A stretch of DNA of 45,182 nt from an uncultured Verrucomicrobiota bacterium (GTDB taxonomy: Bacteria > Verrucomicrobiota > Verrucomicrobiia > Chthoniobacterales > JACTMZ01). The position numbers and the translations under genes were made by a program. The number at the start of each line of letters is the position of its first letter. The stretch's first letter is position 1. Location of the stretch: assembly GCA_903953565.1 (NCBI GenBank), contig CAJBKE010000058.1, positions 1 through 45,182 on the forward strand. The letters run 5' to 3'. The notes below the pieces were generated by a model. It did no database searches and was not told the origin of the DNA. It worked only from the letters and a program-made list of their open reading frames with translations. Of this stretch, positions 1 through 45,182 are shown one piece after another.

Positions 1-939
1 CAGTTCCCAAGAAATTGCCATGAGAGTCAGTCTTCCTGAACCACCGGCCGTAGCATCACCGGCAAACCAAGCAGTTGTTTCCGAGTAAATCGAGGTCAGG
101 CGGTCACGGAACTTTTGGTTCACGGCGATAACGCCTCCCACCGCAATCAGCGTCACAAGGATCAGGGCAAGCACCTTGGCCTTCTTCCCCTTGTATAGCA
201 GAGCAGCGATGACCAAAAGCGGCGGAACAGCAATCCAGCCGCCGCGCCCGCCGGCGGCGATGCCCATCTTCGCGGCCAAGAGAATGGCCACGATCGAGAG
301 AGCCCAAACGATGCGCGAGCGGGGTGGGTGAAAAACCAAAAGATAGAACTGCAAAAGCCCGAGCAGGCAGATTTGCTGGCCGAAGGTGCAAAGATCCAGC
401 AGCGCCGTCGTGTAGCGATCGGCAACACCTGCTTGCTGGGTTGTCGCGAAGAAGGTTGTGATCACAATGCTTATGGACAAAAGCACCTGAAAGACATCGA
501 GGAACCTCACTCTCATGTAACTCATCCACAGCAGCGCGAGTCCGGCGAGGAACAGCCTCCCGGGTCCGTTGAGCAGATCCACGTTTTGCTGAAAGAGCGA
601 CCACTTGACGTCGCCGCGAATGACGATCGAAGTGAAAACGGCAATGATCGGGAAGGCTAGCGAGGCGAACATCCAAGCGGTTCCTTTATCAGGAAAAAGC
701 CGCTCGAGAGACACGCGGTTCCTGACAATACCGTATAGGCTGACAACAGCCAAAATCACCAACCACGTCTCCGTCCAGTTTTTGAGCGTCAGGTAAAAGA
801 GCGGCAGAAGAGCAACTGCCACTGCCAAAACAATCGTGTCCCAAGTGGGCGGTGCCTGAGGCACAACAGATCGGACAGCACCCATGAAGTGGGTGCTTAG
901 TTGCTGCAAAAGCGCAGAAGCACCTGAGCTTGGTCTCAT
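1..939 (-). CDS. O-antigen ligase / Wzy-type polymerase family membrane protein, 3' end outside window
   Basis: I translated this reverse-strand frame by hand from ATG at 939; it is open for all 313 codons to the left edge, so the C-terminus is missing. The start overlaps the stop of the upstream glycosyltransferase as ATGA. About nine hydrophobic segments are visible (for example TIVLAVAVALLPLFYL, WLVILAVVSLYGIV, QICLLGLLQFYLLVF, VLALILVTLIAVGGVIAV). A GGRGGW motif about 250 residues in matches the arginine-containing motif of the Wzy_C/O-antigen ligase superfamily. Known role of the family: joining or polymerising lipid-linked glycan at the periplasmic face of the inner membrane. Ligase versus polymerase cannot be decided from this part; an ABC exporter at the other end of the locus would favour a ligase. 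Family call fairly secure, exact role open. Confidence 0.8.
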   Translation of the reverse strand, partial: MRPSSGASALLQQLSTHFMGAVRSVVPQAPPTWDTIVLAVAVALLPLFYLTLKNWTETWLVILAVVSLYGIVRNRVSLERLFPDKGTAWMFASLAFPIIAVFTSIVIRGDVKWSLFQQNVDLLNGPGRLFLAGLALLWMSYMRVRFLDVFQVLLSISIVITTFFATTQQAGVADRYTTALLDLCTFGQQICLLGLLQFYLLVFHPPRSRIVWALSIVAILLAAKMGIAAGGRGGWIAVPPLLVIAALLYKGKKAKVLALILVTLIAVGGVIAVNQKFRDRLTSIYSETTAWFAGDATAGGSGRLTLMAISWEL

Positions 940-2099
940 CGAATTCTGTACATCCATTCTTTCAAACTCTCAATCTGTCCCTCCCAGGAGAAGCGCTGGG
1001 CGTATTTGTCGCGAAGATTTGCACCATCTTGTATAAGCAGGGAGATTCTTTTTTGCGAAACTCTTACAAGGGCTTCCGACAAGGCTTGGGGCCTGTCGGC
1101 ATCATACCACATCACAGAATCTCCGAAAGCATGTTGGAGGGTCGGGGTGATTGAACTCAAGATAGGTCGGCCCAACTGCAAGTAATCAAAGACCTTCGAG
1201 GGAAAGTTGTTGTCGTTGCCATATCCCGCTGGCCTGGGGTTAACGAGCATATGGCAACTTGAGGCCCAATGACCCAAGTCTTTGCGCTCCTTGAAGAAAC
1301 CCACCCACTCAATTCTCGGGTCCGAGGCCACACGTTGTTTCAATTCTCCAGTCTTGGACCCCTCTCCAGCGATGGAAAGGACAAGGTTAAGGTGGGGATT
1401 GGCTGCAAACGCATCGAGCAGATCTTTCAAGCCGGCGTAGTCGGAATGTGAGCCGAAGTAGCCAAGGCGTGTGATTCCATCTGATGAGGGAGTTTGCACA
1501 CTATCCAGCAAGCCATCCGCTTGCGCACCACCGGGAAACCAGTGCCATGGAATATTGCGGTCACGGCAAAAGCTCTCCGAGGATAAACTCGCTGAGGCAA
1601 CGCCGTGAAAATACGGAAGCATTTCCTCATCCGAACAGTGCAGCGGCTTAAGTCTCAACCTCAATCGCTTAAGAAGTTCCACATTCTTTCCGAAACATTT
1701 GCTGTCGAGAAACAGCAGAAGGCGTTTTACCTCCGGATCGTATTTTGCCAGAAAGCGGGTGAAGGCGTTGCCTATCGGATGGGAGTTGTAGACAACGAAG
1801 CAATCAGGCTTCCAACCTTGGTGGCGCCAGCCGACATATTGTTTGCGCAACTCACGAAAGCTTGGATACGCCTGCAAGTCTTTCCCGAATCGACCCTGCA
1901 AAAGCAAATGCCCGGCGTTGTTTCTTTCCGCATCAGACAATGCCAACTTTCGGTCGACAATCGATGCGATGCGCAATTCGGCAACACTGCACAGACTCTG
2001 GAGAAACCGACTCTCCCACAACTGACCTGCACCGTTCGTCTGCGGATTTCGGGCAACGAGACTCGGCGGCAGCCAAAAGCCCAAGTAGAAAACATTCAC
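936..2099 (-). CDS. Glycosyltransferase, GT4-like (group 1)
   Basis: A 387-residue protein with GTG start at 2099. The C-terminal half has the layout of GT-B, GT4-type enzymes: RLGYFGS near residue 210, a nucleotide-sugar region with AGEGSKTGEL, and the segment FPSKVFDYLQLGRPIL, where the family binds the donor. Such enzymes transfer a sugar from a nucleotide donor to the growing lipid-linked oligosaccharide on the cytoplasmic face. Donor and acceptor cannot be read from sequence. It overlaps the downstream polymerase/ligase gene by 4 bases, so the two are probably cotranscribed. No good Shine-Dalgarno sequence is visible before the GTG. The upstream side (2100-2949) carries only decayed toxin-antitoxin remnants, so the promoter or readthrough source is unclear. 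Confidence 0.85.
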   Translation of the reverse strand: MNVFYLGFWLPPSLVARNPQTNGAGQLWESRFLQSLCSVAELRIASIVDRKLALSDAERNNAGHLLLQGRFGKDLQAYPSFRELRKQYVGWRHQGWKPDCFVVYNSHPIGNAFTRFLAKYDPEVKRLLLFLDSKCFGKNVELLKRLRLRLKPLHCSDEEMLPYFHGVASASLSSESFCRDRNIPWHWFPGGAQADGLLDSVQTPSSDGITRLGYFGSHSDYAGLKDLLDAFAANPHLNLVLSIAGEGSKTGELKQRVASDPRIEWVGFFKERKDLGHWASSCHMLVNPRPAGYGNDNNFPSKVFDYLQLGRPILSSITPTLQHAFGDSVMWYDADRPQALSEALVRVSQKRISLLIQDGANLRDKYAQRFSWEGQIESLKEWMYRIR

Positions 2100-2243
2100 G
2101 TTATTCGGATGAGCGAAGCATAAACTACCGGCAGCTCGGAAATTTTGGATCTGAATGCTGGTCCGAAACTTGATGGCAGAGCCGCTTTTCTGGCTTACCG
2201 CCGCACATGATCAGCAGAAAATTTGCAGGCTCCCGTCATGAAA

Positions 2244-2400
2244 TTACTTGCGGGCATCATCGGAAAGAACATCCAGTCGCAGTCCGTCGATTTGATAGAA
2301 GTGGCGGCGGTTGCGCGTGACGGGCGAGGGGCGGAGGAGACAAAGCGGTCGCGGCAATCCAGAGACAATACAGGGATCATTTTGTCCGATGTTCGTATAA
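2244..2400 (-). pseudogene. 3' remnant of a VapC-type PIN-domain toxin, frameshifted
   Basis: On the reverse strand one frame gives LWIAATAL (about 2372-2340), the helix seen near the end of PIN toxins. A shift of frame then gives VTRNRRHFYQIDGLRLDVL ending at TAA (2244). In intact PIN proteins these two pieces are contiguous (DxWIAATAL followed by VTRNxRHF). The N-terminal two thirds with the first acidic residues is absent, and an in-frame TGA precedes LWIAATAL. It lies just downstream of an antitoxin-like remnant (2458-2640) on the same strand. I read the pair as a dead toxin-antitoxin module. Identity rests on short motifs. Confidence 0.55.
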
Positions 2401-2457
2401 AGATCCGTTTTCTTCATGCGGGTCATGTTTAGCAGTAGGCCGCAGACTGAGAGCCTC

Positions 2458-2640
2458 TTACAACGCGCAGTTTCCGGCCAGCCGTGATGTCGCAGACTCC
2501 TCGACGCATGATAGCAAGGCCCGCAGTGTTCCCGGAACGGGAACCACCCGCTTAACCGGTTTGGAGAAAGGCTCTTTGTTGGAGGTCTTCCAAATCTTCG
2601 ACAGATCGTGAGCTTCCTCGGCTAAGATAATTGCTTTCAC
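2458..2640 (-). pseudogene. Probable Phd/VapB-type antitoxin remnant
   Basis: A 60-codon reverse-strand frame. It opens like a prevent-host-death antitoxin (MKAIILAEEAHDLSKI) and contains KPVKRVVPVPG, resembling the KPVARxVP strand of that family (compare GKPVARIVP in the intact antitoxin at 30804-31052). The stretch between the two motifs is shorter and less regular than usual and the C-terminus does not look like an antitoxin tail, so indels are likely. Position directly upstream of the PIN remnant supports the reading. The remaining bases between 2100 and 2949 show no other gene I can support. Confidence 0.4.
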
Positions 2641-2949
2641 CGATCCATACCTACACAGGTGTCAGCAGGAGAACGATCTGTTTCGGACTTGTCGTGCTAT
2701 CAGCCCCAAAAAGTCATTGGTAACGACGGTTCGTGAAAAATGGAAAGGTTCGCTCCCGCTAGACGGTTTGAAAGTTCCGGTGCCGGCCGACTCCTTGCCA
2801 CGTGCTCCCCGCTCCATACTCACAAACAAAAAGCAGGCCCTCGAAAACTGCAAAATGTCGATGAGCAGCCTCGGTGATGACTGGGAGTTTTGCCGGATCT
2901 CCGCGTTTGACGCTGCTCACTATTCAAGTGTTAGCAAACGCATCCGCAC

Positions 2950-3741
2950 TTACTCGCGACCCGAGCGCGCGCCTTTGGCATCCGAGGCTATCCGCTTGCG
3001 AAGCCTTCGTTTTCTTCTTTGCCATTGATCGAGCTGCTTCAAAAGGTGCAAACCCCTTTCTGCCCACACCTCGTGCGAGCAGACCTCCACGTCCGCCAGC
3101 AAACCAGTCCAAGAACGATCCGCCTCGTAGCCCCATGTGATGAGCTCGTCAGCCATTTCCGGATGACGATTGAGTTGTTCTTTGACCCGCGGAAGGTGAT
3201 GGCGCCAAGGCTGCAACCGCGCTTCATCAAGCGCGCGGAATCCATTCAGCGCTTGTATAGCGCCCGAGGAAGGTCGAGCCCGCTCGTGGTAGGTGGAGAA
3301 GCTTCCCGTCAACTCCAAAAAAGGAAACTTTTGCAGTATATCATTTTGGACAGCATCCGGATCCGTCACCAATTTCTCATAGCAGACCACAAGGAGCTTG
3401 GGATGGCGGCTTGCGCGTTCTGCGAGCTTCTGTTGTTTTTTCCACGAAGAAAAATTCACGGCATAGCAGTCTTTTGCCTTGGCGTGGACACTGCATATTA
3501 CAGACCTCGGGTCGCGATAAACATAAATGCCGTAAAGATCCTGGTCGGCCTCCAAAAGCGGCCACAGGAAAGCAGCCTCCCCCGGATGCTTCGTGATATG
3601 GACGGAAAGGCCTCGGGGAGGTATCTCAAGGATACTCGTCTCATGGTGCGCGGGTCCTTCATGCCGGAAGGACGACCTCAGCATTTCCACCAGCAGGGTC
3701 GTTCCACTGCGCCCACAGCCAGTCACATGCAGATGTTTCAT
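2950..3741 (-). CDS. Sulfotransferase family protein
   Basis: A 263-residue protein. The N-terminus has the PAPS 5'-phosphosulfate loop pattern (CGRSGTTLLVEML, residues 8-20). The 3'-phosphate-binding pattern follows at about residues 75-88 (YRDPRSVICSVHAKA). Sulfotransferases of this fold move sulfate from PAPS to a hydroxyl or amine. The C-terminal third is basic (RKRRLRKR). It sits between the sugar dehydratase (22 bases downstream of that gene) and the decayed toxin-antitoxin region. Inference: it sulfates a sugar of the polysaccharide made by this locus, which would need PAPS synthesis elsewhere in the genome. A role on another small acceptor cannot be excluded. Confidence 0.8.
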   Translation of the reverse strand: MKHLHVTGCGRSGTTLLVEMLRSSFRHEGPAHHETSILEIPPRGLSVHITKHPGEAAFLWPLLEADQDLYGIYVYRDPRSVICSVHAKAKDCYAVNFSSWKKQQKLAERASRHPKLLVVCYEKLVTDPDAVQNDILQKFPFLELTGSFSTYHERARPSSGAIQALNGFRALDEARLQPWRHHLPRVKEQLNRHPEMADELITWGYEADRSWTGLLADVEVCSHEVWAERGLHLLKQLDQWQRRKRRLRKRIASDAKGARSGRE

Positions 3742-3763
3742 CCTACTTTCTGCAAAACTAGGT

Positions 3764-5635
3764 TTAGCACTTAATGCCTTGATATTCCGGAATCTTCTCG
3801 GTTAGCCATGCCTTTAGCCGGTTACCGTCGCCGGCCGCCTCGCGATAGATCGCATGCACCTCGGCGACCAGATCACCGGAACCATTGGAACGATTGTTCC
3901 GCAAGCGCCGGAGTTTCGGGTGACTCGTCGGTTCGACATTCTCCATCTCGTGGATTGGCTCTTCGTAGAGTTTCTCGCCAGGGCGCAGTCCGGTGAAGGT
4001 GATCTTGATGTCCTCGCCCGGCTTGAAACCGCTGAGCTCGATCATCTGGCGGGCGAGATCGACAATCTTGACGGGCTCTCCCATATCGAGGACGAAGATT
4101 TCGCCGCCTTTGGCCTGCAAGGCGCTCTGCAGGATGAGACCGACCGCCTCGGGAATGCTCATGAAATAGCGCGTCACTTCGGGATGGGTCACGGTGACCG
4201 GACCACCTTGCGCAATTTGCCGCCGAAAAGTCGGAACGACGCTCCCGGACGAACCCAACACGTTTCCGAAGCGGACAGCGGAAAACGCACATTCAGGGCT
4301 TGCGGCCGATTTTTGCTCGAGAAGCAGTTCCGCCAGCCGCTTGCTGGCGCCCATGACGTTGGTCGGATTCACAGCCTTATCGGTCGAGACAAGGATGAAT
4401 TTCGACGCACCGTGCTGGATAGCTAAACGCGCTGCGATCTCTGTGCCGATGGCATTATTGCGTATCGCCTCGGCTGGTTGGCCTTCCATCAAAGGCACAT
4501 GTTTGTGGGCTGCGGCGTGAAAGATCAAAGAGGGGCGGTGTTTGGCAAAGACCCTGGAAAGCGAGTCCTCATCACACACGCTCGAGGCACATGGCACTAG
4601 CTCAACGTGGCGATGCGAGCCGATCAATTCCTGTTCGATGGCAAAAAGAGCCGGCTCACTGCGCTCTACGAGAATAAGTCTGGAAGGATTTTGCTCGGCA
4701 ATTTGGCGGCACAGCTCGCTGCCGATGCTTCCTCCTGCTCCGGTGACCATGACCACCTTACCCTTGATCAATCCTGAGATGCCCTCTTCGTCGAGAGATA
4801 CAGCTTCTCGGCCGAGAAGGTCTTCGGGATCGACGCGACGCAAATGGCTCACCGTGACTTGGCGGTGAAGCAATTGGGCAACGGAAGGGAGAATGTCATG
4901 ATCGACACCTAAGGCATTGATCTGCTCGACCAAGCGCTTGATCACCGCAGGCTTGGCCGTCGGCATGGCGATGATGATTTTCTGCAGATCCAACTCCTCG
5001 ACAAGCGAGGCGAGTTTGCGTGTGGGGCCGAGCACTTGCTTGCCGTGGAGCGTGCCGCCGATTTTAGCTCGGTCGTCGTCCACAAAGCAGACGACATCCA
5101 GCCCCAGTCCCTGGCGTCCTTGAATATCACGCAATAGAGCTGCTCCGGCAGTCCCTGCACCCAGAATAGCGGCGCGTCGCTTGCGGCTTGACGTCGATCC
5201 ATCCACCGGTGCCGATAACTTTTCCCGATAGACGCGCAACGCTGTGCGGAAAGCGGTCAATCCAAGGAAAGAAATGACCATGTCCGAGACGATAACGCCA
5301 CGGGGAACGACATTTGTTCCCCCGAGCACAAACCAGGCAATAGAGGCGATCAGAGCGGATGCACCCATCGCTCCGGCTATGCGCTTTGCATCGGGCAGGC
5401 TGAAATACGTGAGCAGAGTCCGGAACTGGCCAAAGAACGCGAGGGCGACGAGCTTGAGGGGTAGAAGCCAGACCAAAGACTTCCAAAATCGCGTCCAAAA
5501 CTCCGGCGCGACTTGGAAGTCGAAACGAAGCAAGAGCGCAATAATCAGCGATAGGAATAGAATCGCGGAATACGCCGCCAGAAGAACGACAAGACGCCCC
5601 AAGGAACTCAGGCGATTATAGAGGCGCGCGCTCAT
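3764..5635 (-). CDS. Membrane-bound nucleotide-sugar 4,6-dehydratase, WbpM/CapD/WreV-like
   Basis: About 623 residues from ATG at 5635; an in-frame TTG at 5677 would add 14 residues but has no ribosome site. The N-terminus carries several membrane helices (such as LVVLLAAYSAILFLSLIIALLL). A first Rossmann motif ILGAGTAGAALL follows, then a second, MVTGAGGSIGSELC, that starts the catalytic SDR domain. The active-site segment is STDKAVNPTNVMGASKR: Met replaces the usual catalytic Tyr, as in long WbpM-type enzymes and unlike PseB in this window. The known reaction of the family converts UDP-GlcNAc to UDP-2-acetamido-2,6-dideoxy-D-xylo-4-hexulose. With the transferase at 5709 and the reductase-like SDR at 7050 it suggests UDP-QuiNAc or UDP-FucNAc synthesis for glycan initiation. 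Confidence 0.9.
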   Translation of the reverse strand: MSARLYNRLSSLGRLVVLLAAYSAILFLSLIIALLLRFDFQVAPEFWTRFWKSLVWLLPLKLVALAFFGQFRTLLTYFSLPDAKRIAGAMGASALIASIAWFVLGGTNVVPRGVIVSDMVISFLGLTAFRTALRVYREKLSAPVDGSTSSRKRRAAILGAGTAGAALLRDIQGRQGLGLDVVCFVDDDRAKIGGTLHGKQVLGPTRKLASLVEELDLQKIIIAMPTAKPAVIKRLVEQINALGVDHDILPSVAQLLHRQVTVSHLRRVDPEDLLGREAVSLDEEGISGLIKGKVVMVTGAGGSIGSELCRQIAEQNPSRLILVERSEPALFAIEQELIGSHRHVELVPCASSVCDEDSLSRVFAKHRPSLIFHAAAHKHVPLMEGQPAEAIRNNAIGTEIAARLAIQHGASKFILVSTDKAVNPTNVMGASKRLAELLLEQKSAASPECAFSAVRFGNVLGSSGSVVPTFRRQIAQGGPVTVTHPEVTRYFMSIPEAVGLILQSALQAKGGEIFVLDMGEPVKIVDLARQMIELSGFKPGEDIKITFTGLRPGEKLYEEPIHEMENVEPTSHPKLRRLRNNRSNGSGDLVAEVHAIYREAAGDGNRLKAWLTEKIPEYQGIKC

Positions 5636-5708
5636 CAGAATGGCTAGATTTGTGTCTCCTTTGACGGTCCGACTCAAGTTTGGCTTGAGACTGTCTGCGG
5701 CTCAGGTT

Positions 5709-6269
5709 TCACCCTTGGCCGCTCCTAACTCGGTCCCCAGAACCCTTCCCGAAGACAGTCAGGAGGATGTAGCGAAAGTAGTCCCCAACGCCGAGCAAGG
5801 CGAGCATGCGGGCATCCGTCTCGGCGAGTAACTGCGGCGTGGACATGTCGATGTCATTCACTTGGGCAAGGCCAGTGATCCCGGGCCGGACACGGAACAC
5901 ATCTAAGCGCTCGCGTGCCTCGATGAGTTCATTCTGACTTGGAAGACAAGGGCGCGGACCGACCAGGCTCATCTCGCCCTTGAGGACATTCCAGAGCTGC
6001 GGAAGCTCGTCGAGTTTGGTGCGTCTCAGGAATTTTCCGAAAGCCGTTACGGCGGAAGCGTCTGCCAAATGCGTAGCCACATGCGCCGTGTCCGGCCGCA
6101 TCGTGCGAAACTTGACCAGAGTGAAGGGTTTCTTGTTCCGCCCCACGCGTGTTTGGCGGAACAACGGCGACCCTATGTCGAACAAGCCCGCGATCGTCAA
6201 AGCCAGAAACAACGGAGCGACTAAGATAAGACCAACGGCGGAGAAGAAAATGTCCAACACGCGCAGCAT
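5709..6269 (-). CDS. Initiating sugar-phosphate transferase, PglC/WreU-like
   Basis: 186 residues, the size of the minimal monotopic phosphoglycosyl transferases. One N-terminal hydrophobic segment (VLDIFFSAVGLILVAPLFLAL) is followed by all family motifs: PLFRQTRVG, TLVKFRTM, TKLDELPQLWNVLKGEMSLVGPRP and RPGITGLAQV. The acidic pair in the DELPQL region belongs to the catalytic core. These enzymes move a sugar-1-phosphate from a UDP-sugar to undecaprenyl phosphate, the first step of O-antigen or capsule assembly. There is no extra N-terminal membrane domain as in WbaP. Its start lies 7 bases after the stop of the frameshifted vapC reading. Neighbours suggest QuiNAc-P or FucNAc-P as the transferred sugar; that is inference. 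Confidence 0.9.
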   Translation of the reverse strand: MLRVLDIFFSAVGLILVAPLFLALTIAGLFDIGSPLFRQTRVGRNKKPFTLVKFRTMRPDTAHVATHLADASAVTAFGKFLRRTKLDELPQLWNVLKGEMSLVGPRPCLPSQNELIEARERLDVFRVRPGITGLAQVNDIDMSTPQLLAETDARMLALLGVGDYFRYILLTVFGKGSGDRVRSGQG

Positions 6270-6275
6270 TCGGAG

Positions 6276-6661
6276 TCACCAGATAACTTCGCAACCGTAA
6301 ACCCGAAACGGCGCGTCGGGGCTCACGACACGCAAACCTCTTTGCAACGCATCGGCGGCGATCACGCGATCAAAGGGATCTTTGTGAATAGGCGGCAACG
6401 CGCCGGCGCGATAAAGCGTCGTGCGCTGCAATGGCAAACGTCAATGTCCTGCAACCTCAATTGCTCCTCTATCCAGCGATCCGGTTGCTCGGACAAAGGC
6501 AATTTGCCGCTGTGGTATTTCAGTGTGATTTCCCACACCGTGGCGAGACTCAGCGCTCGATCGTTGGATTCGCTGTCGAGAGCTTTCGATGCTGGGCCAC
6601 TCAACTTTTCCGGCGCGCTGCACAGCCAAATAAAGGTGCAGGTATCGAGAAGCAGGGTCAT
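6276..6661 (-). pseudogene. VapC-type PIN-domain toxin, frameshifted
   Basis: From ATG 6661 the frame reads a normal PIN start (MTLLLDTCTFIWL, then ATVWEITLKY with the conserved Glu) but runs into a stop at 6362. A frame change near 6410-6435 recovers the missing end: LYRAGALPPIHKDPFDRVIAADAL, then LRVVSPDAPFRVYG, ending at TGA 6276. Joined, the two frames give about 128 residues, the usual length, with all acidic PIN residues. The difference equals loss of one base (or gain of two). The toxin, an RNA-cleaving enzyme in this family, is therefore probably inactive while its antitoxin (6787-7023) is intact. A sequencing error is the main alternative. Confidence 0.75.
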
Positions 6662-6786
6662 GGCCTAAAAAGAAGTTGAGCGTGTCACGTTGAGAGCCTA
6701 AGCGAAGCGTAGACAGCCAGAGGCAATTCAGCGACCCGAAGGGAAGGACACTCCATCGAACGGACCGCAACTGCGAGGTTGGAGAA
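6662..6786 (-). other. Spacer splitting the antitoxin and toxin genes
   Basis: Phd/PIN pairs normally overlap or nearly touch, as at 30804-30807, but here 125 bases separate antitoxin and toxin. The spacer contains GCGAAGCG and a short CCC-GAA-GGG hairpin (around 6738), the same GAA-loop style as hairpins at 29184, 30289 and 31101. It looks like inserted repeat DNA. No reading frame of note. Confidence 0.4.
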
Positions 6787-7023
6787 CTACAGGCCCCACT
6801 GCTTCAGATCTTCATCACCCAACGGCGCAAAGGCGTCAGCAGGAATGTCGAAGCGCTGTGATGTCGGCTTGCCGACCTTGGGGCGAGAAACTCGACCTGG
6901 GCCGGAGGGTATGATCTTGGCGACCGGCAACTTTCCACGACAAACCACGACTTCTTCTCCTCTCTCGACCTGCTGAAGAAGACGCGAAAGGTGTGTCTTT
7001 GCTTGATGAATTGTTACGGTCAT
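6787..7023 (-). CDS. Phd/YefM-family antitoxin
   Basis: 78 residues. The N-terminal DNA-binding and dimerisation part is typical of the prevent-host-death family: MTVTIHQAKTHLSRLLQQV, EEVVVCRGKLPVAKIIP. The C-terminal tail (FAPLGDEDLKQWGL) is the toxin-binding type of extension. Known function: neutralises its PIN toxin and represses its own promoter. The partner toxin at 6276-6661 is frameshifted. The start follows an AT-rich stretch (7024-7050) containing ATTAATTTAAG, which may hold the promoter; no clear -35/-10 pair is evident. It interrupts the polysaccharide operon between the SDR and the initiating transferase. Confidence 0.88.
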   Translation of the reverse strand: MTVTIHQAKTHLSRLLQQVERGEEVVVCRGKLPVAKIIPSGPGRVSRPKVGKPTSQRFDIPADAFAPLGDEDLKQWGL

Positions 7024-7049
7024 AAGATTAATTTAAGTCTAGTCCAGAC

Positions 7050-8063
7050 TTAGTCAACTTTTTCGGTCTCTGTCAACGTCCACTTGAGCCCCTCCTTCAT
7101 GGAAAAGGGCGGGGACCAGCCTAGATCACGCCGGATCGGTTCGCTGTCGACATAGAGCGAAGATGTCAATTTTCGCAGCGCGCCGAGTCCGGGCAACCGC
7201 CCGATTGCTTTGAGCGCGGCTGCGGGAAACGGAAAAAGACGAAGGGAGTGATGTGTGACGTGTGACGTGTGACGAGTTGCAGAGCCATTTCCAGTCTTCA
7301 ATCTTCCATCCTCCTCGACGCTGGCGCTCGCACGCGCAATCGCGCGAATCAGCTCCGGCGTCGAAACATCCTCTCCATCGCTCGGGAAGAATGTTTTTCC
7401 AAACGCTTTGGGATTGGCCAAACAAGTGACGATCAGATCCACCAGATTTTCGACGTAGATAAAACTCCGGCGATTGCGCACTAAGCCTAGGGGAAGCGGA
7501 AGGCCGGTTTGGACCAGCTTCACTAGTGATCCGAAGTTTGCTTTGTTGCCCGGCCCATAGACGAGCGGCGGACGAAGGATCGTCCACGCGCAATCCGAGT
7601 CGGCCAAGACGCTCTTAGTGGCCTCTTCGGCAGCCAGCTTCGAGCGACCATAGGCTGTGACAGGCTGCGGGACCGTGCGATCAGTCAACACATCGTCGGA
7701 CTCCCCAGCAATCGCATGACAGGAGCTGAGAAAGACAAAATGCTTCACACCCGACGCGGCACATTGCTCGGCTAACCGACGAGAGCCCTCGGCGTTTATG
7801 CGCAGGTATTTGTTGTCCGTCTCGGCATCGGATCTTTCCGAGGTGACGTGAGCCAACCCGGCGAGGTGCACCACGGCGTCAACATCGGCCAAGGACTCAC
7901 TCCAATCGGCCTCCGGTCCGAGTTCCGGCGATCGAAAATAAAAAATCCCGGGCTGTTCGACCCGGGAGCGACTGCCCGCGATGACTTCGTGGCTGCGGTC
8001 TCGCAGAGTGACGAGCAAACTTTTACCGACAAAGCCGGATGCGCCCGTAACGAGAACCCTCAT
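7050..8063 (-). CDS. NAD-dependent SDR, WbpV/WreQ-like UDP-sugar reductase or epimerase
   Basis: About 337 residues from ATG at 8063, which overlaps the stop of the preceding GT2 as ATGA; an earlier in-frame ATG at 8111 would lie inside that gene. Extended SDR features: GASGFVG nucleotide loop, VVHLAGLAHV, SS at the active site and YGRSK (YxxxK). The sequence style matches the WbpV/WreQ group, which reduces the 4-keto sugar made by WbpM-type dehydratases to QuiNAc or FucNAc; it is not an RmlD. Around residues 250-275 there is an insertion with HTSHVTHHS, encoded by three tandem heptamers (7253-7273), just before the normal FPFPAAALKAIGRL segment. The insertion keeps the frame. Whether it disturbs activity is unknown. 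Confidence 0.82.
   Translation of the reverse strand: MRVLVTGASGFVGKSLLVTLRDRSHEVIAGSRSRVEQPGIFYFRSPELGPEADWSESLADVDAVVHLAGLAHVTSERSDAETDNKYLRINAEGSRRLAEQCAASGVKHFVFLSSCHAIAGESDDVLTDRTVPQPVTAYGRSKLAAEEATKSVLADSDCAWTILRPPLVYGPGNKANFGSLVKLVQTGLPLPLGLVRNRRSFIYVENLVDLIVTCLANPKAFGKTFFPSDGEDVSTPELIRAIARASASVEEDGRLKTGNGSATRHTSHVTHHSLRLFPFPAAALKAIGRLPGLGALRKLTSSLYVDSEPIRRDLGWSPPFSMKEGLKWTLTETEKVD
7253..7273 (+). repeat. Three tandem GTGTGAC heptamers inside the SDR gene
   Basis: GTGTGAC occurs at 7253-7259, 7260-7266 and 7267-7273, perfect and adjacent. Next to it (about 7289-7316) lies CCAGTCTTCAATCTTCCATCC, a low-complexity string similar to one inside wzt (CCAATCTCCTATCTTCC near 29157-29173). Together they encode a His/Thr/Ser-rich insertion in the SDR. 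21 bases is a multiple of three, so copy-number changes in threes of the heptamer keep the frame. Confidence 0.85.
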
Positions 8064-8776
8064 ATCCTTCGTGTCTTGAAAAGATACCTCACCATGCTTG
8101 TCAGATGCCATTTGGCGAAACTGAGGCTCCGGCGGCTCGCCCGTCGTGCATCATGCGTTACCACCACCGTCCGGTCTTGGACAATCTGGTATCCAGCGCG
8201 TCGTAGCCTCCAGCAAAGATCCACGTCCTCGTAATAGAGGTAGAATCCCTCGTCGAATCCCCCAACTTTCGCAAAGGCCTCGCGGCGCATGAGAAGAAAC
8301 ATCCCCGCCAGCCAGTCGGGATTAAGCACATCCGTTGTGTCGGAGTAAGTGCCGTCATCCTTCGCGAAGGCTTTGGCCGCGAGACTGAAAACGGTCGGAA
8401 AGCGACGGGCGCTGTCTTCGGTTTCTCCACCAGGACCGATAATCTTCGGGGCGCTCAACGCCGTAGACTGGTCATCGAAAGACCGCAGCAGGGCAGGAAA
8501 GGGATTTCCCTGAAGTCGAATATCTGGATTGAGAACACAAACGAAAGGCGTGGTTGCATCAGCCAGTGCAGCATTGTGATTGGCTCCGTAGCCGCGCGGG
8601 GCCTTGTTTCTACGAACCTCGACCCGCGGATCGAAAGGATAGGCGGCGTCCTCGGCAATGTTCTGCGTGATAAGAATGCGCGAGACTTCGGCACAGGCGA
8701 GGAGGTCTTCCGCCAGTCCAGCCACCATCTTCCCGTGACCGTGGCTAACGATGGAGGCTGTTACCATTGTGAACAC
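8060..8776 (-). CDS. Glycosyltransferase family 2
   Basis: 238 residues. GT2/GT-A layout: TASIVSHGHG at the start, RGYGANHNAAL (the NxGxGxxxN-type element of rhamnosyltransferase-like GT2s), a DxD-like NPDIRL at about residue 82, WLAGMFLLMRREAF, and DEGFYLYYEDVDLCWRL, which supplies the ED acid/base motif. Such enzymes add a hexose or rhamnose from UDP or dTDP donors at the cytoplasmic face. The gene ends in an ATGA overlap with the SDR. Its upstream side (8777-8958) is repeat-rich, so this may begin a new transcription segment. Confidence 0.88.
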   Translation of the reverse strand: MFTMVTASIVSHGHGKMVAGLAEDLLACAEVSRILITQNIAEDAAYPFDPRVEVRRNKAPRGYGANHNAALADATTPFVCVLNPDIRLQGNPFPALLRSFDDQSTALSAPKIIGPGGETEDSARRFPTVFSLAAKAFAKDDGTYSDTTDVLNPDWLAGMFLLMRREAFAKVGGFDEGFYLYYEDVDLCWRLRRAGYQIVQDRTVVVTHDARRASRRSLSFAKWHLTSMVRYLFKTRRI

Positions 8777-8958
8777 TCAGAAAATTTTAACAGAAGCGAA
8801 CGGGCACCGGAGCGCGCGGGCGCTCAGGGCAGATGGCCGCAGGCCACCGCAGGCGACACGAGTAGGAGCGAGGGAGTCAACAAAGACAAAACAGCGGCCT
8901 GATTAATTTACTGAAAACCGTCAACCGAACACTGAAAACTCTGATCCCGCAGGCGGGA
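8777..8958. other. Repeat-rich intergenic spacer
   Basis: No gene seen. Contains the hairpin TGGCC-GCA-GGCCA (8834-8846), two copies of ACTGAAAAC (8910-8918 and 8931-8939) and the GATCCCGC palindrome at the right end. The spacer separates the rmlC group from the GT2-SDR group in an otherwise tightly packed operon. Confidence 0.6.
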
Positions 8959-8961
8959 TCA
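8942..8961 (-). terminator. Perfect 9-bp stem-loop at the rmlC stop, possible terminator or attenuator
   Basis: TGATCCCGC (8942-8950), two-base loop, GCGGGATCA (8953-8961). The right arm contains the rmlC TGA stop. On the transcribed strand the stem is followed by GAGTTTTCA, a weak T run, so termination would be partial at best. It may instead be a dispersed palindromic repeat. Confidence 0.4.
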
Positions 8962-9510
8962 GTCATACTTTTCGCAGTCCTTGAAACAAGGAGCGGCTTT
9001 GTCTTTGGCGGACAGGATTGGTTCGATGCCGATTTCCAGCGGCCAGTCGATGGCTAAATCAGGATCATCCCAGCGCAGGGAGCGCTCAGCCTGGGGATTG
9101 TACGGCGCGGTGACCTTGTAGTGGAAATCCGTTGTGTCGCTCACCACCAGAAAACCGTGTGCGCAACCGGGTGGGACGTAGAGACGCTCGTGAGCATCGG
9201 TGGTCAACATGTAGCCGTCCCAGACCCCGTAGGTCGGGGAGGTTTTGCGCAAATCGACAAGCACATCAAAGACAGTCCCAGAGGTTACCCAAACCAGTTT
9301 GCCCTGTGCCGCTTCGCCCGATTGGTAATGCAAACCCCGCAGCACATGCTTGGAAGACCGACTGTGGTTGTCTTGCACAAAATCTAAATCCAGCCCAATC
9401 TCGCGGAATGTCTCGCGATTCCACGATTCGAGGAAGAAGCCGCGCGCATCGCCAAAAACTTTTGGTTTTAGCAACCATGCATCATGGATTTTGGTCGGGA
9501 GTTTTTTCAT
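8959..9510 (-). CDS. rmlC: dTDP-4-dehydrorhamnose 3,5-epimerase
   Basis: 183 residues from ATG 9510, which overlaps the upstream stop as ATGA; the longer frame to 9717 lies inside the neighbouring gene and is not used. RmlC cupin signatures: DARGFFLESWNRETF, VQDNHSRSSKHVLRGLHYQ (catalytic His region), GKLVWVTSGTVFDVLVDLR, YVPPGCAHGFLV. Length matches the family. Converts dTDP-4-keto-6-deoxy-D-glucose to its L-lyxo epimer on the way to dTDP-L-rhamnose. rmlA and rmlB lie just upstream in the same locus; the final reductase RmlD is not in the window. Confidence 0.95.
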   Translation of the reverse strand: MKKLPTKIHDAWLLKPKVFGDARGFFLESWNRETFREIGLDLDFVQDNHSRSSKHVLRGLHYQSGEAAQGKLVWVTSGTVFDVLVDLRKTSPTYGVWDGYMLTTDAHERLYVPPGCAHGFLVVSDTTDFHYKVTAPYNPQAERSLRWDDPDLAIDWPLEIGIEPILSAKDKAAPCFKDCEKYD

Positions 9511-10457
9511 AGAGTGCTGCCTCGGACATTCGTGTGCACTGCGGATCGACGATAGCGGCCATCGATCGGGCCGTAGACATTGGTGAGTCCATCCCATATT
9601 CCTCGGACGATAGCTTTGGCGTTTTGGCAACGCGACTTCACCATGGTCGAAAAATACACGGATTTGAAGATGGCTCTTGGCAAATCCTGAATCTTCCAAG
9701 CAAGCGGAACATACCACCGCTTATACATATGTATGCGGTTGCGCATGATATAATACTGGCGCACGGGAGAATGAAGGGCTATGCGACCTTTTTTATGTCC
9801 AATACCTACATGTCTCGCCGCATCACCAATCGAGTGGTAAAGCGTTGCATTAGGAACCCCGAAGCATGCATAGCCTTTGCTTTTAGCGCGAAAGCACCAC
9901 TCGAAATCAACATTATCGATAAACAGATCCTCCTCACAAGCTCCGACTTCCTTAAATCGCTCACAAGACGTCAGCATTCCAGAGGCAACGAGAAAGTCGC
10001 AGCGCACAGAATCGTTCTTTCTGATACCTAACTGTTTTTTTACGCCCGATACGTTGAATTGGACAAATGGCGCATGCTGATTGGTCTCGCGATCGACAAT
10101 TCTGGGCCCGACCGCAGCTGGCCGGCAGCCTGCTGCCGCGAGCTGCTTATAGGCAATCAACAGATTATTGATCAGGTTAGGCTGCGGAAGGCTGTCTTGA
10201 TCAAAAAACACTACAAAACTAGCACCCCTGTCTATGGCGAGTTTCACGCCGCTGTTTTGGGCAGCGGCGATACCAATGTTTTGTTTAGGGTGAAGAACTT
10301 CAATTTTGCTTTTATCAATCAGGTGGCTGTCATCCAATCCGCCATTGTCAATAATGACCACGTGGCTTACTTCCTTAGAAACGGCTTCCAACAACGATTG
10401 TAGCCTTTCTTTGTCTGGATGATAAACAGTTACAATAGCTGTCGTTTCCCCACTCAT
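9507..10457 (-). CDS. Glycosyltransferase family 2, rhamnosyltransferase-like
   Basis: 316 residues. Begins TTAIVTVYHPDKERL and VVIIDNGG, then PKQNIGIAAAQNSGV (donor-site loop), VVFFDQDSLPQ (DxD), and CEEDLFIDNVDFEWCFRAKSKGY with the acidic acceptor-side motif. The FFDQDS and IDNVDFEWCFRA elements are characteristic of bacterial rhamnosyltransferases, which fits its position between rmlB and rmlC. A basic C-terminal tail may contact the membrane. Base composition is lower in GC than the neighbouring rml genes, suggesting separate acquisition. Donor assignment to dTDP-rhamnose is inference. Confidence 0.87.
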   Translation of the reverse strand: MSGETTAIVTVYHPDKERLQSLLEAVSKEVSHVVIIDNGGLDDSHLIDKSKIEVLHPKQNIGIAAAQNSGVKLAIDRGASFVVFFDQDSLPQPNLINNLLIAYKQLAAAGCRPAAVGPRIVDRETNQHAPFVQFNVSGVKKQLGIRKNDSVRCDFLVASGMLTSCERFKEVGACEEDLFIDNVDFEWCFRAKSKGYACFGVPNATLYHSIGDAARHVGIGHKKGRIALHSPVRQYYIMRNRIHMYKRWYVPLAWKIQDLPRAIFKSVYFSTMVKSRCQNAKAIVRGIWDGLTNVYGPIDGRYRRSAVHTNVRGSTL

Positions 10458-10519
10458 CGATAAAAAACTTCGCGTAGCAGGATGCGGAGATACTTGAGTA
10501 ATTACTTTTACTCAGGGCT

Positions 10520-11593
10520 TTAGTCTTTTACCACGTAATGTTTATCAATCCATTCACGATAAGCGCCGCTGGTCACATCCTGCACCCATTGTTGATTGGC
10601 CAAATACCACTCGACGGTCTTGCGCAGGCCTGTCTCAAAAGTTTCCGCGGGTCTCCATCCTAGCTCCCGCTCGATTTTTGAGGCATCGATGGCATAGCGT
10701 CGATCGTGACCGGGGCGGTCTTTGACAAAGTTTATTTGTTCCATGTAGGACCCGCCATCATCCCGCTGTGCCAACTCGTCGAGCAAACCGCAAATAGCGT
10801 GAACAACCTCCAAGTTCGGTTTCTCGTTCCAGCCACCGATGTTGTACGTCTCGCCGATATTGCCGTCGGCAAGAACTCGGCGAACGGCAGAGCAGTGGTC
10901 TTTAACGTAGAGCCAGTCGCGCACTTGCTGGCCATCACCATAGATAGGGAGTGGCTTGCCGGCCAGCGCGTTGTGGATGACCAGAGGAATGAGTTTTTCG
11001 GGGAAATGGCAGGGCCCGTAATTATTCGAGCAGTTGGTGGTCAGCACCGGCAGTCCGTAGGTGTGATGGTAAGCACGGACGAGGTGATCCGAGGCGGCTT
11101 TACTGGCGGAATAAGGACTATTCGGCTCATAGCAGTTTGACTCGGTGAATGGCGGATCATGGGGTGAGAGGGACCCATAAACTTCATCGGTCGAGACATG
11201 CAGGAAGCGAAATTTATCCTTATCACCTGGTTGAAGGGTTTCGTAGTAGGCCCGAACCGATTCCAATAGGTTGAAGGTCCCGACAATGTTTGTCTGGATG
11301 AATTCGCCGGGGCCGTGGATTGACCGGTCGACATGCGACTCCGCGGCGAAGTTAATGATGGCCCTGGGCTTGTGCTGCATCAGCAATCCATCAACGAGAG
11401 CACTGTCGCCGATGTCACCGCGGACGAATAGATGGCGCGCGTCGCTTTGCAACGACGCAAGGTTTTGCGCATTTCCCGCGTATGTCAGCTTATCCAGATT
11501 GACGATGGCATCCGTCTCGAGATCCATCCACTCCAGGACAAAATTGGAGCCGATAAAACCGGCACCGCCGGTCACCAAGATAGCACTTTTCAT
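10520..11593 (-). CDS. rmlB: dTDP-glucose 4,6-dehydratase
   Basis: 357 residues, standard length. Extended [15 protein letters not shown] at the N-terminus, [20 protein letters not shown] (catalytic Thr-Asp-Glu), [22 protein letters not shown] (YxxxK), [24 protein letters not shown]. Catalyses dTDP-D-glucose to dTDP-4-keto-6-deoxy-D-glucose in the cytoplasm. Lies between rmlA upstream (162-base spacer) and a GT2 then rmlC downstream. No unusual residue seen. Confidence 0.96.
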
Positions 11594-11755
11594 AATTCAA
11601 CAAAGTCTTGAGCCACGGATAGAAGAAGATTCACGCGGATAAGGCCTTGCGCCGTGTGACCCCGGCACAAGGCAGTTTTTCGTTCCTGATGCACTAATCC
11701 GGTTGTGTTTTTAATCCAGCTTTTGACGACTAGATGGAGGTCCAAGCTGTAAGAT
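11594..11755. other. Spacer between rmlA and rmlB with decayed repeat
   Basis: No gene. Contains GAGCCACGGATAGAAGAAG and TTCACGCGGATAAGG (about 11610-11645), which look like a degraded copy of the short GCCACGGAT/ACGCGGAT direct-repeat type found scattered between genes in several bacterial genomes. Resemblance is from memory and not tested. Confidence 0.35.
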
Positions 11756-12655
11756 CTACTTAGATGACTTCTCGCGCTGCCGGCGTTCGAGCACGGAGCG
11801 CAAGTAGGCGCCATAGGTCGATTTGCCGAGGCGTTCAGCCGATTTGGCAAATTGCTCTTCGCTGAGAAAGCCCATTTCGAGTCCGATCTCTTCAAGGCAG
11901 GCAATGCGCAAGCCTTGGCGATGCTGGATCGTGCGGACAAATTCGGCCGCTTCGAGCAAGGAATCGTGCGTTCCAGTGTCGAGCCACGCGGTTCCTCTCC
12001 CCAGTTTTTGCACGCGAAGGTTTGCAGAGTCGAGGTAGGTTCGATTTAGATCGGTGATCTCCAACTCGCCGCGAGGTGAAGGTTTCAAGACCGCCGCACG
12101 CTCACAGACATCGCCCGGGTAGAAGTAAAGCCCCGGAATAGCAAAATGGCTTTTTGGATTGGCCGGTTTTTCCTCAAGACTGATCGCGCGACCTTCAGCA
12201 TCGAATTCGACCACACCATAGGCCTCTGGATCCGCCACCTCGTAACCAAAAATGCTCGCGTTGTCGGTATCGGCGTTGGCCGCAGCGAGCGTGTCGGTAA
12301 GATCATGTCCATAGAACAGGTTGTCTCCTAAAACCAAGGCTGCGGGAGATCCACGGAGAAATTCGGCTCCAATGATGAAAGCTTGCGCCAAACCTTCGGG
12401 CCGCGGTTGCTCGGCATACGAGAACTCGACTCCGAACTGTGATCCGTTGCCAAGCAACCGTCGGAAGTTGGGCAAATCCTCAGGTGTTGAAATCACGAGC
12501 AACTCCCGAATACCGGCCAGCATCAACACCGAGATTGGGTAAAAGACCATTGGTTTATCGTAGACTGGCATGACCTGTTTGCTGGTCGCCAACGTAAGCG
12601 GGTGCAGCCGTGAGCCAGAACCGCCCGCAAGCACAATTCCTTTCCGCCGAGTCAT
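11756..12655 (-). CDS. rmlA: Glucose-1-phosphate thymidylyltransferase
   Basis: 299 residues. Nucleotidyltransferase signature [16 protein letters not shown], then [35 protein letters not shown] (metal-binding Asp), [19 protein letters not shown] and [16 protein letters not shown]. All match RmlA. Makes dTDP-glucose from dTTP and glucose-1-phosphate, the entry to rhamnose synthesis; in this family dTDP-rhamnose usually feeds back. The start overlaps the end of the fused glycosyltransferase as ATGA, tying the rml genes to the upstream operon. Confidence 0.96.
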
Positions 12656-15021
12656 TTAGAACTCCTCATTCTTGCCATTTTTTTGTTGATAAGGACTCTT
12701 AGCTTTAGCAATTGCCGCCAGAGAGGGGCTCTCCATGGTTCGGGAGGCATCGAGAAATCCACAAATCTTCGGAGCGCAAAACAGCTGATACGCCGCCTTG
12801 AAGCGAGTTCGCGCCTTTTCTGCCAGGCGCGGCGAAATCCTCGCAACGCATCTTGACTGGATTTGCGCATAATCTCGCCCTGCCCCTGCCTTGATACACC
12901 TCTGTGTAGCTGAATAATCGCCAGAATATGCAAAGGAAGCAATAAGTAGAATGCGAGTCCGGGCATGTTTTTTATAAAGACCCATACCAAGTTGCGGTGG
13001 CCGTGGTATACGGAGAAGTCGCTTTGTTTTCCCGTGCTACCGCTACCCTTGTGAGCGACCACCGCACCAGCCACCAAACGGCACGTATAACCCTCTGACC
13101 AAATTCGAAGACCAAGATCAACGTCCTCACAAAAACAAAAGAAATCCTCATCAAATCCACTCAGCTTATCAAAGACAGATTTTCTGTATAGGGCCGATGC
13201 TCCGCATGGAGAGCATATTGGACCATCCACTATTTCAAACTTCGACGCTAATCTTCCGTAGCCGCGACGCCACATCAAACCGCTGATGTGATAAAAATCC
13301 CCGATCCCATCCAAGAATCGCTCGTCTTCTGCTTGGAGTTGGACACACCCAAAGGCTGCGCACTCTGAATGCTTTGATGCCGCTTTGACCAGTTCCGCGA
13401 GGCAATTTTTTTTGGGAAACGCATCTGCATTCAAGGTGAGAACCAACTCTGTTTTAGCCTCCCTGATGGCCCAATTGTTGCCAGCTGCAAAGCCTAGATT
13501 CTTCTCCGGCCTCAGGAGCAGCAACCTAGCGTCCTCTGTTATTTCGCTACATTGCCCGGCTGGTGAATTATCCACGATGATTATTTTTTCTGGCTGCAGC
13601 GTCTGGTCTTGCAGTGCCACCAAGCAGCGCTTCAGATCATCCAGCCCGTGGTAAAATACAATTATAACAGTGATACCAGATGACAGGGAGTCTAATTGAC
13701 GGGCTAAAATTGACTCCGCAGTAAATGGGATTCCAAATTTTAACTGTTTGGAAACTAAGCGGACAGATTCTACATCGTCACGATCCAGAGATTTCTCCAG
13801 AGCAAAAGCCAAGAAATTTATTTCAGCTATTTCACTAAGCGTGGACATTTTAGTTTTACTGTCGTTACCACAAACACTGCTATAAAACGTCAACAAATCA
13901 GCTGCGTTTTTCGCCAAGTCAAAATGGGTATTTGCGAAGAGCTTGGCCGCCCGCCCCAACTTCTCGCGCAGCACTGAGTTGCTGAATATTTCGCGACACT
14001 TAGACGCTATTTCCTGCGGCGCTCCCTCATGAAGAAAAAGCGCGGTTTCTCCATCATTCATCCACTCCGCGACATTCGTTTCCGGCAAAATAACGGGACA
14101 ACCAATGTGAAGAAACTCGCCAATTTTGCATGGCATGCGGTATCTATTGAATATATCATTTCTACCCGGTTGGACAAAAACGGTAGCCAGTCGCATAGTG
14201 GCAACCAACTCTTCCTCGCTAACTAAACCTGCTTCCACAACGTATCGAGCAGATCCGACGGCCAAGCTCTCGGCTATTCCCTGTGTGTGCGGACCGGTGC
14301 GAATCAAACGGCACGGGACACCTTGGTTGTTCAGAAGGACAACCGCTTCGTAAAGTGCTGACTGGTCCGCTCGGTTTACATTGTTCAAGTGGCCTGCATA
14401 AACGATTAGGTTCTCGGTAGCATGGACACCAAGTTTTGCAGCCATTTCGGCCGGGCTGATAGAGCTGGACAGCCGCGCGCGATCTGGACACATGCGCAGG
14501 TGGTGTTTCGGAATTTGTTGAGGCACGAACTCGTTCAGGCTGGGCCAAACGACCGTAACCGCGTCCGCCATTCGGATGAAAATATCGGATAATCTTGGAT
14601 GCGAGAGTGTTTGCGGCAATATCCGCGCAAGCTCGACTTCTGATAACACGGACAGCTCCTCTGAATTTTTATCAAGAATGGTGGAGGTGATATGTCCCTC
14701 ATGGTCCTCAAGATGAACCACGAGTTTTGCTCCTGTCATTGCGACACATCCAAAGGCCGTCTTGCGGACATTCTCGCGAGGCGTCCAAGCATGAACAACG
14801 TCGGGCGCTTTTCCGTTCGCAAAGGAAAATCCACGAGCCACCTGCTCGTGCGATACGCACTGAAACCGTGCAATTGTTGGAGCTTCGATGGCTCCGTTTA
14901 CATCAGTAGGCACGGCAATCGCCACATCTTGACCGTTTGCGGCCAGCGCGTTGGCGTATCCAACAACGAAGTTTGCACTGTTGGAATGGAAGCCATCGTA
15001 AAGGATGAAAAGGATATTCAT
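12652..15021 (-). CDS. Bifunctional glycosyltransferase: GT4-like domain fused to GT2 domain
   Basis: 789 residues in one continuous frame. Residues about 1-385 are GT-B/GT4-like: [31 protein letters not shown], then a donor-site stretch [21 protein letters not shown]. After a linker, residues about 455-700 are a GT2 domain: [43 protein letters not shown], and [22 protein letters not shown] hydrophobic segment ([14 protein letters not shown]) and a basic C-terminus ([15 protein letters not shown]) suggest membrane association. A single chain adding two consecutive sugars is the natural reading. GC is lower than in the adjacent rml genes. Both specificities are unknown. Confidence 0.85.
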
Positions 15022-15270
15022 GCCGTGTTATTTCGTCTGAATGATCTAAGTCGCCTACCTAGCTAAATCTTTGAGCGCTCAGGTCCCACCTGCCAACTCC
15101 GCTGGCATTGATGTGCCCTCACAGGCCTGAAAAGATCTGCTCCGAAACACAATGTCACCCTTGGTGAGACCGTGAACTCCTTGAAGCGAAGTCCCGAGAA
15201 CCGGCATACCCAACCCGAAACTCTCGCGCTGAACTTAAGGCGCAAAAGCCAAACGATATACCAGAGGACA
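15022..15270. other. Spacer between two glycosyltransferase genes
   Basis: No gene I can support. A 60-codon reverse frame (15063-15245) has no recognisable motif. The small hairpin TGCCA-ACTCCGC-TGGCA lies near 15090. This is the longest clean break between genes of the polysaccharide locus upstream of the rml group, so a promoter for the downstream segment could lie here, but no convincing -35/-10 pair was found. Confidence 0.4.
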
Positions 15271-16488
15271 TTAATTTCTGAGCGCCGAAGCTTCGCGCCT
15301 TAATTTTCCGAAAGCTTTACAGCACATATTCGTTATCCTATGTCCCATAGTGGTCCTCGCAAACCTTGTTCCGAGACTAGCTTCATGAGCAGAGGTCGCT
15401 GCCTCGAGAACCCCCTCACCCCACTTTTTCAGGTGCAGCTTGGCTCGCTGCAGTGAGTTTGGCTCTCGGGCAGGATGCATCGGCTGGAAATCAACGCGGC
15501 CAACCCATGCACGACCCAAAGCCTCTGCGAGTGATCGCGGGTCCTTCGGATCGAAGTAGAAGGCCGCCGTGCCGCACTGCTCTTTGTGCACTTCTAAATC
15601 AGAACAAGCAATAGGCACGCCAAGGGCTTTCGCATCTTCAAGCGTGGTATTCCACCCCTCGCTCAGCGATGGCTGAATGACCAGAGACGTCAATCTAAGC
15701 AGGTCTAACAGTTCGTTGCGACTGACAGCGCCCAGCATGTGCACGTCCTCTCGAACGCCATGTTTCGCAACAGCTTGGAAAAACTCCGAAAGAATACTGT
15801 TCGAAGGATCCCGGTAATCAACCGGAGCACCTGTCAGAACAACGGGCAGGTTTATGCCGCCATGCCTCAGAGCGGCCAAGGCTGGTGGCAAGATAGCGTG
15901 ATTTTTGTGCGCCCAGAATTGGTTGGGAATTAGGGCAAACTTTGGGGGTAATCGATATTTCTGCAGCGTATCGCCAACCTCAGGAAGCTCCGCTTGGGCA
16001 GCGAACAACGAAGGAAACGGAAGGACGGCAGTTTTCTCTTTGCATTGTGGATAAAGAGCGGAGAAATCACGGGCTACAGCACGGCTTGAAACAATAACTT
16101 TTTCACAGATCACAGCTAGCTGCGCGTAGATTGTATTTCGGGATTCGGCCTCATGCGGTGCAAACAAATGCGGAAGATGAATATGCTGGAAGTCTGGTAT
16201 CCATCCGACCGCTGCTTTCCAAGCGGGGAGAATGCAATTTTGCAATGGTAGCAGAACATCGATGCCCAGCGACTTCTGAAGGTCGAGCCAGGCAGAAACA
16301 TTCGGCGAGAGATCTATATCGCAGACGTCGATTCCGGTTGGTGCTACCACTGCTGTGTTTGATCTAAAAAACACTATTTTTGTCCCGACAGGCTTCTGGG
16401 CCACGCTTATTGCAGCTAGCAGGGTGCGCGTGTACACCTCTCCGGCTGTCCAGTGAGGGCTCGAGCAATCTAGAATTCCGATCCTCAC
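15271..16488 (-). CDS. Glycosyltransferase, GT4 family (group 1)
   Basis: About 405 residues from GTG 16488, which overlaps the upstream SDR stop as GTGA; starts further up would lie in that gene. N-terminal domain RIGILDCSSPHWTAGEVYTR is the acceptor-side half. The C-terminal half carries the GT4 pattern: LIPNQFWAHKNH, VVLTGAP, HMLGAVSRNELLDLLR, VIQPSLSEGWNTTLEDAKALGVPIACSDLEVHKEQCG, with the conserved E-x7-E style donor site. FYFDPKDPRSLAEAL is also typical. It is similar in layout to mannosyl- or rhamnosyl-adding GT4 enzymes of O-antigen loci. Acceptor and donor unknown. Confidence 0.9.
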   Translation of the reverse strand: MRIGILDCSSPHWTAGEVYTRTLLAAISVAQKPVGTKIVFFRSNTAVVAPTGIDVCDIDLSPNVSAWLDLQKSLGIDVLLPLQNCILPAWKAAVGWIPDFQHIHLPHLFAPHEAESRNTIYAQLAVICEKVIVSSRAVARDFSALYPQCKEKTAVLPFPSLFAAQAELPEVGDTLQKYRLPPKFALIPNQFWAHKNHAILPPALAALRHGGINLPVVLTGAPVDYRDPSNSILSEFFQAVAKHGVREDVHMLGAVSRNELLDLLRLTSLVIQPSLSEGWNTTLEDAKALGVPIACSDLEVHKEQCGTAAFYFDPKDPRSLAEALGRAWVGRVDFQPMHPAREPNSLQRAKLHLKKWGEGVLEAATSAHEASLGTRFARTTMGHRITNMCCKAFGKLRREASALRN

Positions 16489-17411
16489 GTTACTTTGCGT
16501 GCCAGTTCTTTCCGAATCCAAATTAGCAAATCATCAAGTCCCTCTGACATTGAGACTGAAGGCTCGAAGCCGACCTCGCTGATCTTTGCAATATCTGCCC
16601 TCCATCGCTCGGGATCATAACCGCGACGCTTTCCACGAAAAGCAACAGGGCATGCCCCGCACTTTGCAGCGATTGATCGCGCCAAGATATTCACCGATGT
16701 TTCCACACCAGAGGCAACGTTGTAAGAAGATCCATCCGGCGATACCTTCTCGGCAAGAAGGACGATGGCTTTTGCTATATCATGTGCATGCACGAAATCG
16801 CGTGTTTCCTCGCCAGTTCCATGGAGCTGGATGGATTTCTCCTCAACCGCTTGGCGCGCCGCTTCCCAGATGACTTGTCGACGCAGACCTGCTCCGTAAG
16901 CGGAAAATATCCGCGCGACAACGGTCTGCATTCCGAAGAGACTGCTCGCCTGCTCGCAGAGCATTTCGGCCATGCGTTTGTGGTAACCATAGGGCGAAAC
17001 GGGCCGGATGGGGCAGGACTCCGTCACCGGAAGTTCATCCGGTTGGCCATAGACTGCGGCACTGGACAGGTAAATAAAGCGGGTGTTCGGCGCCGACCGA
17101 CGGCACTGGTTGATCAGCCACTCGGTCAACATGACATGCGAAGCAAAATCATCGTGCGGATTAGTCATGGACTCCGGAACAGATGCTTTGCCCGCGCAAT
17201 GAACCAAAACATCAGGAGCCACCTCGGACAAGAGAGCGCTAAAGGCAGCATCGGGCAGTGACATTGAGATGGTGCGCAGGTCAGAGGACTCGTGCGAGTC
17301 ACCAGGCATAGCGTTATCCAGCGAGGTGACCGCATAACCTGAACTTCCGAATGCCCCCGCGATCTTGGCTCCCAGAAATCCTGCCCCACCAATCACCAGC
17401 GCTGACTTCAA
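16485..17411 (-). CDS. NAD-dependent nucleotide-sugar epimerase/dehydratase (SDR)
   Basis: 308 residues. Extended SDR with VIGGAGFLGAKI at the N-terminus, VLVHCAGKASVPESM, YLSSAAVYGQP with the Ser, and SPYGYHKRMAE (YxxxK). RDFVHAHDIAKAIVLL and YNVASGVETSV are the usual substrate-domain elements of GalE-like enzymes. Function: epimerisation, reduction or dehydration of a nucleotide sugar; the exact reaction cannot be told. Overlaps both neighbours by 4 bases, so it is part of the cassette that also makes the modified pseudaminate. Confidence 0.85.
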   Translation of the reverse strand: MKSALVIGGAGFLGAKIAGAFGSSGYAVTSLDNAMPGDSHESSDLRTISMSLPDAAFSALLSEVAPDVLVHCAGKASVPESMTNPHDDFASHVMLTEWLINQCRRSAPNTRFIYLSSAAVYGQPDELPVTESCPIRPVSPYGYHKRMAEMLCEQASSLFGMQTVVARIFSAYGAGLRRQVIWEAARQAVEEKSIQLHGTGEETRDFVHAHDIAKAIVLLAEKVSPDGSSYNVASGVETSVNILARSIAAKCGACPVAFRGKRRGYDPERWRADIAKISEVGFEPSVSMSEGLDDLLIWIRKELARKVT

Positions 17412-18241
17412 ACCGGCACCTCCACAAGCGGGAGCCCTCCGATCAAAGCAGCCTCCTCCTCGAAGGTGGGAAACATCAACTTACCATCCTGGTTCCGGGC
17501 TTCGCGGAAGGCTCTCTGCACATAGCCTTCTTGGGCCGTCAATTCCCTCAGCGGCGGATGCAGCAGATCGCTTTTCACAAAAAAGGCATTATTACCAGCG
17601 CTGTTAGATCCCACGAAAGAATAACCCTTGGTTTTTCCCAAGCCGACCAAAGCAGCAAGCGAAGCGCCATAGTAGCTCCACGAGTAGTGGGCTTTTTGAC
17701 GCACAAAGCCCGGATCGTAAGGCACGGTCACGGATCTCGTCGGACCGAAAAGCGCGTTGTATTCCACGACAACGATGTCCGGTGTGATGACATCAATAGC
17801 CTTCCACACCCAGTAGTCCATGCCGTCAATATCCACACTCAACAGACCAACATCACCGGAAATACCGTTTCCGCTAATGAGACGATTGATGTTTTCTGCA
17901 TCGACGAAAGCACTAACTGCTTTCAACCGGTGTTTCCAGTAGATCGCATCTGATTTGATTGCATCAACATGCTGCTGGCTTCCATCGATGACCAAACCGG
18001 ACCAATTATGTCCCTCGACTAACCACCGCGTATTTGCTTCGAGGTAGTTTTCGACACCGAACTCGACAAATACGTTACTGGATACACTGAGGTGCCGTAA
18101 AAGATACTGTATAATACCATCTTCGCCCCATTGCGAGTACACTTGAAATTCATTGAGATGTAACAGTGGTCTATTCAGCGTTGCTAATTGTTGCTCGAGA
18201 AGTTTTCCGAGCAGACGTAGTTGTTTGTCATTTGTTTGCAT
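17408..18241 (-). CDS. Methyltransferase-like protein of unknown function
   Basis: About 277 residues from ATG 18241; another ATG at 18259 is possible and neither has a clear ribosome site. After EFQVYSQWGEDGIIQYLL the segment VFVEFGVENYLEANTRWL resembles motif I of class I SAM-dependent methyltransferases. GLVIDGSQQ follows with the acidic end of strand 2, then LLSVDIDGMDYWVWKAI and PDIVVVEYNALFG, in the same order as FkbM-like enzymes. I cannot assign it to a characterised family. If active it may O-methylate a sugar of the glycan. It overlaps the unknown gene upstream by 14 bases and the SDR downstream by 4. Confidence 0.6.
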   Translation of the reverse strand: MQTNDKQLRLLGKLLEQQLATLNRPLLHLNEFQVYSQWGEDGIIQYLLRHLSVSSNVFVEFGVENYLEANTRWLVEGHNWSGLVIDGSQQHVDAIKSDAIYWKHRLKAVSAFVDAENINRLISGNGISGDVGLLSVDIDGMDYWVWKAIDVITPDIVVVEYNALFGPTRSVTVPYDPGFVRQKAHYSWSYYGASLAALVGLGKTKGYSFVGSNSAGNNAFFVKSDLLHPPLRELTAQEGYVQRAFREARNQDGKLMFPTFEEEAALIGGLPLVEVPV

Positions 18242-19253
18242 GGCGTTTATTCGCAGCATCCAGTAGGGTCTTACAAAATTGGAAAGAACGAGTAATCAAC
18301 GAAGGGGCACCGTCTTTGCGTCCGCTGTTTCTTGTGTCACGCTCTTCCTCACACATGAGTAGCGACGCGACTTCATTGTGACTAAGCATGTTCTCATATC
18401 CTAATTGGCTACGGGCCCAATTCACACACTGGTCGGCAATGTGTGGCTCCCTGAAAAGGAAACCATATTCGCGTCCGACGTGATTACCATTTTCCACACT
18501 GAGCCACCACTCTAGGATATGCGGATGTTCAATGTAATATGGATCATGCTCGAATTCTTCCCTTTTGAAAAAGGGACGAGGACCATAAATCGATGGCGCG
18601 GCCCCGCACAGAGCAGCATATGCGATATGACTGCCTATCCAATTTGAAGTGACATGAGTGAATCGCGATAGCAACTGTTTCATTCGTCTAAGCCCATTTT
18701 CATCATGCGCTTCGGCTCCTATTATGTAGGGAATTTGTCTTTTCCTCAGATCTGATATCCATCTTCCCGAGGAAAGACATGACGGATGTATACAAGCTGC
18801 AACAACATCAAAGTCCCCTATCACAGAATCTAAGCACTGGAAATAGTCTGACTCAGCATATTCAAATGTTACGTAATCTAAAGAGTGAAAAGGCATTATA
18901 AGAAGGCTGTTAGGAAACTTGCTCACTTTTATATCCTCACAATAGAGAATAGGTGCACCTATAGCCTTGGCGCTTGTGGCTCCTAGTTTGAACATGGCAA
19001 GCTGTTCGGATTCCCTATGCACAAGCAAGGGCCAACTTGCTGGCGCTTTATGCCATCGGTAAAGCTCAAGAAATTCTGGAGAATTATATTGCCATCCGTG
19101 ATACCAAAAGCCGCGCAACATCTCCGGCTGAAATCCATCGATAGCATCGCTAATCACGCGCGATGCGCCGTAAAAGTCACATTCAGACCGGATCTCAATC
19201 CGGTTTGGGACGTCTATGTTAGCGAATAGGAGTTCGGGACTTATTCGCTTCAT
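18228..19253 (-). CDS. Uncharacterised protein in the pseudaminate cassette, possibly a glycosyltransferase
   Basis: About 341 residues from ATG 19253, 10 bases after the stop of the HisF-like gene; an in-frame GTG at 19283 would overlap it. I do not recognise a family. Visible: no signal peptide or membrane helix; FWYHGWQYNSPEF; FDVVAACIHPSCLSSGRW; then TSNWIGSHIAYAALCGAAPSIYGPRPFF, where a His followed by ALCG and a small-residue turn resembles the donor site of some GT-B transferases. The gene is clearly AT-richer than its neighbours (18841-18900 has 18 G/C in 60), which suggests transfer. Given its place next to CMP-sugar synthesis, a nonulosonate transferase is one guess, without direct proof. 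Confidence 0.6.
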   Translation of the reverse strand: MKRISPELLFANIDVPNRIEIRSECDFYGASRVISDAIDGFQPEMLRGFWYHGWQYNSPEFLELYRWHKAPASWPLLVHRESEQLAMFKLGATSAKAIGAPILYCEDIKVSKFPNSLLIMPFHSLDYVTFEYAESDYFQCLDSVIGDFDVVAACIHPSCLSSGRWISDLRKRQIPYIIGAEAHDENGLRRMKQLLSRFTHVTSNWIGSHIAYAALCGAAPSIYGPRPFFKREEFEHDPYYIEHPHILEWWLSVENGNHVGREYGFLFREPHIADQCVNWARSQLGYENMLSHNEVASLLMCEEERDTRNSGRKDGAPSLITRSFQFCKTLLDAANKRHANK

Positions 19254-19263
19254 TTGAGACTTA

Positions 19264-20058
19264 TTAGGATTCAGTAATAACACTGCGGTTGGTGTTTTTC
19301 TCAGTTCTTACGGCGACCCCATTTTTTGCAAGAAAGCGCTTAGCTTCCAATGGAGTTTTTGGTGTGAAGTGAAAAATGCTCGCCGCAGCGACCGCGCTGG
19401 CACCGCCATGTGCTACCGCAGATAGCATATGCTGATATTCACCTGCTCCGCCAGAGGCGATGACAGGCATTCGCACGGACTCTGAAACCCGCTTGATGAG
19501 ATCGAGATCGTAACCGCTCATTGTTCCGTCGCGATCGACGCTCGTCAGCAGGATTTCCCCCGCGCCGCGATCTTCGAGTTCACGCGCCCACTCGGTAGGT
19601 TCTCGTCCAGTGGCCGTGGTTCCGCTACGACCGTAGCACTCATATCGTCCATCGGGCGAACGGCGGACATCGATACTTGCCACAATACATTGCGCACCAA
19701 AGCGATTCGCTGCCTCCGTTACGAGTGAGGGTTTTTCGTAGGCAGCGGTGTTGATACTTACTTTATCGGCACCCGCGTGGAGCAAGCGTGTGATGTGCTC
19801 GACTGTGCGGATACCACCACCGATCGTCAGAGGCACAAAACACTCTGCGCTTAAATCAGCGACAGACTCGTAGTCAGGCTCACGCTCCTCGCTTGTGGCG
19901 GTGATCTCGACAAGGATGAGCTCGTCTACGTCGCGGGTGTTATAGACCTTGATGGCGGGCAGGATCGTGCCGACACGTCGCCAACTGTCGAAACCCACCC
20001 CTTTGACCAGACCGAAGTCTTTCCAAAGCAGCGTCGGGATGACTCTGACTTTCAACAT
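19264..20058 (-). CDS. HisF-like cyclase-type subunit of a sugar amidotransferase system (HisF2/WbuZ-like)
   Basis: 264 residues, a (beta/alpha)8 barrel like HisF. Phosphate-site motifs are present: PLTIGGGIRT, DKVSINTAA, VASIDVRR (second catalytic Asp), ILLTSVDRDGT, PVIASGGAG. The first catalytic Asp of true HisF (Asp11 in LDVKDG) is replaced: this protein reads IPTLLWKDFGLVKG, with Leu at that position. That fits the paralogues that channel ammonia to WbpG-type enzymes in O-antigen loci and argues against histidine synthesis. It overlaps the HisH-like gene, which is followed by the WbpG-like gene. Confidence 0.88.
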   Translation of the reverse strand: MLKVRVIPTLLWKDFGLVKGVGFDSWRRVGTILPAIKVYNTRDVDELILVEITATSEEREPDYESVADLSAECFVPLTIGGGIRTVEHITRLLHAGADKVSINTAAYEKPSLVTEAANRFGAQCIVASIDVRRSPDGRYECYGRSGTTATGREPTEWARELEDRGAGEILLTSVDRDGTMSGYDLDLIKRVSESVRMPVIASGGAGEYQHMLSAVAHGGASAVAAASIFHFTPKTPLEAKRFLAKNGVAVRTEKNTNRSVITES

Positions 20059-20675
20059 CCCGGACGTGCGAGGAAGTTCTTGAGAAGCTGCATGCCCGGG
20101 CGTGAGCTTTTTTCAGGGTGGAACTGAGTTCCGAAAACGTTCCCGGATCCGACGACCGAGGCAAACTCACCGCAGTATGGTGTCGCTGCAAGTATGTCCG
20201 AAGCAAGCGAGGCACGAAATTGGTAGCTGTGGACAAAGTAAAAGTCGGTTCCGTCACCGATGCCGGCAAGAAGCGGACTGGAGGCTTGCCGGTGGCGCAC
20301 TTCATTCCATCCGACATGGGGAACGCGCTCGCCTTGGCCGGCCACCAAACGAACCACCTCGCCGGGAATCAAGCCCAAGCCGGCGGTCTCCGCAACTTCG
20401 TGTCCTTTGTCGGCGAGAAGTTGCATGCCAAGGCAGATTCCCAAAAGACGGACCTCGGGATTGCTCAGTGCCTCGGAGAGTTCACCGGGCCATCGCGCGG
20501 CTTCCAGTCTGGCCATGGCATCAGGAAAAGCGCCGACCCCCGGCAGCACGATCCGCTCGGCGCCGACGAGTGAAGTCGGATTTTCAGCGATTTCCACGGT
20601 TGCCCCGCACTCTTCGAGCGCACGAGCGACCGATCCGAGGTTACCCATGCCGTAGTTAATCAGCACGACCTTCAT
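20052..20675 (-). CDS. HisH-like glutamine amidotransferase of a sugar amidotransferase system
   Basis: 207 residues, class I glutaminase. Catalytic Cys in LGICLGMQLLA, His and Glu in TQFHPEKSS, all intact; INYGMGNLGSV at the N-terminus and VLPGVGAFPDAM form the oxyanion side. Known role of such HisH2 proteins: release ammonia from glutamine for the WbpG/PseA-type enzyme, with the HisF-like partner as conduit. ATGA overlap with the WbpG-like gene upstream and a 7-base overlap with hisF2 downstream suggest coupled translation of the three subunits. Confidence 0.9.
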   Translation of the reverse strand: MKVVLINYGMGNLGSVARALEECGATVEIAENPTSLVGAERIVLPGVGAFPDAMARLEAARWPGELSEALSNPEVRLLGICLGMQLLADKGHEVAETAGLGLIPGEVVRLVAGQGERVPHVGWNEVRHRQASSPLLAGIGDGTDFYFVHSYQFRASLASDILAATPYCGEFASVVGSGNVFGTQFHPEKSSRPGMQLLKNFLARPGC

Positions 20676-21823
20676 GTATTGTCGTCGTTGACTTTGCTGA
20701 GACTCCCGTGACGGTCTTTCAAGAGATTGCCATTGGCATCGCGACGGAAAATCTTTTTGTTCGTAAAGCGGTCACAGATCTTCACAAACTGGTCAACCGT
20801 CATATCCAAAGGCTCCAATATGTCCTCCAGGGACTTGCCCAGATAAGTCCAAGGGAATCTTCCATCGTGACGTCTGACCATATCCAGGGCGTCCTCGCGG
20901 GTAATTCGCCCGCGGCGGAGATGGAGGCACGCGATATCCGTCGCACGACCGAAGCCAAACTTGAGAAACTTGAAGTAGTCGTGGATGCCAGTTTGATGGT
21001 TGTCCAAGTTCTCGTAGTTGACAACTGATCCCTCGACCGTGGTGCTCAAGGTCTCGAATCCGGTCGCCTGGGCGATAAGGGCATTGCTGTAGCCGTCCCA
21101 GGGAATGTAATGGCCCAGAAACAAGCCAGTCACTCCGACCCTCTGAAGTTCATCATCGGTTGGGTAGGTGTAGGGAATGAGGTCTCTCTCTTTAAGGTCT
21201 TCTATTCCGACCAGATCGCTCACGCGCATGCCGAGCAGACCACCAAATTCCTCCAGCCAAGCTCTATTCAGGATATTGTTGGCGGAAGCTGCAGCCGGTC
21301 CGCCGTATTCGTTTTGTGAATTCTCACCCCAAACGAGCAGAGGAATACCGAATTGCACTGCCGCCCTGACCGGTATGGTAAAAATGCCCACATGCTCGGG
21401 CCAGGAAATGTCCCCGACCTGCTCCAAACCAATTTTGTTGAGCTTCCTACGAACGACGGGGTTGGGTGAAAACTCGACGTAATCGACACCGAGGTTCTTG
21501 ATGTTTTGAATGTTTCTCCTGCCGATATCGGACAAGTCACAGGTCGTTGCCGTCACGCACAGCGGGTTGAGGCCGAGTTGGAGGACGCGAACAACTTGAT
21601 AGGTGCTGTCTTTTCCTCCGCTGACGGGAACAATACAGTCCCAGTTTCCGCCATTGCGGCCCTTGTATTTTTCCAGGATTTCATGCAGTTCGATCCTGCG
21701 TTGATTCCAGGCGATCTCCTTGCGATTTTCATACGAGCGGCAGGCGCTGCAGACACCTTGGTCGTCGAATTTGAGGTCCGGCTTGGTGGCCGGCATGACA
21801 CAACGTGAGCAATATTTTAGCAT
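20672..21823 (-). CDS. N-acetyl sugar amidotransferase, WbpG/PseA-like
   Basis: 383 residues. A four-Cys zinc-like site (YCSRCVMPATKP and VCSACRSYENR) precedes a PP-loop ATPase motif VPVSGGKDSTYQV at about residue 66. VWGENSQNEYGG is also typical of the family. PP-loop enzymes activate the N-acetyl carbonyl with ATP so ammonia can replace oxygen, giving an acetamidino group. WbpG acts on a mannuronic derivative in Pseudomonas aeruginosa; PseA acts in making acetamidino pseudaminic acid in Campylobacter. Next to pse genes here the second substrate is more likely; that is inference. Confidence 0.9.
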   Translation of the reverse strand: MLKYCSRCVMPATKPDLKFDDQGVCSACRSYENRKEIAWNQRRIELHEILEKYKGRNGGNWDCIVPVSGGKDSTYQVVRVLQLGLNPLCVTATTCDLSDIGRRNIQNIKNLGVDYVEFSPNPVVRRKLNKIGLEQVGDISWPEHVGIFTIPVRAAVQFGIPLLVWGENSQNEYGGPAAASANNILNRAWLEEFGGLLGMRVSDLVGIEDLKERDLIPYTYPTDDELQRVGVTGLFLGHYIPWDGYSNALIAQATGFETLSTTVEGSVVNYENLDNHQTGIHDYFKFLKFGFGRATDIACLHLRRGRITREDALDMVRRHDGRFPWTYLGKSLEDILEPLDMTVDQFVKICDRFTNKKIFRRDANGNLLKDRHGSLSKVNDDNT

Positions 21824-21827
21824 GGCA

Positions 21828-22454
21828 TTAATCGGTTTTTTGCATAAGGAACCAAGTCAGGTCATCTTGGGGAAAATGGGAATCACCGTGGTAGGCAAAC
21901 CCATAATCAACCAATTGAAGCGACGGGTGCCTGGCCATCATCTCTCCCGCGAAATCACGTTTGAAAAGCCGGTCGGCATGACCGCGGTAGCTGATGGCCA
22001 CCGGGCTCGGGTTATAGTATTCCGCCAAGCATATGTAGCATGAACTGGCTTTGACCATCAGTTCGTAAACCTGATCCAGAACATCCGGGTTCAGATGGAT
22101 AAGGACTCCCTTGATCAGCACGAGGGAGCTCGTGGCCGTGGGTGTGAACTCTAAGATCGATGCATGGTGGACCTTGATAAATCCGTGGCGCTCGAGTTCG
22201 GTGGCAGCCTGGCGATTGATCTCTACACCGGAAAAGGACGCGTCCGGAAGAATTTGCTTCAGCGCGAGTAGATTAAGCCCCCGGTTCGCTCCCAGTTCAA
22301 GAACGCTACTGATGCCCCTGGTTCGCGCAAGAATTTTGGCAAAAAGGGCGATGTTCGAGGCAATCCAACGCGCTTCCGCATTTCGTTCGGTGTAATCGTT
22401 GCCGAATTCGCCGGCCCAAAACTCTTCCTGAGGTGTTTTGTAGGTGTTTTTCAT
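21828..22454 (-). CDS. Pseudaminic acid biosynthesis-associated methylase
   Basis: 208 residues. The opening TPQEEFWAGEFGNDYTERN is the hallmark of the methylase family found next to pse genes. SAM-binding motif I is SVLELGANRGLNLLAL, followed by FSGVEINRQAA and the post-motif SSLVLIKGVLIHLNPD. Likely methylates pseudaminate or a precursor, though the acceptor for this family is not established to my knowledge. It overlaps pseI by 4 bases and sits 4 bases before the WbpG-like gene. Confidence 0.85.
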   Translation of the reverse strand: MKNTYKTPQEEFWAGEFGNDYTERNAEARWIASNIALFAKILARTRGISSVLELGANRGLNLLALKQILPDASFSGVEINRQAATELERHGFIKVHHASILEFTPTATSSLVLIKGVLIHLNPDVLDQVYELMVKASSCYICLAEYYNPSPVAISYRGHADRLFKRDFAGEMMARHPSLQLVDYGFAYHGDSHFPQDDLTWFLMQKTD

Positions 22455-23506
22455 GGTTCAAAAAGATCACTTGAAAGCGGTGTTCCGCGACGGACATCCG
22501 ACTTTGCCTCGCGGCCCAATATGTTATGCAGGCGCTTGACCGGCAGTCCATATCCGGGCCGGATAGAGCGAACGTTCGCGCGAGTGAACTTTTCCCCCTT
22601 CTTTACATCCTCTACAACGAACAGCGAGCGCCTGAAGGCGCGACTAGCTTGTTCTTTTTCGCTCAACTCATAGCAGACTTTGCCGAGCGATTTCTCGGCA
22701 ACTCGAACCGCCTCAACCATTGACCGGAACTCATCCGGCTCCAAAGAAAAGGCTCCATCTGGTCCGCCATCGCTGCGGCGCATGGTCAGATGCTTCTCGA
22801 TGATGCACGCGCCGAGAGCAACTGCCGCTACCGGGACTGCGGTGCCGAGCGTGTGATCCGAAAGCCCAACCGGCAAATCGAAGGATTCTGCCATGTGCGG
22901 AATGGTGCGCAGGTTCATATCCTCGGGAAGTGAGGGATAAGCGCTGGTGCATTTGAGCAAGGCAAGCTGCGTGCAGCCGTTGGTTCGCAAAATCTGAACA
23001 GCCTCTTCGATTTCCTCGAAGGACGCCATGCCTGTCGACATGATCACCGGCTTGCCGGTGGCGGCCACTTTCTTGAGCAACTGCGTATCGACCAATTCAA
23101 AGGAGGCAATTTTGTGCGCAGGGACATTCATCCCTTCGAGGAAGTCCACTGCCGTGTCGTCGAAAGGAGTGGAGAAGCAGTGCAAACCCAAGCTTTCGGC
23201 CTCTTTCTTCAACTCCGGTTGCCACTCCCATGGAGTATACGCTTCGGCATACAAGTCGTGGAGATTCTTGCCCTCCCACAATGTTCCTTTGCCCACCATG
23301 AATTCAGGCCGGCGACAGTCGAGCGTCAAGGTATCGGCTGTATAGGTCTGTAGCTTGATTGCATCCGCTCCGGCGTCTTTGGCCGCCCGCACAACTTCCA
23401 AGGCTTTCTCGAATGACTGTCCGTGATTGGCCGACAACTCTGCAATGATGTAGCAGGGCTGACCTGCGCCGATGCGCCGGCTTGATATTTGTATTTCAGC
23501 AGCCAT
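22451..23506 (-). CDS. pseI: Pseudaminic acid synthase
   Basis: 351 residues, normal length. NeuB-family aldolase barrel: YIIAELSANHGQSFEKAL, DAIKLQTYTADTLTLD, FSTPFDD, KIASFELVD, VIMSTGMAS, LLKCTSAYPS, GLSDHTLG, EKHLTMRRSDGGPDGAFSLEP. A C-terminal antifreeze/SAF-like domain starts near residue 290 (RRSLFVVEDVKKGEKF). SDGGPDGAFS matches pseudaminate rather than sialate synthases. Condenses 6-deoxy-2,4-diNAc-altrose with phosphoenolpyruvate. Stop/start TAATG with the PseG-PseH gene upstream. Confidence 0.94.
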   Translation of the reverse strand: MAAEIQISSRRIGAGQPCYIIAELSANHGQSFEKALEVVRAAKDAGADAIKLQTYTADTLTLDCRRPEFMVGKGTLWEGKNLHDLYAEAYTPWEWQPELKKEAESLGLHCFSTPFDDTAVDFLEGMNVPAHKIASFELVDTQLLKKVAATGKPVIMSTGMASFEEIEEAVQILRTNGCTQLALLKCTSAYPSLPEDMNLRTIPHMAESFDLPVGLSDHTLGTAVPVAAVALGACIIEKHLTMRRSDGGPDGAFSLEPDEFRSMVEAVRVAEKSLGKVCYELSEKEQASRAFRRSLFVVEDVKKGEKFTRANVRSIRPGYGLPVKRLHNILGREAKSDVRRGTPLSSDLFEP

Positions 23507-25023
23507 TACGAGGTTCGATGCAGCAAATATTGCTCAGCCGGTTGGCTTTTGACGATGGTGTCAGCGCCTCGGAGGAATCCTGCGCCCTCAAAGACGCGAA
23601 CCGAAGCTTTGTTTGTCGGCTTGATCAAGGCGCGGACCAAATCAACTTCGGATGACGCAAACATTCGATCGCAAGCGGAACTGACGAGCTTTTTCCCACA
23701 GCCCCGACCTCTGGCATAGGGAGCGAGAGCGACGGAGATGATCGCCTCCGAATCATGCTGGTCGAAGCGCACAACACCGATCTTTCCGAACTCCGCATTT
23801 GTGGCGATCCAAAAGCTGCACTGGGGATCCTGAAGCTTAGCGTGGAACCAATCCTTGTGCCGTTTCAACGGAATAGGCTCGGCATCGAACGAGTTGGCTC
23901 TGGTTGCAGGGTCATTGGCCCATTCCCACAGCAACTCGCAATCAGCTTTGGTAACTGGATGCAATTCGAAATCCGCTCCCCCTTTTAAAAGCGAGGCCAC
24001 CCAGCGCGCTCCAAGTCCATCGACCATGTCTCGGCCTAGGGCCGCGAATCCAGTTCGTAGCGCGGCGTCACCAGCCAATCGATCGATGGCTGCACGGAAA
24101 GCGTCTGCGTCAAAATCAGCATGGCGTCCGAAACAAAGTCCGAATCCCTGCCTTTCCAACTCGCGCAGGTTCTCTTCCTGATTTTCGGCAAGAATGATGA
24201 ACAGCGACGGCAAGCCAGTGAAGGCAAGTTCCCAAGAAGTAGAACCACCCGCAGCAACAGCCATGTCAGCCCATCGCATAAGGACCAGCATGTCGGACGC
24301 GTTGACTATCAACTCCACGCGGGTCCCCCCCATGGTTGCGGCCTCAGCCGCTCGGCGCAAGCTCGACAGATGGGGGTTACTTCCACCGACCGCAACTCTC
24401 ACCTCAAGGCCCGAACCCGCAAGAGCATCGATGACTCTCTTGGTCACATTGTCCGCATCCGCGCCGCCTAAGGTCACTAGCAGCTTTTTCGCTTGTTTCG
24501 GAATAGCGCGCACCCAGCCGCAATGATCCACGAACTCCCGGCGCAATAGTGCAAACCTCGGACCAAGCACCAACTCCGTGCTCTCATCGCGCCGGGCATA
24601 AAGCTCCTCGCGAGCGGAGATGTTTTGGTTGAGGACGATATCCGCGTGGTAAGCGCCGGCGTGGCCATAATCGTCCAACACCAAGAGCCGGCAGCCGGAT
24701 TCCTTCAGGCGCAGTTGGAAGTCAGCACCGAATTGATATCCATCGAGTGCGACTGCCACTGATCGGTCGCCCTTGGCATTTCGTGAAATACATTCCGTTG
24801 TGGCCTCGAGGTCATCCACGCCGCCCGGGACGGCGCCGAACCTTTCAACCTGAAAGTCTTCTTCTCGGATTCTTTGCTCGAGTTGTGGAGTGATGTCCGA
24901 GCACAGGAATGCAACATCGCCCCCGCCCTCCCGCCAAGCCTGCGCCAAAGCGATCATGCGCATCACGTGACCGGTTCCCATGACAACACCGGCATCTGCG
25001 CGTATGAGCAGAGGTTTTTGCAT
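23506..25023 (-). CDS. PseG-PseH fusion: UDP-sugar hydrolase plus N-acetyltransferase
   Basis: About 505 residues from ATG 25023; a GTG at 25032 is the alternative. Residues about 1-335 are PseG: ADAGVVMGTGHVMRMIALA, CRLLVLDDYGHA, LVTLGGADADNVT, AVAAGGSTSWELAFTGLPSL, a GT-B-like hydrolase that removes UDP from the altrose intermediate. Residues about 345-500 are a GNAT acetyltransferase with the acetyl-CoA loop APYARGRGCGKKLV and IKPTNKASVRVFEGAGF, matching PseH, which N-acetylates C4. In Campylobacter and Helicobacter these are two genes. The fusion supplies two consecutive steps (acetylation then UDP removal), completing the pathway with pseB, pseC, pseF and pseI. Confidence 0.9.
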   Translation of the reverse strand: MQKPLLIRADAGVVMGTGHVMRMIALAQAWREGGGDVAFLCSDITPQLEQRIREEDFQVERFGAVPGGVDDLEATTECISRNAKGDRSVAVALDGYQFGADFQLRLKESGCRLLVLDDYGHAGAYHADIVLNQNISAREELYARRDESTELVLGPRFALLRREFVDHCGWVRAIPKQAKKLLVTLGGADADNVTKRVIDALAGSGLEVRVAVGGSNPHLSSLRRAAEAATMGGTRVELIVNASDMLVLMRWADMAVAAGGSTSWELAFTGLPSLFIILAENQEENLRELERQGFGLCFGRHADFDADAFRAAIDRLAGDAALRTGFAALGRDMVDGLGARWVASLLKGGADFELHPVTKADCELLWEWANDPATRANSFDAEPIPLKRHKDWFHAKLQDPQCSFWIATNAEFGKIGVVRFDQHDSEAIISVALAPYARGRGCGKKLVSSACDRMFASSEVDLVRALIKPTNKASVRVFEGAGFLRGADTIVKSQPAEQYLLHRTS

Positions 25024-25043
25024 GCAAAGCACGCAGAAAAGGA

Positions 25044-25733
25044 TTAGCTGCGAACAGCGAACATCTTTTCCGCACGATTCCAGTCTTCGGGAGTGTCGAT
25101 GTCCTGCACCAAGTGCCTGGGCAGAACCACCGGATATGACTGAGCGCTGAAGAAGCCCTTCTCGCCCAGAAATGCATCACGCCGCCCCCAATAGAACTGT
25201 CCTGCGTCATGCCACGCTTCGGGCAAATCCTGCGATCTTTTCAATTCGTTCTCCGGCCAGAACATTTCCACGCGCCCGCTCTCAGTGATTTGCAGCGCGC
25301 GGAAAATAGGAAAAGCGTAGCTTGTTACACTAAAGGAAAATTCGGCCTCGGGCTTCTCACGCAGGAGGTCCAAGCCCTTGCGTAGATAATCCGGCTGCAG
25401 GAAAGGTGCCGTCGCATAAACACAACAGCAGTAATCCAAAGCACCCCTGTGCTCCTCCCACCACCGGATGGCATGCACGATCACCGGCATGGTGGCGGTG
25501 TGGTCATCGCAAAGCTCGGCAGGACGCACGAAGGGAACCTCCGCTCCAAGCGACTTCGCCACCGCCGCTATCTCCTCGTCGTCGGTCGATACCACCACCG
25601 CATCGAAGATACCTGACGCGAAGACCGCTTCAATCGGCCAGGCAATCATCGGTTTGCCACAAAAAGGTCGCACATTTTTGCACGGTATTCTTTTGCTACC
25701 GCCTCGCGCTGGAATGATGGCGATGGCGCTCAT
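25044..25733 (-). CDS. pseF: Pseudaminate cytidylyltransferase
   Basis: 229 residues. CMP-sugar synthetase signature AIIPARGGSKRIPCKNVRPFCGKPMIAWPI at the N-terminus, VVVSTDDEEIA, CVYATAPFLQ, and PRHLVQDIDTPEDWNRAE, whose paired acids bind the metal. Activates pseudaminic acid with CTP for transfer to the glycan. FYWG at about residue 185 fits PseF. ATGA overlap with pseC upstream; 20 bases to the PseG-PseH start. Confidence 0.94.
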   Translation of the reverse strand: MSAIAIIPARGGSKRIPCKNVRPFCGKPMIAWPIEAVFASGIFDAVVVSTDDEEIAAVAKSLGAEVPFVRPAELCDDHTATMPVIVHAIRWWEEHRGALDYCCCVYATAPFLQPDYLRKGLDLLREKPEAEFSFSVTSYAFPIFRALQITESGRVEMFWPENELKRSQDLPEAWHDAGQFYWGRRDAFLGEKGFFSAQSYPVVLPRHLVQDIDTPEDWNRAEKMFAVRS

Positions 25734-26992
25734 TTCACTGCCGCAGGTATTCCACCGAGATCCCGGACCGAGTCGATGACCCTTTGCACGTCTTGGTCAG
25801 TCATAGACGGATAAAGGGGCAGACTCAGCGCGCGGGCATAAAAAGCTTCGGCGTTGGGACACTTGCCGGGCGCATAACCGAAGGTGCGCCGATACCAAGG
25901 CTGCAAATACACCGGGATGTAGAGAACTTGGGAGCCGACACCTTGATCTCGTAACTCCTGCATGACTTCCGTGCGCGTCTTGCCCAACCGCGCAAAGTCT
26001 ATTTGCACCGTATAAAGATGAAGGGAGAGGTCGACGAGACTGAAATTGAAATCAGAAGAAGTAGCGGGTAACGGGTCACCGCTAGCCAGTGAGGGAATCG
26101 TCAGGAATTCCAAGCTAGCGAAGGCTTCGTTATACTGCTGCGCGATTTCCTGACGGCGAGAGATGAATTCGGGTAAACGCTGTAATTGAGAGCGACCAAG
26201 CGCACACTGCAGATCAGTGATCCGGAAATTGAAGCCGAGATCCTGCATTTCATAATACCAAGGACCAACTTCGGAAAGCTGAGAGTTGCAAACTGAAGTA
26301 TGGTTGGTGCCATCGACTAGCCCGACGAAGTCGGATGGATTGCGGGTCACGCCATGGGCCCGCAGCAAACGAGCCTTTGCTGCCCACTCGTCGTTATCAG
26401 TCACCAAGATACCCCCTTCCCCGGTGGTCATGGTTTTGACCGGGTGAAACGAGAACGTGCTTATATCCGCCCACGGATGTCCGCCCAGCTTCCATGATTT
26501 GCCGTCGGCCTCAAAGCCTCCGCCGATGCCATGGCAGGCATCTTCAATCACATACGCTCCGCGACTTCGTGCAATCCGCGCGATTTCGGGCATGTTGCAC
26601 GGCACGCCCGCGTAGTCGACGGCAACAACCACTTTAGTGTCAGGCTTCCAGTGACTCTCCAACTTGCGCGGATCGAGATTATGAAACTCCGGATCGATGT
26701 CGATGAAGTCGGGTGTTGCGCCGACGTAGGCGGCTGCATTGGCCGAGGCCAGAAAAGTATTGGAACTCGTGACGACGCGGTCGCCATGTCCAATACCGAG
26801 AACTTTCATGGCAAGATGCAGCGCCGCCGTGGCATTGCAGACTGCGACGACATGCTTGGCCCCAACCCTTGCCGCGAACTCGCGCTCAAATAACTCGACT
26901 TCGGGCCCGCAGGTCAAAAAGTCAGAGCAGAGCGCACGTACGACGGCGTCGACGTCGCTCTCGTTGATGGAATGGCGCCCGTAGGGCAACAT
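25730..26992 (-). CDS. pseC: UDP-4-amino-4,6-dideoxy-N-acetyl-beta-L-altrosamine transaminase
   Basis: 420 residues. DegT/DnrJ/EryC1 PLP enzyme starting LPYGRHSINESDVDAV, with CNATAALHLAM, IEDACHGIGG, and SFHPVKTMTTGEGG supplying the PLP lysine. HTSVCNSQLSEVGPWYYEM and YNFRITDLQ-type (FNFRITDLQCALG) segments follow. Transfers an amino group from glutamate to C4 of the PseB product. Somewhat longer than the usual 375-390 residues, mainly from a stretch around 210-235 and 300-330. Shares a base with the pseB stop. Confidence 0.93.
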   Translation of the reverse strand: MLPYGRHSINESDVDAVVRALCSDFLTCGPEVELFEREFAARVGAKHVVAVCNATAALHLAMKVLGIGHGDRVVTSSNTFLASANAAAYVGATPDFIDIDPEFHNLDPRKLESHWKPDTKVVVAVDYAGVPCNMPEIARIARSRGAYVIEDACHGIGGGFEADGKSWKLGGHPWADISTFSFHPVKTMTTGEGGILVTDNDEWAAKARLLRAHGVTRNPSDFVGLVDGTNHTSVCNSQLSEVGPWYYEMQDLGFNFRITDLQCALGRSQLQRLPEFISRRQEIAQQYNEAFASLEFLTIPSLASGDPLPATSSDFNFSLVDLSLHLYTVQIDFARLGKTRTEVMQELRDQGVGSQVLYIPVYLQPWYRRTFGYAPGKCPNAEAFYARALSLPLYPSMTDQDVQRVIDSVRDLGGIPAAVK

Positions 26993-27981
26993 CAGATATT
27001 GCCGACCTTTGCGGCATTGTCACGAATCCACGCCTGGAGTTCAGCTTTGGTCATCCATTCGGAGTTGCTGTCGCTGGTGTAGCTGAAATCCTCCGAGACT
27101 TTTTTCCCGTTTTTAATGCGGTTCATGCAGTTTGACCAGTTGTGGATGGCGGGGAGGATCTTGTAGTGATGCTCGTATTCGTAGGTATAAAAGGAGTCCT
27201 CTGGGCCTATCATCTGCTCATGCACTTTTTCACCCGGTCGAATTCCGATGATCTCCTGTTCGGCGTTCGGAGCGACAGCTGCAGCAATATCAGTGACCTT
27301 CATGGATGGTATCTTCTTTACATAAATCTCCCCGCCTTCCATGTCCTCAAAGGCATGCCACACCAATTCCACCCCTTGCTCCAGAGAGATCATGAAGCGT
27401 GTCATGCGAGCGTTAGTGATCGGCAGCGTTCCTTTTTCCCGAAGCGACATGAAATAGGGAATTACTGATCCTCTTGACCCCATGACGTTACCATACCGCA
27501 CCACGGCGAACCGCGTATCGTGAGCCCCTGCATAAGAGTTGCCTGCAACAAACAACTTGTCTGCGGCCAGTTTGGTGGCCCCATATAGATTAATTGGACT
27601 ACTGGCCTTGTCGGTAGAGAGCGCAACGACCCTTTTCACTCTCTTGTCGATGCAGGCGTCGATCACATTCATTGCGCCCATCACGTTGGTCTTCACGCAC
27701 TCGAAGGGGTTGTATTCGGCCGTCGGGACGATTTTGGTGGCGGCGGCATGAACGACGTAATCGATACCGTCCAGAGCCCGGTAGAGACGTTCTCTGTCGC
27801 GGACATCACCGATAAAAAATCGCACCCGGGGATCACCTTCAAATTTCTTTGCCATCTCCCACTGCTTCATCTCATCTCGCGAGTAGACCACGATCCGCGC
27901 CGGGTTGAGCTTGGTGAGTGTCATGGAGACAAACATGTTTCCAAAAGATCCCGTCCCGCCGGTGACTAAAATTGATTTCAT
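26992..27981 (-). CDS. pseB: UDP-GlcNAc 4,6-dehydratase (inverting)
   Basis: 329 residues. LVTGGTGSFGNMFV, VYSRDEMKQWEMAKKF, VHAAATKIVPTAEYNPFECVKTN, ALSTDKASSPINLYGATKLAADKL with the catalytic Tyr-Lys. Soluble, single-domain enzyme that dehydrates UDP-GlcNAc with C5 inversion, the first committed step to pseudaminic acid. The active-site Tyr distinguishes it from the Met-containing membrane dehydratase at 3764-5635. First of the pse genes in transcription order, 18 bases after wzt. Confidence 0.95.
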   Translation of the reverse strand: MKSILVTGGTGSFGNMFVSMTLTKLNPARIVVYSRDEMKQWEMAKKFEGDPRVRFFIGDVRDRERLYRALDGIDYVVHAAATKIVPTAEYNPFECVKTNVMGAMNVIDACIDKRVKRVVALSTDKASSPINLYGATKLAADKLFVAGNSYAGAHDTRFAVVRYGNVMGSRGSVIPYFMSLREKGTLPITNARMTRFMISLEQGVELVWHAFEDMEGGEIYVKKIPSMKVTDIAAAVAPNAEQEIIGIRPGEKVHEQMIGPEDSFYTYEYEHHYKILPAIHNWSNCMNRIKNGKKVSEDFSYTSDSNSEWMTKAELQAWIRDNAAKVGNI

Positions 27982-27999
27982 CGGATATCCTGTGCTCTT

Positions 28000-29355
28000 C
28001 TAGGTTTTGGTTTCTACGTTGAAGTTGGTCGCCAAGGGCTGATAAGGAATGCCCGCCACTGGATTCCACGTCCAGGCAACATCAAAGTGACCGGCACGCA
28101 TGGCATAAACAAGAGCTTCGATCGAATCCTTTCGGCCGATCCAAAGATTCCATGAATATCGCCCAGCGTGGAGGAGCAACGGATCAATAGCGAAGCGAAG
28201 CACAGAGCGGCCCTTGGGAAGATCCCACGCGGTCCCGGTCCTCTCGAGGCTCCAATTCATAACTGGCCGCTCTTGCTGATCGTTAGCGGTGAAGGAGAGC
28301 GTTAGATTATGGATGATCTCAGAGCTTTCGACCTCTACCTCAACAGGGAAGGCTTCGCCATACCCTATCGGTTTCTCCTGAAGCCTGACCGTGGCTGCTT
28401 TGACAGGAGGGTAGATCTCGAAAACCGCGCCACCGTCGATCGATTCGGTGCCGTGATCCGTATTCAGGTTGTTGTAGGCCTCGATTCCTTTGATGGGATC
28501 CCGATAGAGACTCATCCGGCCATGCTGCATGAGAGCGACAGACCGGCAAATCGCGGCCACGAAGTCCATGCTGTGCGACACGAAAATAACAGCACTATTC
28601 TTGATGAGCTTGTTGATTCGGTGATAGCACTTATGCCTGAAGCGGGCATCGCCGACAGCAAGCACTTCATCTAATATCAGGACATCAGGATCCAGTGTCG
28701 TGGCGACCGCAAAACCCAACCTGACCTGCATGCCCGAACTGTAGTTCTGCACCGGCATGTCGATGAATTCTCCGATCTCAGCAAAGTCGATTATCTCGTC
28801 GATCTTCTCGTCGATTTCTTTTTTCGAAAGACCCAACACCGAACCATTGATGTAGATATTTTCCCGACCAGTTAGGATCGGATTGAACCCGGCTCCCAGA
28901 GCGATCAAAGCTCCAACCCGCCCGTTCATCTCGATCCGACCGTGATCGGGCTTGATCAAACCGTTGAGCATTTTCAGCAGCGTGGTCTTCCCTGCCCCAT
29001 TATGGCCGATCAGTCCGAGGCATTCGCCGCGGCGCAGTTCAAAGCTCACATCTCTCACCGCATAGAACTCTCCTTCGCGCAGATCTTCATCTCGCGCCGC
29101 CACCGCGGGGGTATAAGGGATATGGGAGATGGAGGATTGCGCCCCATCTACCATCTCCAATCTCCTATCTTCCGCGATATCGCGTCGCCCGAAGGGCGAC
29201 AATTCCCCCGCGATATCGCACAGCCCATACCAAAGCGATCGCTTCAACGAACGGCAGAATTTCTTTGAGACGCCCTCGACCTTGACCAAGACTTCTTGGT
29301 CTGCAGTCAAGGAAGCGACGTGTTGCGAGTTTGTTATGACTCGTCTGGAATTCAT
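28000..29355 (-). CDS. wzt: Polysaccharide ABC exporter ATPase with C-terminal cargo domain
   Basis: 451 residues from ATG 29355. N-terminal ABC domain with Walker A GHNGAGKTT, signature YSSGMQVRLGFAVAT and Walker B VLILDEVLAVGD, then HSMDFVAAICRSV. A C-terminal domain of about 150 residues (from EIYPPVKAATV) matches the Wzt glycan-binding extension. Between KRSLWYGLCDIAGELS and GEFYAVRDVSF there is a longer than usual insert (about residues 48-92) encoded by repeat DNA with palindromes (29174-29219). With wzm it exports lipid-linked glycan across the inner membrane. Confidence 0.92.
   Translation of the reverse strand: MNSRRVITNSQHVASLTADQEVLVKVEGVSKKFCRSLKRSLWYGLCDIAGELSPFGRRDIAEDRRLEMVDGAQSSISHIPYTPAVAARDEDLREGEFYAVRDVSFELRRGECLGLIGHNGAGKTTLLKMLNGLIKPDHGRIEMNGRVGALIALGAGFNPILTGRENIYINGSVLGLSKKEIDEKIDEIIDFAEIGEFIDMPVQNYSSGMQVRLGFAVATTLDPDVLILDEVLAVGDARFRHKCYHRINKLIKNSAVIFVSHSMDFVAAICRSVALMQHGRMSLYRDPIKGIEAYNNLNTDHGTESIDGGAVFEIYPPVKAATVRLQEKPIGYGEAFPVEVEVESSEIIHNLTLSFTANDQQERPVMNWSLERTGTAWDLPKGRSVLRFAIDPLLLHAGRYSWNLWIGRKDSIEALVYAMRAGHFDVAWTWNPVAGIPYQPLATNFNVETKT
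29174..29219. repeat. Palindromic repeat cassette inside the wzt reading frame
   Basis: Two identical palindromes GCGATATCGC (29174-29183 and 29210-29219) flank the hairpin GTCGCCC-GAA-GGGCGAC (29184-29200). The hairpin resembles the GAA-loop hairpins at 30289 and 31101. It encodes DIAGELSPFGRRDIAED in Wzt, giving a DIA repeat in the protein. Likely an inserted or expanded repeat tolerated in frame. Confidence 0.7.
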
Positions 29356-29396
29356 CAAGTTACTTTTAGCTTTAACCCGCCACGACTGAGCTTCGC

Positions 29397-30248
29397 TCAG
29401 CCCCCCATCCTTTCAATCAAATGCGGCATGGCGATACGGAACCCGATAAGGCCTAGCAGAATCACGATTAGCGAACCAGCGGTGACGAGGAAAAACGGAC
29501 CTAGAACGGACAAAGGCTGCGCTGTCAGACATTCCCGAGCTGTGATGATGAGGGGCGAGATCGGATTCCACGTGGCCAACCAACCGGCAATCCCGCCCGT
29601 CTGCGGGGGGTAAACCACGGGCGTCAGCAGCATCCAGAATCCGGCGACAATCGGAATGGCGCGAGCTGCATCACCGTAAAGACTGGAAATAGGGGTGATG
29701 AACACACCGATGGCAAAACCGGCTGCCAACAACCCAAGGATGGCAACAGGCAAAAATGCCAAGCTTGGGCTAACAGGGATGCGCCAAAGGATCACCACCG
29801 CAGCGATCAAGACCAGGCGAATCGCCGCGTTAAACAGCACCATGTAAAAGCCACCCATGAGCACCGCTTCGCGGGGAAAATTTATTTTCACAAGCATCGC
29901 TTTCGCTGCGCCGAACGATGCCGAGGGACTGACTAACGCATCGACGAAGATCTGCCACAACAAGGTCCCCGTGAGGGCAAAGGCCGCATAGGGAACGCCG
30001 ACTACCTCGATACGCGTGATACCCTGCGACTGGAGAAAGATAAAGGTGGCAGCGGCAACAAGAGGCGGAAGAAAGGCCCAGACATAACCCAAAAGCGTCT
30101 GACGATATCCGGCCCGCAGATCGCGCAAAAACAACCGCCAAGCTAACTCACGACCCGCCCATACGTCCTGCGCGATCTCGCGCAGCATGACGACCGGATG
30201 CCTGAGCAGCGGTTCAGGTGTGTAGACTTTGCGATGAATTGATGTCAT
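29397..30248 (-). CDS. wzm: Polysaccharide ABC exporter permease
   Basis: 283 residues. ABC-2 type permease: cytoplasmic N-terminus with LFLRDLRAGYRQTLLGYVWAFLPPL (the amphipathic interface and first helix), then about six membrane segments including FALTGTLLWQIFVDAL and FWMLLTPVVYPP. NPISPLI is a common motif of Wzm. Pairs with Wzt 41 bases downstream. First gene of the polysaccharide locus in transcription order; upstream lies a purine-rich spacer (30249-30390) with one flanking repeat of the toxin-antitoxin module, with no clear promoter. Confidence 0.92.
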   Translation of the reverse strand: MTSIHRKVYTPEPLLRHPVVMLREIAQDVWAGRELAWRLFLRDLRAGYRQTLLGYVWAFLPPLVAAATFIFLQSQGITRIEVVGVPYAAFALTGTLLWQIFVDALVSPSASFGAAKAMLVKINFPREAVLMGGFYMVLFNAAIRLVLIAAVVILWRIPVSPSLAFLPVAILGLLAAGFAIGVFITPISSLYGDAARAIPIVAGFWMLLTPVVYPPQTGGIAGWLATWNPISPLIITARECLTAQPLSVLGPFFLVTAGSLIVILLGLIGFRIAMPHLIERMGG

Positions 30249-30283
30249 TGGAACAAAGCATTTGCCGCGAGGAAGGACAAAGG

Positions 30284-30311
30284 GACGAGCGCCGAAGGCG
30301 CAGTGACGGGT
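30284..30311 (+). repeat. Left copy of a 28-bp direct repeat around the toxin-antitoxin module
   Basis: Matches 31096-31123 at 25 of 28 positions in the same orientation. The core is GCGCC-GAA-GGCGC (30289-30301), a perfect 5-bp stem with GAA loop, followed by a GTGxCGGGT-type end. It lies between wzm and the PIN toxin. Confidence 0.8.
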
Positions 30312-30390
30312 GACGAACAGCAGAAAGACAAACGGGTAAAAGGTGGGAAGGTAAGAAAGTGAGAAGGTGAGAGGGAGTATAATTCGAAGA

Positions 30391-30807
30391 CTACAGCTTC
30401 AATGGTAGTTCGAGCGGCAGGTCAGTCATAATCGAATAATCGCGTATGTTGAGTGTTACGATGCACGCTGCTCCGAAGATTTCGGCTGTGCGCGCATGCA
30501 GGAAGTCGTGGAAATTTCCGCCGCGAATACCCTGTTTACTTGCGGCGGCTTCAGCAGCTTCAAGAGTTTGCTGACCGGATAATTCGCGGAAGACGAGCTG
30601 AGCGAACAACCGCTTCGCTTCCTTGGCCGCGTCGGCCGGTGAGAGGTTTCGTTTCACCAACTCTCCCTGCGGCGTGCGATAGACCAAGCCCCGGCCCGTT
30701 TGGATGGAGATCCACTCGGCAACCGCGTGGGGACGCGTCATGCCACCAGCTGGCGCCCACCCCTCTTTCCAAGCCCGCAGCAAGGCGGACGTGTCGTAAT
30801 ACTTCAC
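30391..30807 (-). CDS. PIN-domain toxin (VapC-like ribonuclease)
   Basis: 138 residues, full length. First acidic residue in KYYDTSALL, conserved Glu in HAVAEWIS, later acids in NFHDFLHARTAEIFGA and VTLNIRDYSIM: the PIN active site appears complete. PIN toxins cleave RNA, often tRNA. The start overlaps the antitoxin stop as ATGA, the usual order. Intact in contrast to the frameshifted toxin at 6276-6661. The exact target is unknown. Confidence 0.85.
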   Translation of the reverse strand: MKYYDTSALLRAWKEGWAPAGGMTRPHAVAEWISIQTGRGLVYRTPQGELVKRNLSPADAAKEAKRLFAQLVFRELSGQQTLEAAEAAASKQGIRGGNFHDFLHARTAEIFGAACIVTLNIRDYSIMTDLPLELPLKL

Positions 30808-31052
30808 GGGTCGAGATGCACAACCTCGTCTTCACGAGCCTCGGCAATAGCGGCAAGGATGGACTCATCATCAAGCATGCCGCTGGCACGTGCGTCTGCG
30901 GGACTCACGGTAACCGTGGGCATAAAGGGCACGATGCGAGCCACCGGTTTGCCGAAGTCAGTGAGAATAACCTCTTCACCCCCATGGATGACAGGACGGA
31001 CGATCCGTCGGGTTTCCCTGTGCAACTCAGAGAGCGTGGCTTGCATGTGCAT
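30804..31052 (-). CDS. Phd/YefM-family antitoxin
   Basis: 82 residues from ATG 31052 or 80 from the second ATG at 31046. QATLSELHRETRRIV and EEVILTDFGKPVARIVP fit the family's DNA-binding fold; the tail MLDDESILAAIAEAREDEVV would wrap the toxin. A promoter-like sequence ends exactly at the first ATG, so translation from 31046 on a leaderless or near-leaderless transcript is plausible. Expected to neutralise the PIN toxin and repress the operon through the adjacent inverted repeat. Confidence 0.87.
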   Translation of the reverse strand: MHMQATLSELHRETRRIVRPVIHGGEEVILTDFGKPVARIVPFMPTVTVSPADARASGMLDDESILAAIAEAREDEVVHLDP

Positions 31053-31080
31053 AAAATACGTAAAGTATGTATTTTGTCAA
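31053..31080 (-). promoter_or_regulatory. Promoter with overlapping inverted repeat for the antitoxin-toxin pair
   Basis: On the reverse strand: TTGACA (31080-31075), 16-base spacer, TATTTT (31058-31053), then the ATG at 31052. An inverted repeat AAAATAC/GTATTTT (31053-31059 and 31069-31075) overlaps the -10 and spacer, with an inner ATAC/GTAT. This is the expected place for an autorepression operator. Confidence 0.65.
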
Positions 31081-31095
31081 TGCAAGAGACGAAGA

Positions 31096-31123
31096 GACTA
31101 GCGCCGAAGGCGCGGTGGCGGGT
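31096..31123 (+). repeat. Right copy of the 28-bp direct repeat around the toxin-antitoxin module
   Basis: Same orientation as 30284-30311, 25 of 28 identical, with the same GCGCC-GAA-GGCGC hairpin at 31101-31113. Lies just upstream of the antitoxin promoter and next to the end of the RelB-like remnant. Confidence 0.8.
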
Positions 31124-31136
31124 TGCTGGTTAAAGG

Positions 31137-31265
31137 TCAGAGACAGATGCCTGGGGTCTTAGGTCGGATATCAGTGAGATCGAAGGGCACGCCGTTGCGG
31201 AGTTCGATCTGGGCCAGCAGCATGTTGAAAGCATCTCCGGGCTTGAGGCCCAAGCTGCCGCCCTT
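31137..31265 (-). pseudogene. RelB/DinJ-type antitoxin C-terminal remnant
   Basis: A reverse frame ending at TGA 31137 reads LGLKPGDAFNMLLAQIELRNGVPFDL, very like the DinJ/RelB pattern LGLSxxDAINxFLxQIxLxxGLPFD. Upstream the frame meets a stop within about 15 codons of the motif (near 31300) and no antitoxin N-terminus is present in any frame I read. No RelE-like toxin follows. The rest of 31053-31450 shows only repeats and no supported gene. Confidence 0.5.
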
Positions 31266-31450
31266 GGTCGGGGCGGCCAGACCGGGCGATTTTCAAGATG
31301 TGGGGTTCCGACATTTGGCTTTGCGCTTCGGCGAGTCGGGCGGCGAAGCGATTGGTGGCTAAAGTTTAAACACCCGGGGGGCTGATAGACCAGACAAGGG
31401 TGTGGGAGTGGGTGCGTTGGCCACCGCCCCTTGCCGGCGCGGATCGCAGG

Positions 31451-32113
31451 TCAGAATTTGACCGGGGCGATGGATTCGTCGAAGAGTTTGCAGCCGGGGT
31501 CGAGGTAGATGGAGCGGGCGGCTTGGAGGTGTTTCTTCGCGGTTTTTTCGTCGCCGGCTTTGCGGGCGATCATGGCTTGGGCGTAATACCAGGCAGGCGT
31601 GCCGCCGGCGGGGATGAGACCGTCGGCAATTTTTTTCGCGTCCTCATCGCGGTCGAGTTTGAGTTGGCAGACAAGGATTTTGAAACGGACGAGTTCGTTG
31701 CGCGGGTCACGACGGCGCATGCTCTGGAAGGTTTCGAGGGCGCCGGCAATGTCTCCGGAGAGAAATTGGACTTCGCCGAGGTTGAAGGCGGCGGGGAAGT
31801 AATTCCGGTCCGTGGCGAGGATGGCATTGAACAAATCGAGCGCTTCTTGGTAGCGGCCCATTTTGGTGAGGATGGCTCCGCGCAGGTTGAGGACGCTGAG
31901 ATCCTGAGCCGCCGGGCCCTGAAGCGCCTCCAACCGGTCGAACGCTGCCTGGTATTCGCCCGCTTCGTAATGCTTGGTCGATTGGCGCAGGACCATGGCC
32001 AAACGCCGTTGCATGAGGAGCGGGTCTTCGGGACGGGCGGCTGGCTGCTCTTGGGCCAACGCGGGTCCGAGCACCACGGCGAAGAAGAGCAGGCCGGCGG
32101 CCGCGCGGTTCAT
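31451..32113 (-). CDS. Secreted TPR-repeat protein of the suc operon
   Basis: 220 residues. N-terminal signal peptide ([20 protein letters not shown], cleavage likely after ALA). Mature part has tandem TPR units: [67 protein letters not shown], and [15 protein letters not shown]. TPRs bind proteins, so a periplasmic scaffold or assembly role is possible; no function is known to me. The start overlaps the sucB stop as ATGA, an odd pairing of a periplasmic protein with a cytoplasmic enzyme complex. Confidence 0.8.
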
Positions 32114-33186
32114 TTGCTTTCCCCGAGGAAAAGCCGCACCGGGTTCTCGATGGCCTCTTTGACGCGGACGAGGAAAGTGACAGCCTCTTTGCCGTCGACC
32201 ACGCGGTGGTCGTAGCTGAGGGCGAGATACATCATCGGGCGGATGACGACTTGGCCGTCGAGGGCGACGGGGCGTTCCTGGATTTTGTGCATGCCGAGGA
32301 TGCCGCTTTGGGGCGGATTGAGAATCGGCGTGCTGAGGAGCGATCCGTAGACACCGCCATTGGAAATGGTGAAGACGCCGCCCTGCAGATCCTCGATGGT
32401 GATGGCGCCGTCGCGGGCTTTTTTGGCGTAGAAGGCGAGATCCTGCTCCAACTCGGGAAAAGTTTTGCGATCGGCGTCGCGGATGACCGGCACAATGAGT
32501 CCGCGCTCGGTGCCGACGGCGACGCCGATGTCATAAAAATGATTCCGCACCAACTCGTCGCCGTCGAGGCGGGAGTTGATCTGGGGCTCGCTCTTCAGCG
32601 CATCGACCACGGCTTTGATGAAGAATGACATGAAGCCGAGCTTGATGCCGTATTTGGCTTGGAACGTTTCCTGCACATCGGCGCGCAATTTCATGACGGC
32701 CGACATGTCGCACTCGTTGAAGGTGGTGAGAATGGCGGCGTTGCGCTGGGCGGCGACCAACTGGGTGGAGATCTTTTTGCGGAGGGGGGAAAGTTTTTTG
32801 CGGGTGACGCGGCGTTCCTGAGGTTCGAGCTCGACGGGAGATGAAGGTGCGGGAGTCGAAGTCGGTGGGGCAGAGGGAGCGACAGAAACGACCGGCGCCG
32901 GAGACGGCGCCGCTACAGGGGCAGGCGCGGCAGGGGCGCTTGCGGGTTCGGGGGCTTCTTCGATCAGGCCGACGACTTCGCCGATTTTCACTTCGGTGTC
33001 GGCGGGCGCCTTGATGCGGACGATGCCGGCGGATTGGGCGGCGACTTCGGTCGAGACTTTGTCGGTGTCGAGCGTGAAGAGAAGGTCGCCGGTGCGCACA
33101 TATTCGCCGTCTTGGCGGTGCCAGAGGGAAATGATTCCGGAGGAGATGGATTCCCCGACGGCGGGGACCTTGATTTCGGCGCTCAT
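32110..33186 (-). CDS. sucB: Dihydrolipoyllysine succinyltransferase, E2 of 2-oxoglutarate dehydrogenase
   Basis: 358 residues. Lipoyl domain at 1-77 with lipoyl-Lys in DTDKVSTEV. An Ala/Pro linker (about 78-122) leads straight to the catalytic domain [49 protein letters not shown], and the active site [17 protein letters not shown] and GGVYGS favour the succinyl over the acetyl enzyme. There is no peripheral subunit-binding domain between linker and core, which explains the short length (about 400 is usual in bacteria). 12 bases downstream of sucA. Transfers the succinyl group to CoA. Confidence 0.93.
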
Positions 33187-33198
33187 GAACGGGTGAGA

Positions 33199-35940
33199 CT
33201 ACACTTCGAACGCGCGGGTGACGAGTTCGGCCTGCTGGAGGCGGTGGATGGCGAGCGCGCCGACAGCGGGGCTCGGACTTTCCGGACGTCCGGAGTAATG
33301 GATATTGCAACCGAAAAGCTCGCGCAACTTCAGGGCCATGTAGGACCACGCACCCATGTTGCGCGGCTCCTCCTGGCACCAGACAATGCGTTTGAGGTTC
33401 GGGCAACTGTTGGCAATGCGTTTGATTTTTTCGGTGTGCAAGGGATAGAGCTGCTCGACGCGTATGATGGTCGCATCCGTCGCGCCGCGTTTCTCCTGCT
33501 CGGCCTTGAGGTCGTAGTAGACTTTGCCGGAACAAAGAATGACGCGCGTGATGAGCGCGTGATCCTCCGGCAGCGGGTCGGCCAAGATGGCGTAGAAGCG
33601 GCCGTCCGTAAAATCCTTCTGCGTTGAAACGACCAGCGGGTGACGCAGGAGGCTCTTCGGTGTCATAATGACGAGCGGCTTGCGGTAATCGCGGTGGATC
33701 TGACGGCGCAGCGCGTGGAAATATTGCGCCGGCGTGGTCAGGTTGCAGACCTGCATATTGTTGTCAGCGCACAACTGCAGGAACCGTTCGAGCCGCGCGC
33801 TGGAATGCTCGGGCCCCTGCCCTTCGTATCCGTGCGGCAGGAGCATGACGAGGGAGCTGGGACGCTGCCATTTGGATTCGGCCGATGAAATGAACTGGTC
33901 GATGATGACCTGCGCGCCGTTGGCGAAGTCGCCGAATTGCGCCTCCCACATGCAGAGCATTTCCGGGTAATCGAGCGAGTAACCGTAGTCGAACCCGAGG
34001 ACGGCGGCTTCGCTCAGCAGGCTGTTGTAGACGCAGAACTTGGCCTGACTTTCTTTGAGATGGTTGAGCGGCACATAGTCGATGCGCTGCTCGGCGTCGT
34101 AGAACGTCGAGTGGCGCTGGCTGAACGTGCCGCGCCGGCTGTCTTGTCCGGAGAGACGGACCGGAGTGCCCTCGACGAGCAACGAACCAAACGCGAGCGC
34201 TTCGGAAAACGCCCAGTCGTAAGGTCCGCCATCGCGCAGGATTTCAAGACGGCGGTCAATGAGCATGCGCCGCACTTTCGGCAAAATATGGAAATCCGCC
34301 GGAACACGGCAGAGTCCCTCGACGACTTCGCGCAGGGTGCCTGCGCTGATCGCAGTGTGGACAGGATCGTAGGAATACGGGGGCTGGAAGACGGCGGTGG
34401 ATCCGGCGAAGCGTCCGCCTTCCCGGCGTTCGCTCTCGGTTTTTTTGACGATATCGAACGCTTCCTCGAGGTCGGCGGAGGCTTCTTTTTTGATGGCCTC
34501 GGCCTCGGCGGGCGTGACCGTGCCAAGGGCGGCGAGTTCGTTGACAAAAATCTCGCTGGGCAACGGGTGCTTGTTGATCGCGTTGTAGAGGTGCGGCTGC
34601 GTGAAGGTGGGCTCGTCGCCTTCGTTGTGTCCGTGGCGGCGGTAGCAATAGAGATCGACGACGACGTCGCGTGCGAATTCCTGGCGGTAATCGAGGGCGA
34701 TCTGCGTGACAGTGGCCACGGCGAGCGGATCCTCCGCGTTGACGTGGAAAATCGGCGCATCGATCATTTTGGCCACGTCGGTCGCGTAGAGACTGGAACG
34801 CGCGTCGGCCGGGAGCGTGGTGAAACCGATCTGGTTGTTGACGATGATGTGGACCGTGCCGCCGGTTTTGTAACCGGGGAGTTGCGACATGTTGAAAACC
34901 TCGGCCACGATCCCCTGCCCCGCGAAGGCAGCATCACCGTGGATGAGAAGCGGGAGGACTTTTTTGCGGGTTTCGGTGTCGCCGAGGATACGCTGGCGGG
35001 CTCGGGCCATGCCCTCGACGACGGGATCGACGGCTTCGAGGTGGCTCGGGTTAGGCGCGAGGCGGACGGTGACTTTATGGCCGGTGGAAGTTTGGCGCTC
35101 GGTGAGATATCCGAGGTGGTATTTCACATCGCCATTGCCGCCGACGACATCGGGGATGAAGTTTTCCGAGAATTCGTTGAAGATGAGGGTGAGAGGCTTG
35201 CTCAGGAAGTTGGCCAGAACGTTGAGGCGTCCGCGGTGGGCCATGCCCATGACAATCTCCTCGATTTTGGACGGTTCGCAGCGCTGCAGGATGGTGTCGA
35301 GGATAACGAGCAGCGATTCGGCGCCCTCGAGCGAGAAACGTTTTTGTCCGACGTAACGCGTGTGGAGGAAGTGCTCGAAGGTCTCGGCCTCGTAAAGTTG
35401 CCGGAGGATGGCGCGGTGCAGGTCAGCGTCGGTGAGGTTGCCGTTGCCGCGGTTTTCGATGCGCTCGCGGAGCCAATTGCGCACCCGAGGATCCTGGATG
35501 TGCATGAACTCGGCGCCGATGGTGTCGCTGTAGATGTCGCGCAGTTCGGAAATCATTTCGCGCAAGAGCATGGGTTTGCCGTCGCGGAAATACTTCGAAG
35601 AAACGGTGCGCTCGAGGTCGCTTTCGGTGAAACCGATGGCCTTGAGCGAGAGGAGCGGATTCTCCGGTGTTTCGGTCGTCAGCGGATCGAGCCGCGCGAT
35701 GGTGTGCCCGAGCGTGCGGTAAGAATAGGCGAGCGAATCGGCGCGGCGTTCGAGCGCGGCATCCTCGGGCACGGCGGCGCGAGCTCCCTCGGCAAGTTCC
35801 TCGGATTGGGTCAGGCCGAGTTCAAATCCCTCGAAGAACGCATTCCATTCCGGCGTGACCGAAGCGGCGTGTTGCTTCCAACGCTGGTAGTTTTCCTCGA
35901 GTAAGTCGGAATTCCAGTTCCCCGAAACAGATTGGCTCAT
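33199..35940 (-). CDS. sucA: 2-oxoglutarate dehydrogenase E1
   Basis: 913 residues from ATG 35940 (MSQSVSGNWNSDLLEENY); a longer frame to 36066 adds an unlikely leader. The N-terminal E2-contact segment (YQRWKQHAASVTPEWNAFFEGF) is of the SucA type. Thiamine diphosphate site: HGDAAFAGQGIVAEVFNMSQLPGYKTGGTVHIIVNNQIGFTT; MAHRGRLNVLANF and HNEGDEPTFTQP are further signatures. Catalyses decarboxylation of 2-oxoglutarate and transfer to the E2 lipoyl group. Forms an operon with sucB and the TPR gene; no E3 gene here. Divergent from the ABC cassette at 36144. Confidence 0.95.
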   Translation of the reverse strand: MSQSVSGNWNSDLLEENYQRWKQHAASVTPEWNAFFEGFELGLTQSEELAEGARAAVPEDAALERRADSLAYSYRTLGHTIARLDPLTTETPENPLLSLKAIGFTESDLERTVSSKYFRDGKPMLLREMISELRDIYSDTIGAEFMHIQDPRVRNWLRERIENRGNGNLTDADLHRAILRQLYEAETFEHFLHTRYVGQKRFSLEGAESLLVILDTILQRCEPSKIEEIVMGMAHRGRLNVLANFLSKPLTLIFNEFSENFIPDVVGGNGDVKYHLGYLTERQTSTGHKVTVRLAPNPSHLEAVDPVVEGMARARQRILGDTETRKKVLPLLIHGDAAFAGQGIVAEVFNMSQLPGYKTGGTVHIIVNNQIGFTTLPADARSSLYATDVAKMIDAPIFHVNAEDPLAVATVTQIALDYRQEFARDVVVDLYCYRRHGHNEGDEPTFTQPHLYNAINKHPLPSEIFVNELAALGTVTPAEAEAIKKEASADLEEAFDIVKKTESERREGGRFAGSTAVFQPPYSYDPVHTAISAGTLREVVEGLCRVPADFHILPKVRRMLIDRRLEILRDGGPYDWAFSEALAFGSLLVEGTPVRLSGQDSRRGTFSQRHSTFYDAEQRIDYVPLNHLKESQAKFCVYNSLLSEAAVLGFDYGYSLDYPEMLCMWEAQFGDFANGAQVIIDQFISSAESKWQRPSSLVMLLPHGYEGQGPEHSSARLERFLQLCADNNMQVCNLTTPAQYFHALRRQIHRDYRKPLVIMTPKSLLRHPLVVSTQKDFTDGRFYAILADPLPEDHALITRVILCSGKVYYDLKAEQEKRGATDATIIRVEQLYPLHTEKIKRIANSCPNLKRIVWCQEEPRNMGAWSYMALKLRELFGCNIHYSGRPESPSPAVGALAIHRLQQAELVTRAFEV

Positions 35941-36143
35941 GTAGCGACAAGGGGGAAGATCACCTGAAGTCCACGCCAAGGCAATACGGAGAGCGCATCG
36001 GGGCGGAATTTTTATTGTGTCAGGGCGAATCGCGAGGGGGGCGGACAGCGACGGTCCGCCGGGCAAAAGGAAAATTTGGTTCCAACTTCGGCGTTTGGGA
36101 CAAATATTGGCCGGATGGACGGCTGGGGCCGGGCCTGTTTGCC
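35941..36143. other. Divergent intergenic region between sucA and the ABC cassette
   Basis: Both flanking operons must start here. An AT-rich patch (AATTTTTATTG, 36007-36017) could hold a -10 for sucA, and TTTGGGACAAATATTG (36094-36109) one for the plus-strand cassette, but neither has a clear partner box. Nothing else seen. Confidence 0.4.
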
Positions 36144-37082
36144 ATGATCAAGGTTGAAGGACTGACCAAAAAATACGCCGGCGTGACGGCCATCGACGGC
36201 CTCGATTTCACTGTCGAAAAGGGCGAGATCGTGGGTTTCCTCGGCCCGAACGGTGCGGGCAAGAGCACGACGATGCGGATCCTCTCCTGTTACCTGCCGG
36301 CGACGAGCGGTCGGGCCAGCGTGGCGGGATTCGACGTGGCCAGCCAATCGCGCGAGGTGCGGGCGCGGGTCGGTTACATGCCGGAAAACGTGGCGCTCTA
36401 CCCCGAAATGCGCGTGCAGGAATATCTCGAATACCGTGCGGCACTCAAAGGTGTGCGCGGCCGCCGCAATCGCCAGCGGGTCAATGCGGTGAAAGAACTT
36501 TGCAGCCTGCGCGACGTGGAGCGGAAGCTGATCGGCAGTCTGTCGAAAGGATACCGTCAGCGCGTGGGCCTGGCCGACGCGTTGTTGCACGATCCGGATC
36601 TGCTCATCCTCGACGAGCCGACCATCGGACTTGATCCGAACCAAATCCGCCAAGTGCGCCAATTGATCAAAGACCTCGGCAAGCGCCACACCATCCTTTT
36701 GTCCACGCACATTCTCTCCGAAGTGGAGATGACCTGCAGCCGTGTGCTGATCATCAACAAAGGACGCATCGCGGCGTCCGACACGCCGGAGGCCTTGGCT
36801 GGGCGCGTCCGCACGGCGGGCGGCATCCGTGCGGAGATCCGCGCTGGCGCGGAGGATCTGGAAAAAGCGTTGTCGGCCGTCGAAGGCGTCCGCAAAGCCG
36901 ACATCGAACCGATCGCGGACGGATGGCACAGCTGTTTGTTGCGGACCGATGCCGACCATGATGCGCGCGAAGAAGTGGCGCGCTTGGCCGCGGCCCGCGG
37001 GTGGGCCTTGCGCGAACTCGGCCGGGATCAGGTGAATCTGGAACGCGTCTTCGCCGAAATCACGCAGTCGGAGGAGATCTGA
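36144..37082 (+). CDS. ABC transporter ATPase, GldA-like
   Basis: 312 residues from ATG 36144; an upstream frame extension to 36015 has no family similarity. Walker A GPNGAGKST, signature LSKGYRQRVGLADAL, Walker B LLILDEPTIGLD, switch His in STHILSEVE. Belongs to the ABC-2 ATPases that pair with GldF/GldG-like partners, here directly downstream (TGATG junction). In Bacteroidetes GldAFG supports gliding; outside them the cassette is widespread without known cargo. Substrate unknown. Confidence 0.9.
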   Translation: MIKVEGLTKKYAGVTAIDGLDFTVEKGEIVGFLGPNGAGKSTTMRILSCYLPATSGRASVAGFDVASQSREVRARVGYMPENVALYPEMRVQEYLEYRAALKGVRGRRNRQRVNAVKELCSLRDVERKLIGSLSKGYRQRVGLADALLHDPDLLILDEPTIGLDPNQIRQVRQLIKDLGKRHTILLSTHILSEVEMTCSRVLIINKGRIAASDTPEALAGRVRTAGGIRAEIRAGAEDLEKALSAVEGVRKADIEPIADGWHSCLLRTDADHDAREEVARLAAARGWALRELGRDQVNLERVFAEITQSEEI

Positions 37083-37834
37083 TGAATTTCTTCACCTTGC
37101 TCAACCGCGAGATCCGCGCCTATTTCGTTTCGCCGGTGGCGTGGGTCGTCTTGTTCTTCTTCCTCCTGCTGACCGGTTTCAATTTCTACGCGGGCGTGGC
37201 CGCGCTGAATCGCGGGCCGAGCGAGGTCACGGTCGTCGAAGCATTCTTCAACACGGTGTTTTTCTGGTTCGGGTTCGTGCTGGTGTTTCCGCTGATCACC
37301 ATGCGGCTGTTTTCCGAGGAATACAAAATGGGCACGATCGAGCCGCTGATGACCGCGCCGGTGCGGGACAGCCAGGTGGTCTTGGCCAAGTATTTCGGCG
37401 CGCTGTTTTTCTTCATCGTGCTGTGGCTGCCGAGCTTGCTTTATTTCGCGATCTTCACGCGGGTGACGCGGCTCGAGGCAGCGGGGGCGGCCGGACCGTT
37501 CCTCGGCGCCTACGGCATGCTCCTCTTGATCGGCATGTTTTATCTGGCGATCGGCTGTCTCGCTTCGGCCCTGACCCGCAACCAGATCGTGGCGGCGATC
37601 ATTTCCTTCACGGTGATCACGCTGTTCTTCTTCACCGGATTGCTCACTTTTTTCCTGCTCAATGTGACCCCGGCGCTGCGCGAGATGACCGCCTATTTTT
37701 CCGCGCTCGAGCACATGAGCGAGGCGTCGCGCGGGTTTTTCGATTCGCGGCCGGTTGTTTTTTATCTCTCGCTGACCATTTTCACCCTCTTCCTCACCTT
37801 CCACGTTTTCCAATCGCGCCGCTGGCGAAACTGA
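37082..37834 (+). CDS. ABC-2 permease, GldF-like
   Basis: 250 residues from ATG 37082, sharing a base with the ATPase stop. About six membrane segments: WVVLFFFLLLTGFNFY, TVFFWFGFVLVFPLITM, YFGALFFFIVLWLPSLLYF, MLLLIGMFYLAIGCLASAL, FTVITLFFFTGLLTFFLL and VFYLSLTIFTLFLTFHVF. EEYKMGTIEPLMTAPV is the conserved cytoplasmic coupling loop of this permease group. Partner of the upstream ATPase and downstream GldG-like protein. Confidence 0.9.
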   Translation: MNFFTLLNREIRAYFVSPVAWVVLFFFLLLTGFNFYAGVAALNRGPSEVTVVEAFFNTVFFWFGFVLVFPLITMRLFSEEYKMGTIEPLMTAPVRDSQVVLAKYFGALFFFIVLWLPSLLYFAIFTRVTRLEAAGAAGPFLGAYGMLLLIGMFYLAIGCLASALTRNQIVAAIISFTVITLFFFTGLLTFFLLNVTPALREMTAYFSALEHMSEASRGFFDSRPVVFYLSLTIFTLFLTFHVFQSRRWRN

Positions 37835-37835
37835 C

Positions 37836-39314
37836 ATGACCGCACCGCAGGAATCATCGCGACGTCGCGCCGGCATCCGTTTCGGGGTGGCCGTGCAGAT
37901 CTTGCTGGCCGTTGTCCTGCTCGCGGCGGTCAACTACGCGGGGTTCCACTATTACCTGCGCGGCGATTGGTCGCCCGCGCAGAAATACCGTTTGAGCGAC
38001 CAGACGCTCGGCGCGCTCGCGAATCTTTCCGCACCGGCCACCATCTATGTCTTTTTCTCCCCGACTTCGGCTGCCGCGGGCTACGAAGTCTACGGCGATG
38101 TGCTCAACCTGCTGAAGGAATACCAATTCGCGGCAGGCGACAAACTGACCGTCGAATACATCGATCCGATGCGGAATCTTGCGCGCGCGCGTGAACTGCA
38201 GACCAAATTCGAATTCGGTCCGGAGGAAAATCTTGTCGTGTTGGAAAGCGGCGGACGCTCGAAGCAAATCAATGCGGTGGACATGGCGGAATACGATTTG
38301 ATCCCGCAGCTGAGCGGCGAACCGCCGCGCGTCGTGGCCTTCAAAGGCGAGCAGGCGCTGACCAGCGCGCTGATCGCGTTGGGCGAGAAGACCCAGAGGA
38401 CGGTCTATTTCCTGCAAGGCCAAGGCGAACCGTCGACCGCCGAGAATTCCACTCTCTCCCTCTTGCAGGAATACGTGGGGCGGCAGGGCGTGCGCGTTGC
38501 ACCGCTCAATCTCGGGGTGACCGGCGGCGTGCCCGAGGATACCGGGGCCATCGTTATCGCGGGGGCGCGCTACGATTTGCCGCCGGCCAGTGCCGCGGTG
38601 CTGAAAAGTTACTGGGAGAACGACGGACGTCTCATGGTGTTGCTCGACCCGGCGGCGAAGACGCCTTTGTTGCGGGAGTTTCTTTCCGGCGCGGGGATCA
38701 CGCCGCGCGACGATCGCGTGCTGCGCACGGTGGAACTCGGTTTCGCGACCGGCATCGTGCGCGATGTGGCCGGGGTATTTTCGCCGGCCAACCGCATCAC
38801 CCGCCGCTTGCAGGGTGCGCAGGCCACGTTGCCGGGGGCGACATGCTCGCTTTCGCTGGATAAGGCGCCGGAGGGAACGCTCGTGGAACCATTGATCACG
38901 GCGGAGGAACCTTTCTGGGCTGAAACCGTCTACGTGACGGACGAGAGCAAGGGCGTGCTCTTCGACGCGGGGGCGGATACCGCCGCGCCCGTGACCGTGG
39001 CAGCCATGGCCGAACGCGGCGGCGTGGCGGATGAAAAGGTCGATGTCAGTTCGTCGCGTCTTGTCGTGGTGGGCAATTCGGAGTTTGCCAATGACGGCAT
39101 CATCACCGAGCCGAACCTTGATTTTGTCCTCAACGGGCTCAACTGGATGCTCGACCGCGGCTATCTCGGCGGCATCGCGCCGAAGGAAGTGCGCGCCTTC
39201 AATCTCAATCTCACGGATCTCGAAACCGGGCGCATCGCGCTCTACACCCTCGTATTGATCCCGGCGGCGGCGGCACTGGCCGGTCTCGTCGTCTGGTGGC
39301 GTCGACGCCGCTGA
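37836..39314 (+). CDS. GldG-like ABC-associated membrane-anchored protein
   Basis: 492 residues. One N-terminal helix (FGVAVQILLAVVLLAAVNYAGF), a large extracytoplasmic domain starting YRLSDQTLGALANLSAPATIYVFFS, typical of the GldG/uncharacterised ABC family, with VEYIDP and VYFLQGQGEPS further on, and a C-terminal helix (LYTLVLIPAAAALAGLVVWW) followed by RRRR. Lies 1 base after the permease. Likely the periplasmic partner of the exporter; function not known. Confidence 0.85.
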   Translation: MTAPQESSRRRAGIRFGVAVQILLAVVLLAAVNYAGFHYYLRGDWSPAQKYRLSDQTLGALANLSAPATIYVFFSPTSAAAGYEVYGDVLNLLKEYQFAAGDKLTVEYIDPMRNLARARELQTKFEFGPEENLVVLESGGRSKQINAVDMAEYDLIPQLSGEPPRVVAFKGEQALTSALIALGEKTQRTVYFLQGQGEPSTAENSTLSLLQEYVGRQGVRVAPLNLGVTGGVPEDTGAIVIAGARYDLPPASAAVLKSYWENDGRLMVLLDPAAKTPLLREFLSGAGITPRDDRVLRTVELGFATGIVRDVAGVFSPANRITRRLQGAQATLPGATCSLSLDKAPEGTLVEPLITAEEPFWAETVYVTDESKGVLFDAGADTAAPVTVAAMAERGGVADEKVDVSSSRLVVVGNSEFANDGIITEPNLDFVLNGLNWMLDRGYLGGIAPKEVRAFNLNLTDLETGRIALYTLVLIPAAAALAGLVVWWRRRR

Positions 39315-39317
39315 AAC

Positions 39318-40676
39318 GTGAACCCGCGCGCCACCATCGCTCTGCTCATCGTCACACTGCTGGCGGTCGGGGGACTCTTTTATCTGCGCAAAGTCGCGCC
39401 GGCCACCCGCGATGCGGATGAATTGAAACGCTATGCCGCGGTGTTCGATCCGGAGGACATCGAGGAAATCGACATTGTGCGGGGGGCAGAGACGATCAGC
39501 CTGCGCCGCGACAAGGATGCATGGCAGTTGACCGCGCCGGTGACCGATCGCGCCGCGCCGGAGCAGGTGGACAGGTTGCTCACCGCGGTGCGCTTTCTTG
39601 CAGTGCGCGACCGCAACGATTCGCCGGACGACGCGGCCGTGGCGGAGGCGGGATTGGCCTCGCCCCGGTTGCGCATCGATCTGCGGGGAGAGGAGCCGCA
39701 CCGGTTGGAGTTGGGCGCGAACACGGCCTTGCCGGGCGAAGTTTTCGCCCGGGTCAGCGGCAAAACCGGCGTGCTCCGCGTGCCCGACGACATCGTGAAA
39801 CTGGCCACCGCCCCACCGGAAAGTTTCCGTGATCCGCGTCTCACTCAATCGGTGGCGGACGACATCGAGAAATTCACCGTGCGCCGCGCGGATGGCGAAA
39901 TGACCCTGCGCCGCGAGCGCGGCCTCTGGATCATCGAGAAACCGGTGTCCGCCCCGGCCGACCGGCGTGCCGTGCAGGAATTTCTCGAGCCCTTGCTCGG
40001 ACTGCGGGTGGTGAAATTCGGTGCGGCTGCACCCGAGACCACGGCCCTGCCGGGGCAGTCGGCATCGATCACTATGACACCATTGGGAGGGGGCGAGGAT
40101 CTGAATCTCGAAGTGATGCGCGGTCCCGACGAAGCGTCGGAAACCGTGGTGGCCCGTTTCGCACCACGCGGCGGGTTTATCGAGGTGGACGCGATGGCGC
40201 GGCAGATTTTCGAGGTTTCGCCCGAATCTTTGCGCGACAAGTCGCTCGGCTATGTCGAAACGGACGCCGTGGATCGCATCTCCATCGAGTCCGATGGCGT
40301 CTTGCTCGATCTGCGGCGGGAAGGTGCGAATTGGACGGATGCGGCCCGCGGAGTGAGCGTGAGCACGGAGGAGGCCGCGCGTTTGATCGCGCTGTTCAAC
40401 GAGACCCGCGCGATCTCGTTCCAACCCGGAATGACGGCAAAGGATGCGGGTCTGGAAACGCCGCGGCAGCGGATTGCTTTTTCGGCATGGCTCTCGGAAA
40501 ACACGGCGGAGGAACCGGCCGGGGGACACCTTATCGCGGGCGCGGATTTCGGCGGTGAAGCGGAAGGTGCTGTTTACGCACGCGAGGCCGGCGCGGAAGA
40601 AATCGTGACCATTTCGCCGGAGCTCTCCCGGCAACTCGGGGAACTCGCGGGGCGCGCGGCAGGCACCCAGCCCTGA
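39318..40676 (+). CDS. DUF4340 membrane-anchored protein
   Basis: 452 residues from GTG 39318. N-terminal anchor TIALLIVTLLAVGGLFYL, then repeated beta-rich units: EEIDIVRGAETISLRRDKDAWQLTAPV, EKFTVRRADGEMTLRRERGLWIIEKPV and DRISIESDGVLLDLRREGANWTDA. Each has the I-x-L-R-R-x-x-x-x-W pattern of DUF4340, giving three internal repeats. These proteins commonly follow GldG-like genes. Function unknown; probably extracytoplasmic part of the same ABC system. Three bases after the previous stop. Confidence 0.85.
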   Translation: MNPRATIALLIVTLLAVGGLFYLRKVAPATRDADELKRYAAVFDPEDIEEIDIVRGAETISLRRDKDAWQLTAPVTDRAAPEQVDRLLTAVRFLAVRDRNDSPDDAAVAEAGLASPRLRIDLRGEEPHRLELGANTALPGEVFARVSGKTGVLRVPDDIVKLATAPPESFRDPRLTQSVADDIEKFTVRRADGEMTLRRERGLWIIEKPVSAPADRRAVQEFLEPLLGLRVVKFGAAAPETTALPGQSASITMTPLGGGEDLNLEVMRGPDEASETVVARFAPRGGFIEVDAMARQIFEVSPESLRDKSLGYVETDAVDRISIESDGVLLDLRREGANWTDAARGVSVSTEEAARLIALFNETRAISFQPGMTAKDAGLETPRQRIAFSAWLSENTAEEPAGGHLIAGADFGGEAEGAVYAREAGAEEIVTISPELSRQLGELAGRAAGTQP

Positions 40677-40742
40677 GTCACTGCGGCTCGCCGCCTCAGC
40701 GTCCATCTTCGGGCCTCCAGATGCGACGGAGGCGCAATTTCC

Positions 40743-40771
40743 TTGACCGGCAACTGTGTCCGAAGGATATC
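40743..40771 (+). promoter_or_regulatory. Possible promoter upstream of mreB
   Basis: TTGACC (40743-40748), 17-base spacer, GATATC (40766-40771) in the 166-base gap before mreB. The -35 is good, the -10 weak. A transcript start here would leave a 60-70 base leader. No terminator seen for the preceding cassette. Confidence 0.3.
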
Positions 40772-40842
40772 CTACTGCCTCTCTTCAAGGGAAGAAGCAC
40801 AACCAAAAGCCCTTCCGGCGCGCGAGCCGGCAATTATTTCCA

Positions 40843-41892
40843 ATGTTCAGAAAGTTATTCGGACTCCTCTCGAGTGATATCGGGATCGATCTCGGCACCG
40901 CCAACACGCTGGTGTTCGTCCGCGACCAAGGCATCGTGCTCCGCGAGCCGTCCGTCGTCGCGGTGCAAGCCGGAACCAATAAAGTCCTCGCCGTCGGCAA
41001 CGAAGCCAAGCGCATGCTCGGCCGCACGCCCGGCAACATCGTCGCTATCCGTCCATTGAAGGACGGTGTCATCGCCGATTTCGAAATCACCGAGGCCATG
41101 CTGGCCCATCTGATCAGCAAAGCGCACGGCGGCCGACGTATGGTGCGTCCGCGTGTGGTCATTGCCGTTCCTTCCGGCATCACCGAAGTGGAGAAGCGCG
41201 CGGTGAAAGATTCGGCCACGCATGCCGGGGCCCGCGAAGTTTACCTCATCGAAGAGCCCATGGCCGCGGCGATCGGTGTCGGCCTGCCCATCCAGGAAGC
41301 CGCGGGCAACATGATCATCGATATCGGGGGCGGCACGACGGAAGTGGCGCTCATTTCTTTGGCCGGTATCGTCTTCAGCCGCAGCGTGCGGGTGGCCGGG
41401 GATGAACTCGACGAGGCCATCGTGCAATACCTCAAGCGCAACTTCAACCTGGCCATCGGCGAGCGCACCGCAGAGGAAATCAAGATCAAGCTGGGCTCGG
41501 CCATCAAGCTGCCCAAGGAAATTTCCATGGAAGTCAAAGGCCGCGACCTCGTGGCCGGTCTTCCGAAAACCATCACCCTCACCTCGCAGGAAGTCCGCGA
41601 GGCCCTGGCCGAGCCGCTCAACAGCATTGTTGACGCCGTCCGCACCACCCTCGAGCGCTGCCCGCCCGAGCTTTCGTCCGATTTGGTGGACCGCGGCATG
41701 GTGCTGGCCGGTGGCGGCGCCTTGTTGCGCGGACTGGACCAATTGCTGCGCGACGAGACCGGTCTTCCGGTCCACATCGCCGATGATCCGCTGAGCGCCG
41801 TGGCCGAAGGAACCGGACGCGTTCTCAGCGAAATCGAGGTCCTCCGCAGCATCGCGCAGACCAACATGCGCGGCAGCAGCGCGTCGATGTGA
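40843..41892 (+). CDS. mreB: Rod-shape actin homologue
   Basis: 349 residues from ATG 40843 ([26 protein letters not shown]), the usual start; an upstream extension to 40756 is not conserved-looking. Actin-fold ATP site: [54 protein letters not shown]. Forms membrane filaments that direct lateral wall synthesis. The amphipathic N-terminus (FRKLFGLL) would bind the membrane. First gene of mreBCD. Confidence 0.96.
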
Positions 41893-41933
41893 TTCCCGAT
41901 GGGCCGCGAGTCCGGTCATAATTGCCAGCACTG

Positions 41934-42740
41934 ATGAACAAGCTGCATATCATCCTCTTCGGTGTGGCCATCCTCATCGCGGTGATCTTCCTCAGCTTTT
42001 CTTCCGAGCGCATGCGTTCGTGGCAAAGCGGATACCTGCGTGTTTCCAATCCCGCGCTGCAAGCCGGTTCGGCCATCAGCGGGCAGGTGGAGAAACTGCA
42101 GAAAGGACTGAAGACTCTGGACGAACTCGAGGCGGAAAACGCCGCGCTGGTTGCGAGCAACAACGAATTGCGTGCGGCGGGCCAACTGCTCGGCGATCTG
42201 GAAGGCGAAAACAAACGCCTGCGCGCCTCTCTCGATTACCGCGAGCGCTCTGCTTTCAAGCTCCTGCCCGCCCAGATTGTCAGCCGCGATGCGTCGAGTT
42301 GGTGGAACACGGCGAAGATCAACCGCGGCTTCGGCCAGGATGTCGAAACGGCGCAACCCGTGCTCACGGCCGACGGCTTGGTCGGACGCACCACCACCGT
42401 GTCGAAGGAAATCTCCATCATTCTCCTCCTCACCGACGAGAATTGCCAAGTGGCTGCCCGCGTCGAGGGCACCAACGAACAGGGCATCCTCAGCGGACAG
42501 CGTGTCGCCGGCAACGCCACACCGGAGCTCGTCCTCAACTTTCTCAACCGCGACGCCAATCTCCAACCCGGCATGAAGGTTTTCACCGCCGGGGTGAGCG
42601 GCGCGGTTTTCCCCGCGGGCATACCGCTCGGGGTCATCAAGGAATTCCGCGCACGTGAACTCGACGGCCAGGCCGTAGTGGAGCCTGCGTCGGACTTCTC
42701 GAAATTGGACGACGTCTTCGTTGTCCTGGGAAGCAAATGA
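41934..42740 (+). CDS. mreC: Rod-shape-determining protein MreC
   Basis: 268 residues from ATG 41934; TTG 41922 is an alternative. N-terminal membrane helix (HIILFGVAILIAVIFLSF), a coiled coil at about 50-105 (QVEKLQKGLKTLDELEAENAAL), then the MreC beta domain with QIVSRDASSWWNTAKINRG, LVGRTTTVSKEISIILLLTD and VFTAGVSGAVFPAGIPLGVI. Periplasmic scaffold linking MreB to the wall synthases. ATGA overlap with mreD. Confidence 0.92.
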   Translation: MNKLHIILFGVAILIAVIFLSFSSERMRSWQSGYLRVSNPALQAGSAISGQVEKLQKGLKTLDELEAENAALVASNNELRAAGQLLGDLEGENKRLRASLDYRERSAFKLLPAQIVSRDASSWWNTAKINRGFGQDVETAQPVLTADGLVGRTTTVSKEISIILLLTDENCQVAARVEGTNEQGILSGQRVAGNATPELVLNFLNRDANLQPGMKVFTAGVSGAVFPAGIPLGVIKEFRARELDGQAVVEPASDFSKLDDVFVVLGSK

Positions 42741-43285
42741 TCCGCGCCATCGTCCTCGTCGCCGCTGTCTACACCGCGCTCATCGCGCAGGAATTCATCC
42801 CGCCCCTCTCATTCCTCGGCGGCGCGCACCTGCTGCTTGTGCCCGTGCTCTTTTGCTATGGCGCGTTGTGGCTTTCCTTTCCGACGATGCTTGCCTTTGC
42901 CCTCTTCACCGGGTTGCTGAGCGATCTCGCGTTCCTGCAGGTCATCGGCGACCACGTGGAAATCGGTCTCGGCTGGTCTGTTTTGTACTATGTGCTCGCC
43001 GGCACGGCGCTCCAACCGTTGCGCCCTCTTTTCCAGGAAGGCCGCTGGGAGGTCCATTGTCTGGCTTCGGGGGCGGTCACGCTTCTGCTTTTGCTTTCGC
43101 AATACACCATGGTCTGCCTGCGACGAGGATCATTCCTCTTCGATGGGACCATCTTCTGGCACATGGCCGGACCAGCCGTCTTCGCCCTTTTGATCGCACC
43201 GCTGGTTTACTTCTTTTTCAACCTTCTTCCCGCGGGAAATCCGGTGCGCCAGACGTCCCGCCGCGGAGGAGGCCTGGTCCGATGA
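42737..43285 (+). CDS. mreD: Rod-shape-determining protein MreD
   Basis: 182 residues, integral membrane protein with five or six helices (AIVLVAAVYTALIAQEFI, LLLVPVLFCYGALWLSFPTMLAFALFTGLLSDLAF, CLASGAVTLLLLLSQYTM, AVFALLIAPLVYFFFNLL). The FTGLLSDL segment is characteristic of MreD. Poorly conserved family, so the call leans on position after mreC. Confidence 0.85.
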   Translation: MIRAIVLVAAVYTALIAQEFIPPLSFLGGAHLLLVPVLFCYGALWLSFPTMLAFALFTGLLSDLAFLQVIGDHVEIGLGWSVLYYVLAGTALQPLRPLFQEGRWEVHCLASGAVTLLLLLSQYTMVCLRRGSFLFDGTIFWHMAGPAVFALLIAPLVYFFFNLLPAGNPVRQTSRRGGGLVR

Positions 43286-43370
43286 TCCCACGGCCCGAAT
43301 CATTCCCTTGCGCGTGCCTTCGGTGCGCACGAACCAACCTCCCTCACCACATCCTTAACTTCCAACTACC

Positions 43371-44945
43371 ATGATTGAAAAAGTGAAAAAACTATTGGGC
43401 ATCACCGCCAAATCCGGCGGCACCCGCCTCGTCCTCAGCGTCGAGAAACTGGAAACCCGCGCGGCCGTCCTCGAGGACGGTCAATTGGAAGAATACAACG
43501 TCGAGCGTGTCAGCGAGCGCAACATTGTCGGATCGATCTTCAAGGGCCGCGTGAAAAACATCGAGCAGGGCCTCAAGGCCATGTTCGTCGACATCGGCTT
43601 CGAGAAAAACGCCTTCCTTCATTTTTGGGACGCCATCCCCGCCGCCCTCGACAGCGGCATCGAGGAAGTGCGCCGCAACAACAAGAAGAAGCTTCCGAAA
43701 ACCATCACCGCGAAGGATATCCCCACCATTTATCCTCCCGGTTCGGACATCATGGTGCAGGTCAGCAAAGGCCCCATCGGCACCAAAGGCCCGCGCATCA
43801 CCACGAATATCAGCATGCCCGGACGCTATCTCGTCCTCATGCCTTACAGCCCGCAGTGCGGTATCTCGCGCAAGATCGACGACCCGAAGGAACGGGAACG
43901 CTTGCGGAAAATCCTCAACGAACTGGAAATTCCCGACGGCATGGGGGTCATCATCCGCACGGTCGGAGCCGGCCAGCGCTCGCGTTTCTTCGTCCGCGAT
44001 CTCCATCTGCTCCTCGAGCAATGGAACGATATCGAGAAGAACATGGACTCGCAGCGCGCGCCCTACCAACTCTTCGAGGAGCCCGATCTGATCGAACGCA
44101 CGGTCCGCGATTTTCTCACCGAGGAAGTGGATGCGGTGATCTGCGATGATCTGCAGGCGGTCGAGCGCATGCAGGCGCTGGTCTCCCAAGTCTCGCCGCG
44201 CTCGAAGAAGTGCATCCAATTTTACCAGGAAGAGCAGCACGTTTTCGACAAATACAGCGTCAACAAGCAGATCGAAAAAGCCTTCCACCGCCAGGTCTGG
44301 CTCCCCTGCGGCGGCTACATCGTCATCGACGAGACCGAGGCGCTCATTTCGGTCGACGTCAACACGGGCCGCAACAAAGGCGGCAAGGATGTCGAAAGGA
44401 CGATCTTGCAAACCAATCTCGAAGCGGCCGACGAAATTGCGCGCCAGATGCGACTGCGAAATATCGGCGGACTCATTGTTGCCGACTTCATCGACATGAA
44501 ATCGCGCAAGGACCAGCAGGCCGTTTACCAGCTCATGCGCCAGCGGCTCAAACGCGACAAGGCGCGCACCCACGTCCTGCCCATCTCGCAACTCGGATTG
44601 ATGGAGATGACCCGCCAACGTGCCGCCGAGAGCATGCGCATGTCGCAATTCGACCCCTGCCCGTATTGCGAGGGGCGCGGCTTGATCAAGAACACCATGT
44701 CCATGTCCGTCGAACTGCAGCGCGCACTCCACGCCGTCATGCGCCGGAACATCGACAGCATCCACGAGATCAAGGTCATCGTGCATCCCGACCTGCTGCA
44801 ACGCCTGCGCACCGAGGACGAAGAGCTGCTCGTCGATATCGAACGCCGCTACAGCGGAAGACTGTCCTTCAAACCCGATCCGACATTGCACCGCGAAAAA
44901 TTCGTCATCACCGACGCAAATACCGGCGAGGAGCTGAAGGCGTAG
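43371..44945 (+). CDS. rng: Ribonuclease G/E family endoribonuclease
   Basis: 524 residues from ATG 43371. S1-like RNA-binding domain (ERNIVGSIFKGRVKNIEQGLKAMFVDIGFEKNAFLHF) with an insertion of about 35 residues before DIMVQVSKGPIGTKGPRIT. 5'-sensor and DNase I-like catalytic core with metal-binding Asp in ISVDVNTGRN and VADFIDMK; zinc-link CPYCEGRG. No long C-terminal scaffold as in RNase E, so it is RNase G-like. Cleaves single-stranded RNA in rRNA processing and mRNA decay. mreBCD followed by rng is also the order in Escherichia coli (with maf between). Confidence 0.93.
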   Translation: MIEKVKKLLGITAKSGGTRLVLSVEKLETRAAVLEDGQLEEYNVERVSERNIVGSIFKGRVKNIEQGLKAMFVDIGFEKNAFLHFWDAIPAALDSGIEEVRRNNKKKLPKTITAKDIPTIYPPGSDIMVQVSKGPIGTKGPRITTNISMPGRYLVLMPYSPQCGISRKIDDPKERERLRKILNELEIPDGMGVIIRTVGAGQRSRFFVRDLHLLLEQWNDIEKNMDSQRAPYQLFEEPDLIERTVRDFLTEEVDAVICDDLQAVERMQALVSQVSPRSKKCIQFYQEEQHVFDKYSVNKQIEKAFHRQVWLPCGGYIVIDETEALISVDVNTGRNKGGKDVERTILQTNLEAADEIARQMRLRNIGGLIVADFIDMKSRKDQQAVYQLMRQRLKRDKARTHVLPISQLGLMEMTRQRAAESMRMSQFDPCPYCEGRGLIKNTMSMSVELQRALHAVMRRNIDSIHEIKVIVHPDLLQRLRTEDEELLVDIERRYSGRLSFKPDPTLHREKFVITDANTGEELKA

Positions 44946-44953
44946 CCACAGCT

Positions 44954-45024
44954 TGTAGCGGCGGTCTATGACCGTCGGTGCCTGACTCCTCGAATTGTTC
45001 CGACGGTCATAGACCGCCGCTACA
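44954..45024. repeat. Perfect 24-bp inverted repeat downstream of rng
   Basis: Left arm 44954-44977 and right arm 45001-45024 are exact reverse complements (ends TGTAGCGGCGGT and ACCGCCGCTACA), with a 23-base loop. Eight bases after the rng stop. No T run follows, so factor-independent termination is doubtful, but the hairpin could protect the 3' end of the transcript. Shape is that of a small dispersed inverted-repeat element. Confidence 0.85.
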
Positions 45025-45165
45025 CCCGGTGGATCGCGCCGTCCCCGGCGCGATTTTTCCTCTCTTTTCCCTCTGCGCCCTCAGCGGTTTAAAAGATCTC
45101 CCCCGTAAAACACACCGCTCCCGCTTGCCGCGGGGCACATTCATCCCTATGCACCTAGCTTGCCC

Positions 45166-45182
45166 ATGAAACTCCTCGTCAC
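45166..45182 (+). CDS. Start of a further gene, cut by the window edge
   Basis: ATGAAACTCCTCGTCAC at the right edge reads MKLLV plus two bases of a sixth codon, the common start of Rossmann-fold proteins (MKLLVTG). Only a few residues are present, so neither identity nor existence is certain. The 45025-45165 spacer shows no other feature. Confidence 0.35.

Follow-up and report, generated by a model that had tools for sequence, protein, structure and literature searches.

Within the window, the whole stretch of 45,182 nucleotides analysed here, lies a surface-polysaccharide cluster with a complete CMP-pseudaminate pathway, comprising pseB, pseC, pseF, a pseG-H fusion and pseI (Table 1). A pseudaminate-associated methylase gene and wbuXYZ are embedded in the same pse operon (19264-22454), which predicts that the pseudaminate made here is amidino- and methyl-modified. 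The gene under study, hereafter the candidate, follows directly after wbuXYZ. Bordering the cluster are a Wzt-type ABC exporter gene pair as well as genes for rhamnose and glycosyltransferases. The probable Wzm permease of the window matched no family, and its relatives adjoin Wzt relatives at two other loci (L042 and L046); the ATPase and this neighbour likely form a polysaccharide export pair. The pseG-pseH fusion is a single ORF with PseG at residues 8-290 and a GNAT/PseH-like domain at residues 357-489, and PseGH ORFs of similar length occur in L017, L041 and L043; in L017, wbuXYZ also holds a comparable place in its cluster. The GT4-GT2 protein is 789 aa long, with a GT4 half, a GT2 half and a low GC3 (0.51). 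Near 31 kb of the window, GC rises from ~0.54 to ~0.61 and the GC skew changes sign, which suggests that the cluster is an acquired island.

Table 1 Features of the pseudaminate cluster, with coordinates in the window.
Feature	Coordinates	Strand	Remarks
GT2 glycosyltransferases	9507-10457 and 8060-8776		in cluster
GT4-GT2 protein	12652-15021		glycosyltransferase of cluster
GT4 glycosyltransferase	15271..16521	-	PF00534; syntenic with candidate in L004, L021 and L046
NAD-dependent epimerase/dehydratase (SDR)	16485..17411	-	PF01370; syntenic with candidate in L021 and L046
FkbM-like methyltransferase	17408..18259	-	weak Pfam match PF05050, E=0.2; start overlaps candidate gene end
Candidate nonulosonate (pseudaminate) glycosyltransferase gene	18228..19253	-	intact ORF, 341 aa from ATG, predicted GT-B fold
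Most conserved C-terminal Rossmann stretch, residues 202-225, TSNWIGSHIAYAALCGAAPSIYGP	18579..18650	-	from column conservation; strand-helix-strand in model
Possible N-terminal extension of candidate from GTG	19254..19283	-	overlaps wbuZ end; judged unlikely
wbuZ/hisF2, glycosyl amidation-associated	19264..20058	-	TIGR03572 above cut-off
wbuY/hisH2, HisH-type glutamine amidotransferase	20052..20675	-	TIGR01855 above cut-off
wbuX, N-acetyl sugar amidotransferase	20672..21823	-	TIGR03573 above cut-off
Pseudaminate-associated methylase	21828..22454	-	TIGR03587 above cut-off
pseI, pseudaminic acid synthase	22451..23506	-	TIGR03586 above cut-off
pseG-pseH fusion (hydrolase and N-acetyltransferase)	23506..25032	-	TIGR03590 above cut-off; PseH-like C-terminal domain
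pseF, CMP-pseudaminate synthetase	25044..25733	-	TIGR03584 above cut-off
pseC, aminotransferase	25730..26992	-	TIGR03588 above cut-off
pseB, dehydratase	26992..27981	-	TIGR03589 above cut-off
Wzt-type ABC ATPase and neighbour (probable Wzm permease)	28000..30248	-	teichoic-acid/galactan exporter models

The original prediction, made from the letters of the DNA, had described the candidate as an AT-rich gene of an unrecognised family, situated between an amidotransferase unit and a methyltransferase-like gene. Our analysis bears out each of these points. The reading frame is real, no Pfam or NCBIfam model matched its protein at E<=1, searches of PDB sequences with the protein alone and with a profile returned zero matches, and a PHROGs search gave nothing. 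On one side lie wbuX-wbuY-wbuZ and on the other the weakly FkbM-like gene. A GTG located 30 bases upstream of the ATG would extend the ORF to 19283 (351 aa), yet the ATG is the likelier start because the alignments of relatives begin near it. The low GC was reproduced exactly at 18841-18900 (18 of 60 bases), a value equally low in only 2 of 4513 sliding 60-base windows; the gene as a whole has a GC of 0.458, compared with 0.563 for the window, and its GC3 of 0.430 is the lowest among 20 cluster genes. We considered whether this composition marks a foreign, unrelated insertion and rejected the idea, since the reading direction fits, the downstream neighbour overlaps and relatives share the context.

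We next turn to the predicted fold. The AlphaFold (AF2) model of the candidate adopts a GT-B fold with a mean pLDDT of 88.7 and a pTM of 0.84. Foldseek returned weak E-values for this model (best 2e-3), and nearly all matches listed were GT-B enzymes. With VIA-align, the matches listed were all GT-B glycosyltransferases or 2-epimerases of GT-B fold, with Z up to 10.3 over ~220-245 residues and with 2-epimerases, TagF and Bcs3 among them; the matches to GT-B enzymes cover residues 20-308. A second member, only 23% identical to the candidate and modelled separately, but from the same sequence set, showed the same fold (pLDDT 80, pTM 0.82), with 24 Foldseek matches at E<=0.001 and VIA-align Z-scores up to 11.5. 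Both models fit the definition of GT-B, a pair of Rossmann domains that face each other across the active site, and the unrelated fold that would have spoken against the predicted transferase was not seen. The candidate is very probably a GT-B glycosyltransferase of some kind. The leading matches of the second member were the cytidine-nucleotide enzymes Bcs3 (with CMP), TagF and TarL (Z ~11), although their lead over UDP enzymes lies within ~1-2 Z; so small a lead does no more than hint at a cytidine donor. No known CMP-sialic-acid or Kdo transferase was among the VIA-align matches listed for either member.

To place the candidate among known enzymes, we compared it with transferases that use the proposed type of donor. 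The Kdo transferases of GT99, GT107 and GT140 (WbbB, KpsC, KrkA) and the sialyltransferases of GT29, GT38, GT42, GT52 and GT80 use CMP-activated keto-sugar acids, and several have a GT-B or modified GT-B fold like the candidate; their characteristic motifs, however, are not conserved in its family. One of these, (K/R)XHP, is the CMP-binding motif of the sialyl/Kdo transferases GT29/38/42/52/80/99/107, and the other, QXXXD, is the nucleophile motif of the retaining Kdo transferases GT99/107/140 (PMC12887879). In our alignment of 17 members, HP (residues 156-157) occurs in 3, the residue two before this position is never K or R and is C in most members, and no conserved Q was found among the invariant or near-invariant columns. 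If the proposal of CMP-NulO (nonulosonate) transfer is right, the donor site is therefore built differently. A functional parallel is GT118 KpsS1 of Acinetobacter baumannii, summarized in PMC12887879 (citing Walklett 2024) as a retaining pseudaminyltransferase 30% identical to E. coli KpsS. As outlined there, KpsS1 is a polysaccharide-cluster enzyme related to GT-B Kdo transferases, and its transfer of pseudaminate from CMP-Pse is the very reaction proposed for the candidate; KpsS1 is nevertheless KpsS-like, whereas the candidate has no PF05159 match and showed no significant profile similarity to four PF05159-matching proteins other than KpsS1. The Maf flagellin NulO transferases (PF01973) also take Pse or Leg from CMP donors, as proposed for the candidate, but no PF01973 match was found to the candidate protein or in the genome of the window. 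TagF and TarL (PF04464) and the capsule enzyme Bcs3, all users of cytidine nucleotides, rank with the best fold matches (Z 10-11), and the candidate family has in common with them an N-terminal HG motif and a comparable spacing of C-terminal motifs; yet there is no significant sequence similarity, the candidate lies outside PF04464 at E<=1 despite the similar fold, and its context is NulO synthesis rather than polyol phosphate. By this comparison, the candidate family would work like the Pse/NulO transferases (Maf, GT118), and no membership of a tested family was found, for GT118/PF05159 as judged from the four proteins above.

Might the candidate simply belong, as a remote relative missed by our profiles, to one of the known families of NulO, Kdo or polyol-phosphate transferases (GT118 KpsS1, GT52, GT38, GT99/107/140 or TagF-like)? 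Such a relationship would overlap with a nonulosonate transferase in function and differ from our reading in family. The fold class is the same, the order of motifs (HG, GxP, LLxxP, xxH, SNxxGS) resembles that of TagF-like proteins by eye, and the alignment with Capsule_synth, though not significant, lies in the segment where it would be expected. Against it, there is no significant profile match, and the motifs defining the sialyl/Kdo groups are not conserved. The original prediction had called for a profile-profile search; local and global hhalign comparisons of the family with PF04464 and PF05159 members were not significant. We consider distant membership of this kind distinctly unlikely.

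Searched with the candidate sequence alone, 97 genomes yielded 2 relatives. Successive profiles (A1, A2, A6) extended the search, and the family is now found in 19 Verrucomicrobiota genomes in total, namely that of the window and 18 others. Outside the phylum, tblastn with distant family members detected relatives on three plasmid records, from Aureibacter tunicatorum (Bacteroidota), Azospirillum brasilense and A. argentinense, all three annotated as 'hypothetical protein'; a plasmid search with the window protein itself gave no match, and no relative was found among viral contigs and phages. Alignment of 17 members shows that H52 (as H-G) and G217 are invariant and that Y28, G53, L118, H123, D184, R190, G207, Y212 and G285 are nearly so. 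The most conserved stretch of the C-terminal Rossmann domain, residues 202-225, is likely the nucleotide-sugar site. In the family tree, two groups separate with good support, one of 11 rows and one of 6, and each has members beside PseI. Our literature search of open papers, outside which subscription papers mostly fall, found no description of this family.

The most telling evidence for function comes from the association with nonulosonate synthases. A NeuB/PseI synthase lies within 10 kb of the family gene in 13 of the 19 Verrucomicrobiota genomes, window included. A PF03102 match is present in 16 of the first 18 family-positive genomes, and in 13 of these it is on the same contig as the family gene at a distance of 0.26-9.2 kb; a fourteenth case is G487, where the 7-kb contig of the family gene ends in a PseI fragment. 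Across 384 genomes of the class, a clear NeuB was present in 13 of 14 carriers versus 79 of 370 non-carriers (Fisher p ~5e-8, taking genomes as independent, with shared ancestry uncorrected). By comparison, PF00534 GT4 genes of the same genomes were scarce within 10 kb of a synthase, with 3 of ~160 (the best half, approximately, of 313 matches) counted by reading, and one of these three sits in a fusion protein with the candidate family. As a separate check on a second collection, all three plasmids likewise have a synthase in the same stretch as the family gene: the Aureibacter plasmid shows the order pseB-C-F...pseI-GT4-family gene, and the two Azospirillum plasmids carry NeuB-family genes. 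The family is mostly encoded with NeuB/PseI-type synthases, and the co-occurrence whose absence would have refuted the original prediction is far above chance in Verrucomicrobiota and recurs in two other phyla. When ten neighbouring synthases were typed, 5 passed the PseI cut-off, 1 the NeuB cut-off and 4 neither, indicating that pseudaminate is not the only sugar with which the family is associated.

Since polysaccharide genes cluster anyway, co-location alone cannot separate a NulO transferase from a transferase of a neighbouring sugar. The candidate could instead be a GT-B glycosyltransferase for a sugar beside the nonulosonate, such as hexosamine or rhamnose from a UDP or dTDP donor, with a GT4 or GT2 protein of the cluster transferring pseudaminate. 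The cluster does encode such other glycosyltransferases (Table 1), UDP enzymes are among the best fold matches, and some family members have no NeuB nearby (G364, where it lies 109 kb away; G381, at a contig end; G308; G677; and G261, which has a CMP-sugar-synthetase-like gene 1.5 kb upstream). To our knowledge, however, the donors of known GT2 and GT4 enzymes are not CMP sugars. Moreover, the NulO synthase is the constant element across otherwise differing clusters, and in the Pse cluster of L017 (an 11.7-kb contig) no glycosyltransferase was recognised besides the family member. We regard this alternative as unlikely. The earlier statement that no other obvious transferase is present needs to be qualified along the same lines: GT4 and GT2 proteins do occur in the cluster, but none is of a CMP-sugar family known to us, and no Maf was found in the genome.

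Gene order and protein fusions further connect the nonulosonate transferase proposed here with glycan assembly. The order candidate-FkbM-SDR-GT4 of the window is the same in L046 and rearranged in L021, and genes 59% and 50% identical to the FkbM-like gene lie beside the relatives in L046 and L021, respectively. In L040 and L042, FkbM-like C-terminal domains, read from the sequence, are fused behind the family domain. In P0001, P0002 and P0003, the family domain comes first in proteins 797-1981 aa long that contain between one and three GT4 domains, and two of the three additionally carry a methyltransferase. L017 and L043 present a compact arrangement, PseB-C-F-(WbuXYZ)-PseGH-PseI-family member, with the family gene directly after PseI.

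Because the family is tied to NulO biosynthesis genes, we also weighed whether the candidate is a GT-B-fold enzyme acting on a nucleotide sugar, that is, a PseG- or NeuC-like hydrolase or an epimerase in NulO synthesis or modification. The GT-B fold is common to non-transferases such as PseG and NeuC, and 2-epimerases and NeuC are among the top fold matches; 2-epimerase matches, though, are common for any GT-B model. A separate PseG gene is present in the window, L005, L017, L041 and L043, and fusion of the family domain to GT4 arrays and methyltransferases is what chain assembly would lead one to expect. A role as hydrolase or epimerase thus appears very improbable.

Several relatives have unusual architectures. 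Two giant proteins, L018:1878-7448 (-) and L020:9805-15747 (+), of 1857 and 1981 aa, each join the family domain to three GT4 domains and a methyltransferase within a single chain, which looks like a glycan assembly line made of one protein; PseI lies 8 kb from the former, and none is near the latter. The member at L017:9551-11320 (+) extends C-terminally by ~250 additional residues, for which Pfam gave no match. A very divergent relative, L047:6961-8712 (-), carries another domain fused at its C-terminus, comes from a genome with no NeuB and may use another donor.

Computation thus shows a predicted GT-B fold, a family that exists well beyond the window, and a link of this family with nonulosonate synthases. 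Taken together, the fold and the co-occurrence with synthases support the transferase guessed in the original prediction, and we propose that the candidate is a NulO glycosyltransferase of a family undescribed in Pfam and NCBIfam, here for modified pseudaminate, with a probability of roughly two in three. As the family lies repeatedly beside genes for sialic-acid-like sugars, the candidate probably attaches modified pseudaminic acid to a cell-surface polysaccharide. In the mechanism we envisage, it would act as a cytoplasmic GT-B glycosyltransferase, the donors of its family being CMP-activated nonulosonic acids, and would take the amidated, methylated pseudaminate that the neighbouring pse and wbu genes produce and add it to the surface polysaccharide as this grows, ahead of ABC-type export. 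Binding of the nucleotide donor would fall to the C-terminal Rossmann domain (LLxMPxHS, xxC, GAxxxDxNxLxRM, TxNxxGSHxxYAxxxG), while the N-terminal domain, with its almost invariant HG (H52), may position the acceptor and provide the catalytic base. With about even confidence, we go further and suggest that these nonulosonate transferases form a GT-B family new at the CAZy level, spread horizontally over Verrucomicrobiota, Bacteroidota and Alphaproteobacteria, which would bind CMP-NulO without (K/R)XHP or QXXXD, around the N-terminal HG and TxNxxG(S/T)H.

The pseudaminate transferases in the literature we found are few, comprising Maf proteins acting on flagellin and GT118 for capsule. If our reading is true, the family would give candidates for the missing last step in making polysaccharide-bound pseudaminate and related sugars. 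Its enzymes could also serve to make glycans that bear pseudaminate, and its genes to flag NulO polysaccharides in genomes. Should the CMP-binding motifs be truly absent, the family would reveal a further route by which GT-B enzymes handle CMP-sugars; on the reading as a new family, this fold would have given rise to CMP-keto-sugar transfer one more time.
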